Shown piece after piece: positions 1 to 64,000 of a DNA stretch of 64,000 bases. How positions within the stretch are numbered: position 1 is the first letter of the stretch; every line of letters starts with the position of its first letter. The DNA lies in the NCBI RefSeq assembly GCF_029892965.1, contig NZ_JARXWN010000002.1, positions 310,001 to 374,000 on the forward strand, in the 5' to 3' direction. The translations under genes and the position numbers were made by a program. This DNA is from Dysgonomonas sp. PF1-14. GTDB taxonomy: Bacteria; Bacteroidota; Bacteroidia; Bacteroidales; Dysgonomonadaceae. The notes below the pieces were generated by a model. The model was not told the origin of the DNA, made no database searches, and was given only the letters and a program-made list of their open reading frames with translations.

Positions 1-203
1 AAAAAGGCGTGAAACGAAAACGTGTTTGAGCTTAGCTTCAAATGAATATTCTACAAACTTCTGAGCGAGTTTTTTCGTTTAGACTTTAAGCCCTTCTACG
101 GGTCGTCCTATGAAGCGGGGCGCTAAAGACTTTTTGATTCCTTTTGGGGCTTTGGGCAAAAGGAATGCAAGCAATCTGTGATTGCGCGCAGTAGAAAATA
201 AAA
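1..203 (+). repeat. Dispersed repeat, copy 1 (cut by window edge)
   Basis: This stretch matches the reverse complement of 57741..57938 over about 200 bp with roughly ten scattered substitutions. Both copies contain the blocks CTTCTACGGGTCGTCC and TGCAAGCAATCTGTGATTG. The other copy continues for about 260 bp in the direction that lies before base 1 here, so this copy is probably truncated by the window. I see no convincing reading frame in it. It is most likely a non-coding interspersed repeat. Confidence 0.8.
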
Positions 204-277
204 GAACCTATTATCTATCTGCCTCCATCCGTAGAAATGTTTAATGGTTCCTTAACCAAAATGACACAGAAATGTCT

Positions 278-285
278 TATCTTTG
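278..285 (+). promoter_or_regulatory. -7 box of mgsA promoter
   Basis: TATCTTTG fits the Bacteroidota -7 consensus TAnnTTTG and lies 75 bp before the mgsA start codon. No clear TTTG -33 box sits 19-21 bp upstream. The rest of the 204..360 spacer shows nothing else I can name. Confidence 0.5.
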
Positions 286-360
286 GGATAATTAAGATCA
301 CAATCTATAAAGGGTATCCTGTTAGAAATTACCATACTTAAAACAGAAAATAATTCAGAT

Positions 361-840
361 ATGAACAGAAGATTAACAATAGCGCTGGTAGCGCACGATC
401 ACCGCAAAGCGGACATGGTAGAATGGTGTTTTTATAACTCTGACTTTTTGGCAAAACATCACTTGGTTTGTACCGGAACAACAGGAACACTTGTAAAAGA
501 GGCATTTGAAGAAAAGGGAATCAATGCGGACATCACCCGTATGAACTCGGGGCCGATGGGTGGAGATGCCGAGATTGCTGCTATGGTGGTACGTCACGAG
601 GTGGATCTGGCTATTTTCCTGATCGACGACCTGAACCCTCAGCCACACGAAGCCGACATTATGATGTTGCTGCGCCAATGCCGCGTGCACAATGTACCTA
701 TTGCCTGCAACCGTTACAGTGCCGACCTGATGCTTACAAGCCCGCTGTGGGACAACGATGATTATGTTCCGACAAAACCGCGATACGAAGCATTCGACAG
801 GGCTAATTTCGATGCAAGTTTCAAAAGGTTGAAAGATTAA
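361..840 (+). CDS. mgsA: Methylglyoxal synthase
   Basis: Cytosolic lyase that converts dihydroxyacetone phosphate to methylglyoxal and phosphate, the entry to the methylglyoxal bypass of glycolysis. The 159-residue protein shows the family landmarks in order: ALVAHD near residues 8-13, the phosphate-binding GTTGT at 39-43, SGPMGGD ending in the catalytic-type Asp69, and NPQPHEAD with His96 and Asp99. It is close to the usual length of about 150 residues. The gene stands alone behind its own promoter; the next gene is 245 bp away and unrelated. The family call is safe because the active-site residues are intact. Confidence 0.95.
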   Translation: MNRRLTIALVAHDHRKADMVEWCFYNSDFLAKHHLVCTGTTGTLVKEAFEEKGINADITRMNSGPMGGDAEIAAMVVRHEVDLAIFLIDDLNPQPHEADIMMLLRQCRVHNVPIACNRYSADLMLTSPLWDNDDYVPTKPRYEAFDRANFDASFKRLKD

Positions 841-1085
841 GATTTTATTGGAACTTTATCTATAAGAATATAACAGTCAGCATTTAGCGACAAAAAGGTA
901 ACGAGAATTAAAAACAATGCGAATCCGTTACTTTCGTTACATTTTAGTTAAAATCGGGGTGTTGTATTATTGGGTGACAATGGATAAAAAGTAATAAGAA
1001 TGAAAACAGCGCAGATTGACTCCGCTTCGCTCTGTCGAACGTTGTTTCGTTACATTCGTTACTTTTTAGTTAAAAAGCGATTATT
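841..1085 (+). repeat. Degenerate intergenic repeat with TTTTAGTTAAAA boxes
   Basis: The spacer holds two copies of TTTTAGTTAAAA (942..953 and 1064..1075), each preceded by a similar stretch rich in GTTAC. Its beginning (GGAACTTTATCTATAA followed by AACAGTCA) resembles the beginning of the spacer at 50047..50269, which also ends in a TTTTAGTTAAAA box just before a start codon. The second box here ends 10 bp before the next start codon at 1086. It looks like a dispersed intergenic repeat of unknown function. Confidence 0.5.
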
Positions 1086-1424
1086 ATGAATGATTGGAAA
1101 GACCGTCTGAATGTGGTGTATTCCACCAATCCGGACTATAAATATGAGACAGAAAAAGAAGATGAGCAGGATACACAGCCTAAAGACAAGCAGCTACTGC
1201 GCATCTCTCTCGATAAACGTAACCGGAAAGGAAAAGCCGTTACCCTGATCACCGGATTTGTAGGAACAACCGATGACCTTGAAGCTCTCGGCAAAATGCT
1301 GAAAGTGAAATGTGGCGTCGGTGGTTCAGCGAAAGACGGAGAGATAATCATACAGGGTGATTTCAGAAACAAGATACTGGAACTTCTCCAGAAAGAAGGG
1401 TATGTCAAATCACGCACTATTTGA
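1086..1424 (+). CDS. SUI1/eIF1-like translation factor (YciH family)
   Basis: Small basic protein of 112 residues with a SUI1 fold in its C-terminal two thirds (about 38-108). The landmarks RKGKAVTLITGF and CGVGGSAKDGEIIIQGD are typical of bacterial YciH and archaeal/eukaryal eIF1, which act at the small ribosomal subunit and affect start-site fidelity. The N-terminal 35 residues are charged and probably flexible. Its end overlaps the start of the downstream helicase gene by 23 bp, so the two are probably co-transcribed and translationally coupled. The exact role of bacterial YciH is less settled than that of eIF1. Confidence 0.9.
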   Translation: MNDWKDRLNVVYSTNPDYKYETEKEDEQDTQPKDKQLLRISLDKRNRKGKAVTLITGFVGTTDDLEALGKMLKVKCGVGGSAKDGEIIIQGDFRNKILELLQKEGYVKSRTI

Positions 1425-4400
1425 CGATGAAATAAACTTGCAGGTTTACAAGGCATCGGCAGGCTCGGGAAAGACTCATCGCCTGACCGCCGAATATCTG
1501 CGCCTGCTTTTTTCTGCTCCAAATGCATACAGGCATATTCTGGCTGTAACATTTACCAACAAGGCTACGGACGAAATGAAAACCCGTATTGTAGCCGAAC
1601 TGGCACGATTGGCTAAAGGTGAAGATTCCCCATACACAAAACTTCTGGCAGAAGAATACGGCTACAACGACGAGCAGGTAAAGAAAGAAGCTCGCGACAC
1701 GCTTGTCCGCGTACTACATGACTATTCTGCATTCTCGGTCAGTACCATCGACAAGTTCTTTCAGCAAACCATGCGTGCCTTCACCCGCGAAATTGGGTTG
1801 GGCGGAGGATATAATGTAGAACTGGATACCGATAAGGTATTGGGCGAAGCAATAGACTCCATGCTTTACGATCTGGAACGCAGCGATAACAAGCTGCTGC
1901 TCGACTGGCTGATACGCTTCTCGGAAGAAAAAGTAGAAAACGGGGAAACATGGAACATACGCAATGACATACAGTCGCTATCATCCGAAATATTCAAAGA
2001 GAGCTACAAGGCATACAGCAATCAGGTACAGGCAAACATTGCAGATAAACAACTGATGACCGACTACAAAGATATGCTCTTTGCCATCATTCAGACTTTT
2101 GAAACCAGATCGCAACAGATAGGCGAAAAAGCACTGAATATAATGACCCGTTTCGGGCTGAAACCCGATGACTTCAAAGGGGGATCGCGTTCGGCATTTT
2201 TTAGCTTCCTCAAATGGGCTAACAAAGCTATAGAGGAGCCTACAAATACATTCCGCACACTGCCCGATGATGTGACAAACTGGTACACAGCCAAAACCGC
2301 AGCAGATGTAAAGGACAGGATAGAGAGTGCTTTTACAGAACTGAATGTATGTGTATCCGACATTATCACTCACTATGATGATTCGCGCATTTACCAGACA
2401 GCGTATGAAATAAATCGCTATTTCTTCACGCTCGGCATACTAGGCGATGTGGACAGGAAAATACGTGAGAATGCAGCAGAAAACAATATGATGCTGATAT
2501 CGGACACTACCGAATTGCTGAACCGCATCATAGAAGGAAATGAATCGCCCTTTATCTACGAAAAGGTGGGACTGCGGGTCAACAATTACATGATAGACGA
2601 ATTTCAGGATACATCGGGGATGCAATGGCAAAACTTCCTGCCACTTGTGCGCGACAGTTTGGCAGGAGGGAACAAAAATTTCATTGTAGGCGATGTGAAA
2701 CAAAGTATCTATCGCTGGCGAAACTCGGACTGGAAGCTACTGGACGAACAACTGGATATAGATTTCAGACAAGAAGGTATAAACCACGAAACACTGGACA
2801 CCAACTGGCGAAGTTCCCGCAATGTAATCGGATTCAATAATGCTATCTTTTCCATTGGTTCGCATCTCTTGCAAGATACATACAACAAACCATTATCCGA
2901 TACGGAAGATAAACGCCTGCAACCGTTCTTTTCGCGTATAACGAAAGCATACGGTGAACTTTATCAGCAGATACCCGATAAGCATAAGGATAACGAAGGG
3001 CGTGTAAAGATAGAGTTTATAGATACGGACGAACATGTATGGCAAGACTATGTACTGGAACAGCTACCCTTGCAAATAGAAGAATTACAGGACAGAGGGT
3101 ATAACTTGCAGGATATAGCCATACTGGTACGCACCAAGCGTGAAGGTGCAGATGTTGCAAACTGTCTGTTGGAATACAAAAGCAATCATCCCGATTCTAA
3201 GTACCGCTATGATATCATATCGGATGAAGCCTTGTTTGTAGGTAATTCTAAAAGTATAAAACTGATTATTGCATTACTGAAATACCTGCACAATCCGTTG
3301 GATGCCTCGCTGAAAACACTGGCCGTATTCGAATACTTCAAATACAATAACCAGCTAAGTGCAGAAGATGCTTTACAGAAATATTTTTCGGGGAACGAGG
3401 AACTTCCTGAAAATATAGCAAAAGAGCTCGACCGCATACGCGAACTGCCTCTGTATGAAATGACGGAAGAGATATTTGAACTGTTCCGCAACGCGATGGA
3501 AGATAATGAACAGGTATATATTCAGTCATTTCTGGATATGGTACTCGATTTCACTATCCGTAGTTCGTCCGATCTGGATGCTTTCCTGAAGTGGTGGAAC
3601 GAAACAGGGGTAAACAAAACAATCTTCACACCCGATGGACAGGATGCTATACGCATTATGACAATACATAAGTCGAAAGGGCTGGGTTTCAATGTCGTTC
3701 TTATTCCTTTCTGCAACTGGGAAATAGACCACAGGCTGACTACCATACTGTGGTGCCACCCCAAGACAGAGCCGTTCGACCGTTTGCACCTTGTTCCTGT
3801 AAAATATTCGCAGAAACTGAAAAATACAATATTTGACTATGAGTATTTCGATGAACGGCTGCATGCCTTTATCGACAATGTAAATATATTGTACGTTGCT
3901 TTCACGCGTGCTAAGAACGAACTGATCGCTTTCGCTCCTCGTCCGAAGCGTGAAGAAATAAACAATATTGCATCGCTGCTCTGGGTCGGAGCTAATACTT
4001 CATCCGGCATATTGGCTGGCAAGCAAACTCATATCGACTTGCCGGAATATCTGAATGTAGAATCGGGCATATTCGAAATCGGGGAAAGCTATATTCCAAA
4101 GCTAAAGAAAGAAGCATCTCCTCTGGAAGAAATAAAGATAGACAGCCTGTCGAGTGTATCGTATGACGATCGCATTGGCTTATTGCTGAAGAATAAATAT
4201 TACTTCACCGATTCGGGAAAAAGAGATTACGGAACACTGATGCACGAAATTGTCAGTAAGGTGGAAACCCTTGACGACATAGAAAAGGCTCTGGACGAAT
4301 ATTATATATCGGGTGATATAACTGCCGCCCAAAAGGCAGAAATAGGCGGGCTATTGGAAGACTACCTATCCGATCCTGTGGTTGCCTCTTGGTACAGTGG

Positions 4401-4641
4401 TGAATATAAGGTACTGAACGAAGTGCAAATACTGCAGCCGAAAGGATCGTTTAGCCGTCCCGACAGGGTGATGATAAACAAGGAAGAGGTAATAGTGATC
4501 GACTACAAGTTCGGAGAGAAGGAAGATAAGAGGTATATCCGTCAGATAAAATACTATGCAGACCAAATTCGCAAGATGGGCTATAAAGATGTAAAAGGGT
4601 ATATCTGTTACATCACATTGGGGAAAGTTATTGAGATATAA
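1402..4641 (+). CDS. addA: AddA-like UvrD-family helicase with C-terminal nuclease domain
   Basis: Superfamily 1 helicase-nuclease of the AddA/RecB type, expected to process double-strand DNA ends for recombination. The Walker A ASAGSGKT is at residues 18-25, motif Ia TFTNKA near 50, the Walker B DEFQDTS near 398, GDVKQSIYRWR near 429, TIHKSKG near 753 and YVAFTRA near 830. The C-terminus has a PD-(D/E)XK-type nuclease with GTLMHE near 943 and RPDRVMI...VIDYK near 1020-1034. I start it at 1402 (1079 residues), because that Met follows an AGAAAGAAGGG ribosome-binding site and sits just before the conserved N-terminus; an in-frame ATG at 1357 would add 15 unconserved residues. The AddB partner is not visible in this window. 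Confidence 0.88.
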   Translation: MSNHALFDDEINLQVYKASAGSGKTHRLTAEYLRLLFSAPNAYRHILAVTFTNKATDEMKTRIVAELARLAKGEDSPYTKLLAEEYGYNDEQVKKEARDTLVRVLHDYSAFSVSTIDKFFQQTMRAFTREIGLGGGYNVELDTDKVLGEAIDSMLYDLERSDNKLLLDWLIRFSEEKVENGETWNIRNDIQSLSSEIFKESYKAYSNQVQANIADKQLMTDYKDMLFAIIQTFETRSQQIGEKALNIMTRFGLKPDDFKGGSRSAFFSFLKWANKAIEEPTNTFRTLPDDVTNWYTAKTAADVKDRIESAFTELNVCVSDIITHYDDSRIYQTAYEINRYFFTLGILGDVDRKIRENAAENNMMLISDTTELLNRIIEGNESPFIYEKVGLRVNNYMIDEFQDTSGMQWQNFLPLVRDSLAGGNKNFIVGDVKQSIYRWRNSDWKLLDEQLDIDFRQEGINHETLDTNWRSSRNVIGFNNAIFSIGSHLLQDTYNKPLSDTEDKRLQPFFSRITKAYGELYQQIPDKHKDNEGRVKIEFIDTDEHVWQDYVLEQLPLQIEELQDRGYNLQDIAILVRTKREGADVANCLLEYKSNHPDSKYRYDIISDEALFVGNSKSIKLIIALLKYLHNPLDASLKTLAVFEYFKYNNQLSAEDALQKYFSGNEELPENIAKELDRIRELPLYEMTEEIFELFRNAMEDNEQVYIQSFLDMVLDFTIRSSSDLDAFLKWWNETGVNKTIFTPDGQDAIRIMTIHKSKGLGFNVVLIPFCNWEIDHRLTTILWCHPKTEPFDRLHLVPVKYSQKLKNTIFDYEYFDERLHAFIDNVNILYVAFTRAKNELIAFAPRPKREEINNIASLLWVGANTSSGILAGKQTHIDLPEYLNVESGIFEIGESYIPKLKKEASPLEEIKIDSLSSVSYDDRIGLLLKNKYYFTDSGKRDYGTLMHEIVSKVETLDDIEKALDEYYISGDITAAQKAEIGGLLEDYLSDPVVASWYSGEYKVLNEVQILQPKGSFSRPDRVMINKEEVIVIDYKFGEKEDKRYIRQIKYYADQIRKMGYKDVKGYICYITLGKVIEI

Positions 4642-4815
4642 CCCCAGGGAATGTATAGCTGATACCTACCCGAAGTCTGCATCCGGACTGAGTATTAACG
4701 GAATTTCAGCCAATTTTGACATTTTTAATATACTGATAGTAAACTATTTTACTAAATGTAGCGTTAATATTATGTGTTTTTCATAGTATTAGATTTAAGG
4801 TTAAAAATGAAGATT

Positions 4816-4846
4816 GGTTGTCGGGATGACAACCATTTCTTTTTTA
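4816..4846 (+). terminator. Rho-independent terminator after addA
   Basis: GGTTGTC and GACAACC form a perfect 7-bp stem around a 5-base loop, followed by ATTTCTTTTTT. It lies 175 bp after the addA stop and upstream of the yigZ promoter. It therefore argues that an in-frame extension of yigZ back to 4774 is not translated. Confidence 0.75.
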
Positions 4847-4873
4847 TAAGGATTTATATTTTTGCAAAACTGC

Positions 4874-4881
4874 TATCTTTG
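4874..4881 (+). promoter_or_regulatory. -7 box of yigZ promoter (possible leaderless transcript)
   Basis: TATCTTTG matches TAnnTTTG exactly and ends 6 bp before the ATG at 4888. Transcription in these bacteria usually begins several bases downstream of this box, so the mRNA may start at or almost at the start codon. Confidence 0.6.
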
Positions 4882-4887
4882 TGTTAT

Positions 4888-5487
4888 ATGGAGGATATTT
4901 TCAGAACGATAACAGATGCATCTAAAGCTATCTATACGGAAAAGCGGAGTAAATTTATCGCTTATGCCATTCCTGTGAATACAGTTGAAGAGGCAAAGGT
5001 AGAAATAGACAAACTACGTAAGGAATATTACGATGCACGACATGTGTGTTGGGCTTATATGCTAGGTGCAGACAGGGAGGATTTCAGATCTAATGACGAC
5101 GGAGAACCTTCCGGTACAGCCGGGAAACCAATACTGGGACAGATAAACTCTAATGAACTGACAAATATACTGATCGCTGTCATCCGTTATTTTGGCGGCA
5201 TAAAGCTAGGTACGAGCGGGCTTATTGTCGCATATCGCGAAGCCGCTGCCGAAGCCATTCGGGAAGCCAGTATTGTAGAAAGGACGGTAGATTGTCGTAT
5301 CTCGTTTGCTTTCGAATATCCGTTTATGAACGATGTAATGAAGATTGTCAAAGACCTTGAACCGGCAATTATCACTCAGAGCTACGATATGGATTGCCTG
5401 ATGACGCTGGAAATAAGAAAGGCACGCTTCGAAGAGTTGGTAAGCAGATTGGAGAAGGTGGAAAGTCTCAGATTAATAGACGGTTAA
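4888..5487 (+). CDS. yigZ: YigZ/IMPACT family protein (UPF0029)
   Basis: A 199-residue protein with the N-terminal UPF0029 domain, including KRSKFIAYA, DARHVCWAY and the signature YFGGIKLGTSGLIVAYREA near residues 95-115, plus a short C-terminal ferredoxin-like region. The family is related to eukaryal IMPACT and may regulate translation or bind nucleic acid; its bacterial role is poorly defined. A longer frame opens at 4774, but the sequence before 4888 is unconserved and contains a terminator and the promoter box, so I choose the Met at 4888. It stands alone between a terminator on each side. Confidence 0.88.
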   Translation: MEDIFRTITDASKAIYTEKRSKFIAYAIPVNTVEEAKVEIDKLRKEYYDARHVCWAYMLGADREDFRSNDDGEPSGTAGKPILGQINSNELTNILIAVIRYFGGIKLGTSGLIVAYREAAAEAIREASIVERTVDCRISFAFEYPFMNDVMKIVKDLEPAIITQSYDMDCLMTLEIRKARFEELVSRLEKVESLRLIDG

Positions 5488-5492
5488 ATAAA

Positions 5493-5520
5493 AGAGCGAC
5501 TGTTGTCTAACAATCGCTCG
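5493..5520. terminator. Hairpin between convergent yigZ and gdhA
   Basis: GAGCGA and TCGCTC form the stem around an AT-rich loop that can pair further (TGTT with AACA). It lies 7 bp after the yigZ stop and 20 bp after the gdhA stop on the other strand, so it could serve both genes. T-runs are weak on both sides. Confidence 0.55.
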
Positions 5521-5538
5521 ATATATTATAACTACTGA

Positions 5539-6873
5539 TTATATTATCCCCTGTGCCATCACAGCTTTTGCAACCTTCATAAATCCGGCAATATTCGCTC
5601 CTTTCACGTAGTTTACATAACCATCGGCTTCAGTACCGTATCTCACACAGTTTTCGTGTATATTCTGCATTATCCATTTCAGCTTCTCGTCTACTTGCTC
5701 TGACGACCAGCTCAGACGTTCTGAGTTCTGAGTCATTTCCAGACCCGATACCGATACACCTCCCGCATTGGCAGCTTTGCCCGGAGCATATAGTACCTTA
5801 GCTTTCTGGAATATCTCTATAGCTTCCGGTGTGGATGGCATATTTGCACCTTCCGAAACGGCAAATATGCCATTATCAACAATCTTTTGTGCATCTTCTC
5901 CGCTGATTTCATTCTGGGTAGCCGAAGGAAGAGCAATGTCTCCTTTTTCACCCCAAGGGCGTGCACTCGGAACATACTTGCAACCGTAAGTCTCTGCATA
6001 TTCGCTGATGCGGCCTCTGTACAGCTCTTTCAGTTCTTTTACATATTCTAGTTTCTCAGTGGTAATGCCTTCCGGATCGTAGATGTATCCGCTAGAGTCA
6101 GACAATGATACAGGTATAGCACCCAGTTCGATAAGTTTTTCGCAAGTGTATTGTGCTACGTTACCTGAACCCGATACGAGACATTTTTTACCTTTGATGT
6201 CTATATTCTTTGTTTTCAGCATTTCCAGCAGGAAGTACACATTTCCGTAACCTGTAGCTTCGGGGCGTATCAGGGAGCCGCCGAATGTAAGACCTTTACC
6301 TGTGAATGTACCTGTAAATTCGCGGGCTAGTTTTTTATACATGCCAAACATATATCCAACTTCGCGACCACCTACGCCTATGTCTCCGGCAGGAACGTCT
6401 GTGTCGGGGCCGATGTGACGCCACAACTCAGTAATGAAAGCCTGACAAAAACGCATGATCTCAGCTGTAGATTTTCCTTTAGGATTGAAATCAGAACCTC
6501 CTTTACCACCACCCATAGGCAGGGTAGTAAGCGAGTTCTTAAAAGTCTGCTCAAAAGCAAGGAACTTGAGGATAGAAGGATTTACCGAAGCATGGAAACG
6601 CATTCCGCCTTTGTAAGGGCCTATTGCATTACAGTGCTGTACACGGTATCCCATGTTGGTATGTGTGTTCCCTTTATCGTCGACCCATGTCACGCGAAAA
6701 GAAAAGATGCGGTCGGGAATACAGAGTCTTTCTATTAAGTTAGCTTTCTCAAATTCAGGATGTTGATTGTAAACTTCTTCGATTGATTCCAGTACTTCGT
6801 GTACTGCCTGATGGTATTCAGGTTCGTTAGGGAATCTGCGCTTTAAATCAGCTAAAACTTGTTCTGTTTTCAT
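5539..6873 (-). CDS. gdhA: NADP-specific glutamate dehydrogenase
   Basis: Hexameric-type enzyme of 444 residues that aminates 2-oxoglutarate to glutamate, the main ammonium-assimilating step in many Bacteroidales. It shows GPYKGGMRFH, the catalytic-lysine region MGGGKGGSDFNPKGKS, PAGDIGVGGREVGYM and the Rossmann-domain VSGSGNVAQY. A longer frame begins at 6915, but the conserved start MKTEQVLADLK is at 6873, and the -7 box at 6905..6912 lies inside the longer version. The gene is monocistronic and convergent with yigZ. Confidence 0.96.
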   Translation of the reverse strand: MKTEQVLADLKRRFPNEPEYHQAVHEVLESIEEVYNQHPEFEKANLIERLCIPDRIFSFRVTWVDDKGNTHTNMGYRVQHCNAIGPYKGGMRFHASVNPSILKFLAFEQTFKNSLTTLPMGGGKGGSDFNPKGKSTAEIMRFCQAFITELWRHIGPDTDVPAGDIGVGGREVGYMFGMYKKLAREFTGTFTGKGLTFGGSLIRPEATGYGNVYFLLEMLKTKNIDIKGKKCLVSGSGNVAQYTCEKLIELGAIPVSLSDSSGYIYDPEGITTEKLEYVKELKELYRGRISEYAETYGCKYVPSARPWGEKGDIALPSATQNEISGEDAQKIVDNGIFAVSEGANMPSTPEAIEIFQKAKVLYAPGKAANAGGVSVSGLEMTQNSERLSWSSEQVDEKLKWIMQNIHENCVRYGTEADGYVNYVKGANIAGFMKVAKAVMAQGII

Positions 6874-6904
6874 TATTAAGTTGACTTTTGATTTATGGAT
6901 GATG

Positions 6905-6912
6905 CAAAAATA
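6905..6912 (-). promoter_or_regulatory. -7 box of gdhA promoter
   Basis: On the minus strand the sequence is TATTTTTG, a match to TAnnTTTG, 31 bp before the gdhA start codon. No good -33 box is seen. Confidence 0.5.
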
Positions 6913-7023
6913 CAAAAAAAATATCTATTTGTTAAATAAGTTGATAAAAAATTGACATTTTTTTCTTTTTATGAGTAAAGAGATATGAAAAGGACTTTTT
7001 GCACTCTTGCGGATCCATAATAT

Positions 7024-7214
7024 CTTAGAGCCTGTTTAAATTTTACCAAAACATTTTGTTATCGTTCTTTTTTCGTTCATTTTCAGTCTCTTTTTGTCCG
7101 ATTTTCCCCTTTCTTCAGCTTGAATAGCCCGCTATTCGCGCTTCAGATAAGAAAAAAATCATTCCAAAAATAGTGCTGAAAACCTAAACGAATAAAATTT
7201 AAACAGACTCTAAG
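7024..7214. mobile_element. MITE-like element with 22-bp terminal inverted repeats
   Basis: The ends CTTAGAGCCTGTTTAAATTT (from 7024) and the reverse complement of 7193..7214 agree over 22 bp with one mismatch. Further inside, TTCGTT...TTTCAG on the left faces CTGAAA...AACGAA on the right, and the centre holds a perfect GAATAGC-CC-GCTATTC hairpin (7122..7137), so the whole 191-bp unit can fold on itself. It has no reading frame. A relic of the same terminus occurs at 43691..43717. No clear target-site duplication is visible. Confidence 0.6.
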
Positions 7215-7302
7215 TTTGTCTTCTTTCTCACTACAAATGCGTCATTCGAATATTAATATGAATTAATTTCATCATAATAAGGTATAATCGTTTTTTTACG
7301 TT

Positions 7303-7575
7303 TCACATCAGATAGTTCCGGTAGAAAAAAGGACTAGAAGTATATTCAAAAGGAATTACCTCATTTCCTGAAAAGTCTATTGCCCCGTATAAATCATTCA
7401 CATTCCTTACGGGATATGTCTTTCCACATTCCGACGGGAAAATATAATGGTATTTGCCAAATGGAATAACCTCCTCCCCTTTAGAGTTGATCACACCATA
7501 GAAAATATCCTGTGAGTATGCCGAGAGGGTGAATAGAAAGGCGAATAATATGGCTGTTGCTTTTTTTATAGACAT
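7303..7575 (-). CDS. Short secreted WG-repeat protein
   Basis: The 90-residue product begins with a signal peptide (MSIKKATAILFAFLFTLSAYSQ, cleavage likely after the Ala or Gln near residue 21). It then has two WG-type repeats, FYGVINSKGEEVIPF and LYGAIDFSGNEVIPFEY. WG-repeat proteins usually carry many such units, so this looks like a short or truncated member. The MITE-like element lies 88 bp beyond its 3' end. I start it at 7575 rather than at 7668, because the signal peptide begins there. Function unknown; probably periplasmic or surface-located. Confidence 0.6.
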   Translation of the reverse strand: MSIKKATAILFAFLFTLSAYSQDIFYGVINSKGEEVIPFGKYHYIFPSECGKTYPVRNVNDLYGAIDFSGNEVIPFEYTSSPFFYRNYLM

Positions 7576-7967
7576 ATGTAGTGTCTCTAAATGATTACAA
7601 TACAATTTACAAATAAAGTAATTATCTCGGAAAAGAAAAATTATGAAAAAAGGTAACAAAGGTAACACTTCTGTCAGTCAACAGTGATCAGTCAACAGTG
7701 ATCAAAAACTTGACAATTATCAATTACAGGAGCGAAGTGTGTGTAAAGGTCACAACTTTTTCAAATAATTTTTCTTTGCGCCTTCGCGTCTTTACGTGAG
7801 AAATATTTTAACTAAAACCCGACAAAATCCACATTTTTCTCTATTTCTTCAAAGATCACTTTTATTGTTAACCGTTGACTGATCGCCGTTAACTGAATAT
7901 ACCTTATAGATAAAACAACTCCCACCACATAACAAAAATGAGAAGACAACGCCTTCTCATTCTTCAA
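7576..7967. repeat. Gene-free spacer with short repeats
   Basis: This 392-bp spacer holds two tandem copies of the 14-mer CAGTCAACAGTGAT (7675..7702). An inverted relative follows at 7867..7895 (GTTAACCGTTGACTGATC...GTTAACTG). Between them is an AT-rich stretch with TTTTAACTAAAA-like sequence. These resemble the degenerate repeats seen at 841..1085 and 50047..50269. I see no gene here. Confidence 0.5.
7932..7962 (-). terminator. Terminator of asnB
   Basis: On the minus strand AATGAGAAG and CTTCTCATT form a stem followed by TTTTGTT, just past the asnB stop at 7968. Confidence 0.75.
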
Positions 7968-9638
7968 TTATTTTTCGTAAGCCTCTTCGTGTACTGCCTT
8001 CACTGCTCGCCCCGATGGGTCTACCCTGTTTCTGAATGAGGCATCCCATTCCAAAGCCGTTGCCGTACTACATGCTACCGATGGTACTGACGGCACAGTA
8101 CGCGCAGCCGAAGCCGACGGAAAGTGCTCCTCGAATATAGTGCGATACCAATATTCTTCTTTCGACATCGGCGGGTTGATAGGGAAACGCTCTTCGGCGT
8201 GTTCCATCTGCCTGTCTGTAACTTTCTTAGCGGCAAGCTCCCGCAGAGAGTCTATCCAGCTGTAACCTACCCCATCCGAAAATTGTTCTTTCTGACGCCA
8301 TACCACACTATCCGGCAAGTAATCTTCGAATGCTTTACGCAAGATATATTTTTCTATTTTACCGTTACCACATATCTTATCTTTCGGATTGAGGCGCATA
8401 GCCACATCCATAAACTCTTTATCGAGAAACGGCACACGTCCCTCTACACCCCAAGCCGAAAGAGACTTGTTTGCCCGCAGGCAATCATAAAGATGAAGCC
8501 TGTCGAGTTTTCGCACAGTTTCCTCATGGAATGCCTTAGCATCGGGAGCTTTGTGAAAATACAAGTATCCGCCGAACAATTCATCCGACCCCTCACCCGA
8601 AAGCACCATCTTTACCCCCATCGACTTGATGAAGCGGGCAAGCAAATACATCGGAGTAGAAGCACGCACTGTTGTCACATCATATGTCTCTATATGGTAA
8701 ATAACATCGCTAAGCGCATCCAGCGCTTCCTCCACCGTAAAATGTATTTCGTGATGCACCGTTCCTATATATTCGGCTACCTTTCGGGCAGCTACCAGAT
8801 CGGGAGAATCTTTCAACCCTACTGCAAACGAATGAAGTTGTGGCCACCATGCTTCCGTCTTGTTATCATCTTCTATACGGCGGGCTGCATACTGTTTTGC
8901 AATGGCAGATATAATAGAAGAGTCCAATCCTCCCGACAATAATACTCCGTAAGGCACATCAGACATCAACTGCCGATGCACTGCACCCTTGAGCGCTGTC
9001 CTCAATTCGGATACATCTGATACATTATCTTTTACATTATCGTATTCCATCCAGTCGCGTTTATACCATCTTTTTACCTCTGTACCTTCTTTTGTGTACA
9101 GATAGTGACCGGGCTGAAATTCCTGTATATTCGGACATACTCCCTCCAGTGCTTTCAATTCGCTGGCTACATAGAATTGCCCGCGATCGTCATAGCCCAT
9201 ATATAATGGTATGATCCCCATATGGTCGCGACCAATAAGCATCAGGTCATTTTCAACATCATACAATGCAAAAGCAAAGATTCCATTCAGGTCTTCAAGC
9301 AGATCGGCACCTTTATCTCTGTACAAAGCCAGAATAACCTCACAATCGGAATGGGTAAGAAATTCATAATCGGGATATCTGCTCCTTATTTCTTTGTGGT
9401 TATATATTTCACCGTTCACTGCCAACACCAGTTTATTATCTTTACTGTACAGCGGTTGTTTACCCGAGTCGACACCGACAATGGAAAGTCTTTCGTGTGC
9501 CAGAATCGATTTATTGCCGCAATAGATACCCGACCAGTCAGGCCCGCGATGCCGAATTTTCTTTGACATTCGCAACACCTGCGCCCTTAATACATCTACA
9601 TCCTGACTCAGATCAAACACTCCGACAAATCCACACAT
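7968..9638 (-). CDS. asnB: Asparagine synthetase B (glutamine-hydrolysing)
   Basis: Cytosolic enzyme of 556 residues that makes asparagine from aspartate, ATP and glutamine. The N-terminal class II glutamine amidotransferase domain begins MCGFVGVF, with Cys2 as the nucleophile after Met removal. RHRGPDWSG and the NGEIYNH motif follow. The synthetase domain has the PP-loop LLSGGLDSS near residue 235 and LSGEGSDELFGGY near 345. The start is fixed by the required N-terminal Cys; a longer frame from 9707 would mask it and include the promoter. The C-terminal SVACSTA...EWD...DPSGRAV tail is typical of AsnB. Confidence 0.96.
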   Translation of the reverse strand: MCGFVGVFDLSQDVDVLRAQVLRMSKKIRHRGPDWSGIYCGNKSILAHERLSIVGVDSGKQPLYSKDNKLVLAVNGEIYNHKEIRSRYPDYEFLTHSDCEVILALYRDKGADLLEDLNGIFAFALYDVENDLMLIGRDHMGIIPLYMGYDDRGQFYVASELKALEGVCPNIQEFQPGHYLYTKEGTEVKRWYKRDWMEYDNVKDNVSDVSELRTALKGAVHRQLMSDVPYGVLLSGGLDSSIISAIAKQYAARRIEDDNKTEAWWPQLHSFAVGLKDSPDLVAARKVAEYIGTVHHEIHFTVEEALDALSDVIYHIETYDVTTVRASTPMYLLARFIKSMGVKMVLSGEGSDELFGGYLYFHKAPDAKAFHEETVRKLDRLHLYDCLRANKSLSAWGVEGRVPFLDKEFMDVAMRLNPKDKICGNGKIEKYILRKAFEDYLPDSVVWRQKEQFSDGVGYSWIDSLRELAAKKVTDRQMEHAEERFPINPPMSKEEYWYRTIFEEHFPSASAARTVPSVPSVACSTATALEWDASFRNRVDPSGRAVKAVHEEAYEK

Positions 9639-9676
9639 ATTTTGCAATATTAGTTTTATATTATCAAACAATTTGA

Positions 9677-9708
9677 CAAAAATATAACACTTTGATATAT
9701 AAAACAAA
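9677..9708 (-). promoter_or_regulatory. asnB promoter (-33/-7)
   Basis: On the minus strand TTTG (9705..9708) is followed after exactly 20 bp by TATTTTTG (9677..9684), a full match to the Bacteroidota housekeeping promoter. The asnB ATG lies 38 bp downstream. Confidence 0.75.
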
Positions 9709-9848
9709 ATATTTAATCATTTTGTTTCAATTACAATTATTTTGATTTCAAATTGATCCAATATATAATATTCAGATGAGCGTTTCGTTATATCTGTATC
9801 CGATACGCTTTTAACTATACATATGAATACTTAAAAGAAATATATATT

Positions 9849-9856
9849 TATCTTTG
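9849..9856 (+). promoter_or_regulatory. -7 box before lipoprotein gene
   Basis: TATCTTTG, an exact TAnnTTTG match, lies 30 bp before the ATG at 9887. Confidence 0.5.
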
Positions 9857-9886
9857 TAAAACATTTACAAAACAATTTTTTCACAC

Positions 9887-10408
9887 ATGAACAAAAACAT
9901 CCGTAATCTATTCGTCCTCCTTACTATCGGTATTTTTTCTTTTTCCTGCGGTGATGACGAACCTACAAAAGAGCCTACAATATTAGGTGACTGGTATGTG
10001 ACAGAGCGTACTCTGACCACAGGCAACAAAGAAGTTGACGAAAGACTGAATAGCTGGTTCAAAGAAGACCTCAGGCTAAATGATATGAAAAGAACCTTCA
10101 CTGCACTGAACGGCGACGATTGGTCTGAAGGTTCAGTAACAATCAGAGTTTATGATAAAAATTCATCCAGTGGCGAAGCCGACAGACCTGTAGACGGAAC
10201 ATACAGTATAGAAAAAGACATATTGCATATATCTGACAACCTTCTGGGAGTTACAGAATCCCAATTCTTTCTGGGAGAAAAAATATTGGAGACATATACC
10301 AAACTCACCAGAGCCCAGATCAGAGCACTGGCAATAGACGTAGGTGGATACGACAACCTAATCCCCGAAACTATAACCGGAGAGTTAAAAACGCGTTACG
10401 CAAGATAA
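9887..10408 (+). CDS. Lipocalin-like lipoprotein
   Basis: A 173-residue lipoprotein with signal peptide and lipobox FSFSC (Cys at residue 21). The acidic GDDE directly after the Cys resembles the signals that export Bacteroidota lipoproteins to the cell surface. The body starts with ILGDWYVTERTL and contains DGTYSIEKDILHISD, which resembles the beta-barrel pattern of lipocalin-like proteins common in this phylum. I cannot name a ligand or function. It is monocistronic, followed by a weak hairpin that overlaps the rplU promoter. Confidence 0.7.
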   Translation: MNKNIRNLFVLLTIGIFSFSCGDDEPTKEPTILGDWYVTERTLTTGNKEVDERLNSWFKEDLRLNDMKRTFTALNGDDWSEGSVTIRVYDKNSSSGEADRPVDGTYSIEKDILHISDNLLGVTESQFFLGEKILETYTKLTRAQIRALAIDVGGYDNLIPETITGELKTRYAR

Positions 10409-10424
10409 TATCGCCGGAAAATAA

Positions 10425-10456
10425 TTTGATATTTCCGGAGCATTTTATTACCTTTG
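10425..10456 (+). promoter_or_regulatory. rplU-rpmA promoter (-33/-7), overlapped by a hairpin
   Basis: TTTG (10425..10428) and TACCTTTG (10449..10456) are separated by exactly 20 bp. The -33 box lies in the loop of a hairpin formed by CCGG (10414) and CCGG (10435..10438) with flanking A/T pairs, which may be the terminator of the preceding lipoprotein gene. The leader to the rplU start is about 75 bases. Confidence 0.75.
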
Positions 10457-10539
10457 CCATCCGATTGCCAATAGGCCTACAAGTAACCGCACATAAAGTG
10501 GTTCGCCTCAGGCACATAACCTGTAAATTATAAAAACAG

Positions 10540-10851
10540 ATGTACGTTATCGTAGACATTCAGGGACAACAAATGAAGGTTGAAAAAGACCAGAAATTAT
10601 TTGTTCACAGAATCAATGCAGAAAATGGCTCTAAAGTAGAGTTCGAAAAAGTATTACTAGTTGACAAAGATGGAGCTGTAACAGTAGGAACCCCTACAGT
10701 AGAAGGCGCCAAAGTTGTAGTTGAAATCGTATCTCAGGCTAAGGGAGACAAAGTATTGGTTTTCCACAAGAAGAGAAGAAAAGGATACCGCAAACTAAAC
10801 GGTCACCGTCAACAGTTCTCAGAAGTTATAGTTAAAGATATTATCGCTTAA
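10540..10851 (+). CDS. rplU: 50S ribosomal protein L21
   Basis: A 103-residue ribosomal protein that binds 23S rRNA in the large subunit. It starts [18 protein letters not shown] and has the family's C-terminal basic stretch [17 protein letters not shown]. It is followed after 19 bp by rpmA, the near-universal pairing. The leader of about 75 bases before it contains short self-complementary stretches (CAGG...CCTG) that could be a ribosomal-protein regulatory structure, but I cannot show this. Confidence 0.97.
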
Positions 10852-10870
10852 TCAGTAAAAACAGAAGAAA

Positions 10871-11134
10871 ATGGCACACAAGAAAGGTGTAGGTAGTTCG
10901 AAAAACGGCCGTGAATCGGAAAGTAAACGATTGGGCGTTAAAATATTTGGTGGCGAAGTTGTAAAAGCAGGCAACATCATAGTTCGTCAAAGAGGTACAA
11001 CTCATCATCCGGGCGAAAATGTAGGTATTGGAAAAGACCATACATTGTTTGCACTGACTGATGGAGTAGTAGCATTCCGCAGAAAGAAAAACGACAGATC
11101 GTATGTATCTGTAGTTCCTCAAGCAGAAGCTTAA
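10871..11134 (+). CDS. rpmA: 50S ribosomal protein L27
   Basis: An 87-residue protein located near the peptidyl-transferase centre. It begins [24 protein letters not shown], with the mature-type N-terminus directly after Met and no Firmicutes-style cleavable extension. [22 protein letters not shown] is intact. It is the second gene of the rplU-rpmA operon, closed by the strong hairpin at 11151..11190. Confidence 0.97.
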
Positions 11135-11150
11135 GATACAAAATATTCAT

Positions 11151-11190
11151 AAAAAACGAGGCTGTCCTTTTCTGGACAGCCTCGTTTTTC
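11151..11190. terminator. Bidirectional terminator
   Basis: AAAACGAGGCTGTCC and its exact reverse complement flank a 6-base loop, with A-run and T-run on opposite sides. It can end both rpmA (plus) and the minus-strand gene that stops at 11220. Confidence 0.9.
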
Positions 11191-11219
11191 ATAACATATA
11201 TCATACAAAGAATAATAAC

Positions 11220-12662
11220 TTACTCGCAATCGTTATATTCTTTTATCAATTGACCAATACTGGCTCTTGTATATTCGCACGTAGCCAGCTTTTCCTCTAT
11301 CGCCGGACAATCGGCAACGACTAGTTTCAATTGATCCCGAAATGTTTTTGGACGCAATTCTATCACTGTCTGATCTCTTTTCTTATCTACAATGAACAGT
11401 CTCTGATTGCCTGCATATAAGGTCGTTTTAGGCAGATCACTTACCCTGTAAGCAAACACCTCTATTTTATCTGCTAATTTTACTCCGCCAAGCTTTAAAA
11501 TGCCGCTTGTTAACCCCATACCATTTGATTGTTCCGGCTTGTACTCTATTTTACAATAGAATTCATCATAATCAGGTATATTAGAATTTATTACTTTGAA
11601 AGATTTCATCTGCTTCTCCCTGTAGTCTCTCTTCCTCTCTTTATTCTTGTCATCCAGATAGTGATGTACAGCATTCTTGTAGCGAGGAGCCATCACCCCC
11701 ATATCGTCGAGCGGATATTCTGTCCCGTCGGGCAATATAGCCCTGAAGTCAATTTCGAAACGACCATTGATACTCTTCCCGTCCTCAAGCGTTAATATAC
11801 CGGTAACAAATTTACCTTTACGAAATTCTGAGCGTATCCGATTATTCTGTGACTCAGCAGCCGCAAGTTGGGGTTTCTTTATCATATATGAATTAACCCC
11901 TTTACCCAGATAGTCATAAGTAATAAGACAATTAATTGCAGTTGTTTTGGCTGTGCTCAACTCATCCGCTTTTAGTTCATATTGCTTGTCGTCATAGGTA
12001 TTCAGTATATATGTCGTTATACTTATTGCTCCTGCACCCTGCACATCTCGTCTTGCTCTGGCAACCAGATTATTCCTCTCATCTTTTATCAGGAAACCGC
12101 CGTCATTTGTATTTTCTAATACAGCCAGCAACTCACCCGTATTTTTGCTTACAACTCTATTATCTTTATAAACAGGCGCTAGCGAATCTACTTTAAGTTG
12201 TGTCTGCAGTGCAGTATTTGCTGTTTCTGATTTTGCATTGCTGTAATCTCTTTTCTCCACATACAGAAAATCAGTAATTGCCCTCTGATCCATTCCGGCA
12301 GCGGTAAAGAATTGGTATTTTTTTACCATAAGGTTCATAATAGCACTGGTCTGATTCAGAGTGAAACTTACCATTTCAAAAATTATCTCCGATTTTTTAT
12401 CACTCAGTGTTGATGACACAATGTAATATTCGGGTTGTTGTCCGGGTGTAGCACCTGTCAATACCAATGTCGCATCTGATTTCAGGTCGGTAAAGGTATA
12501 TACCTGATGTTTTTCAGCATCCTTGCTTATCTCCAGTTTAGCCACCTCGACTTTATCTATCAACATCATGCTGTTCTTCTTGTTATATTCTATCTTTTGA
12601 GCAAATAAACTTGCAAAAACAAAAAGAACAAAGGAAAGAATGAGTAGTAATTTTTTAATCAT
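11220..12662 (-). CDS. Secreted protein of unknown function
   Basis: A 480-residue protein with an N-terminal signal peptide (MIKKLLLILSFVLFVFASLFAQ, cleavage likely after the Ala before Gln). The mature part mixes beta-rich stretches such as FVTGILTLEDGKSINGRFEIDFR and a cluster of charged residues around KNKERKRDYREKQMK. I recognise no domain or catalytic motif. It probably acts in the periplasm or outer membrane. I start it at 12662, where the signal peptide begins, not at the upstream Met at 12701. It is a single gene, sharing the terminator with rpmA. Confidence 0.65.
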   Translation of the reverse strand: MIKKLLLILSFVLFVFASLFAQKIEYNKKNSMMLIDKVEVAKLEISKDAEKHQVYTFTDLKSDATLVLTGATPGQQPEYYIVSSTLSDKKSEIIFEMVSFTLNQTSAIMNLMVKKYQFFTAAGMDQRAITDFLYVEKRDYSNAKSETANTALQTQLKVDSLAPVYKDNRVVSKNTGELLAVLENTNDGGFLIKDERNNLVARARRDVQGAGAISITTYILNTYDDKQYELKADELSTAKTTAINCLITYDYLGKGVNSYMIKKPQLAAAESQNNRIRSEFRKGKFVTGILTLEDGKSINGRFEIDFRAILPDGTEYPLDDMGVMAPRYKNAVHHYLDDKNKERKRDYREKQMKSFKVINSNIPDYDEFYCKIEYKPEQSNGMGLTSGILKLGGVKLADKIEVFAYRVSDLPKTTLYAGNQRLFIVDKKRDQTVIELRPKTFRDQLKLVVADCPAIEEKLATCEYTRASIGQLIKEYNDCE

Positions 12663-12923
12663 AGTATATTGTAGTTTTGTGAAAATTATATAGCACCTCA
12701 ATAATAGTAATAAAGATTTAATCTACCAATTTTTTCTAACAATTTTTTCTAACAACTAATAAAGCGTACAGAAAGATAATCAATATCCGAAAAAGCTAAA
12801 TTTTCACAGAATAGCAATAAACAATTAATATCAAATAAAAATATACCTATATATTGGTATTGTCGAAACTGGGCATATCCTTTTACTTTGCATCATATAA
12901 TTATCAAAAAAAAAAATCATACA

Positions 12924-13424
12924 ATGCCAAGAATAGGAATTTACTACGGTTCAACTACCGGAAACACACAGGAAGTGGCGGAAGACATTGCTAAAAAACT
13001 AAACGTTGACAAAGCCGATCTGCACGATGTAGCAAAAGCAAATGCAGATTATACAGCATACGATGTTGTATTATTCGGCTCACCCACTCTGGGTTTCGGT
13101 GACCTACAAGACGATTGGGAAGACTACATCGGAAAAGTAAAAGGAGCAGACCTTAATGGTAAAACAGTAGCCCTTTTCGGCTGTGGAGACTCTTCTTCAT
13201 ACAGCGATACTTTTGGCGATGCTATCGGAAAAATATATCAGACAATAAAAGATAAAGGCTGCAAGCTTATTGGTCAGGTAAGCACTGACGGTTACACTTA
13301 CGATGACTCGGAGGCTATAGTAGACGGTAAATTCGTAGGCCTGCTTATCGACAATGATAATGAATCAGACCTGACTGACGAAAGAATCGAAAACTGGATT
13401 GAAGAATTAAAGAAATTCATCTAA
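12924..13424 (+). CDS. fldA: Flavodoxin
   Basis: Small FMN-binding electron carrier of 166 residues. The phosphate-binding loop GSTTGNTQ is at residues 9-16, followed by the FMN isoalloxazine loops around SPTLGFGDLQDDWED and GCGDSSSYSDTF, as in long-chain flavodoxins. It probably replaces ferredoxin as electron acceptor of PFOR and related enzymes when iron is scarce; nifJ and the kor operon are both in this window. The start at 12924 is chosen because MPRIGIYYGST is the conserved N-terminus. Confidence 0.95.
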   Translation: MPRIGIYYGSTTGNTQEVAEDIAKKLNVDKADLHDVAKANADYTAYDVVLFGSPTLGFGDLQDDWEDYIGKVKGADLNGKTVALFGCGDSSSYSDTFGDAIGKIYQTIKDKGCKLIGQVSTDGYTYDDSEAIVDGKFVGLLIDNDNESDLTDERIENWIEELKKFI

Positions 13425-13520
13425 AAAAAATATTGCAAAAACAAAAGATAAAAAGAGAGAGAAATAAAAACAGACTTTGTTTAACATAACTTTTCTATTG
13501 ATAGTTTTTAGTTGATCTTG

Positions 13521-13557
13521 AATCCCCGTAGACGTGACGTCAATGGGGATTTCTTTT
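13521..13557 (+). terminator. Terminator after fldA
   Basis: AATCCCC (13521..13527) pairs with GGGGATT (13545..13551), followed by TCTTTT. The loop contains a near-palindrome GACGTGACGTC. Confidence 0.7.
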
Positions 13558-13588
13558 CAGGGACAACAATATCCTGCAAAATCTGTTC

Positions 13589-13596
13589 TATATTTG
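13589..13596 (+). promoter_or_regulatory. -7 box of pdxH promoter
   Basis: TATATTTG fits TAnnTTTG and lies 23 bp before the pdxH ATG at 13620. Confidence 0.5.
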
Positions 13597-13619
13597 TCAG
13601 CAAACTAAATAATCATCCT

Positions 13620-14258
13620 ATGACAGACTTATTCGATATACGCCGCGACTTTGCACTGAAAACACTCGATGAACAGGACATAACATCTGATCCTATCACA
13701 TTCTTCGAGCAATGGTTCAATGAAGCCATACAGGCAGAAGCTTTAGAGCCTAACGCGATGAATCTGGCTACAGCCACGCCGGACGGAAGACCATCGTCTC
13801 GCATTGTTTTACTGAAACAGATAAAGTCCGAAGGGTTTGTATTTTTCACCAATTACAATAGCAAGAAAGGTGTACAGCTGGCGAATAATAAATACTGCGC
13901 CCTTAACTTCGTATGGCACGAACTCGAAAGACAAGTAAGGATAGAAGGAACTGTGCACAAGATATCGGATGCCGAATCCGATTCTTATTTTGAAGTACGC
14001 CCGACAAAGAGCAAACTGGGAGCTTGGGCTTCCCCACAAAGTAAGGCAATACCAAACAGGCAATATCTGGAACAACTCGTCTTCGACTTCGATAAAAAAT
14101 TTGCAGGAAAACAGATACTTCGCCCGTCTAACTGGGGAGGTTATATTGTCGAACCTTTTATGATTGAATTCTGGCAGGGACGCAAAAGCCGTCTGCACGA
14201 CAGAATACAATATACCCTTACTGACGGAAAATGGAGGATTGAACGTTTAGCTCCATAA
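13620..14258 (+). CDS. pdxH: Pyridoxamine 5'-phosphate oxidase
   Basis: FMN enzyme of 212 residues that oxidises pyridoxine or pyridoxamine 5'-phosphate to pyridoxal 5'-phosphate with oxygen. It shows NAMNLATATPDGRPSSRIVLLK, FFTNYNSKKG, ERQVRIEGTV, FWQGRKSRLHDR and the C-terminal RLAP, all PdxH hallmarks. The start at 13620 gives the usual length; an upstream Met at 13512 would put the fldA terminator and the promoter box inside the gene. An oxygen-using enzyme in an otherwise ferredoxin-based metabolism fits an organism that tolerates some oxygen. Confidence 0.95.
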   Translation: MTDLFDIRRDFALKTLDEQDITSDPITFFEQWFNEAIQAEALEPNAMNLATATPDGRPSSRIVLLKQIKSEGFVFFTNYNSKKGVQLANNKYCALNFVWHELERQVRIEGTVHKISDAESDSYFEVRPTKSKLGAWASPQSKAIPNRQYLEQLVFDFDKKFAGKQILRPSNWGGYIVEPFMIEFWQGRKSRLHDRIQYTLTDGKWRIERLAP

Positions 14259-14261
14259 GAA

Positions 14262-14288
14262 AAGGGTAGGTTCGCCCTACCCTTCTTG
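14262..14288. terminator. Bidirectional terminator between pdxH and DUF4349 gene
   Basis: AAGGGTAGG and CCTACCCTT form a 9-bp stem around a TTCG-containing loop, with T-rich sequence on both outer sides. It sits between two convergent genes. Confidence 0.8.
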
Positions 14289-14297
14289 TTATTTAGC

Positions 14298-15332
14298 TCA
14301 GCTGTTCCCTTTTCTCTTTCTCCGTATTCTTATAAAAACATATGCTCCTATTGCTACTATTATCCACAATGGCCACAATCGGATAATCAATAAGAAAATA
14401 TTAGCCAAAGCCGACCAGCCGCCACTCATAGCATCCACTATCTTACTTCCATAGCCCGGTTCGTACGAAGCGATAATTACATCGTTACGCATTACTTTTT
14501 CCTTCGTTATTACCGGCTCCTGATAAATCTCTATCTGAATAAGGCTGTATGCTATCTTGTCATTCATATTATACTCCGATATTTTAGTCCTGTCAGCTTC
14601 TTCCATCGCATAGTCCAGCGATTCTTCGGCGGCAATGGCATCTTCTAGTTTGCCACTTCGGGTAGATATGGCATTCGATACACGTCGTTGTTTCTTCTCC
14701 AAACGTATCTTCTTCAATTCGTCAGCCATCAGTTGTGCCGTCACATCATCTCCTTCTACTATACGATAATCTATCACCACAGCCAGTGGAGCAATCTGCC
14801 ACAACGTAGAATCCAACAGGCTAAAGGACACACGAAGGTCGAGCGTTGCCTGCAAATGGTTACGATATACGATATAAGCCGAATCTTTCGATATATTTAT
14901 CCATTGCGACTGCACATTGTTGTTATTGATAGCCGATTTTAGTATTATTCCTTTATTCTTCAATACCACATCTTCTATAATCTGAGTTGCCTTCGGAACA
15001 TCTTTTACCCTGAATTTCAGACGGGCAGTCCTTACTAACTTATGTATTCCGTCATCGTTGAGTGTAGAAGCCGAAGATGTAGCGATAAAGTTAGGTACGG
15101 CAAGCGTAGGCGGAACAAATTTATAGACAGTAGATTCTTCCGGCTTCTCTTTCGAATTGGTTTCATAGACGGCAGCCAATGCCTGATCGGCACCATTTCT
15201 TTCATCGCCAACAGAGACATCCATCATTGTATAAGCTTCATCCATAGCCTCTGATTTATTTGCCTTTCCACAAGAAAATAGTACTGCAAATCCTAATACA
15301 ATAACTAAAAATGGTTTATTAATGTGTTTCAT
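14298..15332 (-). CDS. DUF4349-type membrane lipoprotein
   Basis: A 344-residue lipoprotein with lipobox VLFSC (Cys at residue 21). A disordered stretch follows, then a central domain that begins KLVRTARLKFRVKDVPKATQIIEDVV and contains an alpha-helical EEADRTKISEYN region. A C-terminal transmembrane helix (about 312-334) is followed by a basic tail RIRRKRKGNS. This is the arrangement of DUF4349 proteins. With a lipid anchor at one end and a helix at the other, it would sit on the outer face of the inner membrane. Function unknown. Confidence 0.75.
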   Translation of the reverse strand: MKHINKPFLVIVLGFAVLFSCGKANKSEAMDEAYTMMDVSVGDERNGADQALAAVYETNSKEKPEESTVYKFVPPTLAVPNFIATSSASTLNDDGIHKLVRTARLKFRVKDVPKATQIIEDVVLKNKGIILKSAINNNNVQSQWINISKDSAYIVYRNHLQATLDLRVSFSLLDSTLWQIAPLAVVIDYRIVEGDDVTAQLMADELKKIRLEKKQRRVSNAISTRSGKLEDAIAAEESLDYAMEEADRTKISEYNMNDKIAYSLIQIEIYQEPVITKEKVMRNDVIIASYEPGYGSKIVDAMSGGWSALANIFLLIIRLWPLWIIVAIGAYVFIRIRRKRKGNS

Positions 15333-15439
15333 AATAATATTTGTTTAATTTTACCTTTTAGTTAATAGATACCTATAAATGGTTAATTCCATAAACTTCT
15401 GATAATATTAATTGTTTTACTAGCGAAAAGTAAGTTTTA

Positions 15440-15916
15440 ATGAAGATCGATAAGACAAATGCTGTCCGGCTACTCGATAAAGAAAAAATAGAATATAAAC
15501 TCATTCCCTACGAAGTAGACGAATCCGACCTAAGTGCAATACATGTGGCAGAACAATTGAACGAGCCTGTAGAACAGCTATTTAAAACACTTGTACTCAA
15601 AGGGGACAAAACAGGGTATTTCGTTTGCATCATACCCGGCGCAGAAGAATTAAATCTGAAAACAGCAGCAAAAGTCTCGGGTAATAAGAATTGCGACATG
15701 ATTCCGATGAAAGACCTGCTGAATGTCACAGGATATATAAGAGGAGCATGTTCGCCCATCGGCATGAAGAAGCTATTCCCTTCGTTTATTGACAAAAAGG
15801 TCGAAAACCACCCACTCATATACATAAGTGCGGGCAAAAGAGGTTTACAAATTCAAATAAATCCTAAATATTTAATACAAATTGTAAATATTAAAGTCGA
15901 AAATCTTACAGAATAA
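15440..15916 (+). CDS. ybaK: Cys-tRNA(Pro)/Cys-tRNA(Cys) deacylase YbaK
   Basis: A 158-residue trans-editing protein of the YbaK/EbsC group that hydrolyses cysteine mischarged onto tRNA(Pro). It starts with TNAVRLLDKEKIEY and contains the conserved KTLVLKGDKTGYFVCIIPGAEELNLK with the catalytic-type Lys, and GYIRGACSPIGMKKLFP near residue 100. The length matches the family. It is monocistronic. Confidence 0.92.
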   Translation: MKIDKTNAVRLLDKEKIEYKLIPYEVDESDLSAIHVAEQLNEPVEQLFKTLVLKGDKTGYFVCIIPGAEELNLKTAAKVSGNKNCDMIPMKDLLNVTGYIRGACSPIGMKKLFPSFIDKKVENHPLIYISAGKRGLQIQINPKYLIQIVNIKVENLTE

Positions 15917-16047
15917 AGAAAAATAATGATAATACACTGTATTTTAGTAAATTACAACGAATTTACACCCTAAAAAACATGTTTAATGACATCATTTATT
16001 TTAACATCTTTATGAATAAAAAAGGAGATTATAAAAATAAATACATA

Positions 16048-16055
16048 TACCTTTG
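16048..16055 (+). promoter_or_regulatory. -7 box of kor operon, with long leader
   Basis: TACCTTTG matches TAnnTTTG. The ATG of the first gene is at 16210, so the leader would be about 150 bases. It contains nested complementary arms (16131..16135 with 16185..16189, and 16140..16144 with 16162..16166) and a repeated CCCGAAAG motif. Upstream of the box, 15917..16047 is AT-rich with nothing else I can name. Confidence 0.5.
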
Positions 16056-16209
16056 TGTAAGTAACAACGGGCATTTTTTATATAAACAACAGTCGTAACA
16101 GTTACATATATCTGAAAAAGACGCATATCTGTTGTATTTATGCCACCCGAAAGGATAGAGAGGCATATCGCCCGAAAGACAGTGACAACTAAAAAAATTA
16201 TTATACAAA

Positions 16210-16440
16210 ATGGCCAAAATCAAAGGAACAGTAGTAGTTAATGAGGAGCGTTGCAAAGGATGTAATCTTTGCGTGGTTTCATGTCCTTGCGATGTACTGG
16301 AACTTCAACCTCGAAATGTCAACCAAAAAGGTTATCATTATGTATATATGAAAGATCCGGACTCATGTATCGGATGCGCCAATTGTGGTTATGTATGCCC
16401 CGATGCATGCCTTACCATATATAAGAAAAAATTTGCATAA
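16210..16440 (+). CDS. korD: 2-oxoacid:ferredoxin oxidoreductase, ferredoxin-type delta subunit
   Basis: A 76-residue protein with two [4Fe-4S] motifs of the CxxCxxCxxxCP type: CKGCNLCVVSCP near residues 15-26 and CIGCANCGYVCP near 54-65. It passes electrons between the TPP-containing subunit and external ferredoxin. It is the first gene of a four-gene operon (delta, alpha, beta, gamma). Confidence 0.9.
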   Translation: MAKIKGTVVVNEERCKGCNLCVVSCPCDVLELQPRNVNQKGYHYVYMKDPDSCIGCANCGYVCPDACLTIYKKKFA

Positions 16441-16512
16441 AAATATAAATAACGTATTGCCCTGCCTTTGACGGCAGTTACCCGCAATTCGTTTTTTAAT
16501 CAATCAACGCTT

Positions 16513-17595
16513 ATGTCAGAAGAAATATTTTTAATGAAAGGCAATGAGGCCATTGCCCATGCTGCAATCAGGTATGGCACAGATGGCTACTTTGGTTATC
16601 CTATCACCCCACAGTCGGAGATAATGGAGACACTGATGAGTGAAGCACCGTGGAAAACGACAGGAATGGTCGTACTACAAGCCGAAAGCGAAACAGCCTC
16701 TATAAATATGGTATATGGTGGCGCAGGATGCGGAAAGGCTGTAATGACGTCGTCTTCGAGTCCCGGTATGAGCCTTATGCTCGAGGGAGTATCATATATA
16801 GCAGCAGGAGAACTTCCTTGCCTGCTGGTAAATGTGATGCGTGGCGGTCCCGGACTGGGAACGATACAACCTTCACAGGCCGACTATTTCCAAGCTGTAA
16901 AAGGTGGAGGACATGGTGACTACAAGCTTATTACCCTTGCTCCGAGTTCGGTACAGGAAATGGCTGACTTTGTAACGCTAGGTTTCGATCTGGCCTTTAA
17001 ATACCAGACTCCTGCCATGATACTTACCGATGGTGTTATCGGACAGATGATGGAGAAAGTTACACTACCTGCCTATAAGCGCAGAAGGACAGAAAAAGAA
17101 ATCAGAGAACAGTGCCCTTGGGCTACTCTGGGTAAGCCGGAAGGACACAAACCGAATATAATTACAACACTGGAGTTGGATTCTTATAAGATGGAGGTAA
17201 ATAACCTGCGCCTTCAGGCCAAATATAAGTTAATAGAAAAAGAACTGTGCCTGTATCAGGAAGTAAACTGTGAGGATGCAGATTACATATTTGTAGCATT
17301 CGGCTCAGCTGCTCGTATTTGCCAGAAAGCAATGGAGCTGGCACGCGCACAAGGCGTAAAGGTTGGTCTTATACGTCCTATTACACTGTGGCCTTTCCCA
17401 TCTGCCATAATAAACAAATACGCCGATAAGGTAAAAGGAATACTGACAGTGGAAATGAATGCCGGACAGATGGTAGAGGATGTACGCCTTGCTGTAAACG
17501 GAAAAGTAAAAGTCGAGCATTTCGGACGCTTGGGAGGTATAGTACCTACACCAAGTGAAGTAGTAGATGCCCTTGAATATAAATTTGGCCTTTAA
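16513..17595 (+). CDS. korA: 2-oxoacid:ferredoxin oxidoreductase, alpha subunit (KorA/VorB type)
   Basis: A 360-residue pyrimidine-binding subunit of the 2-oxoglutarate or branched-chain 2-oxoacid:ferredoxin oxidoreductase family. The N-terminal part has GNEAIAHAAIRYGTDGYFGYPITPQSEI and a conserved QAESE. The C-terminal transketolase-like domain has FVAFGSAARICQKAME and VGLIRPITLWPFP. I start it at 16513 because MSEEIFLMKGNEA is the family-like N-terminus. Automated annotation often names such genes vorB; substrate preference between 2-oxoglutarate and branched-chain keto acids cannot be read from sequence alone. Confidence 0.9.
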   Translation: MSEEIFLMKGNEAIAHAAIRYGTDGYFGYPITPQSEIMETLMSEAPWKTTGMVVLQAESETASINMVYGGAGCGKAVMTSSSSPGMSLMLEGVSYIAAGELPCLLVNVMRGGPGLGTIQPSQADYFQAVKGGGHGDYKLITLAPSSVQEMADFVTLGFDLAFKYQTPAMILTDGVIGQMMEKVTLPAYKRRRTEKEIREQCPWATLGKPEGHKPNIITTLELDSYKMEVNNLRLQAKYKLIEKELCLYQEVNCEDADYIFVAFGSAARICQKAMELARAQGVKVGLIRPITLWPFPSAIINKYADKVKGILTVEMNAGQMVEDVRLAVNGKVKVEHFGRLGGIVPTPSEVVDALEYKFGL

Positions 17596-17632
17596 TTGAG
17601 GCTGTTGTATCAAACTTTAAGTTAAAATCATT

Positions 17633-18391
17633 ATGAGTACAAATATAATAGATCCGGCAAACCTTGTGTACGCAAAGCCCGAATTGATGAACGATACGGA
17701 AATGCACTATTGCCCGGGTTGTTCACATGGTGTAGTACACAAACTGATAGCTGAGATTATAGACGAAATGGGACTGAGAGACAAGACTATCGGCGTAGCA
17801 CCGGTAGGTTGTGCGGTATTCGCATACAGCTATCTCGATATAGACTGGCAGGAAGCAGCTCATGGACGTGCTCCGGCTGTAGCGACCGCTGTAAAACGAC
17901 TATTACCTGAGAAAATGGTGTTTACTTATCAAGGGGATGGTGACTTGGCCGCTATCGGTACTGCCGAGACTATTCATGCAGCCAATCGTGGAGAGAATAT
18001 TGCCATTATTTTTATCAACAATGGCATATATGGTATGACAGGCGGCCAGATGGCTCCTACCACTCTTAGCAATATGAAGACATCGACAACTCCTAACGGA
18101 CGCGATATCCATGAAAACGGTTATCCTCTCAAAATACTTGATCTGATGGCACAACTCGAAGGCGTATGTCTGGCAACGCGTCAGAGCGTACATACTGCCG
18201 CTTCGGTGAAGAAGGCTAAGCGAATGATTAAAAAGGCATTTGAAAACTCTATGGAGAACAAAGGTACATCTATTGTAGAAATAGTATCTACCTGTAGTTC
18301 GGGATGGAAAATGACTCCTGCCGCGTCTAACGACTGGATGGTGGAGAATATGTTCCCTGTATATCCACTTGGAGACTTGAAAAACATCTAA
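17633..18391 (+). CDS. korB: 2-oxoacid:ferredoxin oxidoreductase, TPP-binding beta subunit
   Basis: A 252-residue catalytic subunit. The Cys motif YCPGCSHGVVHK is near residue 27, GCAVFAYSYLDID near 62, and the thiamine diphosphate-Mg motif GDGDLAAIGTAET...NNGIYGMTGGQM near 102-140. It interconverts a 2-oxoacid plus CoA with an acyl-CoA, CO2 and reduced ferredoxin. It lies 37 bp after the alpha gene and 13 bp before the gamma gene. In an anaerobe with aconitase and citrate synthase it could also work as a reductive carboxylase. Confidence 0.92.
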   Translation: MSTNIIDPANLVYAKPELMNDTEMHYCPGCSHGVVHKLIAEIIDEMGLRDKTIGVAPVGCAVFAYSYLDIDWQEAAHGRAPAVATAVKRLLPEKMVFTYQGDGDLAAIGTAETIHAANRGENIAIIFINNGIYGMTGGQMAPTTLSNMKTSTTPNGRDIHENGYPLKILDLMAQLEGVCLATRQSVHTAASVKKAKRMIKKAFENSMENKGTSIVEIVSTCSSGWKMTPAASNDWMVENMFPVYPLGDLKNI

Positions 18392-18404
18392 AAGACCGGA
18401 AAAT

Positions 18405-18959
18405 ATGACACAAGAAATAATAATAGCAGGTTTTGGCGGACAAGGTGTGCTGTCGATGGGAAAAATACTCGCCTATTCGGGGTTGATGGAGAACAAGGAA
18501 GTATCGTGGTTTCCATCTTACGGACCCGAACAACGTGGTGGAACTGCAAATGTGACTGTAATCTTAAGTGATAGTCCTATCAGTTCACCGATAGTAAACG
18601 AGTATGATATTGCTATCATACTCAACCAGCCTTCACTCGAAAAATTCGAGCCACATGTAAAACCAGGCGGCATACTGATATACGATCCTAACGGTTTCCA
18701 GCATCCACCTACACGAAAAGATATCTTTGTATATAAAATAGAAGCTGTAGATACTGCTACTATGATGCAGAACACAAAGGCATTTAATATGATTGTACTG
18801 GGTGGGCTTCTTAAGGTGAGCCCTATGGTAAAACTGGAAAATGTAATGCTTGGATTAAAGAAATCTCTGCCTGAACGCCATCACAAATTGCTACCAATGA
18901 ATGAACAGGCTATTGCAAAAGGGATGGAAGTGATACAGGAGGTACAAAAGCCGAGTTAA
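18405..18959 (+). CDS. korC: 2-oxoacid:ferredoxin oxidoreductase, gamma subunit
   Basis: A 184-residue subunit of the POR_gamma family. The N-terminal GFGGQGVLSMGKILAYSG is diagnostic, followed by PSYGPEQRGGTANV and the IILNQPSLEKFEP region. It completes the delta-alpha-beta-gamma set and is followed by a strong terminator. Confidence 0.92.
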   Translation: MTQEIIIAGFGGQGVLSMGKILAYSGLMENKEVSWFPSYGPEQRGGTANVTVILSDSPISSPIVNEYDIAIILNQPSLEKFEPHVKPGGILIYDPNGFQHPPTRKDIFVYKIEAVDTATMMQNTKAFNMIVLGGLLKVSPMVKLENVMLGLKKSLPERHHKLLPMNEQAIAKGMEVIQEVQKPS

Positions 18960-18980
18960 AACAAGAATATAAGTATTATA

Positions 18981-19019
18981 AAAGCAAAAGCCCTGGATCA
19001 TCATCCGGGGCTTTTGCTT
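18981..19019. terminator. Bidirectional terminator after korC
   Basis: AAGCAAAAGCCC and GGGCTTTTGCTT form a long stem with an inner GGAT/ATCC pairing. A-rich and T-rich flanks let it work on both strands. Confidence 0.85.
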
Positions 19020-19043
19020 ATCTACTCTTCCACCTTATATCAA

Positions 19044-19083
19044 CAAAAAAACCTTACAGATAAAATATTCATATCTATAAGGT
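19044..19083 (-). terminator. Terminator after gldN
   Basis: On the minus strand ACCTTATAGAT pairs with ATCTGTAAGGT (one mismatch), followed by seven T residues. It is 25 bp past the gldN stop. Confidence 0.75.
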
Positions 19084-19107
19084 CTCTTTTATAATAATTG
19101 ACTTTAC

Positions 19108-19974
19108 TTATCTTCTGCTTTCAGCTGCATAAAATTTAGCCTGAATATAGTCTAGTTCATTTTCTATACGCATACGTTCTTTAATCAGGTCATCCATATT
19201 AGGATAAAGTACTGATAGTTGTCTCAAACCAACCTGATATATACAACCTCTGTACCATCTGTTTCTGATTACATCAAACATAGAAGCATTGCTCAACACC
19301 GGAGTGATGTTTGCTACAGCAACCGGAGATTTAGCTCTTGCCAGATATACGCTCAGGTCATCAAATGATATCCAGAACAACGGATAGTGCTTACCTTTAT
19401 CGAACAATACCGGACAAATGTGAGTTACACGAGCGTCACCCTTAAATGTTTTGATATCGAAATACCATCTTTCTTTAACCAGATAGTGTAGTATCTTATC
19501 GGAAGGTATATCTTCTTTCTTTACTACTACGGTATGATTAGCACCTTCGGTAAAAGGAATAACACTCTCTTTCAGTGCTTCTCTTACATCTAATGCTTTT
19601 TCGTCAGTTACATCCGGTTGAGCCTCGTATTTATACGCTTTTATCGTATTTGTGCTCATCAGATTTATCATCAGAGAGAACAGATTTACTCTGCTGTCTG
19701 TAGACTCGGTAGGATAGAAAAACGTTTCGTTTCCTTCAACATCGCTAAGTTGTCTGTAGATCTCTCTCGACCAGATAGTAGATGAATAATCATTCATCGA
19801 GTTCTCCATAACGAAAAGCTCACGCGAAGAAATAGTTGAAGCCATGTCTTCTGCTGTATTTGTAACAACGTCAACCTCGTTCAATATTCTAGGCCCGTTA
19901 TTTGCTGCGTTTTGTGCAGAAAGCGAACTTGTAACAAGTAATCCGCCAAGCATTAATGAAACTAAATATTTCAT
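19108..19974 (-). CDS. gldN: GldN/PorN, type IX secretion ring protein
   Basis: A 288-residue periplasmic protein with signal peptide (MKYLVSLMLGGLLVTSSLSAQ). The body fits GldN/PorN: VVKKEDIPSDKILHYLVKERWYFD, a short TFKGDARVTHICPVLF segment, and FDVIRNRWYRGCIYQVGLRQL. In characterised systems PorN and the PorK lipoprotein form a large ring under the outer membrane, driven or contacted by the PorL-PorM motor. It is the last gene of the gldK-L-M-N operon, 99 bp after gldM. Confidence 0.9.
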   Translation of the reverse strand: MKYLVSLMLGGLLVTSSLSAQNAANNGPRILNEVDVVTNTAEDMASTISSRELFVMENSMNDYSSTIWSREIYRQLSDVEGNETFFYPTESTDSRVNLFSLMINLMSTNTIKAYKYEAQPDVTDEKALDVREALKESVIPFTEGANHTVVVKKEDIPSDKILHYLVKERWYFDIKTFKGDARVTHICPVLFDKGKHYPLFWISFDDLSVYLARAKSPVAVANITPVLSNASMFDVIRNRWYRGCIYQVGLRQLSVLYPNMDDLIKERMRIENELDYIQAKFYAAESRR

Positions 19975-20073
19975 ATGACAATTTTGTTTTTAAAGGATGT
20001 ATGGAAACTTGCTGACATTATTTGGCAAATAGTTATCCATGCTCGTTTTCATAATATCCTATTTTTGTGTTAA

Positions 20074-21642
20074 TTAATTAATTCTTACATCCATCGAATA
20101 AAGATCTCTGTCTCCATCCGGCCCTCTGGCTTTTATACCTGTAATGAAGATCTGTCCACCGCGTTGCATTCTGCGTATCTGATCGAGCTGACGATCTGAG
20201 AAGTTTGCTCCGTTTGACATTTCTTTCGTAGCATTACCCATTGCGTCTACGTTCAGTGTCGTAAAGCTAAGAACTTTATACTGGATATCCAATACACCGT
20301 CATCTATAGATGCTTTCAGTTCTCTAGTATTCAATATAGTAGCTCTGGCTAAAGGCCCTTTTCTGAACTTTCTTAGGTTACCATTCTGATCTGCATACTC
20401 AATATACGGTAGCGGATCAGGTAAGGCACGTATACGGAACTCTTTGGTCGCAATCTGCTGGTTTACACCATTTACATTTGCTGATACGGAAATAATGAAT
20501 TTTTTACCAATGTTAGCCGCTGCTGGTTGTGCTGTCCATATTCCTCCCGACTTAGGAGTCAATGTACCACCCTCTACAACTCTGGCTGTTACATTACTTG
20601 TTGCTACTCCCGGAACGGATATGCTGACATCATTTCCTATGCCTACATAAAGTACATCCATCAGTAGTGGCGCTATAGTAGCCATTGGTTCCATTACGGT
20701 ATATTTCTGAGTGAACTCTCTCCGTAATGGGTTACCCAATCGATCCATCAGTTCTATATAACCACTAAACTCGAAATTACCGGGTGTTCCAACACCAAAT
20801 TCATATAAACCTTTTTTTTCTGTCGGCAACTCTTTGCCGTTTATAACTATTCGGAGATCCTGAGTTGTATCTACAGCAGCCATTATTATGTTAGCCTTGT
20901 AGGTTGTTCCTCTCATTACCATATTGGACTGGGGAACAACATATGCGTTCAGGGAATTTACCCGAAGGTCTTTCATATCAATATTCTGAGCTATGACGTT
21001 CAACACTTCGCCTTCTGCCTGTCTTACATTTGCCTGTAATTCCGACAAAAAGGTAATGGCGGCTATACTCGGCATTCTTTCAAATGATGCCTGTAGCCAT
21101 GTTTTTCCGTCTTTCTTAGCTCTCGCTGATGGTTCTGTCGATAAAGTACGCCTTACGATGTCCTGCTTTGCACTATCTGTAATGTGTTTCAGTACACTTT
21201 CACGATACTCATCAATATCCTTTTTCAGCTTATTCCCCTGTCCTCCGACCGGAGATATTATTACATCGGTAGATGCATCTATATTATCTTTCGATTCCAG
21301 ATTGTTTATATCTGCATCTTCACCATCCGATTTTTGTGCTATCTTTAGTTTTAGCGACTGAATATAATTAAATAAAGAATCAGTCTCAAGTTTTAAAGCT
21401 TTAGCATCATTAAAGAATTCCTCAGCTTTCTGAGGATTACTCTCACTTGCAGCCTCAATATCAGCGTATATGCGATTATTACGGTCTTCGGCTACTTTAA
21501 TCGTTTCCTGAAGATTATCGTTAATCAATACAAAACCATCCAAGACTTCTGTCGATACATTTAGAGCAAGCATAGCAATGAAAACCAGATACATCAGATT
21601 TATCATCTTCTGCCGCGTCATTTGCCCTTTACTTAATGCCAT
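20074..21642 (-). CDS. gldM: GldM/PorM, type IX secretion and gliding motor shaft
   Basis: A 522-residue inner-membrane protein with one N-terminal helix. The start MALSKGQMTRQKMINLMYLVFIAMLALNVSTEVLDGF is the family signature (helix about 13-31, with the conserved glutamate near 32). The long periplasmic part would form the four-domain dimeric shaft known from PorM and GldM. GldM pairs with GldL to make a proton-driven motor in the cell envelope. It is 45 bp downstream of gldL. Its length matches the usual 510-520 residues. Confidence 0.92.
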   Translation of the reverse strand: MALSKGQMTRQKMINLMYLVFIAMLALNVSTEVLDGFVLINDNLQETIKVAEDRNNRIYADIEAASESNPQKAEEFFNDAKALKLETDSLFNYIQSLKLKIAQKSDGEDADINNLESKDNIDASTDVIISPVGGQGNKLKKDIDEYRESVLKHITDSAKQDIVRRTLSTEPSARAKKDGKTWLQASFERMPSIAAITFLSELQANVRQAEGEVLNVIAQNIDMKDLRVNSLNAYVVPQSNMVMRGTTYKANIIMAAVDTTQDLRIVINGKELPTEKKGLYEFGVGTPGNFEFSGYIELMDRLGNPLRREFTQKYTVMEPMATIAPLLMDVLYVGIGNDVSISVPGVATSNVTARVVEGGTLTPKSGGIWTAQPAAANIGKKFIISVSANVNGVNQQIATKEFRIRALPDPLPYIEYADQNGNLRKFRKGPLARATILNTRELKASIDDGVLDIQYKVLSFTTLNVDAMGNATKEMSNGANFSDRQLDQIRRMQRGGQIFITGIKARGPDGDRDLYSMDVRIN

Positions 21643-21687
21643 CAGTTATCCTTTTTTTAATTTCTAATAAACAGAGATTTCTCCCCA

Positions 21688-22653
21688 TTAGAAATTATTA
21701 TGGTTCATATTGTTGTTATTTGTTGTCATTGCCTGTAATAAACGGGCATACACATTATTCAATGCTTCTATATGCCTTGTCATTTTTGCAGACTCTTCCT
21801 TAAACATATAACTATCGCCTATAGCTCCGTCATACAGACCTTTCATCCGTTGCAAGCTATCGTTTATATATCTGATGGCCGACATTTGTTCTGTTATAGT
21901 TTGTAATTGGCTGTTAAACACATCGTTCAGCCCACTTACATTCTGATTTAATGTCGCCAGATTATCTGCAAAACCCTGAGTTTCGGTAACATGCTTATAA
22001 GCACCCAATAATTTTTGAGATGCTTCATTCAACGACTGTATAGTATTTGAGAAGTCTTCTAAGTTTTGAGCAGTATTAGACAGGCTCTGAGCATATTCCG
22101 GTGTTACATTACCACCTACTGCGGCAACGGCTCCTCCTACTGATGCAGGTGGCACTACGCCTTGACCGCCCGAAACAGGCACATTAACTGTAGAACCGGT
22201 TTTTGGAACCCCTGTAGATGCGGCAACGTTTCCGCTACCTGCAACACTTCCTCCTCCGGCATAACTACCACCGCTTCCGCCACCGACAACAACGACCTGA
22301 CCTGATCCCCCGACTTTACTTCTACCTTTTTCTGTATCGGATGTTGTCACTACTGTGTCAGAACCAACAATAGCTGAAGTACTGGATACTCCGCTACCTA
22401 CAATTACATCACCGTTTCCTCCGGCACCGACTGCACTCGTACTTGTTGTGTAGTCGAATCCGGCAGCAATAAACACTAACACTTCTATAATCATACCTAC
22501 AGGTAACACAATGTTACCTATGGGCCAATGCATAATCTTAAACAATGCTCCGGCAATAACTACAGCTGCACCCCAACTGTATAGAACATTGAATAATATC
22601 TGTCCTTTTCTACTGGCCAGCAAAAGCCTAAAATTATGCATTTTCTTTCCCAT
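21688..22653 (-). CDS. gldL: GldL/PorL motor protein with glycine-rich insertion
   Basis: A 321-residue inner-membrane motor subunit. Two helices (about 18-38 and 45-66) carry the family core GAAVVIAGALFKIMHW and PVGMIIEVLVFIAAGF, with a membrane glutamate at residue 57, the position expected for proton conduction. The usual FEP motif after helix 2 reads FDY here. Residues 69-181 are an unusual low-complexity stretch of Gly, Ser, Val, Thr and Ala. The C-terminal part (about 185-310) is a predicted coiled coil, as in other GldL proteins. Family call is firm; the insertion is odd. Confidence 0.9.
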   Translation of the reverse strand: MGKKMHNFRLLLASRKGQILFNVLYSWGAAVVIAGALFKIMHWPIGNIVLPVGMIIEVLVFIAAGFDYTTSTSAVGAGGNGDVIVGSGVSSTSAIVGSDTVVTTSDTEKGRSKVGGSGQVVVVGGGSGGSYAGGGSVAGSGNVAASTGVPKTGSTVNVPVSGGQGVVPPASVGGAVAAVGGNVTPEYAQSLSNTAQNLEDFSNTIQSLNEASQKLLGAYKHVTETQGFADNLATLNQNVSGLNDVFNSQLQTITEQMSAIRYINDSLQRMKGLYDGAIGDSYMFKEESAKMTRHIEALNNVYARLLQAMTTNNNNMNHNNF

Positions 22654-22718
22654 CGTAATTCTTTCTCTTTATAAAAATCTCACAATACTAATACAACGTA
22701 TAATATCGGTATTTAGTA

Positions 22719-24884
22719 TTATTTGATTCTACCTTTTTGGTCTACACCCCAAGATCTAACGCATCTGAATCCGATGAACGAGCGTCCTTTATCCTGGAAT
22801 TCAACAGATCTTTCTCCTGATCTTACAGTAGCATCTTTCCATGATCCGCCTTTGATAATCTTGCGTTTCAAGATAGCAGGATCGGACAATACTGCTCTGT
22901 AGCTGAAATCCGGATTAGCTTCATCAGCCATACGGTCTACAGATTCTGTAAATGTAGTAGTTGTCCATTCAGCCATATTTCCGGCCATATCATACAGACC
23001 AAAACGGTTAGGCAGGAATGTAGCAACCGGAGATACTAAATCTTTCAGGTCTTTTGATGCTCTGAAATTAGCATGTGCAAGACCGTCTGTTGTATGAGTC
23101 TGGTTTGAATACCATGGGTAATCAAGTTCTGAACGCCCATTTCTGGCAGCAAACTCCCACTCAGCTTCTGTAGGCAATCTATAACCTTCGAAACCGTCTT
23201 TTTCACAGTTGCCTTCTGATAAGTAACGGTCTGTACGCCATGCACAATAAGCATCGGCAGCCTCCCATGAAACTCCTGCTACAGGGAAGTTATCATAACC
23301 TTTAGCTGTGAAATAATGTTGTGTATATTGTTCACTTTTTGCATTAGCAAAGTCAGTCATCCAGCTCATTACATCCGGATATACATTTACAATATATGTA
23401 TTGGTAAAGTCAACTCTGTCGCCATGAGAATTTCTCGAAAGAGTTTCACGAATGATGTCTCCTCTCATGTTTACATAAGCTGTATCTTTAGTTATTACCA
23501 TCGATTTGGCAACTCCTTCTTTTAGTTTTCCTAAGAATGCATAATAGCTTTTCGAATCGAACCACTCATATTTGTAGTTCAGAGCTGTTACGATCAAGCC
23601 ACTCTTATCGGCAGCATAAGGGTTTCCACCCATAACGCTATTTATAGCAGCAGCTTCTTTAGCTGAAGGATTTTTCCAAGGGATAGATTTACCCCAGTTC
23701 AGACGCTGTATTGTTTGTCCGTCTTTAGTGCGAACAGTTTGTTTATATGAAGCATCACCGCCAAAAGCAGGGTCTGCCATTCTTTCTCTTACTATAGAGT
23801 CACGCACCCAATATACGAATTCGCGATACTGAGCATTTGTCACTTCTGTTTCGTCCATCCAGAAAGGGCTTACTGCAACCAGTTTGCGAGGTACCGAGTC
23901 ACCCCACAAAGGATCAACACCTGTACCCATTTCTATATTACCTCCCGGTATCAACAACATTTTGTCGCAAGCGCGAGCCACATTGTATGGCATAAGCAAA
24001 CGTGTTTCGATAGCCGGGTCAATATATTTCGGATTACCGAATTTATATGTAATACCTAATGTAGCCTGAGCCATACCATTAGAGTTCATATCTCCTTTTT
24101 GATTATCGAATGTATCGTCGATCAGGATAGCTCTACCTTCTGCATATATCTGCCAATTGCGTGTAAAGTTGAATCCTAAGTTCAAACCTCCGCTACCGCC
24201 AAAGAATGTACCGGCAAGAGCTCCATTATGTGCAAGACGTTGATAGATACCAACACCTACAAATGGATTTACTTCAAACTTACGGTTTGGCTTATACCCA
24301 GTCAACAAGTTCAATAAGTTAACCATAGCATCTCCTGTAAGGCTAACATAGCGCAGGTGCTGCATATAGTATACTTGATTGGGCTGCCAACCTTTGTCTC
24401 CCATAGGAGCCCAGATTTTAATACCCGAATCATCAACTTCCCTGTAGCTGAAATCTTTATCTATCTCCCAGCCCATATAGTCCCATTGAGGGTCTCTTGT
24501 GAGCATACCTACCTGAGAGGCATCAGAACCTTGTTTCCAGTAGTTGGTATATGTTCCGCTCCAGCCATCATTGTAGCCATGCAAACTACCTCCCGAGAAC
24601 TGTGCTCGGAGCGAAATGATGTTACTCATACGGCGTCCGATAGAGAATGTCGGAGCTAAAGTTACACGACTCATGAAGCTAGTTCTGTTGCCGGGAACAC
24701 CATTATCATCTTCTCCAAAATACATTTGGGCACCACCACCAATGGAGATAAACCATAGGGGATCTTTTAATAGATATTCATTCCTCGAAGGAACGGAATA
24801 CTGCACAGAACTTTCTGTCTGAGCATAGGATACTATTGACACACAGAGCAATAGTAGTGAAGTTAGTAAAGTCTTTTTGTTCAT
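22719..24884 (-). CDS. gldK: GldK/PorK with fused N-terminal outer-membrane beta-barrel
   Basis: A 721-residue protein made of two parts. Residues 309-715 are the GldK/PorK domain of the formylglycine-generating-enzyme fold: MLLIPGGNIEMGTG, FWMDETEVTNAQYREFV, YRLPTEAEWEFAARNG, NMAEW and KIIKGGSWKD. Before it, residues 41-285 form a barrel-like domain with alternating strands (WFISIGGGAQMYFG, NPFVGVGIYQRL, NWQIYAEGRAIL, AQATLGITYKFGN). PorK and GldK are normally lipoproteins of about 450-490 residues; here there is an ordinary signal peptide ending SYAQ, and the only early Cys (residue 14) is a poor lipobox. It is first in the operon, with a -7 box upstream. No separate PorP gene is seen next to it. 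Confidence 0.88.
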   Translation of the reverse strand: MNKKTLLTSLLLLCVSIVSYAQTESSVQYSVPSRNEYLLKDPLWFISIGGGAQMYFGEDDNGVPGNRTSFMSRVTLAPTFSIGRRMSNIISLRAQFSGGSLHGYNDGWSGTYTNYWKQGSDASQVGMLTRDPQWDYMGWEIDKDFSYREVDDSGIKIWAPMGDKGWQPNQVYYMQHLRYVSLTGDAMVNLLNLLTGYKPNRKFEVNPFVGVGIYQRLAHNGALAGTFFGGSGGLNLGFNFTRNWQIYAEGRAILIDDTFDNQKGDMNSNGMAQATLGITYKFGNPKYIDPAIETRLLMPYNVARACDKMLLIPGGNIEMGTGVDPLWGDSVPRKLVAVSPFWMDETEVTNAQYREFVYWVRDSIVRERMADPAFGGDASYKQTVRTKDGQTIQRLNWGKSIPWKNPSAKEAAAINSVMGGNPYAADKSGLIVTALNYKYEWFDSKSYYAFLGKLKEGVAKSMVITKDTAYVNMRGDIIRETLSRNSHGDRVDFTNTYIVNVYPDVMSWMTDFANAKSEQYTQHYFTAKGYDNFPVAGVSWEAADAYCAWRTDRYLSEGNCEKDGFEGYRLPTEAEWEFAARNGRSELDYPWYSNQTHTTDGLAHANFRASKDLKDLVSPVATFLPNRFGLYDMAGNMAEWTTTTFTESVDRMADEANPDFSYRAVLSDPAILKRKIIKGGSWKDATVRSGERSVEFQDKGRSFIGFRCVRSWGVDQKGRIK

Positions 24885-24924
24885 ATGTTTCGTATCAGTT
24901 ATAATAACTATATATCAGGTGTGG

Positions 24925-24932
24925 CAAAGATA
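24925..24932 (-). promoter_or_regulatory. -7 box of gldKLMN operon
   Basis: On the minus strand TATCTTTG, an exact TAnnTTTG match, lies 40 bp before the gldK start codon. Confidence 0.55.
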
Positions 24933-25025
24933 ATATATATTTTTCTAATAATTAATAATTTTACATATTAAATATAACAAATTTAGGTTTAACTATCTCG
25001 CTAGAATAAGGGATTCAGCAAATAA

Positions 25026-25056
25026 CAGAGGTGAAACAAACCTGTTCCACCTCTCA
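25026..25056 (-). terminator. Probable terminator of nifJ
   Basis: AGAGGTG and CACCTCT pair around an inner AAC/GTT pairing. On the minus strand only a weak T-rich tail follows. It lies 34 bp past the nifJ stop. Confidence 0.5.
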
Positions 25057-25089
25057 TTATTTAGTTAAAAAATCTACAAAATGCCAGAA

Positions 25090-28000
25090 TTAATTCTTTA
25101 ATTCTGAAGATTCGTCAAATTTATCAAATGTCTCAGCCGCCATGCGCACATAGCTCTTGTAACGCCACATAGCATTGTTCTGAGCAGCCTGATATAGCTC
25201 TGATGCTTCAGACGGATTCGATTTCTGAAGAGAGGTGTAACGAACCTCATTGCCTAAGAACTCCTGGAACTTAGACCAATCCGGCTCTTTACTATCCATT
25301 GTAAACGGATTCTTGCCTTCTTCTTCCAACATCGGGTTGTAGCGCCACAGGTGCCAGTATCCGCAAGCAACTGCTGCTTTCTCTTCATCCTGAGCGTGTC
25401 CCATACCTTTACGCAATCCGTGACTGATACAAGGTGAGTATGCTATAACCAGCGATGGGCCTTTATATTCTTCGGCTTCTTTGATCGCTTTCAGGCATTG
25501 TCCCTGATTAGCTCCCATAGCAACCTGTGCTACATAAACATAACCATAAGTTGTAGCAATCATACCTAGATCTTTCTTACGGATCTTCTTACCTGCAGCA
25601 GCAAATTTAGCTACAGCTGCAACCGGTGTAGATTTAGAAGACTGACCTCCGGTATTAGAGTAAACCTCTGTATCGAGTACTAGGATATTTACATCTTCAC
25701 CTGTAGCGATAACATGATCGAGACCGCCGAAGCCTATATCATATGCCCAACCGTCACCTCCGAATATCCAGATAGAACGTTTGATCAGATATTGCTTCAA
25801 AGAGTAAATCTCTTTGCAATAGTCACATTTATCTTTCTCTACTTCAAGAAGCGGCAACATACGTGCTGCGATTTCTTTTGTAGCCTCAGACTCATTTTTA
25901 TTTTCAATCCATTCTTTGTAGATAGCCTTGATTTCAGCTGAACACTTATCGCAATCTTGTGACTGAGTCATCAGTTTAACTAGCCTGTCGCGCATTGTCA
26001 TATTAGCCAAAGCATAACCGAGACCAAACTCAGCATTATCTTCGAACAATGAGTTTGCCCAAGCCGGACCTTTACCTTCCTCATTCTTACGGTAAGGAGT
26101 TGAAGGCGCAGAACCACCATATATAGATGTACAACCAGTAGCATTGGCAATAAGCATACGATCTCCGAATAACTGAGTAACAAGTTTGATGTATGGAGTT
26201 TCTCCACAACCCGAACATGCTCCGGAGAACTCAAACAACGGAGTAGCAAACTGAGAGTTTTTCACATTCAATTTAGTATCCACAAGGTGAGCCTTGCTTG
26301 TTACATTTTTGATCATGAAATCCCAATTGTTCTGCTCAGGGAATTGAGTTCCGATCTCAACCATTTTGAGGGCTGAATTACCTTTCTTACCCGGACAAAT
26401 ATCAGCACAGTTACCACAACCAAGACAGTCGAGAACGTCTACCTGAATGCGGAATGCCATACCATCGAATTGTTTTCCTTGCGCTTTTAGCAATTCAATA
26501 TCCTGAGGAGCTTTTGATTGTTCTGTAGCATCCAATACAAACGGACGGATAGTTGCGTGAGGACAAACATAAGCACATTGGTTACACTGGATACAGTTTT
26601 CGGCTTCCCAAACAGGAACGAATGCTGCTACTCCACGTTTTTCGTACTCTGTTGTACCATGATCCCACGTACCGTCTTCACGACCTACGAATACCGACAC
26701 AGGAAGGTCATATCCGCGTTGAGCATTTACCGGACGAACCACTCTCTTTATAAATTCAGGAGCATCGTCTTCTTCTGGTTTGCCAACTACTATATTTGCC
26801 CATTCGGCAGGAACTTCAACTTTTTCTATTTCAATACCACGATCTACGGCAGCGTAATTCTTATTGACTACATCTTCTCCTTTACGTCCGTAAGACTTCA
26901 CGATAAATTTCTTCATCTGCTCTACAGCCAAATCGAAAGGTATAACATTCGAAATTTTGAAGAATGCCGATTGAAGGATTGTATTTGTACGACCTCCAAG
27001 ACCAATTTCCGTAGCAATCTTTGTCGCATTGATTATGTAGAAATTGATATTGTTTACAGCCAGATATTTTTTCACATGATCAGGCAAATAATTACCTACT
27101 TCTTCCTTGCTCCATACAGAGTTTAAGAGGAATGTACCGTTTTTCTTCAAACCTTTTGTCACATCATACAGGTGAAGGTATGCAGGAACGTGACATGCCA
27201 CGAAGTTAGGTGTATTCACCAAATAAGTAGAACGGATAGGATTGTCACCGAAACGAAGGTGAGATGCTGTAAATCCTCCCGATTTCTTAGAGTCGTAAGC
27301 AAAATATGCCTGGCAATATTTATTTGTGTTATCCCCGATAATCTTAACGGTATTCTTATTAGCACCTACAGTACCGTCAGAACCTAATCCGTAGAATTTA
27401 GCTTCGTATGCAGATTCATCCACTGCTACTTCTTCTTTCATCGGAAGAGATTTGAATGTAACATCGTCTACTATACCGATTGTGAAATCGTTCTTAGGCA
27501 TAGCCATTGCCAGATTTTCATACACCGACATTATCTGCGCAGGCGTTGTATCTTTAGATGAAAGTCCGTAGATACCACCAACAATAGTTGGAGCATCTTC
27601 TTTTCCATAGAATGAGTCCTTAGTATCCATATATAATGGTTGACCCGGAGCTCCCGGCTCTTTTGTACGGTCAAGAACTGCTATTCTTTTCGCAGTTTTA
27701 GGGATTGCACCCAAGAATGCTTCAACCTTGAACGGACGATAAAGGTGAACAGCTACCAAACCTACTTTCTCGCCTTTAGCATTCAGATAGTCTACTGTTT
27801 CTTTAATAGCCTCTGTTACAGAACCCATAGCGATGATCACACGGTCTGCGTCTTCAGCACCGTAATAATCGAACAGATTATATTTACGTCCTGTTATTTC
27901 AGATATTTTAGCAAGGTATTTTTCTACAATTTCAGGTACTGCATCATAGAATTTATTTGCAGCCTCACGAGACTGGAAATAAATATCGTCGTTCTGAGCT

Positions 28001-28659
28001 GTACCGCGAGTCACCGGATTCTCCGGATTCAAAGCTCTTTCGCGGAATTCTTTGATAGCATCCCAGTTTACCAGCGGAAGAAGGTCTTCCTGTTGCATTT
28101 CTTCAACTTTCTGAATTTCGTGCGATGTACGGAATCCATCGAAGATATTCATAAATGGAATACGGGAATCTAATGTTGCCAAATGAGGAACAGCCGAAAG
28201 ATCCATTACTTCCTGTACCGATCCTGAGAAGAACATAGCAAAACCTGTCTGACGGGCAGCCATCACGTCCTGATGGTCACCAAATATAGACAAAGCCTGT
28301 GCTGCCAATGCGCGCGCCGAAATATGGAAAACGCTAGGAAGGAGCTCCCCTGCTATTTTATACATATTAGGTATCATCAGCAACAAGCCCTGAGAAGCTG
28401 TATATGTAGTTGTCAGTGCACCTGCCTGTAACGAACCATGAACTGCACCTGCTGCTCCTGCCTCAGACTGCATTTCCTGTACTCTTAATATTTCGCCGAA
28501 GATGTTTTTGCGTCCGGCGGCCGCCCATTCATCAACGTACTCTGCCATAGTTGATGACGGTGTGATAGGATAGATCGAAGCTACTTCGCTAAACATATAT
28601 GAAATATGCGCCGCAGCCTGATTACCATCACATGTCAGGAATTTTTTTTGTTTAGCCAT
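25090..28659 (-). CDS. nifJ: Pyruvate:ferredoxin (flavodoxin) oxidoreductase
   Basis: Single-chain PFOR of 1189 residues that oxidises pyruvate with CoA to acetyl-CoA, CO2 and reduced ferredoxin or flavodoxin. In order it shows the pyrimidine-binding domain with YPITPSSTMAEY near residue 35, the gamma-like domain near 450-560 (GLGSDGTVGANKN), two [4Fe-4S] motifs (CIQCNQCAYVCP near 690 and CLGCGNCADICP near 745), and the C-terminal TPP domain with GDGWAYDIG near 960 and SNTGGQSSKSTP. Length is normal. It is the main pyruvate-oxidising enzyme of anaerobic Bacteroidales, and fldA at 12.9 kb could be its partner. It is transcribed alone. Confidence 0.96.
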   Translation of the reverse strand: MAKQKKFLTCDGNQAAAHISYMFSEVASIYPITPSSTMAEYVDEWAAAGRKNIFGEILRVQEMQSEAGAAGAVHGSLQAGALTTTYTASQGLLLMIPNMYKIAGELLPSVFHISARALAAQALSIFGDHQDVMAARQTGFAMFFSGSVQEVMDLSAVPHLATLDSRIPFMNIFDGFRTSHEIQKVEEMQQEDLLPLVNWDAIKEFRERALNPENPVTRGTAQNDDIYFQSREAANKFYDAVPEIVEKYLAKISEITGRKYNLFDYYGAEDADRVIIAMGSVTEAIKETVDYLNAKGEKVGLVAVHLYRPFKVEAFLGAIPKTAKRIAVLDRTKEPGAPGQPLYMDTKDSFYGKEDAPTIVGGIYGLSSKDTTPAQIMSVYENLAMAMPKNDFTIGIVDDVTFKSLPMKEEVAVDESAYEAKFYGLGSDGTVGANKNTVKIIGDNTNKYCQAYFAYDSKKSGGFTASHLRFGDNPIRSTYLVNTPNFVACHVPAYLHLYDVTKGLKKNGTFLLNSVWSKEEVGNYLPDHVKKYLAVNNINFYIINATKIATEIGLGGRTNTILQSAFFKISNVIPFDLAVEQMKKFIVKSYGRKGEDVVNKNYAAVDRGIEIEKVEVPAEWANIVVGKPEEDDAPEFIKRVVRPVNAQRGYDLPVSVFVGREDGTWDHGTTEYEKRGVAAFVPVWEAENCIQCNQCAYVCPHATIRPFVLDATEQSKAPQDIELLKAQGKQFDGMAFRIQVDVLDCLGCGNCADICPGKKGNSALKMVEIGTQFPEQNNWDFMIKNVTSKAHLVDTKLNVKNSQFATPLFEFSGACSGCGETPYIKLVTQLFGDRMLIANATGCTSIYGGSAPSTPYRKNEEGKGPAWANSLFEDNAEFGLGYALANMTMRDRLVKLMTQSQDCDKCSAEIKAIYKEWIENKNESEATKEIAARMLPLLEVEKDKCDYCKEIYSLKQYLIKRSIWIFGGDGWAYDIGFGGLDHVIATGEDVNILVLDTEVYSNTGGQSSKSTPVAAVAKFAAAGKKIRKKDLGMIATTYGYVYVAQVAMGANQGQCLKAIKEAEEYKGPSLVIAYSPCISHGLRKGMGHAQDEEKAAVACGYWHLWRYNPMLEEEGKNPFTMDSKEPDWSKFQEFLGNEVRYTSLQKSNPSEASELYQAAQNNAMWRYKSYVRMAAETFDKFDESSELKN

Positions 28660-28749
28660 ACCTTTTGTAATAGTTGATTATCTTTTAAAATTTACTTTAT
28701 TATTTTGATGGGTCTGAAAACAGATCGTTCTTTCGACCGGAAAATATAC

Positions 28750-29940
28750 TTAATACAGGAAACCGAATAGCCAGAGCGGAATTACATTCTTCTCTCCTAT
28801 CTCCATATTGCCTACAGCATAAAACTGTTCCGGTTTGTTTTTACCTCTGTTTTTCTTTCCTTCTATCTTAAATTTAAACTTCTTATCTCCCGCCAGTACG
28901 ATGAAAGTCCCCGCTTTCGTCCCTTTCTTCAGCTTACAGTCGCTATGGTGAATCTGATTGTAGAAGAAGGTTTCACGCAATGCCTGATCTTCGATAGGTG
29001 CCATCTTCAACGGAAACATAAGATTTGTATTGTGCATGTATACAAGCTCCGGTTTCTTCGGGAATTCTTCGTCCTCCCTATACAGCATATTTATCAATCG
29101 GGCACTTCTCAGATATTCCATATAGTTTGTCACTGTCGCCCTCGATATCTCACAATCGATACTCAGCTGACTGATATTAGGTTTACCCGGAGAGGATAAG
29201 GACAATAGATATAACAGTTTACGCAACTTGGGCAAATAAGACATTTCTATCTGTTTGATAGATAGTACGTCTACCTCCAACATCATGTTTACTGTTTTAA
29301 GCAAATTTTCCGAAAAGTTTCTTTTTTCGAGAAAGAACGGATAATATCCATGATGCATGTATGACCAGAAATGTTCGAGCGGGTCTATATGCGAACAGAT
29401 ATCTTCTGCTATTTTTTGATGATTCTCTATTATTTCGTCTAGTGTATATGCTCTAAAGTCTTTGTTTAACAGGATATTCAGAAATTCACGATATGAAAAG
29501 CCTCTCAGATTGTAAACTGAAACAACCGAAGCCAGTTCTTCGTCTTCTCCGAGTTTCATTACTGTAGACCCCGTAAACACGATTTTCAGTTGTGGAAACA
29601 AATCATAGCATTCCCTGAGCTCTCTCGACCAATCGGGATATTTATATACCTGATCGAGTAATAATGTCTTTCCACCCCTATCTACAAATTCTTTAGCAAA
29701 ACTGGTAATCGATCTTACCGTAAAATAGAATTGATTCAGGTTGATATAAAGACAATCTCTCTTATCCAGATCAAAGAATTCTTTTGCGTACTGAAGCAAA
29801 AAAGATGTTTTGCCGACACCTCTGGTTCCCTTTATGCCTATCAGCCGATGAGACCAGTCTATTTGCTTCATCAATAAACGGGGAATAACTCCATCCAGAT
29901 GCTCGACTAAATACCTATGCGTTCTAAAAAATGATTCCAC
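28750..29940 (-). CDS. AAA-family ATPase with DUF4143-like C-terminus
   Basis: A 396-residue P-loop ATPase. The Walker A GTRGVGKTS is near residues 38-46, a LLLDQVYK Walker B-like strand near 93, and the sensor strand KIVFTGSTVMKL near 118. The C-terminal half has a winged-helix-like SQLSIDCEISRATVTNYMEYL and the ETFFYNQI region typical of DUF4143. Such proteins are common in Bacteroidales and their role is unknown; mobile-element, toxin or DNA-related functions have been proposed for relatives. The gene has its own weak promoter-like box (TACCTTCG on the minus strand near 29965). Confidence 0.78.
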   Translation of the reverse strand: MESFFRTHRYLVEHLDGVIPRLLMKQIDWSHRLIGIKGTRGVGKTSFLLQYAKEFFDLDKRDCLYINLNQFYFTVRSITSFAKEFVDRGGKTLLLDQVYKYPDWSRELRECYDLFPQLKIVFTGSTVMKLGEDEELASVVSVYNLRGFSYREFLNILLNKDFRAYTLDEIIENHQKIAEDICSHIDPLEHFWSYMHHGYYPFFLEKRNFSENLLKTVNMMLEVDVLSIKQIEMSYLPKLRKLLYLLSLSSPGKPNISQLSIDCEISRATVTNYMEYLRSARLINMLYREDEEFPKKPELVYMHNTNLMFPLKMAPIEDQALRETFFYNQIHHSDCKLKKGTKAGTFIVLAGDKKFKFKIEGKKNRGKNKPEQFYAVGNMEIGEKNVIPLWLFGFLY

Positions 29941-30147
29941 TAGTAAAAACCTCGTTTAAACTCGACGAAGGTACTTATTTTTTTACTTTGTTGCAATGTC
30001 TGCTTAGCAATTTTAATCATTTTTTATCAAAAAAGCACCCAAAATATAAAAAACAGAGCAAGAATGAAAAGCAACCCTCGCCAAAGGTTTATCGGCAGTG
30101 GTATTTATATAGCGCAACGAATAAGTCAATAATCACCTACAAGACAG

Positions 30148-30957
30148 TTATTTATAATATTTTTTATAAATTCGGGCATACTCTCTCGTCTTCTTCACCT
30201 CTTTGATCCAAACATTAAGAGAATCCAGCAGAACCGGAGATTTTTCACTGACAGCCCATGCTTCCAGATGAGTGAATCCAATAAGGGTAGAATAGTCTAT
30301 TTCGGGGATCGAACGGGCAACTCTGGCTGCAACAATCTCATCACAAACAGCATAATCTATTTCTTTGGCTGCGACCATCATAGCCAGTTGTTCCTGCCCG
30401 TAAATAGGGTCTTCTTTCACAAAAATGGTATCGCCAATCTCGTGTGATAGGTTTCTTATGCGTAATATCGCCGGAGAATTTTGCGGGACATACAAGGTCT
30501 TTTTAGCCAGATTGAGGTGGCTTCGCAATGGTTCTGCTCCATCATTATATTCTTTCTTCCGCTGAATCAGCACCTGCCTGTTTTGTGCAACAGGTTCAGT
30601 GAAACGCAGCGAAGTCCTTAATTCGGATGTTACGGGTATATTTCGTGCCATAACATCATACTTCCCTTTTTTCAGTCCATCGATACTTTTATCGAGACTG
30701 GATTCGAGTAATATCTCTATTTCGAATGGGATACGCGATTTAAGAAGCTGTATGAGGTCATGATTGAATCCTGCAATAGTGTCACCCGACACATAGTATC
30801 CGGCGGGATTATAATCGGTAACAATATGCAGCACTCCATCTTCTTCTATCTGCGACAGGTCTTTAGGAGAAGACGTACCTCTGAGAAGAAAGAAAGATAT
30901 TACAGCCAATATAATTATAAGTGCTGAAATGATTATGAAAATCCTTTTCTTCAACAT
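30148..30957 (-). CDS. Membrane-anchored solute-binding protein (SBP_bac_3 type)
   Basis: A 269-residue protein with an N-terminal helix (about 5-25) and no clear lipobox, so it is either anchored in the inner membrane or secreted. The rest is a periplasmic binding protein type 2 fold of the amino-acid/MltF kind: GVLHIVTDYNPAGYY, IAGFNHDLIQLL, GLKKGKYDVMARNIPVT and EQLAMMVAAKEIDYAVCDE. It lacks the lytic transglycosylase domain found in MltF and has no permease or ATPase neighbour. It lies 5 bp after the putative porin gene and is probably translated from the same mRNA. Confidence 0.78.
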   Translation of the reverse strand: MLKKRIFIIISALIIILAVISFFLLRGTSSPKDLSQIEEDGVLHIVTDYNPAGYYVSGDTIAGFNHDLIQLLKSRIPFEIEILLESSLDKSIDGLKKGKYDVMARNIPVTSELRTSLRFTEPVAQNRQVLIQRKKEYNDGAEPLRSHLNLAKKTLYVPQNSPAILRIRNLSHEIGDTIFVKEDPIYGQEQLAMMVAAKEIDYAVCDEIVAARVARSIPEIDYSTLIGFTHLEAWAVSEKSPVLLDSLNVWIKEVKKTREYARIYKKYYK

Positions 30958-30962
30958 ACCCG

Positions 30963-33017
30963 TTAATTATTGAACTGCCACGAGATACCTAATTTAAAGC
31001 CACGAGGATTGATCGGATAACGATACAAAGAGAATGACTCGGCATTTCCCATACCATCGGCCACATTGTACATCATCATAAAGAAGCGTGTATATTTGAG
31101 ATGCAAGTTCAGGTAGGCATTCACCACAGGAAAATTACCGATTTCCATATTTTTCTGGTTATAAAACTGCATAGTGAGCGGCTCATAGCCCGGCATATAG
31201 TATTTTGAATGATAATGTACATCGGCACCAAGCTGCAAAGTAAGCACTTTAGCAATTTTGGTTGTCAGATATATATTAGAATACACACTCAGAGTAGGCA
31301 ATGGAATCACATCCTTATCTCCTGTTACTTGGTACACAACCTGATTATCCCAATGAAAAATCCCTGCCTGAAAGTCTTGGTCGAGCCTGAAAGATACAAC
31401 TTGTACACTACCCGATTTCTGATGAACTAAACGATCAGTTCCATAGTAAATGTAGTCTGTTACATTCTCAACTCCGCCTCTAAGCCTTGTCCTTGAAAAG
31501 GAGAATTCCGGAAAAATAATCTCCCCACCAACATATACTCTTTGGGTATTATTAAAATCTTCATTCCAGTTCCAGTATTTAGATGAAAACGTACGCTGAA
31601 AATAACTCGGACTAATACCTTTAGCATAGGCATTCGCCTTAGCCGATATATTCTTGCCCCACAGGCTAAACATGGTGGTCACCTCTCCTTCGAGCTTATA
31701 ATCGCTATTTATGAAATCAAATTCTCCGGATGCTCGGTATCTCAGGTATTTTCCTTTCTCTTTCGACAATACTCCTCCTATAGTCAGGGAGTTCTCACTC
31801 TCCCTTGTATGCAATCCGGGAAGTCCTCCGGGACGGGAGTATTTTCGCATATCGTACTCAATGAAAGCGGTCAGACCGAATTTGGTCCAATTGCGGAACC
31901 CTTCATTCATAGCAAGTGCCAATGTATTTTTGAAAGAATAGTAAGCCATATAGTCATCTATATAGCCACTATATTTATTTTGCTCGATGATTTCTCCATT
32001 AGCATTCTCTGTCGGTGTAGGTTTATAGAGATCATCCAAACCACTAAATCCGGAAGTTATGCCTCTGCGCTGATCGGTGTAATGCGTAGTTAATATGGCA
32101 CTGGCAAGGGGAATATAGTCTTTCTTTTTACGCAAACCCGTCACACTATCGTTTATCGCATACTCTTCCATATCGTTACCCAAGTCGTAACGATTGGTAA
32201 CATACAGGTGACGTCCACGTATCTTGTTGCGTGTATCCTGCATCCGCGTTGGGATATCCAGTGTATTTCCAGTGTAGCGCACAGCATCAGGATTGAGAAT
32301 ATAAGTGGAATCAGCAATACCTCCATTCTCCAGAATGGTAAAGTTATTGTTATGGAAAAAGGCGTGCATCTTATATTTATCCCCTATGTAACTGGCATAG
32401 AAGTCGTAACTTATTCCCTTGTTAGACTGGGAATTGTAGAATCCACGCGAATAAATATAATCGAAATCGAAACCTACGTTCAGCTTCTTGCCCATATTCA
32501 TAGATAATTCACCCTGAAAGCGTTGCTCCTGCCTTTCGCCCCCGCCTCCGCTTTGGTATTTGATATTGGAGTAAGGCACTTTAGTATTCAGAAACAACTG
32601 ATCTTCCGGATCTTTACGCCACAAATACAAGCCATCCAGAAACATAAATCGTGAAGCTTCGGGACGCTCAAAGAAAATCTTCGATTGAGCAGGCGAACCT
32701 ACATTCCCGAGATATCCCATAGCTACTCCGGCACCATCTACCAGCATACTATTATGGAAGTTCTGAGGCATAGTATCGCGAGGCAGAAATATACGTTCAC
32801 CAAGACGTGGAGTTATTTTCCATGCAAAAATATTAGGAACGACATTTTTTACCGTATCTATTATATTTTTCCCTGTCGGAAAGTTTATTGAATCGAGATG
32901 CAGGGAGTCGATACCCGCAACAGGGGGTGACGTGCGTTGAACTTTAGGCCTGTCCTGAGCATTTACTGCCAGAAAAGACATGGAAAACACAAGAGCTGCC
33001 AGTATATATTTTTTCAT
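30963..33017 (-). CDS. Putative porin (Porin_10-like outer-membrane protein)
   Basis: A 684-residue outer-membrane protein with signal peptide (MKKYILAALVFSMSFLAVNAQ). A long N-terminal part contains FFERPEASRFMFLDGLYLW, then come many amphipathic strands with aromatic girdles and a C-terminus ending GFKLGISWQFNN, as expected for a beta-barrel. It resembles the large putative porins of Bacteroidales. The start at 33017 is chosen over 33035, because a -7 box (TAAGTTTG) lies at 33023..33030, which would place the longer start upstream of the promoter. Substrate unknown. Confidence 0.8.
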   Translation of the reverse strand: MKKYILAALVFSMSFLAVNAQDRPKVQRTSPPVAGIDSLHLDSINFPTGKNIIDTVKNVVPNIFAWKITPRLGERIFLPRDTMPQNFHNSMLVDGAGVAMGYLGNVGSPAQSKIFFERPEASRFMFLDGLYLWRKDPEDQLFLNTKVPYSNIKYQSGGGGERQEQRFQGELSMNMGKKLNVGFDFDYIYSRGFYNSQSNKGISYDFYASYIGDKYKMHAFFHNNNFTILENGGIADSTYILNPDAVRYTGNTLDIPTRMQDTRNKIRGRHLYVTNRYDLGNDMEEYAINDSVTGLRKKKDYIPLASAILTTHYTDQRRGITSGFSGLDDLYKPTPTENANGEIIEQNKYSGYIDDYMAYYSFKNTLALAMNEGFRNWTKFGLTAFIEYDMRKYSRPGGLPGLHTRESENSLTIGGVLSKEKGKYLRYRASGEFDFINSDYKLEGEVTTMFSLWGKNISAKANAYAKGISPSYFQRTFSSKYWNWNEDFNNTQRVYVGGEIIFPEFSFSRTRLRGGVENVTDYIYYGTDRLVHQKSGSVQVVSFRLDQDFQAGIFHWDNQVVYQVTGDKDVIPLPTLSVYSNIYLTTKIAKVLTLQLGADVHYHSKYYMPGYEPLTMQFYNQKNMEIGNFPVVNAYLNLHLKYTRFFMMMYNVADGMGNAESFSLYRYPINPRGFKLGISWQFNN

Positions 33018-33022
33018 CGGTG

Positions 33023-33030
33023 CAAACTTA
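33023..33030 (-). promoter_or_regulatory. -7 box of porin gene (possible leaderless transcript)
   Basis: On the minus strand TAAGTTTG ends 5 bp before the ATG at 33017, so transcription may begin at or next to the start codon. Confidence 0.5.
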
Positions 33031-33114
33031 CACAAAAAATGAAAATTGAGACGTTAATGATTCCTTAAAAACAGGAGAGAAGGCTATTTATTGTATTTAA
33101 ACCCGCATTTTCCA

Positions 33115-34230
33115 TCAGATTACACCTTTGGTAGATGGTAGTTCATAATTGAATATATCCCGCTTTTTAGCCATTTTCAGAGCCCTTGCCAAAGCTTTAA
33201 AGATTCCTTCTATCTTGTGATGTTCGTTTGAGCCTTCTGCTTTTATATTCAGATTCATTTTTGCCGAATCGCTCAGAGATTTAAAAAAGTGAAGGAACAT
33301 CTCGGTTGGCATATCCCCTACCTTCTCGCGATGGAACTCAGCTTCCCATACAAGCCATGGGCGACCGCCGAAGTCGAGTATGGCGGAACACAGACAATCG
33401 TCCATAGGCAGGCTGTATCCGTATCGCTCTATACCGCGCTTGTCGCCGAATGCTTTATGTAATGCTTCGCCCAAAGCAATGGCTGTATCTTCTATTGTAT
33501 GGTGTTCGTCCACATTCAGGTCACCTTTTACTTTTATGGTTAGATCCATACCGGAATGTTTTCCGATTTGTTCGAGCATATGATCGAAGAATCCCAGTCC
33601 GGTAGAAATATCGCAATTACCTTTACCATCAAGATTCAGAGCGACATATATATCTGTTTCCTTAGTAGTCCGTTTGATTTCCGCTTTTCGCTCTCCTGCA
33701 AAAAGGAATTCGCTTACAACATCCCAATCGGTTGTTTGAAGTACACAGATATTTTTTAATTCTTCCGGTACATCCATGTCTTCTCTTAAGAAAATGGCTT
33801 TACAACCCAGATTCTTAGCTAATTCTACATCGGTCATCCGGTCACCTATCACAAAAGAATTAGTCATATCATATTCTTCTGTCATATATTTGCCAAGCAT
33901 ACCCGTACGGGGCTTGCGAGTAGGCGCGTTATCCTCGGGAAAGCTGCGGTCTATCAGGATATCATCAAACGTTATACCTTCTCCTTGTAATGTTTTCAAC
34001 ATCAGATTGTGGACAGGCCAGAATGTATCTTCGGGAAAAGAGGCTGTACCTAAGCCGTCCTGATTGGTAACCATTACAAACTCAAAATCGAGATTCTTGC
34101 GGATGAAATACAGGTTACGGATAACTTTAGGATAAAATTCCAGTTTCTCGAAGCTATCCAGTTGATAGTCTACAGGTGGTTCTATAACTAACGTTCCGTC
34201 ACGATCTATAAATAATGCCCTTTTTTTCAT
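33115..34230 (-). CDS. hisB: Histidinol-phosphatase / imidazoleglycerol-phosphate dehydratase
   Basis: Bifunctional 371-residue enzyme of histidine synthesis. The N-terminal HAD phosphatase (about 1-165) starts with FIDRDGTLV and has VTNQDGLG and the [14 protein letters not shown] motif. The C-terminal dehydratase (about 180-371) has [30 protein letters not shown] and [19 protein letters not shown] with the metal-binding histidines. It is the last his gene in the operon, 42 bp after hisC; the spacer contains the AGTTTACTAGT motif also seen at 55.3 and 57 kb. Confidence 0.95.
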
Positions 34231-34272
34231 TTGATTTTAGTTTACTAGTGTTTAGAGTTCTAGTTTACTATT

Positions 34273-35301
34273 TTATAATTGTTTCAATGTTTCAATCAGC
34301 GTCTTATTCTCCCCATCTGTTCCCACTGTTATACGCAGACAACCTGCACATAGCGAAACAGAATTACGGTTACGAACAATTACTCCTTTGTCAGCCAACT
34401 GTTTGTAAAGGCCATTGGCATCTGCCACCTTTACCAATAAGAAATTAGCATCGGTAGGATATATTTTTTCAACGAAAGATAATTTTGGTAATTCTGTTTT
34501 CAGATAATCACGTCCTTTCAGTAGAATGGAAACCCATTCTTTTCTCAATTCGAGTTTATCCAACTCTTCGCTAACAAAGTTTTGGGTAAGGATATTTACA
34601 TTATATGGGTATTTCACCTTATTGAATAACTTAATTATATCCGGAGATGCGAACGCCATTCCGAGACGGACAGCAGCTAATCCCCATGCTTTGGAGAAAG
34701 TTTGCAGGACAATCAGATTCGGATATTTGTCCAGATCGCCCAGCCATGTGGCTTCGGAAGCAAAATCGATATAAGCCTCATCGACAATGACAATACCGGC
34801 AAATGAATTGAGTATTTTTTCTATTTCTTTTCTGTTCAGCAAATTTCCGGTCGGATTGTTCGGCGAACAAAGGAATATGATTTTTGTATTGTTATCTATC
34901 TTCTCCAGAAGTGTTTGTGCATCCAGATCGAAGTTTTCATTCAGCAATATTTTGCGGTATTCTACATCATTCACATCGGCACACACCTGATACATACCGT
35001 AAGTAGGATCGATGGCGACAATATTATCGGTACGCGGTTCGCAGAAGATACGTATAACGAGGTCGATAGGCTCGTCACTACCATTCCCTAGAAATATTTT
35101 CTCCGGCTCAATATCTTTTATTTTGGCTATTTTTTCTTTCAGCTTCCATTGCAGCGGATCGGGATAGCGGTTGTACTTATCATTCAGTGGATTCTCGTTT
35201 GCATCGAGAAAAACCGAAGCCTCACCTTTAAATTCATCGCGTGCCGACGAATAGGCTTTCATATTCCAGACGTTTTTGCGTACTAATTGTTGTAGGTTCA
35301 T
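34273..35301 (-). CDS. hisC: Histidinol-phosphate aminotransferase
   Basis: PLP-dependent fold-type I aminotransferase of 342 residues that converts imidazole-acetol phosphate to histidinol phosphate. It shows [36 protein letters not shown] and the PLP-lysine region [14 protein letters not shown]. It starts 3 bp after the stop of the Thg1-like gene, so it is read from the same transcript. Confidence 0.95.
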
Positions 35302-35304
35302 TTA

Positions 35305-36063
35305 CTATTTAGATAATATGCTTAGAATCAGATCATAATAACCTTCTTTCAAAGGCAACTCATAATTAATATATAATGTATTTCTTTTGGCAATAACTTT
35401 CTCTCCTGTTTTTGGATTAAAACTTTCCTTATCAGTCTCTTTCCAATAAAAACCGATACCTCTCTTTTGCCATGATGGAAGACCATTAAAATTTATACCA
35501 TAAGAAAAGAGTAATTCGTTTTTATCCGAAATGCTTATCTTCTCTATTCTTTTTGTGGCTTCGCGTTTATTAAAGCCATCTTTACGAAGCGTCCAATAAC
35601 AATGAGCATTCAAAGAATTACGATGTGCGTCTTCGTTGCGCCACCGGAAATAGTCTATCACAAGATTTTTATTAGGAAATGCCGATATGCGGCAATCAAA
35701 TGCGGCAACACCCCCTAAAAGGGTTGAAAACTTGGCACTGGCTTCTCCAGCTAAAATAGAATCAAATTTTCTTATTTTCCGCCCAAAGCTATTTTCATTG
35801 TAATGAAATAGCAAGGATATTTCATCGCTCTGTGTATAACCATATATAACGTTGAAACCACAATTCATCAGATGTTTAGTAGTCTCGACCATATAATCGC
35901 GAAATTTCGGATCGAAAGGAGCTTCAAAATCATACTTCTCTTTTGTCAGCTTTGTAAAACCCCGACCATCTATACGGGCAACAATATACATTTCAGGAAC
36001 AATGCAAATATCCTGAGCAGTTTCATAAACCCGCATTTTCTTATCTAAATCATCAAACTTCAT
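35305..36063 (-). CDS. Thg1-like tRNA 3'-5' nucleotidyltransferase
   Basis: A 252-residue protein of the tRNA(His) guanylyltransferase/Thg1-like (TLP) family, which adds nucleotides in the 3'-to-5' direction to the 5' end of tRNA. The metal-binding motif ARIDGRGFTKLT is near residues 29-40 and YTQSDEISLLF near 76-86. YFRWRNEDAHRNSLNAHCYW is near 138-157 and is typical of the bacterial branch. Its start overlaps the stop of the kinase-like gene by 11 bp, and hisC follows after 3 bp. Bacterial TLPs can repair 5'-truncated tRNAs; whether this one acts on tRNA(His) is unknown. Confidence 0.9.
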   Translation of the reverse strand: MKFDDLDKKMRVYETAQDICIVPEMYIVARIDGRGFTKLTKEKYDFEAPFDPKFRDYMVETTKHLMNCGFNVIYGYTQSDEISLLFHYNENSFGRKIRKFDSILAGEASAKFSTLLGGVAAFDCRISAFPNKNLVIDYFRWRNEDAHRNSLNAHCYWTLRKDGFNKREATKRIEKISISDKNELLFSYGINFNGLPSWQKRGIGFYWKETDKESFNPKTGEKVIAKRNTLYINYELPLKEGYYDLILSILSK

Positions 36064-36499
36064 CGTTCCAGTCTTTTACAATAAAACTCCCGTTCTCTAG
36101 TTCGACATAATATAATTCATCAAAGCCTTCTTCGTATGATGGCAGCTCCAACTTGCTATATGTTGCCCTAAGTCCGACATCTGGTATTCGTTGCTTTCCC
36201 TGTCTGCCTTCATTCCTTGCTAAAGATTCTTCTATCTTAGATTGGAAGTAATAACCGATCAGCTTATATTTTGCGTTTTTAATCTTGCTTATATATTTTT
36301 CCCTATCTGCTTTTGATGGATTTGTATTATCTACAACAAAAGCCTGTTGCGTTTCTATACATAGGTCTATAAAGCGGGATTCTCTGTTTCTGGTTTTCAA
36401 CAAATCCATAGAAATCCGCACATGTGTATGAAAAAACTTTTCTTTATAGAAAGAACTTTTCCCAGTAGCTTGAATTCCACAAAATAAAACAGCTTCCAT
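36053..36499 (-). CDS. Polynucleotide-kinase-like P-loop kinase
   Basis: A 148-residue P-loop kinase. The Walker A CGIQATGKSSF is at residues 7-17, RISMD near 30, the VVDNTNPS strand near 58 and the lid EGRQGKQRIP near 102-111. The ending YSKLELPSYEEGFDEL resembles the T4 PNK-like kinase domain (AAA_33 group). Such enzymes phosphorylate 5'-OH ends of RNA or DNA. I start it at 36499; an upstream Met at 36538 would run through a 12-bp inverted repeat. It overlaps the downstream Thg1-like gene by 11 bp, so the two probably work together. Confidence 0.8.
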   Translation of the reverse strand: MEAVLFCGIQATGKSSFYKEKFFHTHVRISMDLLKTRNRESRFIDLCIETQQAFVVDNTNPSKADREKYISKIKNAKYKLIGYYFQSKIEESLARNEGRQGKQRIPDVGLRATYSKLELPSYEEGFDELYYVELENGSFIVKDWNDEV

Positions 36500-36512
36500 A
36501 GATATATAATAA

Positions 36513-36551
36513 TAGCTACAATAAAATAGTATTGTCAAATTATTGTAGCTA
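36513..36551. repeat. 12-bp inverted repeat before the kinase gene
   Basis: TAGCTACAATAA (36513..36524) and TTATTGTAGCTA (36540..36551) are exact inverted copies with a 15-bp spacer. On the minus strand the stem is not followed by a T-run, so it is more likely an operator, RNA-processing hairpin or insertion scar than a terminator. Confidence 0.7.
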
Positions 36552-36573
36552 CTCCATTTATAATTTCGGTAGA

Positions 36574-37152
36574 TTACAATTCAATTTTCACACCCAATAA
36601 TTTATAAAATTCCCTGAGTATTGCGGGATGTCCCGGCCATGCAGGTGATGTTGTCAGATTTCCGTCTGTTATGGCTTCTGTTGCCGGAATGTCTTTATAA
36701 TTTCCTCCCGCCAGCGTAACTTCAGGACCGACTGCTACATAACAGGTCAGTGTTCTGCCTTTTACAACATTGGCTGCCGTAAGAATCTGTATTCCATGAC
36801 AGATAGCTGCCACAGGCAGATTCTTTTCAAAGAAATATCTGGTGTATTCTATTACTTTAGGATCGAGACGTATATATTCGGGAGCACGCCCACCTGTAAT
36901 ATAAAGTCCTGCATAACCTTCGAGTTTTACACTATCGAAACTCTTGTTGAGTGTAAAATTGTGCCCGCGCAATTCTACATAGGTCTGAAAACCTACAAAA
37001 TCGTGAATAGCTGTAGCGACCTGTTCTCCTGCCTTTTTGCCGGGACAAACTACATCTACACTAAATCCTACACTTACCAATGCCTGATATGGCACCATCA
37101 ATTCATAATCTTCGACAAAGTCGCCTGCCAGCATCAATATTCTTTTACCCAT
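36574..37152 (-). CDS. DJ-1/PfpI family protein
   Basis: A 192-residue protein of the DJ-1/PfpI glutamine-amidotransferase-like superfamily. It has the acidic residue in GDFVEDYELMVP near 11-22, GLYITGGRAPEY near 82 and the nucleophile elbow AICHGIQIL with Cys near 117. Members include deglycases, chaperones and proteases, and the specific activity is not readable here. It lies in the his gene string, with 112 bp before it and 74 bp after it, looser spacing than its neighbours. Confidence 0.88.
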   Translation of the reverse strand: MGKRILMLAGDFVEDYELMVPYQALVSVGFSVDVVCPGKKAGEQVATAIHDFVGFQTYVELRGHNFTLNKSFDSVKLEGYAGLYITGGRAPEYIRLDPKVIEYTRYFFEKNLPVAAICHGIQILTAANVVKGRTLTCYVAVGPEVTLAGGNYKDIPATEAITDGNLTTSPAWPGHPAILREFYKLLGVKIEL

Positions 37153-37264
37153 AATTAAAAACAGATTTTAGAAATTCAACATTCAGTTAACTCTTTAAAT
37201 GTAGTGATAATTGTTAAAATTCAGGATTCTTTTATCTGAAAAATATTTAACAGTCTCTCTACTA

Positions 37265-37711
37265 TTACTTTTCGTAGGTAGTGACCACGAATATTATCAA
37301 CGGCTCGTCTCCGGTATTGATAATGGAATGATAATTGTTATCACCTTGTATAGAGGTTACATTTCCTTTTTTCAGATCGAACTTGCGTGTGATCTTATCC
37401 AGTCCTTCACGTTCGATGTATTCACCCTGTCCATGCACCAATATATAAAGCTCCTGCTCCTTCTTGCTGCCATGCTCGTGAAAACCGGCTTGGTCTCCTT
37501 TGTTCAGCAGTACCATGTATGTGCCGATGCGATTGTTTACAAGTTCCCCTTTTTCGAATATAGAGAGCATATATACTACTCCGTTGCCATCGTACATCGG
37601 ATCGCGCTTCTCTATATCTATAACTGTACGTTGTGGCTTACCGAAAGGAGTTAATGTAATATCAACATATTTTGATACAGTTTCTAATACTTGCTTTTTT
37701 TCGTTTTCCAT
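37265..37711 (-). CDS. Cupin-domain protein
   Basis: A 148-residue single-cupin protein. The first metal-binding motif is near GDQAGFHEHGSKKEQELYILVHGQGEY (two His, one Glu) and the second near NNYHSIINTGDEPL. This suggests a metal-binding beta-barrel with enzymatic or sensory function; the substrate is unknown. It is 11 bp after a GNAT gene inside the his gene string. Confidence 0.8.
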   Translation of the reverse strand: MENEKKQVLETVSKYVDITLTPFGKPQRTVIDIEKRDPMYDGNGVVYMLSIFEKGELVNNRIGTYMVLLNKGDQAGFHEHGSKKEQELYILVHGQGEYIEREGLDKITRKFDLKKGNVTSIQGDNNYHSIINTGDEPLIIFVVTTYEK

Positions 37712-37722
37712 TGTATTGTATT

Positions 37723-38160
37723 TTATTTTAATCGTTTTATCATTTCGTAATGAGGAATCCCTACTTCTGTAAACTGATCGCCTTCTATAGTATAGCCATG
37801 TTTCCTGTAAAAATCGACTGCTACTTTACGGGCATGAAGGTAGAGATATTCAAAATTGCGCTCAGTGGCTACCTGTTCCGAATATTGCAGGAGTTCACTA
37901 CCAAGCCCTTTACCCTGATAAAAATCATCGACAGCCATTTGTCGCAGTTGGATTGTTACCTCTGATATAGGTGTAAGAATACAACAACCTACCATCTGAT
38001 CGGAACCGGGAAAGTATGCTGCCAGCAACAAATCGTTCTTATCCCTCTCTAAATCTTCCTCTGAAAAGCTTATACCGAGAGGTTTTCTAAGGATTTTTGT
38101 CCTCAAAGCTACCATCTGGTCGTATTCAGCAGTTTTATAGCCTATTATTTTAAAGTCCAT
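37723..38160 (-). CDS. GNAT family N-acetyltransferase
   Basis: A 145-residue acetyltransferase. The acetyl-CoA-binding loop is QMAVDDFYQGKGLGSELL near residues 73-90, followed by YLHARKVAVDFYRKHGY near 108-124. It resembles ElaA-like GNAT proteins. Its start overlaps the hisD stop by 1 bp, so it is translationally coupled to hisD. Acceptor substrate unknown. Confidence 0.85.
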   Translation of the reverse strand: MDFKIIGYKTAEYDQMVALRTKILRKPLGISFSEEDLERDKNDLLLAAYFPGSDQMVGCCILTPISEVTIQLRQMAVDDFYQGKGLGSELLQYSEQVATERNFEYLYLHARKVAVDFYRKHGYTIEGDQFTEVGIPHYEMIKRLK

Positions 38161-39437
38161 TATCCTTTCAGTCTTAAAGTTACTGCATTCTTATGTGCAA
38201 ACAATTCTTCATTTTCGGCCATGATTTCGATTGTAGGCCCCAGATTTTTTATTCCTTGCTTTGTGATTCGTTGGAATGTAATCTTCTTGACAAAGCTATC
38301 CAGATTAACCCCGCTATATGCCTTAGCATACCCATTGGTAGGTAATGTATGGTTTGTACCGGAGGCATAGTCACCTGCACTCTCCGGCGTATAATTTCCG
38401 AGAAAAACAGAACCTGCATTTACAATCTGATCGGCAATATCTATATAGTCTGCCGTCTCTATTATCAGGTGTTCCGGCGCATATTGGTTAGTCATATCTA
38501 TAATCTCCTGCTCGTCTCTTAACAATATCAGCTTACTGTTTTGCAAGGCCTTTTCTGCTATTTCGCGGCGAGGCAGTTCAAACAATTGTTTTTCTATCTC
38601 GTGTAGCACTTCCGATATAAACGGCTCACAAGTGGTAGTAAGTATAACCTGACTGTCTGCACCATGCTCTGCCTGTGACAACAGGTCAGCGGCTACAAAC
38701 TGCGGAATAGATGTTTCATCGGCTATCACCTGCACTTCGGATGGCCCTGCAGGCATGTCGATAGCAACATCTTTGAGGCTTACCAGTTGCTTGGCAGCCA
38801 TGACATACTGGTTGCCCGGCCCGAATATTTTATAAACCTGCGGTATAGTATCTGTTCCATAAGCCATTGCCCCGATAGCCTGCACTCCGCCCGCTTTGAA
38901 TATGTGGCTTACTCCTGCTTCTTTTGCTGCAAACAGGATTGCCGGATGTATTTGTCCTTCTTTATTTGGTGGTGAACAGAGAATAATTTCTTTGCAACCT
39001 GCTATTTTTGCAGGAACGGCCAGCATCAATACAGTAGAGAATAGAGGAGCTGTACCTCCGGGAATATACAACCCGACCTTTTCTATGCCAACAGATTTTT
39101 GCCAGCAGCTCACACCCTGAGTTGTTTCTATCTTCTTTGTTTCTGATTGCTGACTGCGGTGAAAAGTTTCGATATTTTGCTTTGCCTGGCGAATAGCGGC
39201 TTTCAACTCTTCTGAAACAAGTTCTTCAGATTCCTCTATTTCAGCCTGAGATACGACCAGAGAGGAAAGCCTGACTTTGTCGAATTTTTCCTCATATTCC
39301 AGAACCGCTTCATCCCCTCTCGCTTTTACATCGGAGAGAATTTTACCGACTGTGTCGTTCAGTGAAGAAGTATCGAAAGTCGGACGTGTAAGGATATTTT
39401 TCCAATCTTTTCGTTCGGGATATATTATAATCTGCAT
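38160..39437 (-). CDS. hisD: Histidinol dehydrogenase
   Basis: Zinc- and NAD-dependent enzyme of 425 residues that oxidises L-histidinol to histidine in two steps. It shows VGLYIPGGTAPLFSTVLMLAVPA, CSPPNKEG, FKAGGVQAIGAMAYGT, KIFGPGNQYV, DMPAGPSEV, DLLSQAEHG and NYTPESAGDYASGTNHTLPT, all family landmarks. It lies 19 bp after a GNAT gene and is followed by another with a 1-bp overlap. Confidence 0.96.
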   Translation of the reverse strand: MQIIIYPERKDWKNILTRPTFDTSSLNDTVGKILSDVKARGDEAVLEYEEKFDKVRLSSLVVSQAEIEESEELVSEELKAAIRQAKQNIETFHRSQQSETKKIETTQGVSCWQKSVGIEKVGLYIPGGTAPLFSTVLMLAVPAKIAGCKEIILCSPPNKEGQIHPAILFAAKEAGVSHIFKAGGVQAIGAMAYGTDTIPQVYKIFGPGNQYVMAAKQLVSLKDVAIDMPAGPSEVQVIADETSIPQFVAADLLSQAEHGADSQVILTTTCEPFISEVLHEIEKQLFELPRREIAEKALQNSKLILLRDEQEIIDMTNQYAPEHLIIETADYIDIADQIVNAGSVFLGNYTPESAGDYASGTNHTLPTNGYAKAYSGVNLDSFVKKITFQRITKQGIKNLGPTIEIMAENEELFAHKNAVTLRLKG

Positions 39438-39456
39438 TTTCCTGAGCTGTTAGTAT

Positions 39457-39984
39457 TTATTTTAGATATTCCCTTTTCAACAAACTATAAATTGCAATAT
39501 CGGTATAGACATTGTCGACTAACAGTTCTCCTTCACGCTCTATACCCTCAATCTGAAATCCAAGTTTTTCCGGTATCCTCCTACTTTTCTTATTCTCTAT
39601 GGCAACTTTGATCTGCACCCGGTTCATATCCATTTCGGTAAAGGCATGTTCGACCAGTTTTTTCACTGACTGTATCATAATCCCCTTACCCTGTGCGTAC
39701 TGCGAAATCCAGTAACCAATCTCGGTTTTATGATTGTCGAAGTCGGTATCTTTATAGCCGACAAGACCAACAAACTGTTCTTTGTAATAAATGGTGAATT
39801 GTTTGTCTGCTGTTTGCAGAACATATTTCACATAGTTCTCGGTGTCTTCGGCACCTTTGGTGGTGTCTACGAATGGCAGCCATTCACGCATATAATCGCG
39901 CTCGCTATCCAGTGTGTTGAATATCTTAAAAATATCGTCTACCGATAAGGGGTATAATACGATATCATCCGATACTTGAATCAT
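39457..39984 (-). CDS. GNAT acetyltransferase, RimJ/RimL type
   Basis: A 175-residue acetyltransferase of the ribosomal-protein N-acetyltransferase-like group. It shows TEIGYWISQYAQGKGIM near residues 88-104 and NKKSRRIPEKLGFQIEGIEREGEL near 128-151, where the family usually has NxxSxxxxEKxGF. The first four bases overlap the end of hisG, so translation is probably coupled. The acceptor could be a protein N-terminus, an amino acid or an antibiotic. Confidence 0.85.
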   Translation of the reverse strand: MIQVSDDIVLYPLSVDDIFKIFNTLDSERDYMREWLPFVDTTKGAEDTENYVKYVLQTADKQFTIYYKEQFVGLVGYKDTDFDNHKTEIGYWISQYAQGKGIMIQSVKKLVEHAFTEMDMNRVQIKVAIENKKSRRIPEKLGFQIEGIEREGELLVDNVYTDIAIYSLLKREYLK

Positions 39985-40835
39985 AATATCATTTTTTCTA
40001 TTGGTAACACAATTATTCCTTCTGCGCCGGAAGCTTTCAGTTTACTTATCACTTCCCAAAAACGCTTGTCTTCCACAACCGACTGTACAGAGCACCAGCC
40101 TTTGGTAGCCAATGCTGTAACAGTAGGGCTGCGCATACCCGGCAAGATATCAAATATTTCGTCAAGTTTATCTTCCGGTGCATTCAAAAGTACATATTTT
40201 TTTCCTTCTGCATTCTGTACTGCTTCTATTCTGAATATAAGTTCTTCAAGAATGGCCTTTTTTTCTTCCGGCAAGTCAGGAGTAGCAATCAGTACCGCTT
40301 CGGACTGCATTACAACTTCCACCTCTTTGAGGCGGTTGCTAACCAGTGTTCCGCCCGAGCTGACAATATCGAAGATAGCATCCGAAAGACCTATACTGGG
40401 TGATATTTCTACCGATCCTGTTATGATGTGAATATCTGAACTAATATTCTGTTCTTTAAGATATTTATTTAAGATGTGTGGATAAGATGTCGCTATCTTT
40501 TTCCCGTTAAACCATTCTACACCTTCGTATTTTTCGTCTTTAGGTATGGCAAGTGACAGACGGCATTTACTAAAACCAAGCCGTTTTATAATATCGGCTA
40601 CCTCTTCTTTTTCCCTCAGTTCATTCTCTCCTACTACACCGATATCGGCTACACCTGTAGCTACCGCCTGCGGTATGTCGTCGTCTCTCAGAAATAGGAT
40701 TTCGACCGGAAAATCTTTAGCGGGGATAAGTAGTGTGCGCTTTATATTATTCAGCCGGATACCGGCTTCTTGCAAAAGAGCCATTGTTTCTTCAAATAGT
40801 CTGCCTTTAGACTGAACTGCAATTCTTAGTACCAT
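39981..40835 (-). CDS. hisG: ATP phosphoribosyltransferase (long form)
   Basis: First enzyme of histidine synthesis, 284 residues, joining ATP and PRPP. It shows LRIAVQSKGRLFEETM, RDDDIPQAVATGVADIGVVGEN and the PRPP loop region IITGSVEISPSIGLSDAIFDIVSSGGTL near 135-162. The C-terminal 75 residues are the ACT-like regulatory domain that binds histidine (KKYVLLNAPEDKLDEI...GMRSPTVTALA). The gene follows the His leader and attenuator by about 30 bp. Confidence 0.95.
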   Translation of the reverse strand: MVLRIAVQSKGRLFEETMALLQEAGIRLNNIKRTLLIPAKDFPVEILFLRDDDIPQAVATGVADIGVVGENELREKEEVADIIKRLGFSKCRLSLAIPKDEKYEGVEWFNGKKIATSYPHILNKYLKEQNISSDIHIITGSVEISPSIGLSDAIFDIVSSGGTLVSNRLKEVEVVMQSEAVLIATPDLPEEKKAILEELIFRIEAVQNAEGKKYVLLNAPEDKLDEIFDILPGMRSPTVTALATKGWCSVQSVVEDKRFWEVISKLKASGAEGIIVLPIEKMIL

Positions 40836-40866
40836 TGTATATTAGTTTTATATTTTTATAAAAAAC

Positions 40867-40894
40867 AAGAGCTTACCTGTACAGGTAAGCTCTT
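40867..40894 (-). terminator. Attenuator terminator of the his operon
   Basis: A perfect 28-bp palindrome (12-bp stem, GTAC loop) is followed on the minus strand by GTTTTTTA, between the leader peptide and hisG. Its 5' arm contains CTTACC, which can instead pair with GGTAAG in the last codons of the leader peptide (40930..40935). Confidence 0.85.
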
Positions 40895-40926
40895 TCTATA
40901 TTTTTGCAGACACACATCAATATATG

Positions 40927-40980
40927 TTACTTACCACATGGCAGTAAAATAAAATGATGATGATGCATTGTTTTGTTCAT
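40927..40980 (-). CDS. hisL: His leader peptide
   Basis: A 17-codon frame encodes MNKTMHHHHFILLPCGK, with four consecutive CAT codons; a second in-frame ATG at 40968 would give a 13-residue version. It starts about 14 bases after the predicted transcription start and stops 32 bp before the attenuator hairpin. Run-of-His leader peptides are the classic sensor of charged tRNA(His) in ribosome-mediated attenuation. A ribosome stalled at the CAT codons leaves the GGTAAG near the peptide's end free to disrupt the terminator; a ribosome reaching the stop would cover it. Confidence 0.85.
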   Translation of the reverse strand: MNKTMHHHHFILLPCGK

Positions 40981-41000
40981 TCTTATAACTTTTATGAAAA

Positions 41001-41031
41001 CAAAAGTATATAATAATCGGAACAAAACAAA
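41001..41031 (-). promoter_or_regulatory. his operon promoter (-33/-7)
   Basis: On the minus strand TTTG (41028..41031) is followed after 19 bp by TACTTTTG (41001..41008), a full match to the Bacteroidota consensus, directly upstream of the leader peptide. Confidence 0.8.
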
Positions 41032-41060
41032 CTTTATGACACTTTTTCTTTCTAAAAATA

Positions 41061-41531
41061 TTATTTACGTTTTGCATTCCGTCCGTGATGCTGCTCTTGA
41101 TGACGTTTCAGGGCTGCTTCTTTAAACTTGAGGTCTGCACTTCGGTACTTCTCTACTTTTTCGGCAGGCAACACCTTGCTAAATTTCTGGAAATACTCCA
41201 TTTGCAGTTTAGCATCTTGTTGTTCTGCTTCGAGATTTGTTTGAGTTATTTTCTGATAATCGGCATCTGTCTTATTCTCTTTCCGTCTCAGTTCACGTGT
41301 CTTCATACGCGCCTCTCTGTAGATCTCGAATTTTTTTGTTGTAAATTCAGCTTCAAGTGGTATAAATTCCTTTATTTCCTTGTCGGTCAGATTCAGTTCT
41401 TTCTTCAGATAATCGCTTTTTTCTTTTTTAAGGGCTTCTACATCGAACCGCCCCTTTCTAGGTTTATCCTGAGCTGTTACTGAAAAAGTAAGACATATCA
41501 ATGCTAAAATCAGGATAGCTTTTATTTTCAT
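41061..41531 (-). CDS. Periplasmic Spy/CpxP-like helical protein
   Basis: A 156-residue secreted protein with signal peptide (MKIKAILILALICLTFSVTAQ). A charged helical body follows: LKKELNLTDKEIKEFIPLEAEF, REARMKTRELRRK, and a basic His-rich tail HQEQHHGRNAKRK. The layout resembles Spy/CpxP-type periplasmic stress proteins. It follows the anti-sigma gene by 14 bp and is the last gene of the TPR-sigma-anti-sigma operon, consistent with an envelope-stress role. The assignment is by general pattern rather than a specific motif. Confidence 0.6.
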   Translation of the reverse strand: MKIKAILILALICLTFSVTAQDKPRKGRFDVEALKKEKSDYLKKELNLTDKEIKEFIPLEAEFTTKKFEIYREARMKTRELRRKENKTDADYQKITQTNLEAEQQDAKLQMEYFQKFSKVLPAEKVEKYRSADLKFKEAALKRHQEQHHGRNAKRK

Positions 41532-41545
41532 ATCAACCTTTTTCT

Positions 41546-41902
41546 TTAATTATTATATAACATTTCCTTATACTTTGCCTTCACAATTTCGTCTTCCAAA
41601 AATGAGTAGTAAAAATCTTCTTCTTCGGACGAAGCGATTCCGGATGCAGACACTGTTGCCGGAATAGAACCGGGATCAGCCTGACTGCCCTGATCGAAAA
41701 CTCCGGTCAGGAAGAGGACGCCGACAAATGCAGCTGCTACAGCTGTCCATGGAATCACCTTTTTCCACAATGGTACTATCTTCGCTGTTTTAATTTCTTT
41801 AGCAGGAAGCTTCTCCATTATTTCAGCATTAAAGTTCTGAAAATAATTTTCAGGTACTTTGAATGGATTTTTGTTTTTGTCTAAGTTATCCAACATAATC
41901 AC
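41546..41902 (-). CDS. Probable membrane anti-sigma factor
   Basis: A 118-residue single-pass membrane protein. The short cytoplasmic N-terminus contains PFKVPENYFQNFNAEIMEKL, a motif common in small membrane proteins next to ECF sigma factors in Bacteroidota. A helix follows at about 51-68 (WTAVAAAFVGVLFLTGVF), then a periplasmic part that is acidic near its end (SSEEEDFYYSFLEDE). It lies 51 bp after the sigma gene. The anti-sigma role is inferred from position and shape. Confidence 0.65.
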   Translation of the reverse strand: MIMLDNLDKNKNPFKVPENYFQNFNAEIMEKLPAKEIKTAKIVPLWKKVIPWTAVAAAFVGVLFLTGVFDQGSQADPGSIPATVSASGIASSEEEDFYYSFLEDEIVKAKYKEMLYNN

Positions 41903-41953
41903 TACTTCTTTAGTTCTCTATCTGTTATATAGACTATAATAATTGAAAAAGGT

Positions 41954-42505
41954 TTAATGTTCTACCGATAAAAATTCTTCTATTTTTTTTACGGCATGAT
42001 GATATGATGCTTTTAATGCACCTACTGATGTTTCCAGTACCTCTGACATTTCTTCATATTTCATTTCATCGAAATATTTCAGATTGAATACGATACGTTG
42101 TTTCTCGGGGAGCGTCAGTATTGCTTTCTGTAATTTGAGTTGCGCCTCGTCTCCATCAAAGTACTCGTCTCCTTCGAGACGGGAAACAAGATATGTATCT
42201 GCATCGTCGATTGATATATTATTTGCTGCTTTCTGCTTGTTCAGAAATGTAATGGCTTCATTTATAGCAATACGATAAAGCCATGTGGAGAGTTTAGAAT
42301 CGCCCCGAAAATTCTCTATACTAGTCCAGATTTTTATAAATGTATTCTGCAAGACATCATTGGCATCGTCATGGCTCAATACGATTTTACGTATCTGCCA
42401 ATACAAAGGCTCGCTGAATTCTTTTACCAATTCCGAAAATGCAGCCTGCTGCGTTTTCGGGTCGGCTAGTCCTGCGATTAACTTATTCTCTGCTTCTTGT
42501 GTCAT
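41954..42505 (-). CDS. ECF-type RNA polymerase sigma factor
   Basis: A 183-residue sigma-70 family protein. Region 2 has LSHDDANDVLQNTFIKIWTSIENFRGDSKLSTWLYRIAINEAI (about 43-85). Region 4 has LPEKQRIVFNLKYFDEMKYEEMSEVLETSVGALKASYHHAVKKIEE (about 132-177), the -35-binding helix-turn-helix. The linker is acidic. It is 7 bp after the TPR gene and is followed by the probable anti-sigma factor. Target promoters are unknown. Confidence 0.92.
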   Translation of the reverse strand: MTQEAENKLIAGLADPKTQQAAFSELVKEFSEPLYWQIRKIVLSHDDANDVLQNTFIKIWTSIENFRGDSKLSTWLYRIAINEAITFLNKQKAANNISIDDADTYLVSRLEGDEYFDGDEAQLKLQKAILTLPEKQRIVFNLKYFDEMKYEEMSEVLETSVGALKASYHHAVKKIEEFLSVEH

Positions 42506-42512
42506 TTATTAC

Positions 42513-43553
42513 TTATTCTTCTAAATCGGAATCATCACCAAAATCGGCTTCTTCATCGTCTCCGCTACCTTGTCCGTGTTCGAACCATTCGATAAAGTTA
42601 TCGACCTGCGTCTTATGCTGATCCCACCATGCAAGTGATTCGGGGAAGTAGGATACACTTACATAGCGGCAATATGTTTCGAAATGCCCCGAACCTAATA
42701 TTTCATCATACGTTGGCACAAAGAAATACCACAACAAACCGCTTTGGGTATCATTTTGCATCTGTCCTAATGTGAAAAATATCTGTTTTGAAGCCTCTAC
42801 GAAATATTTATATTGAGAAGCTGCATCTGTAGCCCCAGTTCTTTTCTTCTTCAATAATTCATATAACTGCTTTCGGTCTATCCCATCTTCGGGGGTTAAT
42901 TTATCCGGTTCTTTATCCAGATTGGCTGTAATGATATCATACATTTCGCCGAAAGCATCTTTAGACCGTTCTGTATTGGGTTCTAGCAGCAAGAAGAAAT
43001 GGAAAGCGTAAAAACTTTGCGTCCACCGTCCCAAATCGTTGAGGGCATAGCCATACAACAGGAAAGTACTGGAATGTGTGGCATCTATTTCTATTGCCTT
43101 GCGCAAGTGCTGCACAGCCATTTTGTTATCTTTATTGTTGAAATAGCACAGCCCCAGATTGAAATGAAGAAGGTATTCATCTCCGCATTTTTCAAGAGCT
43201 TCGTTAAGCAGCCTGATGGCATCACCCATTTTATTCTGATTGGCCAACGCTGTTCCTTTTACGATGTAGGCATCCATCAGCAACGGTTGAAAGTTTGCCG
43301 ATATGACCAGTGAACTGAGCTTTATCGCCATATTGTAATCTTTCAGTTGAAGGTAGGACAAAGACATTTCGTAAACGGCCGACATGGAAGACGGATTCAC
43401 TTTCAGTGCCTCTTCGTAGCTTGCAATAGCGTCTTTATAACGTCCTTTATCGTGTAAAGCAACTCCTTGTCTAATCAGTTTTTCGGATGAGGGTTGTGCG
43501 TAAACAGTTAAAGTTGTGAATAATAAGAAAAATATAATCAGGTAATTTTTCAT
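42513..43553 (-). CDS. Secreted TPR-repeat protein
   Basis: A 346-residue protein with signal peptide (MKNYLIIFFLLFTTLTVYAQ). At least four tetratricopeptide repeats lie between about 22 and 190 (GRYKDAIASYEEALKVNP, LKDYNMAIKLSSLVI, GDAIRLLNEALEKCG, KMAVQHLRKAIEID). The C-terminal domain is unassigned and ends in an acidic tail (GDDEEADFGDDSDLEE). It is the first gene of the sigma-factor operon and may be a periplasmic scaffold that feeds into the stress response. Confidence 0.8.
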   Translation of the reverse strand: MKNYLIIFFLLFTTLTVYAQPSSEKLIRQGVALHDKGRYKDAIASYEEALKVNPSSMSAVYEMSLSYLQLKDYNMAIKLSSLVISANFQPLLMDAYIVKGTALANQNKMGDAIRLLNEALEKCGDEYLLHFNLGLCYFNNKDNKMAVQHLRKAIEIDATHSSTFLLYGYALNDLGRWTQSFYAFHFFLLLEPNTERSKDAFGEMYDIITANLDKEPDKLTPEDGIDRKQLYELLKKKRTGATDAASQYKYFVEASKQIFFTLGQMQNDTQSGLLWYFFVPTYDEILGSGHFETYCRYVSVSYFPESLAWWDQHKTQVDNFIEWFEHGQGSGDDEEADFGDDSDLEE

Positions 43554-43576
43554 GCAACTAAGAATTTTTGAAACTA

Positions 43577-43584
43577 CAAAAGTA
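43577..43584 (-). promoter_or_regulatory. -7 box of TPR-sigma operon
   Basis: On the minus strand TACTTTTG, a TAnnTTTG match, is 23 bp before the start codon at 43553. Confidence 0.5.
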
Positions 43585-43690
43585 AGAAAATTGTCTAAAT
43601 AAGCGACTTTTCTTTTACTTCTTTGACTTTTTTAAAGATCGTAGGTTTAAAGTGGATAGCTAAAACACAGTCAGGAAAATAGGAATACAT

Positions 43691-43717
43691 CTTAGTAACT
43701 GTTTAAATTTGACCGAA
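43691..43717 (+). repeat. Relic of the MITE-like terminus
   Basis: CTTAGTAACTGTTTAAATTT followed by GACCGAAAA matches the left end of the element at 7024 with a few substitutions. No matching right end is found nearby, so it is probably a decayed copy or single end. Confidence 0.45.
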
Positions 43718-43784
43718 AATATTTCATATAACTGTTTCTGATTATTCTTTGGCTCTTATTTTTATTCTTTATTATTTACCAACT

Positions 43785-45221
43785 TTAGAATCCTTTATTT
43801 TTCAAGTCTGAAACAATATTTATATACGTTTCAATAACATCGAAACCCTTATAATTTCCACGAGTGATATCTATCATATCACCATGTGAAATACCTCTGC
43901 GTTTCTTATTTTCGAAAACTTCCCGAAACTCTCCCCACCGGGCAGAATCCAATGCCACGAGACCATCGTTTTGTTTATCATACATGCGCATTATCAGATA
44001 GGTTACAGACAGTAGGCTGTGACTGAAGCAGTTTTTCATCAGAGACATGTAGCTTTGATAGAACACACTGTCCACATCAGGAGTATTCTCATTGAATCTG
44101 AGGGAATATTCTTTTGTCAACTGATGTGTTGCGGTATAAAAATCAGGATTCAGATCACCAATTTTCAGGAAATATTTATCAAAAAACTTTGCAACAGACC
44201 TATATAGTTTATCTGAAACATGCTTATTTCCATAATCGGCAAGAGCACTCCCCCTGTGTGGTGTCGAGATAGTGGTCAGAGAGGCAACATAATCGCCCAT
44301 ACCAAGTGTACTTATTGCATATCTGGCATCGAGCCCTCCTTTAGAGTGTGCGATAATATTTACTTTTCCACAACCTGTAAGGTCAACTATATCCAGTATT
44401 TTTTCTTTGATCATTTGCCCGTTACCCTCTATTGTGCCGAATGCCTGCTGGTGTCCGTAATAGAGGCTGGCTCCGTTCTTTACCAGATTTTTGGGTATGC
44501 GCCCCCAGTAATTTATATAGCTGTAATCGCGGAAGCCAACTCCATGCAACATTAACAGCGGATATTTCGTCTCACAAACCGATGAATCTTTGCGCATATT
44601 TTCGTTATAGGCTTTATTGCATGCGTGATCATATTCATTAGATGCTATACGGCATAAATATATGATAACGAATATATTTACAACGGGTATCCAGATAAGG
44701 CAGCATACTACAATCCGTCTGACAATCCGTAATCTTGTAGAAAAGATGAGTATTCTGTAAAATCCATTCAGAAATGTCAGTATTATGAGTACAAAAGCAA
44801 GTATGCTATTGTTTCGGAATGTATCGGAAGGAATTGAAGTAATGGGATTAAATTGATAGTAAAGCAAAAATAATATAAGTTGGGCTACAAGAAGAGCAAA
44901 AAATAAAATCAAGAGGAATCTCCCCTGATAAACGACCTTAACCCTCGTTGCCACTTCCTTATCTGTGGAGCAGGGAATTGCTTGTATTCTTAGCCATACA
45001 TACAGGGACAGAAGAATAAGCAATGAATATCCCAGAATGCCAAATGAAATACCTTCGGCTAAAGCCCATGTCTTTATAAGCGAGATATATAGAATACTAT
45101 TAACAGCACAGAATATCAACAAGAAAGATAATATCTTATTATTGAGAATCTTTCGGAATATATCCAATACTATAATTGAAGATACAAACAGAAAACAGAG
45201 TATGTATAGGGTTAAAGTCAC
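43785..45221 (-). CDS. Membrane-anchored alpha/beta-hydrolase (lipase-like)
   Basis: A 478-residue protein. The N-terminal 200 residues form about six membrane helices. The C-terminal half is an alpha/beta-hydrolase with oxyanion-loop LLMLHGVGFRD near 223-233 and nucleophile elbow IIAHSKGGLDARY near 290-302. Candidate acid and base residues are in DGLVALDSARWG and RRGISHGDMID. Similar lipase domains hydrolyse acylglycerols or acyl esters. It is 5 bp downstream of an unassigned membrane protein gene, so they are probably co-expressed. Lipase specificity is not established. Confidence 0.72.
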   Translation of the reverse strand: MTLTLYILCFLFVSSIIVLDIFRKILNNKILSFLLIFCAVNSILYISLIKTWALAEGISFGILGYSLLILLSLYVWLRIQAIPCSTDKEVATRVKVVYQGRFLLILFFALLVAQLILFLLYYQFNPITSIPSDTFRNNSILAFVLIILTFLNGFYRILIFSTRLRIVRRIVVCCLIWIPVVNIFVIIYLCRIASNEYDHACNKAYNENMRKDSSVCETKYPLLMLHGVGFRDYSYINYWGRIPKNLVKNGASLYYGHQQAFGTIEGNGQMIKEKILDIVDLTGCGKVNIIAHSKGGLDARYAISTLGMGDYVASLTTISTPHRGSALADYGNKHVSDKLYRSVAKFFDKYFLKIGDLNPDFYTATHQLTKEYSLRFNENTPDVDSVFYQSYMSLMKNCFSHSLLSVTYLIMRMYDKQNDGLVALDSARWGEFREVFENKKRRGISHGDMIDITRGNYKGFDVIETYINIVSDLKNKGF

Positions 45222-45226
45222 TGAAT

Positions 45227-45904
45227 CTAAAATCGGATTTGTGATAATTCACTTTTATCTACGCACATTATCCCACAATAATGCTTATTCAATAAATTTT
45301 CTATTTCTTTTCTATTAACAGTTTGCTCACCTTCCCGCATTTTTAGATAATTATATAAAACCTGATCTTCTATCAAATTGCGCACTGTATCATAGCATAA
45401 AGTTTTGCCAAATGCAAAAGCCAGATAAAAACCTAAAGCGGCCAAAGTCATAGCTATCAATCCAACAATAACCGAAGAAAACAAATTTAAAACTCCTACG
45501 ATAAACAAGGCTCTCAGAAATATCAGAAGGATGTGATTTGGAGCCAATAGGTCTAGTTTAAATCCTAAATAATGCTCCAAAGCCTTAACCCTCCGTTTCC
45601 TTTTTTTCGAAGGGAAAATATCTTTTAGTTTTGTATCAGGAGTTAATTGTTTAACATCAAAAGTACTTGTCGCTGAAATAAATCTTTTCAATTTATAAAA
45701 CATACGTGATGAGGTGCAAACAGAGTCATTCTCCAATTGTATTTTACTAATTATAAGATTGGTCAAATCATCGAAAGTATGTGTATCCGATAGTTCATTC
45801 CCTTCAAATTTAATATTGAGACCTTTTTCTATAAGATACAGTTCCTCTTCCATAGTATTTTCTTCCAATTCTAATACCATCCTACCTTCCTTATTGATTT
45901 TCAT
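45227..45904 (-). CDS. Membrane protein with possible carrier-like N-terminal domain
   Basis: A 225-residue protein I cannot assign. The N-terminal part (about 15-115) is soluble, with HTFDDLTNLIISKI, CTSSRMFYKLKRFI and TKLKDIFPSKKRKRR. This order recalls degenerate acyl-carrier-like proteins found in Bacteroidota; no phosphopantetheine-type DSL serine motif is seen. Two adjacent helices follow (about 124-165), then a C-terminal soluble tail with NRKEIENLLNKHYCGIM. It is 5 bp upstream of the lipase-like gene and apparently in one operon with it. It could be a partner, chaperone or immunity-type protein for the hydrolase. Confidence 0.55.
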   Translation of the reverse strand: MKINKEGRMVLELEENTMEEELYLIEKGLNIKFEGNELSDTHTFDDLTNLIISKIQLENDSVCTSSRMFYKLKRFISATSTFDVKQLTPDTKLKDIFPSKKRKRRVKALEHYLGFKLDLLAPNHILLIFLRALFIVGVLNLFSSVIVGLIAMTLAALGFYLAFAFGKTLCYDTVRNLIEDQVLYNYLKMREGEQTVNRKEIENLLNKHYCGIMCVDKSELSQIRF

Positions 45905-45962
45905 ACTTATAAATATAAAACACCCAAATATAGTGTTTTATTATAATATCCTAAAAACAACA

Positions 45963-45990
45963 AGAGCGCAAATCTATGGATTTACGCTCT
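45963..45990 (-). terminator. Terminator after the FISUMP gene
   Basis: GAGCG-AAATC and GATTT-CGCTC form a stem with one G-U-type mismatch. On the minus strand a short TTGTTGTTTT tail follows. It lies 29 bp past the stop at 46019. Confidence 0.65.
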
Positions 45991-46018
45991 CATCTAATAT
46001 TTATATTATCATGTTTTC

Positions 46019-47482
46019 CTACTCTTTCACACAACGTACCGAGAAACCACTGGCACGCGCACCGCGTTCACTTGGCAATGTAGAATAAGCCTCAAACTTT
46101 AAACGGAAGCTCTCTGATTCTTCAGCTAGGGCCGAACCATACCATACATTCCCCTGAGTACCGACACTGATCAACTCGCCAGTATCGGCTGCTCTATAGC
46201 CGGCCGCAGGATAATATCCCGCATCGGGATAATCCTCGCCTTTACCGGCATCAAAGTTTCCACCGCTAACCAATCCTGCCCACGGCGTAGTATCGCCTGT
46301 CCCCGAAGCTGGAACCCGCCATCCCGGGGGACAAGGATCATTCGGTGCTTTGGTTCCATCTGAGTTTTCCCAAAGATGGTCATTTTTCACTGTTTTATCA
46401 TCTGTGTACCAGTCGCCAAGCCTACCTGAACTAAAATAGAATGTACCCGGATTTCTTATTGCATTCTGAATATAATTTCCCTGTATGGCAGGCATAGTCT
46501 GCATTTCTACTTTGAGAATATTAAAATTACTGTTAGCTATTGTATAAAGTGTTTTCTCCTGAGTACTCACTGTAGTAGACGAACCTGGAAAAGGATCCTT
46601 ACGTCCCCACTGGTAAAATAATCCTTTCGATCCGATATTTCCCTGAGTTGCATTGGTAGCACCCAGATTACGATCCATAAAGGTTGACCCGTTATAAGCT
46701 TTTTGTCCGCTGGTTTGAGTAGGGTCGTAATCCGTCACCCATATATGCCAACTCCAATACACAAGCCCATTTATCTTTAGCGTGACAATCGCATTACCAA
46801 CTAAGCTCTGGCTGTTTACTTTCACACGTATATAGGAAAGAGGCCCTTTGTCTCCGTCAGCTAAACTGACACTGGTTACCAGATTGTCATGATCCTGCCA
46901 TAGCAGGTCGACTGTTGTAGTTCCTTCCAGGTCAAGCCTATCTACATTTAACAGCTGATTCCACACAGCATACCCTTTTATTACTGGAATATCGACTGTC
47001 GAACCATTTCCTACTATATAGCAGTTCGATAGCTTAAGTGCTTCGGGGTCTTCCAGATTAGCAATAGGAGGCTCTACGGGGTCAACAGTTCCTCCAACAT
47101 CTCCTCCGCCCGATTTTCGTGCATTAAGTAAATCCCATTGCTCTCCGTCCCAATAATAAAGTCCCGGATATATGCTATCGGGCTCCGACTTGTTCATATT
47201 ATATACAAACAATCCTATACTCGCCTTCTTTTCATCTGCATAACCGGTATCAGATGGATCCATAAACGGTTGTAGAGTTTTTAAATTAATCAGCCCTACA
47301 CGAGGTAATAAAACCCCTCCCGTTTTGCTGGTTATATTATTACCATCAGCCGATTGATCTTTTATTTGTAATAGAGCTGTCTTAGCAGGAGCTTCCCCCA
47401 TGCCGATGGTTACTTGCGACAAGGCAGGAATTGAAATAATACATGCTATCAAAGTTATAGCCAGATTTAAATATTTATTCAT
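46019..47482 (-). CDS. Secreted FISUMP-domain surface protein
   Basis: A 487-residue secreted protein with signal peptide (MNKYLNLAITLIACIISIPALSQ). The N-terminal part has VTIGMGEAPAKTALLQIKD and TKTGG-like GGVLLPRVGL, a pattern common at the start of Bacteroidales surface and tail-like proteins. The middle is immunoglobulin-like, and the C-terminal 200 residues are a FISUMP-type domain: FMDRNLGATN, GLFYQWGRKDPFPG, DPCPPGWRVP and the ending GFSVRCVKE. Probably an outer-surface or cell-wall protein; binding partner unknown. It is monocistronic. Confidence 0.75.
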   Translation of the reverse strand: MNKYLNLAITLIACIISIPALSQVTIGMGEAPAKTALLQIKDQSADGNNITSKTGGVLLPRVGLINLKTLQPFMDPSDTGYADEKKASIGLFVYNMNKSEPDSIYPGLYYWDGEQWDLLNARKSGGGDVGGTVDPVEPPIANLEDPEALKLSNCYIVGNGSTVDIPVIKGYAVWNQLLNVDRLDLEGTTTVDLLWQDHDNLVTSVSLADGDKGPLSYIRVKVNSQSLVGNAIVTLKINGLVYWSWHIWVTDYDPTQTSGQKAYNGSTFMDRNLGATNATQGNIGSKGLFYQWGRKDPFPGSSTTVSTQEKTLYTIANSNFNILKVEMQTMPAIQGNYIQNAIRNPGTFYFSSGRLGDWYTDDKTVKNDHLWENSDGTKAPNDPCPPGWRVPASGTGDTTPWAGLVSGGNFDAGKGEDYPDAGYYPAAGYRAADTGELISVGTQGNVWYGSALAEESESFRLKFEAYSTLPSERGARASGFSVRCVKE

Positions 47483-47725
47483 TGTGAGAATGTGAAATAA
47501 TTATTAATAATGACATTACGACATTATCTTTTCTTCTCATAAAAACACATCTCGCAAGGATTTTGTTTTATACCTGTTGATCAACTTTAATATAAACAAT
47601 ATTAAGCTCGACTAATTGACCAATAACACACTTTTAGAGACAAAAATGTTACAATATATAAATTTCACCAAATGGCTTATAGAAAAATGATATCAGGCGA
47701 GTGCTTTTTAACGGAATATTTTTAT

Positions 47726-47733
47726 TATTTTTG
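47726..47733 (+). promoter_or_regulatory. -7 box of acnA promoter
   Basis: TATTTTTG matches TAnnTTTG and lies 45 bp before the acnA start. The preceding 47483..47725 stretch is AT-rich with no gene or other signal I can support. Confidence 0.5.
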
Positions 47734-47778
47734 TTACAATCCGGAAATCAAGATTGAAACTAAAAAAAGAATATCATA

Positions 47779-50046
47779 ATGAAAAGTAATACTTTTGACA
47801 TAGAGATGATCAGAAACTTTTACGATTCTTATCCTACGAAGGTAGAGAACGCAAAAAAAACACTGAACCGTCCTTTAACCCTGAGTGAAAAAATATTATA
47901 TGCCCATCTGTCTCCCGATGAGAAAACAAAAGACTTTGTAAGGGTTGCAGATTATGTCAACTTTGCCCCCGACAGGGTAGCCATGCAAGATGCTACGGCA
48001 CAAATGGCTTTGCTGCAACTGATGAACTCGGGACGTACCAAAGTTGCCGTACCGTCTACCGTACATTGCGACCACCTCATACAGGCATACAAATCGGCAA
48101 AGGAAGACCTGAATACAGCTGAAGTCACAAACAAAGAGGTTTATGATTTTCTCAGCGCCGTATCAGACAAGTTCGGAATCGGATTCTGGAAACCCGGAGC
48201 AGGCATTATCCATCAGGTAGTATTGGAGAATTACGCATTTCCGGGAGGGATGATGATAGGTACAGACTCACATACACCAAATGCGGGCGGACTGGGAATG
48301 GTAGCTATCGGAGTAGGCGGAGCCGATGCTGTAGATGTGATGGCGGGAATGCCCTGGGAACTGAAAATGCCAAAACTGATAGGTGTGAAACTAACCGGAA
48401 AGCTATCGGGATGGGCTTCTCCGAAAGATGTGATCCTAAAACTGGCAGGCATACTCACCGTAAAAGGAGGAACAAACGCAATTATAGAATATTTTGGTGA
48501 AGGAACGGCGTCTCTATCTGCTACAGGAAAAGCAACGATATGTAATATGGGTGCCGAGGTAGGTGCTACAACATCTATATTCCCGTATGACAAGAAATCG
48601 TCTGAATACCTGAAAATAACAGGCAGAACAGATGTTGCCGCATTAGCGGACAATATACTCGGATACCTGCAACCTGATGCAGAAATAGTAAACAACCCTC
48701 AAAAATATTTTGACGAGGTCATCGAAATAAATCTTTCTACTCTTGAGCCTTATGTCAATGGGCCTTTTACCCCTGATGCCGCACATCCGATTTCGGAATT
48801 TGCCAAAGTGGTAAAAGAAAAAGGTTACCCGCAACAAATGGAAGTAGGACTGATCGGTTCGTGTACCAACTCATCATACGAAGACTTGTCGCGAGCCGTA
48901 TCTATTGTACAGGACGCTAAAGACAAACACATTAAAGTAAAAGCGCAGTTCATTATCAATCCGGGATCGGAGCAGGTACGCTATACAGCCGAAAGGGATG
49001 GTATTCTTCCTGTTTTTGAAGAGGCAGGCGCTACTATCATGGCAAACGCCTGTGGCCCATGCATCGGACAATGGAAGCGCGAAAGCGAAAATCCCGATCG
49101 CCCCAATTCTATTGTAACTTCTTTCAATCGTAACTTTGCCAAAAGGAATGACGGTAATCCGAATACGCATGCTTTTGTAACATCGCCTGAAATAGTGGCG
49201 GCACTGAGTATTGCCGGAGACCTTTGTTTCAATCCGATGACCGATACACTGGTTAATGAAAACGGGGAAAAGGTAAAACTACAGGAACCAAAAGGTTATG
49301 AATTACCGCCAAATGGTTATTCGATGGAAGACGCAGGCTATCAGGCTCCCGTTACTGACGGTTCGGCTATAGAGATCAAAATAGCACCAGATTCGCAACG
49401 CTTGCAAGAGCTGAAACCTTTTCCGGTATGGGATGGGAAAGATATTACAGAGCAGCCATTACTGATAAAGGCGAAAGGGAAATGTACAACCGACCATATA
49501 TCTATGGCAGGGCCTTGGCTACGTTTTCGCGGACATCTCGATAATATATCGGATAATATGCTGATAGGCGCGGTCAACGCATTCAACGACAAAACAAATG
49601 CCGTACTCGATGTAGAAACGGGTGAATATATTGCCGTTCCTAAATTAGCACGTAAGTTTAAGGCCGAAGGGTTGGGATCAGTAGTTGTAGCCGAAGAAAA
49701 CTATGGTGAAGGATCGTCGCGCGAACACGCGGCTATGGAACCCCGTTTTCTGAACGTGAAAGCTATTCTTGTGAAATCGTTTGCCCGCATACACGAAACC
49801 AATCTGAAAAAACAGGGTATGCTGGCACTGACTTTCATCAATAAGGATGATTATGACAAAGTACGCGAAGATGACACGATCAGTATTCTTGGCCTGACTG
49901 ATTTTACACCGGGTAAGAACCTCACTATTGAATTAACCCACAAAGATGGAACGAAAGACCGCTTTGATGTAGCCCATACTTATAATGAGCTACAGATAGA
50001 ATGGTTTAAAGCAGGTAGTGCACTGAATTATATGAAAAGAAAGTGA
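47779..50046 (+). CDS. acnA: Aconitate hydratase
   Basis: A 755-residue [4Fe-4S] enzyme that isomerises citrate and isocitrate. It resembles the mitochondrial-type aconitase used by Bacteroidota. It shows [22 protein letters not shown], the cluster cysteines in [11 protein letters not shown] and [11 protein letters not shown], and the substrate-binding [13 protein letters not shown] near the C-terminus. It heads a string of plus-strand genes ending in citrate synthase. Isocitrate dehydrogenase, often between these two in relatives, is absent here. Confidence 0.95.
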
Positions 50047-50269
50047 TATAAGTTTCTGGAAACTTTATCTATAACGAGTACAGTCAACAGTTAGCAGTTA
50101 ACAAGAAAAAGACTGTGAAAACTGTCAGGTTTGTGAGAATTTAGTTAAAATTGAGTATTGTGCGTAGGGGCGAATTGCATCCGCCCGAAAATCGGATAGA
50201 TGGGCGAATGCAATTCGCCCCTACATATTGGAAATTTGTCAGACTTGTCAGGTTTTAGTTAAAAAATAT
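50047..50269 (+). repeat. Intergenic repeat region between acnA and GNAT
   Basis: The spacer begins with GGAAACTTTATCTATAA and AGTCAACAGTTAGCAGTTAAC, similar to the region after mgsA. It contains an ATTTAGTTAAAA box (50139..50150), a long palindromic unit (50164..50224) and a TTTTAGTTAAAA box (50253..50264) that ends 5 bp before the next ATG. It contains no gene. Confidence 0.6.
50164..50224. repeat. 61-bp palindromic repeat unit
   Basis: GTAGGGGCGAATTGCAT at the left faces ATGCAATTCGCCCCTAC at the right, with an inner CCGCCC/GGGCG pairing. It forms a nearly perfect hairpin of about 25 bp. Such GGGGCGAATTGCAT palindromes look like interspersed REP or MITE-type elements. Confidence 0.75.
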
Positions 50270-50725
50270 ATGAATATAAGCATACAGCCCATAGCCGAAA
50301 GTGATTTTGAGGAACTCGTTTCTCTCTTTCAGGAATTTGCCATATTTGAAAAGCTTCCGGATAAGATGACAAACTCTGTGAGTAAAATGAAAGCAGAGAA
50401 AGAATATCTGAAAGGCTTTACAGCTCGCGATGAGAATGGGAATCTGACAGGGTATGTTACCTATTTCTACGCCTATTACACATGGGTGGGCAAGTCTCTA
50501 TATATGGATGATCTGTATGTGAGAGAAAAATACAGAGGCAACGGAATCGGCTCTTCACTCATAAAAAGAGTAATAACTGTAGCTGAAACCGAGAATTGCA
50601 ACAGGCTGCGCTGGCAGGTATCCCACTGGAACCAACCTGCTATAAAGTTTTATGAAAGTCTGGGCGCTGAGATAAATAAGACAGAAATGAACTGCGATTT
50701 AGTTTTCGAGAATAACATAAAATAA
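50270..50725 (+). CDS. GNAT acetyltransferase (diamine acetyltransferase-like)
   Basis: A 151-residue acetyltransferase. The N-terminal ISIQPIAESDFEELVSLFQEFA, central VGKSLYMDDLYVREKYRGNGIGSSLIKRV (acetyl-CoA loop near 88-102) and RWQVSHWNQPAIKFYESLGAE resemble spermidine/spermine or thialysine acetyltransferases. The start at 50270 removes 14 unconserved residues that would run through the TTTTAGTTAAAA box. It lies 7 bp before gltA and is probably co-transcribed with it. Confidence 0.85.
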   Translation: MNISIQPIAESDFEELVSLFQEFAIFEKLPDKMTNSVSKMKAEKEYLKGFTARDENGNLTGYVTYFYAYYTWVGKSLYMDDLYVREKYRGNGIGSSLIKRVITVAETENCNRLRWQVSHWNQPAIKFYESLGAEINKTEMNCDLVFENNIK

Positions 50726-50732
50726 ACATACT

Positions 50733-52094
50733 ATGGAAAGATTAAATAATAATGAAATAGTAAATCGGATATCGGATACCGTAAAGAATACGTGCAGCAT
50801 AGAAAATGAGTTGTTTCAAAAAAACAATGTAAAACGCGGCCTGCGCAACGAAGACCATACAGGCGTGGTGGTAGGCCTTACCAAAGTAGGTGATGTGGTA
50901 GGATATGACCGCGACGAGAATGGCAATACCTACCCGATACCCGGCAGGCTGATGTACAGAGGCATCAGTGTTGAAGATATTGTGCGCGGAGCACAAAAGG
51001 AAAACAGGCTTGGCTTTGAAGAAGTTGTATATCTTATCCTTTCGGGAAATCTGCCCGACAAAAAAGAACTGACTGACTTTTCCGATCTGTTGAGTAAAAC
51101 AATGGATCTGAATCCGAAAATAGTGATGCACATCCTCGACCTTGTGGGGAATGACATTATGAATTACTTGTCGCGCTGTGTACTGGAACTATATACTTTC
51201 GACGAAGATCCGGACAATACAACACCTGAAAACCTGATAAAACAATCATTAAACCTGATAGCTACCTTCCCTACCATAGTAGCTTATGCTCATAACGCAC
51301 TAAGGCACAGCAAAGGCTTATCGCTGCACATCAGGCATCCGCAGCCAGACCTGTCTCTTGCCGAGAATTTCCTGTATATGATGAAAGGACACCACTACAC
51401 TCCGCTGGATGTAAAGATACTCGATCTGGCACTGATGGTACATGCCGATCATGGGGGAGGAAATAACTCGACATTTACAGTGCGCGTTACCAGTTCTGCC
51501 GGCACAGATACATATTCGGCTATAGCAGCAGGTATCGGCTCTCTGAAAGGGCCTCTGCATGGAGGTGCTAATCTGAAAGTAGTGGATATGCTGAAGACCA
51601 TTAAACGCAATGTAAAAGACTGGAAAAATGTAGATGAAGTAGATGCGTATATACTCAAAATACTGAAAAAGGAAGCTTATGACAAAACAGGCCTGTTCTA
51701 TGGCATGGGGCACGCCATCTATACAATATCCGATCCGCGTACAGTGCTGCTGAAAGAAATGGCACGCGATCTGGCAATAGAGAAAGGGCGCGAAGACGAG
51801 TTCAACTTTATGAGCCTGCTCGAAGAACGTGCCATATACAACTTCATGGAGTTGAAGGGAAAGAATGTCAAGAAGCAAGTTTGTGCCAATGTGGACTTCT
51901 ACTCGGGATTTGTATATGATATGATCGGGCTTCCACAGGAAATATTTACGCCTTTGTTCGCTATGGCACGTATTGTAGGATGGACTGCCCACCGCATCGA
52001 AGAACTCAATTTCAGACAAAAGCGTATTATCCGCCCTGCATACAAGAATGCTTCGGAAATACGTGAATATACACCTATTGGAAAAAGAAAATGA
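50733..52094 (+). CDS. gltA: Citrate synthase
   Basis: A 453-residue enzyme that condenses oxaloacetate and acetyl-CoA. It has an N-terminal extension of about 60 residues, then PGRLMYRGISVEDI and the active-site His regions ALMVHADHGGGNNSTFT near 236-252 and GPLHGGAN near 273. GHAIYTISDPR near 331 and the catalytic-Asp region VDFYSGFVYDMIGLP near 388 follow. The long form resembles the citrate synthases of Bacteroidales. Its stop overlaps the next gene's start by 4 bp. Confidence 0.93.
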   Translation: MERLNNNEIVNRISDTVKNTCSIENELFQKNNVKRGLRNEDHTGVVVGLTKVGDVVGYDRDENGNTYPIPGRLMYRGISVEDIVRGAQKENRLGFEEVVYLILSGNLPDKKELTDFSDLLSKTMDLNPKIVMHILDLVGNDIMNYLSRCVLELYTFDEDPDNTTPENLIKQSLNLIATFPTIVAYAHNALRHSKGLSLHIRHPQPDLSLAENFLYMMKGHHYTPLDVKILDLALMVHADHGGGNNSTFTVRVTSSAGTDTYSAIAAGIGSLKGPLHGGANLKVVDMLKTIKRNVKDWKNVDEVDAYILKILKKEAYDKTGLFYGMGHAIYTISDPRTVLLKEMARDLAIEKGREDEFNFMSLLEERAIYNFMELKGKNVKKQVCANVDFYSGFVYDMIGLPQEIFTPLFAMARIVGWTAHRIEELNFRQKRIIRPAYKNASEIREYTPIGKRK

Positions 52095-52480
52095 AACAAC
52101 TCGTATTAATTATAGCTAGTATATATGGAATGCTCTCAGTAATACTGGGAGCATTCGGCGCTCATGCCTTCAAGGCAATATTATCACCTGAGAAGCTTAT
52201 CAGTTTCGACACAGGAGTACGTTACCAGATGTATCATGCCATCGTATTGCTCATCATCGGGCTTACACTGTCGTTTACATCGTCTATCGAAAAGTGGTCG
52301 GCAATATGTATCATGATCGGTGTTTTCCTGTTTTCTTTCAGTATTTACTTTCTCGCCTTTTCGGAATACTGGGGAGTTAATCTTCGTTTTCTGGGTCCTG
52401 TAACGCCTATCGGCGGTATGTTCATGATCGTTGGATGGCTTCTACTGGTCGTATTTTTTGTAAAAATGAAGCTAAATTAA
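52091..52480 (+). CDS. DUF423 membrane protein
   Basis: A 129-residue integral membrane protein with four helices. The N-terminal ILGAFGAHAFKAILSPEKLISFDTGVRYQMYHAI and the loop FLGPVTPIGGMFMIVGW define the DUF423 (YgdD) family, whose function is unknown. It overlaps the end of gltA by 4 bp, so it is translated from the same mRNA. Confidence 0.9.
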   Translation: MKQLVLIIASIYGMLSVILGAFGAHAFKAILSPEKLISFDTGVRYQMYHAIVLLIIGLTLSFTSSIEKWSAICIMIGVFLFSFSIYFLAFSEYWGVNLRFLGPVTPIGGMFMIVGWLLLVVFFVKMKLN

Positions 52481-52562
52481 ATTTTATTACCATTTTTTGT
52501 AACCAAACAGAACAAGACGTAGTCATACATTATAAATACTAATAACTTAAAATATTTATAGA

Positions 52563-53279
52563 ATGAGAACTTTTTTATACACAACAACTATTATTCTGTT
52601 GGCTATTGCACTTCAGTCTTGTAATTTCAAGTCGGTTAGAGGAAATGGGAATGTAACCGAGAATATTGTAAATATTTCTGATTACAATCAAATAAAATTC
52701 AGTGGTGGAGCGACACTTGTTTACGAACAAAAAGCAGATACAACACCTTACCTGCGTATAGAAGTAGACGATAACATTTTCCCGCTATTGATCATCGAAA
52801 GTGGAGACAATACGCTATCTATCAAGAGCAAAGAAAACATAAGCCCAACAAGATATAATATATATACAAATTCATCCGGACTGAAGGGTATCACTGCCAG
52901 TGGCTCTATCAAAGCACACCTGAAAGGAAAAGTAACCACCCCCGAATTTAATTTCTGCGTATCGGGAAGTGGAAATATACAGGCCGATAGTATTATAAGC
53001 AACATTATCAGATCGAGCGTTTCCGGTTCTGGAAATATTACATTAGTGGGAAAAGCAGGATTTGTCGATAGCTCGATATCCGGTAGTGGCAAAGTAAATG
53101 CAGCATCTTTAGTTGCCGATACTGTCGAATGCAGCGTATCCGGCAGTGGCAACTTCTTTGTACATGCCGAAAAACACCTTAAAGTAAGAGTATCGGGTAG
53201 CGGTGATGTAAAATACAAAGGTGATCCTAAGATTGATCAGTCCATTTCAGGTTCTGGCAAAGTTATCAAAGCTGATTGA
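52563..53279 (+). CDS. DUF2807 (head GIN domain) lipoprotein with SGSG turns
   Basis: A 238-residue lipoprotein with lipobox ALQSC (Cys at residue 20). The DUF2807 domain starts at SDYNQIKFSGGATLVYEQ. It is a stacked beta-structure in which nearly every turn reads SGSG: VSGSGNIQ, VSGSGNITL, ISGSGKVNA, VSGSGNFFV, VSGSGDVKY and ISGSGKVIK. Such proteins are predicted cell-surface or outer-membrane beta-helix proteins of unknown role. A diverged paralogue follows 103 bp downstream. Confidence 0.85.
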   Translation: MRTFLYTTTIILLAIALQSCNFKSVRGNGNVTENIVNISDYNQIKFSGGATLVYEQKADTTPYLRIEVDDNIFPLLIIESGDNTLSIKSKENISPTRYNIYTNSSGLKGITASGSIKAHLKGKVTTPEFNFCVSGSGNIQADSIISNIIRSSVSGSGNITLVGKAGFVDSSISGSGKVNAASLVADTVECSVSGSGNFFVHAEKHLKVRVSGSGDVKYKGDPKIDQSISGSGKVIKAD

Positions 53280-53382
53280 ATTATTTTCGGACAACCTTAT
53301 CTATAAGATAAAAGGCACCTTGTTACCCTTTTATCAAATCGACTCGTGCCTATCGATAAAAGTAACTTAAAATTACAGACAT

Positions 53383-54111
53383 ATGAAAACCATTCTATAC
53401 ATACTTGGTGTCATCGCACTTACAGCTATGCTATATTCCTGCGACCCCGAAGCGGTGAGGGGAAATAAGAAAGTAAAAGAATATGAAGTCGACATAAAAG
53501 ATTACAATAGTTTTGCTTTCCAGATGAGGGGCAGCAAAATGGCAAAAATAATCTATCAACAACGCCCGGATGCTACTCCTTATTTGCGGATTGTAACTGA
53601 TGAGAATATCTATGACCTACTGGATATAGTATCGGACAGCAGCGGTTTGTCTATAAAAGACAATGTAAAGATCACCCCTTCCAGAATGGAGATATATACA
53701 AATTCATCTGATCTGAGAAAGATGGTTATCGTCAGCTATGCCAAAGTCCTGCTGAAAGGCAAACTGGAAACACCGGAACTATTACTGGAGTCGTATGGTA
53801 TGGGAGATATTACGAACGACAGTATAATATGCGATAGGCTGGAAGCGAAAATTTTTGGCATGGCAGATGTCATATTAACAGGAAAGGTCAACAAATTTGA
53901 TGCTTATATAGCCGGAAAAAGTAAAATCGACGCATTTGCTCTTCACGCAGATTCTGTATCGTGTACAGGTGAAGGTATGGGCAATTTCCGTGTATATGCC
54001 GACAAGTACCTTAAAGCAAATATCTCGGGCATGGGAAAAGTAAACTATAAAGGTAACGCGAAAGTAGAACAAGAAGTCTCAGGACTCGGAGGAGTAGAAA
54101 AAATAGACTAG
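53383..54111 (+). CDS. Diverged DUF2807 lipoprotein paralogue
   Basis: A 242-residue lipoprotein with lipobox MLYSC (Cys at residue 20). It aligns with the preceding protein along its length: EAVRGNKKVKEYEVDIKDYNSFAF against SVRGNGNVTENIVNISDYNQIKF, and IYTNSSDLRKM against IYTNSSGLKGI. The turn residues differ: instead of SGSG they read YGMG, FGMA, EGMG, SGMG and SGLG. It is clearly a tandem duplication followed by consistent change at the turns. Function unknown. Confidence 0.85.
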   Translation: MKTILYILGVIALTAMLYSCDPEAVRGNKKVKEYEVDIKDYNSFAFQMRGSKMAKIIYQQRPDATPYLRIVTDENIYDLLDIVSDSSGLSIKDNVKITPSRMEIYTNSSDLRKMVIVSYAKVLLKGKLETPELLLESYGMGDITNDSIICDRLEAKIFGMADVILTGKVNKFDAYIAGKSKIDAFALHADSVSCTGEGMGNFRVYADKYLKANISGMGKVNYKGNAKVEQEVSGLGGVEKID

Positions 54112-54124
54112 GACACACCATAAG

Positions 54125-54164
54125 AATAAAGGAACCGGATATGCTGCCAACCGATTCCTTTATT
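54125..54164 (+). terminator. Terminator after the DUF2807 pair
   Basis: AATAAAGGAA-CCGG and CCG-TTCCTTTATT pair across a 12-base loop. The T-rich end TTTATTTC follows on the plus strand. Confidence 0.7.
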
Positions 54165-54222
54165 TCATATGCCTCAAGGATTTACACTATTAAGTTATAG
54201 TATATTATCCGGATCAAAACAG

Positions 54223-54486
54223 TTACATTCCGACCTGAGTTCTGATGTACTCTTTAGCTTCATCTTCGGTCAGGAAATACAGAAGCCCTCTGAACTCGAA
54301 CGGAAATTTGTCGAACGGCAGACTGAAGCGTTTTTTTTCGCACTCTAACGAAAAGTTTTCATAAGTAGTCGCTGTATAGTTATACACTTCATCCGGTTTG
54401 CTTATGCGAAACAACTTGATCGACAATCTGCGGGGATCTACTCTATACAAGATATCCCCAACTTTTAAAGCACTTTTTGTTTTCAT
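54223..54486 (-). CDS. Small protein of unknown function
   Basis: An 87-residue cytosolic protein with no signal peptide. It starts MKTKSALKVGDILYRVDPRRLSIKLFRI, looks beta-rich in the first half, and ends with an alpha-helical TEDEAKEYIRTQVGM. I do not recognise a family. On the minus strand a TATCTTTA box (one mismatch to TAnnTTTG) lies about 50 bp upstream, so it is probably expressed alone. Confidence 0.6.
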   Translation of the reverse strand: MKTKSALKVGDILYRVDPRRLSIKLFRISKPDEVYNYTATTYENFSLECEKKRFSLPFDKFPFEFRGLLYFLTEDEAKEYIRTQVGM

Positions 54487-54714
54487 CGCAATCTGGCTTT
54501 AGGGAGTGGCACATATATGGTGTATATTGTATAATGCTAAAGATAGCTATTTTGTTGTATGAAAACCAACATTTTAACAAAAAAAAGCGTACTGTTTTTA
54601 GCAGGTTATATCATTCTGACTATTTTCTATTTTAAGACTTACAAGCTATCATTAATCAAACACAATACACCATCTTACACCTAACAGCAAGGCGTTTAGC
54701 TAACAGTTTTCCAC

Positions 54715-54745
54715 TTATGCACACTTCTCGCCGCATTGTGCATAA
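54715..54745. promoter_or_regulatory. Inverted pair of DnaA-box-like 9-mers
   Basis: TTATGCACA (54715..54723) and TGTGCATAA (54737..54745) are exact inverted copies separated by 13 bp, and each fits the TTATNCACA DnaA-box consensus. They sit about 50 bp upstream of the mce -7 box and next to an AT-rich stretch. An operator for a dimeric regulator is an equally good reading. The rest of the gene-free 54487..54838 spacer is AT-rich without other features. Confidence 0.45.
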
Positions 54746-54792
54746 AATAAGTTTTTTTATGTTATTAATTTCTTTGTCTTATAATTTAGTAG

Positions 54793-54800
54793 TACCTTTG
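54793..54800 (+). promoter_or_regulatory. -7 box of mce-mmd operon
   Basis: TACCTTTG matches TAnnTTTG 38 bp before the mce ATG. A TTTG lies at 54773..54776, but with 16 bp spacing, shorter than usual. Confidence 0.55.
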
Positions 54801-54838
54801 CGCGGAACTAAATAATAACTTTTTATTCAGATAAAATC

Positions 54839-55252
54839 ATGAATATTTCGCACATCGAACATTTAGGTATTGCTGTAAAAAGCATCGAAGAGCAGCTTCC
54901 TTACTACGAAGGAGTTTTGGGTCTGAAATGTTATAGCATTGAGGTAGTAGAAGACCAAAAAGTTAAAACAGCATTTTTCAAAGTGGGACAAACCAAGATC
55001 GAACTTCTTGAACCAACTAGTCCCGACAGCACAATCGCTAAGTTTATAGAAAAAAGAGGAGAAGGCATTCACCACATTGCATGGTGCATCGAAGACGGAG
55101 TTGCTAATGCTCTGGCTGAGGTAGAAGCTAAAGGTGTTCAACTTATCGACAAAGCTCCACGTCGTGGTGCAGAAGGATTGGATATCGCGTTTCTACATCC
55201 GAAATCTACAGGCAGTGTACTAACTGAATTCTGTGAGACTCCAAAAAAATAA
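54839..55252 (+). CDS. mce: Methylmalonyl-CoA epimerase
   Basis: A 137-residue metalloenzyme of the vicinal-oxygen-chelate (glyoxalase) fold that interconverts R- and S-methylmalonyl-CoA. It shows IEHLGIAVKSIEEQLPYYEGVLG at the start, TKIELLEPTSPDSTIAKF near 59 and GEGIHHIAWCIED near 80, supplying the metal-binding His and Glu residues. It is the first gene of a propionate-pathway string and feeds S-methylmalonyl-CoA to the decarboxylase. Confidence 0.95.
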   Translation: MNISHIEHLGIAVKSIEEQLPYYEGVLGLKCYSIEVVEDQKVKTAFFKVGQTKIELLEPTSPDSTIAKFIEKRGEGIHHIAWCIEDGVANALAEVEAKGVQLIDKAPRRGAEGLDIAFLHPKSTGSVLTEFCETPKK

Positions 55253-55381
55253 ATAAGTATTGAAGTATTAGAGTTTACAAGTTTACTAGAAAAACATTAA
55301 TGTAATCGTAATATATGCCTAGACTCTAGTACACTAGTATACTTTTACAACTTTTAAACTAATAAAAAAATATATTAAAAT

Positions 55382-56932
55382 ATGGGCCAACTTGAAAAAG
55401 TAAAAGAGCTTATGGAACTTCGCGCTAAAGCCCGTCTAGGGGGAGGCGAAAAGAGAATTGAAGCTCAACATGCGAAAGGCAAATACACAGCACGCGAACG
55501 TATAGCAATATTGCTTGACGAAGGCAGTTTCGAAGAATTCGACATGTTTGTAGAACACCGTAGTACAAACTTCGGTATGGACAAGCAAAAGTTTCTTGGC
55601 GACGGTGTTGTAACCGGATGCGGAACTATTGACGGACGTCTTGTATACATCTTTGCTCAGGATTTCACTGTTATCGGTGGATCACTATCTGAAACTATGG
55701 CATTGAAAATATGCAAAGTAATGGATATGGCAATGAAAGTGGGTGCTCCTGTAATCGGTATCAACGACTCGGGTGGCGCACGTATCCAAGAGGGTGTAAA
55801 TGCCCTGGCCGGATATGCTGAAATTTTCCAACGCAACATTCTTGCATCGGGTGTTATCCCTCAAATTTCCGGGATCTTCGGCCCTTGTGCCGGTGGAGCC
55901 GTTTATTCTCCTGCTCTGACAGACTTCACGCTGATGACAGAAGGTACATCTTACATGTTCCTTACAGGCCCTAAAGTAGTGAAAACTGTAACAGGTGAAG
56001 ACGTTACACAGGAAGAGCTGGGTGGTGCAAGCGTACATACTACTAAATCGGGTGTAGCTCATTTCTCAGTAGCAAACGAAGACGATGGTCTTGCGCTTAT
56101 CCGCCAACTATATGGTTTCCTTCCTCAAAACAATATGGAGGAAGCTCCTCGCAGAGAGTGTACCGATCCTATCGCTAGAATGGACGATCTGCTGAATGAA
56201 ATCATCCCTGACAATCCGAACAAGCCATACGACATGTTTGAAGTTATCGGTGCTGTTATCGACAATGGAGAATTCCTTGAAGTACATGGCAATTACGCTA
56301 AAAACATTATCATCGGTTTTGCCCGCATGAACGGTCAGTCAGTGGGTATTGTGGCTAACCAGCCGAAATATCTTGCAGGTGTGCTTGATATTAATGCTTC
56401 GCGTAAGGCTGCACGTTTCGTGCGCTTCTGTGATGCTTTCAATATTCCTTTAGTAACGCTTGTCGATGTACCGGGATTCCTTCCGGGAACAGGACAGGAA
56501 TACGGCGGTGTGATCACTCACGGTGCAAAACTGCTTTACGCTTATGGAGAAGCTACTGTGCCTAAGGTAACAGTTACACTTCGTAAATCTTATGGTGGTT
56601 CACACATCGTAATGAGCTGTAAGCAACTTCGCGGAGACATCAACTACGCATGGCCAACTGCCGAAATCGCAGTAATGGGTGCCGATGGTGCTGCCGAAGT
56701 ACTTTATGCAAAAGAAATCAAAGAAGCAGAAAATCCTGCTGAAGCTCTTGCTGCCAAGAAAGAAGAATATAATAAATTGTTCTGTAATCCTTTCAATGCT
56801 GCACGCTATGGTTATATCGATGATGTTATCGAACCGCGTAACACTCGTTTCCGTGTGATCCGCGCTTTGGAGCAACTGAGAACTAAAAAGCAAGTGAATC
56901 CTTCTAAGAAGCATGATAACCTGCCTCTATAA
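55382..56932 (+). CDS. mmdA: Methylmalonyl-CoA decarboxylase alpha / acyl-CoA carboxylase carboxyltransferase
   Basis: A 516-residue carboxyltransferase. It has [17 protein letters not shown], the CoA-binding [48 protein letters not shown] and the second crotonase domain with [34 protein letters not shown]. In Bacteroidales this subunit, with a biotin carrier and membrane subunits, decarboxylates methylmalonyl-CoA to propionyl-CoA while pumping sodium; a propionyl-CoA carboxylase role is also possible. The neighbouring epimerase favours the former. The flanking spacers carry AGTTTACTAGT-type repeats. Confidence 0.92.
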
Positions 56933-57024
56933 TATTTAAGTATTTAAGTTTATAAGTGTACTAGTTTACAAGAATCATTAAGGCTAGTAAACTAAATAAC
57001 TAAAAACTAGTAAACTAAAAGGAA

Positions 57025-57201
57025 ATGAGTGATCAGAATATATCAAAAGAAGTATTGGCTGCTATAGCATTGGCTATATATGATACACAACATCAACATG
57101 ATATAGAAAGTAATGTACTGACTATAAAACATGTATCGAAAGACTATTTGCCTTGGGCAGATAAAAGGGAGTCTATGCTTCAAATGCCAGTAAGAAAATA
57201 A
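57025..57201 (+). CDS. 58-residue OadG/MmdD-like small subunit
   Basis: A 58-codon frame between mmdA and the biotin carrier encodes a soluble peptide. It has an N-terminal helix EVLAAIALAIYD, an acidic turn HDIES, and the strand VLTIKHV followed by KDYLPWADKRESMLQMPVRK. The order helix, acidic turn, LTIK, then W...R...PVRK resembles the C-terminal soluble part of OadG/MmdD subunits of sodium-pumping decarboxylases, without their membrane helix. It has an AAAGGAA ribosome-binding site, and bccP starts 16 bp after its stop. It would help assemble the decarboxylase. Confidence 0.65.
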   Translation: MSDQNISKEVLAAIALAIYDTQHQHDIESNVLTIKHVSKDYLPWADKRESMLQMPVRK

Positions 57202-57217
57202 AATTCGGAAAATCATT

Positions 57218-57667
57218 ATGAAACAATTCATATACAGAATCAACGGTCAGGAATATATAGTTGCCGTTAATAAAATGGAAGGTGACCTTGCAGAAGTTGC
57301 TGTAAACGGAACTAACTACAAGGTAGAACTAGTAAACAATGATGAGGAAGTAAGCCTTGTTAGCCGTCCGGCTGCAAAAGCTCCGGCTGCGACGACTGCT
57401 TCTGCTCCTAAAGCCACAACTCCTGCTCCAACAAAACCTGCGGGTGGCAGCGGTGCCGGCAGTGTAAAATCGCCTCTTCCGGGTATCATCATCGATGTAC
57501 TGGTGAATGAAGGTGATGAGGTGAAGAAAGGACAAACTGTAGTTATGCTGGAAGCCATGAAAATGGAAAATGCTATACAGGCCACACAAGATGGGAAAGT
57601 CACAGGGATACACGTATCCAAAGGTGATTCCGTACTTGAGGGAGTAGCGCTTGTTACCATCGGATAA
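57218..57667 (+). CDS. mmdC: Biotin carboxyl carrier protein of the decarboxylase
   Basis: A 149-residue biotin carrier. A short N-terminal domain (about 1-48) is joined by a flexible Ala/Pro/Thr-rich linker (about 49-73) to the biotinyl domain, with SPLPGIIIDVLVNEGDEVKKGQ and the biotinylated EAMKMEN motif near residue 111. It carries CO2 between mmdA and the membrane subunit. The operon ends with a terminator directly after it; the membrane beta subunit is not present. Confidence 0.93.
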   Translation: MKQFIYRINGQEYIVAVNKMEGDLAEVAVNGTNYKVELVNNDEEVSLVSRPAAKAPAATTASAPKATTPAPTKPAGGSGAGSVKSPLPGIIIDVLVNEGDEVKKGQTVVMLEAMKMENAIQATQDGKVTGIHVSKGDSVLEGVALVTIG

Positions 57668-57686
57668 TAGGTCAGGAATACTATAT

Positions 57687-57720
57687 AAAAACGCTGTATG
57701 ATTTTTTCATACAGCGTTTT
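57687..57720 (+). terminator. Terminator after the mmd operon
   Basis: AAAACGCTGTATGA and its exact reverse complement TCATACAGCGTTTT flank a short T loop, with T-rich sequence following. Confidence 0.88.
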
Positions 57721-57740
57721 GCTTTATTTTAAAGATTCAA

Positions 57741-58210
57741 TTTCTTCCTGCGCACAATCACAGATTGCTTGCATTCCTTTTGGCCTAAGCCCCAAAAGGA
57801 ACCAAAAAGTCTTTTGCGCCCCGCTTCATAGGACGACCCGTAGAAGGGCTTAAAGTCTAAACGAAAAAACTCGCTCAGAAGTTTGTAGAATCTTCATTTG
57901 AAGTTAAGCTCAAACACGTTTTCGTTTCACGCCTTTTTCACCCTACGGGTACCCCGTCCATAAAGCTAACGGCGCGGGCTAACGCACGATTGGCTGGCAA
58001 TTATGCTGCTTCGTCAGCGCGTTGCGACTCTGTGCATTAGCTCCGCAAGCGGGTACCTGTCCGGTGCAGGCGGCGTAGAAGGGAATAGGGCGATAGCCCG
58101 TTTGTCCCCTTCAGCCGGCAAGCCGTTGACAGGTCGCTGAGGAGCGGAGCACTAGCCTTTTGTTTCGTTTTGGGCAATGCCAACCAACGGTCACAGGAGT
58201 GAAACGTATG
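57741..58210 (-). repeat. Dispersed repeat, copy 2 (full-length candidate)
   Basis: Bases 57741..57938 are the reverse-complement partner of bases 1..203. The remaining 57939..58210 are GC-rich compared with the surroundings (for example ACGGCGCGGGCTAACGC), contain two GGGTACC sites, and probably belong to the same unit. The repeat follows the mmd terminator, in the place where a decarboxylase beta gene might have been expected. It has no convincing reading frame. Confidence 0.75.
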
Positions 58211-58214
58211 TAAA

Positions 58215-58307
58215 ATGACTAATGAAATTGAACGTTTATTTAATACAATATCAAATACTGATTGGATTATCTCACTAAAGAATAACTTTAGTCATTATAT
58301 ACTGTAA
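58215..58307 (+). CDS. Doubtful 30-codon frame after the repeat
   Basis: An ATG frame directly after the dispersed repeat encodes MTNEIERLFNTISNTDWIIS and ten more residues. It has no recognisable family, but its base composition returns to that of the host genes. It could be a gene remnant cut off when the repeat arrived, a leader peptide for the next gene, or chance. Confidence 0.25.
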   Translation: MTNEIERLFNTISNTDWIISLKNNFSHYIL

Positions 58308-58329
58308 AATATTCTCAAAACATAAAATT

Positions 58330-58926
58330 ATGAAGAAAATACTTGTAATAAACGGTGCCCCAAAATTTGCACACTCTGGCGGAGAATTCAATAAAACATT
58401 GTCGGCATGGACTATCAACTACTTTCGCCAACAAAAGGATACAGAGGTAAAATACACAGACATAAACAACGGATATGATCCGAACGAAGAAGTAGAAAAA
58501 TTTGTATGGGCAGACATTATCATTTACCACACTCCTATCTGGTGGTTTGCTATGCCTAACGACTTTAAAAAATACTTCGACGAAGTCCTTACCGAAGGAC
58601 ATCAGAAAGGAATCTATTTCAGTGATGGCAGACGCTCCGCAAATCCGACACGAAACTATGGAACAGGAGGTCTATTGCAAGGACGCAAATATATGTTGAC
58701 AACAACATGGAATGCACCTGTGGAAGCGTTTACGCTTGAAGATGAGTTTTTCCATCAACAGAGTGTCGATGAAGGAGTCATGTTCGGATTCCATCGCATG
58801 AATGCTTTTATCGGATTAAGTAAGTTAGAGAGCTTTCATTTTTATGATGTGATGAAAAATCCGAATATAGAGCAATCGGAGAAAAATTATCTGGCACATT
58901 TGGAAAAGATAGGCAAGTCCATTTAA
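58330..58926 (+). CDS. MdaB-like NAD(P)H-dependent oxidoreductase
   Basis: A 198-residue flavodoxin-fold enzyme of the NQO/MdaB group. It shows MKKILVINGAPKFAHSGG, the FMN/FAD-binding region ADIIIYHTPIWWFAMPNDFKKYFDEV near 59-84 and MLTTTWNAPVEAF near 119. MdaB-like proteins reduce quinones by two electrons and protect against oxidative stress. It stands alone between the dispersed repeat and a terminator. Confidence 0.88.
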   Translation: MKKILVINGAPKFAHSGGEFNKTLSAWTINYFRQQKDTEVKYTDINNGYDPNEEVEKFVWADIIIYHTPIWWFAMPNDFKKYFDEVLTEGHQKGIYFSDGRRSANPTRNYGTGGLLQGRKYMLTTTWNAPVEAFTLEDEFFHQQSVDEGVMFGFHRMNAFIGLSKLESFHFYDVMKNPNIEQSEKNYLAHLEKIGKSI

Positions 58927-58943
58927 GGAACACATCTATAATA

Positions 58944-58977
58944 AGAAGAGTCCGAAACACCTGCTTCGGACTCTTTT
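58944..58977. terminator. Bidirectional terminator
   Basis: AAGAGTCCGAA and TTCGGACTCTT form an 11-bp stem. It separates the convergent oxidoreductase and GH13 genes and has T-rich ends on both strands. Confidence 0.85.
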
Positions 58978-59000
58978 GTTATATAACTTAATATTATCTA

Positions 59001-60371
59001 TTACAACGAGTTTCGCGTAAACACTCTGTATTCCCAAGCTTTCAGAGTCTTAGGCAGATTACCGACCAGTTTACCCGTAAAATAATCTATATAATTGTCT
59101 CGTCCCAATGCATCATTGCTGGCATAGGTAAGATTCTTATCCGACAAGTTGAGCATTACCATTATTTCCTTTCCGGCTTTCTCTCTTGAGAATATAAGCA
59201 GTTCTTTTCCATAGTTAGTGCTATAACGCCTGAAGTCCCCCCCCATTTCTCCCGCACGAAGCGCAGGATGTGTATGTTTCAGTTCGTTCAGCTTCTTATA
59301 GAAAGTTGTGGTTGCATTGGCATTCCATGAAGGCACCATATCTTTTTCGAAGAAAGACAGGCGTTTCTTCAATCCCACCTCTTGCCCTGTATAGATCATC
59401 GGCATACCATTCAATGTGTATGTCAATACAGCAAAAGCGTCTACTGCTTTGCCGTAACGTTCAAACTCCGTTCCGTTCCATGAATTTTCGTCATGGTTGG
59501 TAAGGAAATTCATTTTAAATCCGTCCGGACATTTTATTGTATCCAGTTTTTGCAGATATGTGGCAATATCATCGGCTGATTTTTCCCCTTTGTAGATAGC
59601 CGCCATCATGTGCATCAGTTCCCATGAATAATTAACATCGAAAGCATGATCAAGCAGATCGTATTCCTCCGACTCTGCCAGCATAAATACAGGCTTAATA
59701 CTGTCTAATGCAGGGCGTACACTATTCCAGAAATCGGTAGGAACTTCGTGTGCCATATCGCAACGATAGCCGTCGATTCCGAAATCGGTTATCCAGTATT
59801 TCAATGCGTCGGTCATAGCGGCACGCATTTCCTGATTGTCATAATCCAGTTCATAAGTATCTGTCCAGTCATACGGGCTTTTCGGATTTCCGGCTTCATC
59901 TTTCACGTACCAGTCCGGATGTTCAGTTAACCACACATTATCACCTCCGGTATGATTGGCTACCCAGTCAAGTATCACTTTAAAGCCCATTTCATGCGCT
60001 TTATCCACTACCCTTTTGAAGTCTTCTTTTGTTCCAAATTCAGGATTTACTTCTTTATAATTTTTCACTGCATAATAACTGCCCAGAGTTCCTTTACGAT
60101 TTTTCTCCGAAATAGGATGTATCGGCATAAACCACAGTACATCTACCCCCAGTTCTTTCAGTCGTGGGAGATGCTGCTCAAAAGCCGCAAAAGTACCTTC
60201 TTTAGTATATTGCCTTACATTTACTTCATAGATCACTGCATTGCGTGTCCAGTCTTCATGCTTCACAGTACATTTTTCGACAGGTCCTGCTGCCGGTTTT
60301 GTTTTTGGATCACAGGAATAACCGATAAAGGTAATTGCTGCAACAGCCAATAATAATAGTCGATTTCTCAT
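59001..60371 (-). CDS. GH13 alpha-amylase lipoprotein
   Basis: A 456-residue lipoprotein with lipobox FIGYSC (Cys near residue 20). The GH13 barrel has VLWFMPIHPIS near 78, VILDWVANHTG near 134, the nucleophile region GIDGYRCDMAHEVP near 199-212, the acid/base in PVFMLAESEEYD near 228-239, and FLTNHDENS near 289. These match the catalytic Asp, Glu and Asp of alpha-amylases. It is the last gene of the starch/maltose operon and probably degrades malto-oligosaccharides at the cell envelope. Confidence 0.92.
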   Translation of the reverse strand: MRNRLLLLAVAAITFIGYSCDPKTKPAAGPVEKCTVKHEDWTRNAVIYEVNVRQYTKEGTFAAFEQHLPRLKELGVDVLWFMPIHPISEKNRKGTLGSYYAVKNYKEVNPEFGTKEDFKRVVDKAHEMGFKVILDWVANHTGGDNVWLTEHPDWYVKDEAGNPKSPYDWTDTYELDYDNQEMRAAMTDALKYWITDFGIDGYRCDMAHEVPTDFWNSVRPALDSIKPVFMLAESEEYDLLDHAFDVNYSWELMHMMAAIYKGEKSADDIATYLQKLDTIKCPDGFKMNFLTNHDENSWNGTEFERYGKAVDAFAVLTYTLNGMPMIYTGQEVGLKKRLSFFEKDMVPSWNANATTTFYKKLNELKHTHPALRAGEMGGDFRRYSTNYGKELLIFSREKAGKEIMVMLNLSDKNLTYASNDALGRDNYIDYFTGKLVGNLPKTLKAWEYRVFTRNSL

Positions 60372-60389
60372 ATGGTTCTATTTTGGTGA

Positions 60390-61724
60390 CTAACTATTTG
60401 TTTCCAATTCTTTTTCTCCGCTTGTTTCCTTTACGAACCTAACAGCAATAGCACCCAATACCAATAAGGCTCCTGCAATACCAAGCATTATAATTGAGCT
60501 TCCCCCTGCCACATATTTCAATATAACTCCGCCCAGTGCTGCTGCTACAATCTGAGGCAAACATATTGTGCCATTGAATAGACCGAGATAAGCTCCCATG
60601 TTTTTTCCGCTAAGAGCATTGGTAAGTATCGTAAATGGAAGAGCTAGCATTGCTGCCCATGCACATCCTATCAACAAATAGGATACAAACAATAAATACT
60701 GATTATCAATAAATACCGTCGACATAAAACCGACAGCTCCCAACAACAGACTTATTGTATAGGCTACCTTATGAGATTTGAATGTTGGAATAAGTAAAGA
60801 CCACAATACAGAGCCTATCGCCTGTACAGCAAACAAAACTCCAACCCAGTTTCCGGCTTCCTGATACCCCGCACTTTTTGCTTCGGTCGTATGCCATACA
60901 GTTTCGGCTATTCCTCCATTAGTATAAGTCCACATATACATAAATGCAGCCCAACAGAAAAATTGTACCAAACCGACTGTCCAGAATACTTTAGGAGCCT
61001 TCTTCAACAATGTTATAAAGTCTGATTTCTCTTTCTTCTCACTTTTCTCCTGAATACCATGAAACTCAGCATATTCGCGGGGTGGCATTTCTTTTACTTT
61101 TGCCACAGTATATATTACACATAATATAAGTATTGCCGCACCCACATAGAACGAATAAATGACAGAATCGGGGATTACACCTTCCGCCGCTACATTAGAT
61201 ATACCTATCGCAGCAAATACAAAAGGGAATAAATAACCGACAAGGCTACCTGCATTTGACAGGAAACTCTGGATCGAATATGCGAATCCTTTTTGTTTTT
61301 CATTCACCATGTCACCCACTAGCATCTTGAAAGGCTGCATAGCCATATTAATAGATGTGTCAAGAAACATTAATGCTATAAGTCCAAAGAGCATTGCCCC
61401 TGCAATAGTAAAATGAAAACTACCGGCATTAGGCAATAAACACATAACAACAATGGATGCCAAAGCTCCCACGAACAGATACGGAATCCGCCTGCCAAAA
61501 CGAGTCCATGTACGATCGCTCAATGTACCAACAATCGGTTGTACAACCATCCCCATCAGTGGTGGTAATATCCAAAAATAGCTCAGGTTGTGAGGATCAG
61601 CCCCTAAAGTTGCAAAGATACGGCTGATATTAGCGCTTTGTAATGAATATGCAATCTGTACACCAAAAAATCCGAAACTGAGGTTCCAGATTTGCCAGAA
61701 GGTGAGTGTTGGTTTTTGTTTCAT
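60390..61724 (-). CDS. MFS sugar transporter (maltose/oligosaccharide type)
   Basis: A 444-residue protein with about twelve transmembrane helices. It resembles the GPH/SLC45-like transporters of Bacteroidales that import maltose and related sugars. It shows SFGFFGVQIAYSLQSANISRIFATLGADP at the start, GTLSDRTWTRFGRRIPY between helices 2 and 3, and a cytoplasmic charged loop near 225-237. It lies 18 bp before the GH13 lipoprotein gene and 32 bp after the LacI gene, so it belongs to the starch operon. Confidence 0.88.
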   Translation of the reverse strand: MKQKPTLTFWQIWNLSFGFFGVQIAYSLQSANISRIFATLGADPHNLSYFWILPPLMGMVVQPIVGTLSDRTWTRFGRRIPYLFVGALASIVVMCLLPNAGSFHFTIAGAMLFGLIALMFLDTSINMAMQPFKMLVGDMVNEKQKGFAYSIQSFLSNAGSLVGYLFPFVFAAIGISNVAAEGVIPDSVIYSFYVGAAILILCVIYTVAKVKEMPPREYAEFHGIQEKSEKKEKSDFITLLKKAPKVFWTVGLVQFFCWAAFMYMWTYTNGGIAETVWHTTEAKSAGYQEAGNWVGVLFAVQAIGSVLWSLLIPTFKSHKVAYTISLLLGAVGFMSTVFIDNQYLLFVSYLLIGCAWAAMLALPFTILTNALSGKNMGAYLGLFNGTICLPQIVAAALGGVILKYVAGGSSIIMLGIAGALLVLGAIAVRFVKETSGEKELETNS

Positions 61725-61756
61725 GGTTATAGTATGTTTATAAACTTTTATCCGTT

Positions 61757-62779
61757 TTAGTCAGGCAGCGGACGTGTTGTCTGACGTGGTATCAGCGATG
61801 TCTTTATTATCTTGTTTTTCCGCGATGTATTTTCCGGATTTTCTACCTTTTCCAATATAAGGGTCATTGCCTCCTCTCCTACTTTTATCGGATGCTGATC
61901 CATTGTAGTCAACATAGGATCGGTATCCTGCGATATATTAGAATTAGAGAATCCGAATATTGAAATCTCCTCCGGCACTTTCAATTTAAGTTTTTTAGCA
62001 GCCAGCAGAATTCCCGAAGCAGTATAATCGTTCATCGCCATAAAAGCATCGGGACGATTCGGTTCCTGTAATATCTCCAAAGCGCGCTCATAACCCAGTT
62101 GCTTTGTATCGGCTATGCGCATAAGGCTTTCGTCTACAGGCAAGTGATATTTCCGGAGTGCATCTAAGTATCCGTTCTTGCGGTTCTTCGATATTTCAAG
62201 ATGTAAAGGTGCCGAGAAAAAGGCTATTCGCTTACAGCCTGTCTTTATCATATATTCTACGGCAGTGAATGTCCCCGAATAGTCATCGACAACGACCTTA
62301 TCGCTGTCTATACCTGTGCAAATACGATCGAAAAAAATAACAGGTATATCGTTATCCAGCAATTCCTGAAAATGATCGTACTGGGTTGTTGTCTTCGACT
62401 GGGAGATCAGTACACCGCACACACGCGCTTTTATAAGCGTCTGCACATTACGTACCTCCTTCTTATAGTCTTCCAATGACTGACAGACAATCACATGGTA
62501 GTCTTTCTCTTCGGCCACCGTTTCCATTCCCGATAGTACACCCGAGAAGAAATGATTGGCCAGTTCGGGAACAATTACTCCAATAATATTGTTATGCTGG
62601 GTTCTCAACCCTAAAGCCAACGCATTTGGCTTATACTTATGCTTTTGGGCATAGTCCTGAACCAGTTTTCTTGTTTCAGGACTAATGTCCGGATTATCTT
62701 TCAGTGCCCTCGAGACTGTGGAGGGCGATATATTCAAGTCTTTGGCTATGTCTTTAATGGTAAGTGGTCCCTTTTTCAT
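61757..62779 (-). CDS. LacI-family transcriptional regulator
   Basis: A 340-residue regulator. The N-terminal helix-turn-helix is LTIKDIAKDLNISPSTVSRALKDNP (about 5-29), followed by a hinge (ALALGLRTQ) and a periplasmic-binding-protein-like sensor domain that begins NNIIGVIVPELANHFF and includes FMAMNDYTASG near 229. Its place inside the operon suggests it senses a maltose-like sugar and controls the operon, as MalR proteins do. An 11-bp inverted repeat lies 8 bp before its start codon. Confidence 0.92.
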   Translation of the reverse strand: MKKGPLTIKDIAKDLNISPSTVSRALKDNPDISPETRKLVQDYAQKHKYKPNALALGLRTQHNNIIGVIVPELANHFFSGVLSGMETVAEEKDYHVIVCQSLEDYKKEVRNVQTLIKARVCGVLISQSKTTTQYDHFQELLDNDIPVIFFDRICTGIDSDKVVVDDYSGTFTAVEYMIKTGCKRIAFFSAPLHLEISKNRKNGYLDALRKYHLPVDESLMRIADTKQLGYERALEILQEPNRPDAFMAMNDYTASGILLAAKKLKLKVPEEISIFGFSNSNISQDTDPMLTTMDQHPIKVGEEAMTLILEKVENPENTSRKNKIIKTSLIPRQTTRPLPD

Positions 62780-62787
62780 GGATTCCT

Positions 62788-64000
<1,213 letters not shown>

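Follow-up and report, generated by a model that had tools for sequence, protein, structure and literature searches.

A barrel–GldK fusion gene and a second K–N pair at the gldL–gldM locus of Dysgonomonas

The fusion gene and its neighbourhood

The window analyzed here is a stretch of 64,000 nucleotides from the genome of Dysgonomonas sp. PF1-14 (G000). It contains an ORF, designated Kf, in which a signal peptide and a predicted barrel precede a GldK/PorK domain. The genes gldL and gldM follow, and then a gene, designated Nf, for a short and divergent paralog of GldN/PorN (Table 1). A pyruvate:ferredoxin oxidoreductase gene is located just upstream of Kf.

Table 1. Coordinates of Kf, its parts and its operon partners, in nucleotide positions of the window or in residues of Kf.
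Feature	Position	Strand	Remark
Kf, barrel–GldK fusion ORF, 721 aa	22719..24884	-	
Signal peptide of Kf	residues 1-22		
Predicted 8-stranded OmpA-type barrel of Kf	residues 44-282		
Conserved linker of Kf	residues 283-307		
GldK/PorK domain of Kf	residues 308-711		TIGR03525 match
N-terminal barrel half of Kf (residues 1-300)	23985..24884	-	homologous to sister-lineage barrel+OmpA proteins
Leu602 codon of Kf	23079..23081	-	position of the PorG-reactive cysteine (PorK Cys356, RGCF motif)
Cys306 codon of Kf	23967..23969	-	linker
Cys560 codon of Kf	23205..23207	-	InsV
gldL/porL, 321 aa	21688..22653	-	
gldM/porM, 522 aa	20074..21642	-	
Nf, 288 aa	19108..19974	-	divergent short GldN/PorN paralog, accompanies Kf

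The GldK/PorK domain proposed in the initial annotation scored 367.3 bits with the NCBIfam model TIGR03525, above its curated cut-off of 350, while the two GldJ models reached 95-96 bits. The N-terminal half was predicted to fold as an eight-stranded barrel, in agreement with the barrel that had been claimed for it. Pfam scans at E up to 1 gave no match in Kf to PF11751 (PorP/SprF) or PF00691 (OmpA domain). NF052316 (PorG) likewise had no match in Kf at E up to 1, whereas the PorG of the same genome scored 216 bits against a cut-off of 130. A sequence search with the Kf barrel profile matched no solved structure. In the AlphaFold2 model of full-length Kf the K domain was of low confidence and unusable, which ruled out fold comparison with that model.

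Kf shares with GldK/PorK, the subunit of the T9SS PorKN ring or gliding track, the elaborated FGE/SME-type domain including most of InsH, and it likewise has L, M and an N as operon neighbours. It differs in having an N-terminal barrel in place of the lipobox. Duplicated K- and N-type subunits have precedents in GldJ and, in F. johnsoniae, GldO, which are described as paralogs of GldK and GldN, respectively, in the accessible text of PMC9143113 and PMC9127263. GldJ, a GldK paralog of the T9SS and gliding machinery, is a lipoprotein, unlike Kf, and its models matched Kf far below the GldK model.

The GldL of the window has a low-complexity stretch rich in Gly, Ser and Val between its membrane part and its coiled-coil part, and among the loci of the genus GldL measured 234 to 335 aa. 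A Porin_10 protein (PF14121, 690 aa) and a 269-aa protein are encoded upstream of the fusion, at 30151-33035 (-). In genome G006, ORFs resembling this pair by eye only lie directly 3' of gldM (L071:5009-8012). Genes that by eye resemble HisB, HisC, HisD and HisG, apparently for histidine biosynthesis, occupy 33115-40835 (-) of the window, with other genes interspersed.

Distribution of Kf and origin of its barrel

The search covered 101 genomes: 25 of the genus (G000 to G024, the window's included), 36 others from the family and 40 from the order. Of the 25 genus genomes, 20 contain a complete Kf ORF, and one more, G013, has a fragment of it at a contig edge. No fusion occurred among the matches listed for the 76 other relatives, a list that omits weak matches only. 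The fusion reported in the initial annotation is thus a real gene with 20 homologs of complete ORF. These homologs, zero internal stops and low dN/dS where computable ruled out an assembly or frameshift artefact. The Kf of G008 has 678 aa and is without about 55 internal residues. The genus genomes without Kf were G001 (51% complete), G004 (71%), G006 (99%) and G016 (98%), and on the contig of G004 an oxidoreductase fragment is directly followed by gldL, with no Kf at the L-M locus. As G006 and G016 are near-complete and have no Kf, and G004 has none beside its L-M genes, Kf is dispensable for whichever T9SS these strains may have.

Among the named carriers of the fusion are D. hofstadii DSM 104969 and Dysgonomonas sp. 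521, 511, BGC7, ZJ279, Marseille-P4677 and Marseille-P4361, and several fusion records are MAGs titled Prevotella sp. A search of named records yielded 27 loci, 16 with barrel and K in one complete ORF, 10 with the barrel without K, and one (L096) with no complete ORF. In a class-wide draw of 149 genomes, the only listed above-cut-off matches longer than 600 aa were the window's Kf (731 aa in that search) and one frame in G119 (685 aa). The latter locus (L171, G119:C18:33000-42000, ORF 3126-5162, +) encodes an oversized GldK of 678 aa with a lipobox-like start and an internal insert, in the usual gene order P-K-L-M. Neither a barrel–GldK fusion nor a second K-N pair of Dysgonomonas was described in the literature surveyed, which consisted of titles and opening abstracts and barely covered subscription papers and preprints.

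Both halves of Kf are under purifying selection where this could be computed. Seven genome pairs were compared. The barrel half, computable in 5 of them, had a dN/dS of 0.04-0.18, and the K half had 0.03-0.08 in all 7, against 0.01-0.03 for canonical K. Since dS exceeded 1 in many of these pairs, the values are rough.

The gene order Kf-L-M-Nf was found in all 20 genomes with a complete Kf ORF. In non-genus relatives, P-K-L-M-N stood together in 5/5 loci of a first set and in 19/20 of a second, the remaining one (L167) being K-L-M-N. Within the genus the arrangement was either P-K-N plus Kf-L-M-Nf, or P-K-N plus L-M alone (G006 and G016). In G004, gldL is immediately preceded by a gene similar by eye to the window's oxidoreductase; in G016 a few small ORFs separate the two, and in G006 L-M is located elsewhere. 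Kf and Nf look like genes that flank the L-M locus at one genomic site. The simplest history would be that the operon was duplicated, that one copy lost L-M, and that the other lost P while its K gained the barrel.

Phylogenetic analysis placed the Kf sequences and the Nf sequences each in a single clade (100/100 support). Both clades have long stems, so their exact attachment points are uncertain. In the M-gene tree and the concatenated tree (18 genomes with Kf plus 8 other rows, the concatenated set being without G007, G008 and G013), G006 and G016 branched inside the genus beside the Kf-bearing G023 with weak support, and the test against all Kf holders forming one clade gave a p-AU of 0.044. 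A history with the Kf-less genomes as the oldest branches was mildly disfavoured by this placement and p-AU value. Either a gain on the stem with one loss or a later gain of Kf may account for its presence.

The barrel has relatives outside the fusion. Proteins of 465-497 aa from sister lineages carry a homologous barrel, 35-42% identical to the window's, with an OmpA domain at the C-terminus. Such barrel+OmpA proteins are encoded by D. capnocytophagoides, D. macrotermitis and D. alginatilytica, among others. Their signal peptide is similar to that of Kf by eye, and where they have the peptidoglycan-binding PF00691 domain, Kf has the GldK domain. PF00691 was above the cut-off in 8/8 sister-genus proteins scanned (L037-L042, L044, L045) and in 9 of the 10 barrel relatives scanned. 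The tenth, from G006 (L043:5959-7950, +), is a 663-aa protein whose OmpA match and C-terminal TPR match were both below the cut-off. At more than 300 bits, the barrel profile matched Kf in 21 genus genomes (the G013 fragment included) and a barrel without K in G006 and eight sister-genus genomes; G016 has none. Each genome with a strong match has one, that of G036 (7% contaminated) being on two contigs. In the tree, Kf barrels and other barrels formed two fully supported groups. The homology, the single strong match per genome and the tree groups make it most likely that the barrel came from an OmpA-type protein, whose peptidoglycan-binding half would have been exchanged for a GldK domain.

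Two other sources of the barrel were not supported. PorP, whose gene precedes porK in the ancestral operon, is disfavoured by the missing PF11751 match and by the homology to the barrel of the OmpA-domain protein instead. A captured PorG is disfavoured by the lack of a family match and by the existence of a separate PorG gene. An hhalign match to PorG (probability 92%) covers only 80 columns of low-diversity profiles and is of a kind that any two small Bacteroidota barrels might give.

Two K-N pairs, one motor and the lost membrane attachments

A canonical porP-porK-porN locus (L036) is present in the window's genome at G000:C2, about 208.0-211.6 kb, with its K gene about 122 kb from Kf. It encodes a PorP of 316 aa, a PorK of 478 aa with a lipobox and a PorN of 370 aa, and gldL and gldM are absent from it. 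A canonical K is also encoded in 19 of the 20 genomes whose Kf ORF is complete, and 19 have a canonical N in addition to Nf. PorP was found in 20 of the 21 genomes with any Kf, the contig-edge fragment counted. G007 (88% complete) was the exception in each case: Kf-L-M-Nf was found, with Nf as its only N, and PorP, canonical K and canonical N were undetected. Full-length GldM was single-copy in 22/25 genus genomes, with a fragment in G004 and none found in G001 and G013. GldL was present as one ORF each in 23/25 (none found in G001 and G013), and SprA was found in 25/25, one per genome apart from G004 and G008, where parts of it lie on two contigs. The T9SS sorting domain TIGR04183 was detected at 8 places in G000 at E up to 0.001. 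With GldL, GldM and SprA each found once, the two K/N pairs go with one motor, and the typical cell has one translocon, one motor, two K genes and two N genes.

Because this genome also encodes the canonical set, Kf is to be seen as a paralog that takes the place of neither PorP nor the normal ring. The initial annotation was correct that no PorP gene flanks the Kf operon. Its suggestion that the barrel stands in for PorP is contradicted by the PorP gene about 122 kb away and by the PorP genes of nearly all fusion genomes, a co-occurrence that the annotation itself had named as evidence against it. The PorK-PorN ring that the barrel was thought to anchor would not be the only one either, since a lipidated PorK and a second PorN are encoded at the same distance. 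The system is therefore not a ring without PorP. Besides a normal P-K-N set there is a second K-N pair, carried on a barrel, and both would use the sole T9SS motor found.

Frames of 341-372 aa that match the last third of GldM only (about 330-521, 40-51 bits, below the cut-off) were observed at G000:C1:96445-96981 (-) and on G011:C10, G020:C380 and G024:C58. They possibly encode a protein with the periplasmic tip of GldM and without the motor part.

The accessible text of PMC12635249 (Nat Commun, November 2025) describes PorG, a predicted eight-stranded outer-membrane barrel, and SprF as disulfide-bonded to GldK Cys343, which corresponds to PorK Cys356 in the conserved RGCF motif, and the PorKN ring as a moving mini-track. 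Kf was compared with 47 canonical K proteins, 22 from the genus and 25 others. A lipobox-like motif was present in 47/47 canonical K vs 0/20 Kf, and to this extent the earlier proposal that the barrel takes the place of the lipid anchor was upheld. The RGCF cysteine, kept in 22/22 genus K and 25/25 other K, is Leu in 20/20 Kf, the motif reading DGLA in the window's Kf. Two domain cysteines, 547 and 708 in the numbering of the window's Kf, are kept in 20/20 Kf. Judged by its sequence, Kf has lost both known outer-membrane attachments of GldK.

PorG is encoded as a separate gene in 24/25 genus genomes. In the 20 genus sequences read, its tail carries Cys-Pro-Cys in 17 and C-x-x-C in three (G006, G016 and G023). 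Two tail cysteines are thus kept in 20/20, and the disulfide link between canonical K and PorG should still operate. Among the PorG sequences read (L131-L150, L127, L129 and L130), Cys-Pro-Cys occurred only in fusion genomes, the G013 fragment included, and a single tail Cys in three sister-genus sequences.

As the fusion is without the PorG-binding cysteine, the PorG link, and not PorP, is the closer functional parallel of its barrel; PorG, the known outer-membrane barrel partner of PorK, had been left out of consideration in the initial annotation. Like the barrel of Kf, PorG (NF052316) is a small, predicted eight-stranded outer-membrane barrel covalently tied to a K-type subunit, as far as the available text of PMC12635249 describes it. 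The tie is a peptide bond at the N-terminus of K in Kf and a disulfide at the RGCF loop in PorG, and PorG remains a separate gene in the genome, where Kf has no match to the PorG model. In P. gingivalis, cross-links of PorG to PorK Lys39 (near the N-terminus), Lys480 and Lys483 (near the C-terminus) and to PorN Lys321 are given in the accessible part of PMC4980022, according to which PorK/N was accompanied by rather little PorG. By analogy with the Lys39 cross-link, a barrel at the N-terminus of Kf would sit near the place of PorG. The linker of Kf spans about 25 residues vs 28 residues from the lipid-bearing Cys to the core in the K of the window's genome.

Interface residues and the proposed role of Kf and Nf

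The K-K and K-N contact residues given in the accessible text of PMC12421860 were mapped onto Kf and Nf. One of the 37 listed positions, F264, mismatches the letter of the structure and was left out, and Asn244, listed for both contacts, was counted as K-K. At the K-K contacts, 5/25 positions keep in Kf the majority residue of canonical genus K vs a background of 197/422 (47%); in columns conserved in canonical K the numbers were 5/22 vs 170/300 (P 0.0009). The K-N contacts were kept in 6/10, which is the background level (P 0.30 for enrichment). The retained residues are Trp47, Asp198, Glu383, Ser384, Tyr398 and Lys419, and R328, F334, E342 (deleted) and D391 are changed. Nf in turn keeps Arg30 (18/20; Lys in 2), Trp47 (20/20) and Asp220 (18/20); the pair Asp198 of K and Arg30 of N is called especially critical for K-N binding in the available text of the same source.

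VR3 has five fewer residues in 20/20 Kf; in the ring, this region holds the C-terminal PorN loop. The N residue that docks there, 271, is Trp in 21/21 genus N, and Nf has Tyr, Asp, Ser or Thr instead, so that by these residues one K-N contact is altered on both sides. At K-K site 2, the InsH residues Leu181, Asn182 and Asp184 are deleted in 20/20 Kf. The loop of this site is lost in 20/20 Kf, complete or nearly so in genus K, and partly missing in 2-7 of the 25 K from other genera. Nf stops short of position 278, and PorN Trp278 is also unconserved in canonical genus N. Since this loop and Trp278 vary in canonical proteins as well, neither loss alone says much. Asn236 of the PorN-PorN contact is deleted in 20/20 Nf. 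Asn244, Ala245 and Glu248 of VR2, which docks into the pocket of the next subunit, are kept in Kf. On balance, these contacts fit a Kf-Nf pair that diverged together, and polymerisation of the Kf unit through the canonical ring contacts appears less likely.

We favour, with somewhat more confidence than doubt, the interpretation that Kf and Nf form a barrel-tethered K-N unit on the T9SS motor, in which a peptide bond takes the place of the lipid and the disulfide of known systems. The barrel of Kf would fix it in the outer membrane, and Kf would pair with Nf. It is encoded with the only GldL-GldM motor of the cell and probably engages that motor. Whereas canonical K, a lipoprotein, binds the PorG barrel through a disulfide, Kf would carry its barrel by a peptide bond, having dropped the lipid and the PorG-binding cysteine. 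With the ring-forming K-K contacts changed, Kf alone probably builds no normal 33-unit ring and would more likely stand beside, or at the edge of, the canonical PorKN ring or track. Its role might be to pass motor force to the outer membrane or to tether the motor to it. Some results weigh against this interpretation: the K-N contacts are kept at background level only, Kf is dispensable in G006, G016 and G004 for whatever T9SS is present, and the K domain of the AlphaFold2 model was of low confidence. Architecture, distribution, gene order, copy numbers, cysteine losses and contact residues are results at the sequence level, from which outer-membrane insertion, the pairing of Kf with Nf, motor coupling and the role are inferred.

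It may tentatively be added that one proton-driven GldLM motor serves two outer-membrane K-N assemblies of one cell, the lipidated PorKN ring with disulfide-attached PorG and an assembly in which an outer-membrane protein and a track subunit are one chain, although we regard this extension as rather doubtful. If true, the second assembly would be the first known membrane client peptide-bonded to the moving T9SS track. Kf resembles a natural experiment on the barrel-to-track link, since a barrel has been joined to K while neither the lipid nor the reactive cysteine is left. A comparison of strains with and without Kf would bear on the function of this link, on the need for track movement in the membrane and on whether two assemblies could run on one motor.

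Alternatively, Kf and Nf might form a complete second ring in which each subunit bears a barrel, and a single motor set would then drive both kinds of ring. This is unlikely, but several observations agree with it. Kf and Nf are each a single clade and co-occur in 20/20 genomes, the change on both sides of the K-K contact could represent a new, self-specific contact, and the canonical K of some other genera must form rings without the full site 2 loop. The PorKN ring is 33-fold and 45-54 nm wide in the available text of PMC12421860, which would leave space for a small barrel on each subunit. The deletions of Leu181, Asn182 and Asp184 in every Kf and of Asn236 in every Nf argue against such a ring, and any replacement contact would be hypothetical.

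An edge or minor subunit of the canonical PorKN ring, adding a permanently attached barrel besides PorG, appears a weaker candidate. Part of one K-K side, the three VR2 residues, is kept in Kf, and the low PorG amounts in P. gingivalis (PMC4980022, accessible part) make a minor barrel-bearing subunit sensible; however, the pocket side and site 2 are changed, and Nf would need to co-assemble with N. Still less probable is that Kf left the T9SS as a structural outer-membrane protein, the successor of the barrel-OmpA protein, with its GldK-type domain doing something unrelated. In favour of this, the barrel has its homolog in an OmpA-domain protein without a strong match in Kf genomes, and the PorG-binding motif and several ring contacts are gone. 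Against this stand the linkage of Kf to GldL, GldM and Nf in 20/20 genomes and the one Kf-Nf contact changed on both sides with Asp198 and Arg30 retained (contacts from the available text of PMC12421860). The model of the initial annotation, in which the barrel replaces lipid anchor and PorP in fixing the PorK-PorN ring, agrees with the lost lipobox and the absence of PorP from the operon flanks but is highly improbable with canonical K and PorP encoded alongside Kf and a barrel that has no PorP/SprF match in the Pfam scan.

One further difference from canonical K concerns two cysteines, Cys306 in the linker and Cys560 in InsV. They are both present in 16/20 Kf and both absent in the other four (G002, G007, G021 and G023), a co-occurrence that comprises few independent events, with 1-2 usable pairs and no significance. 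Canonical K has no cysteine at these columns (32 rows; L029 repeats G028). A disulfide between the two, specific to Kf, could possibly staple the linker to the K head.
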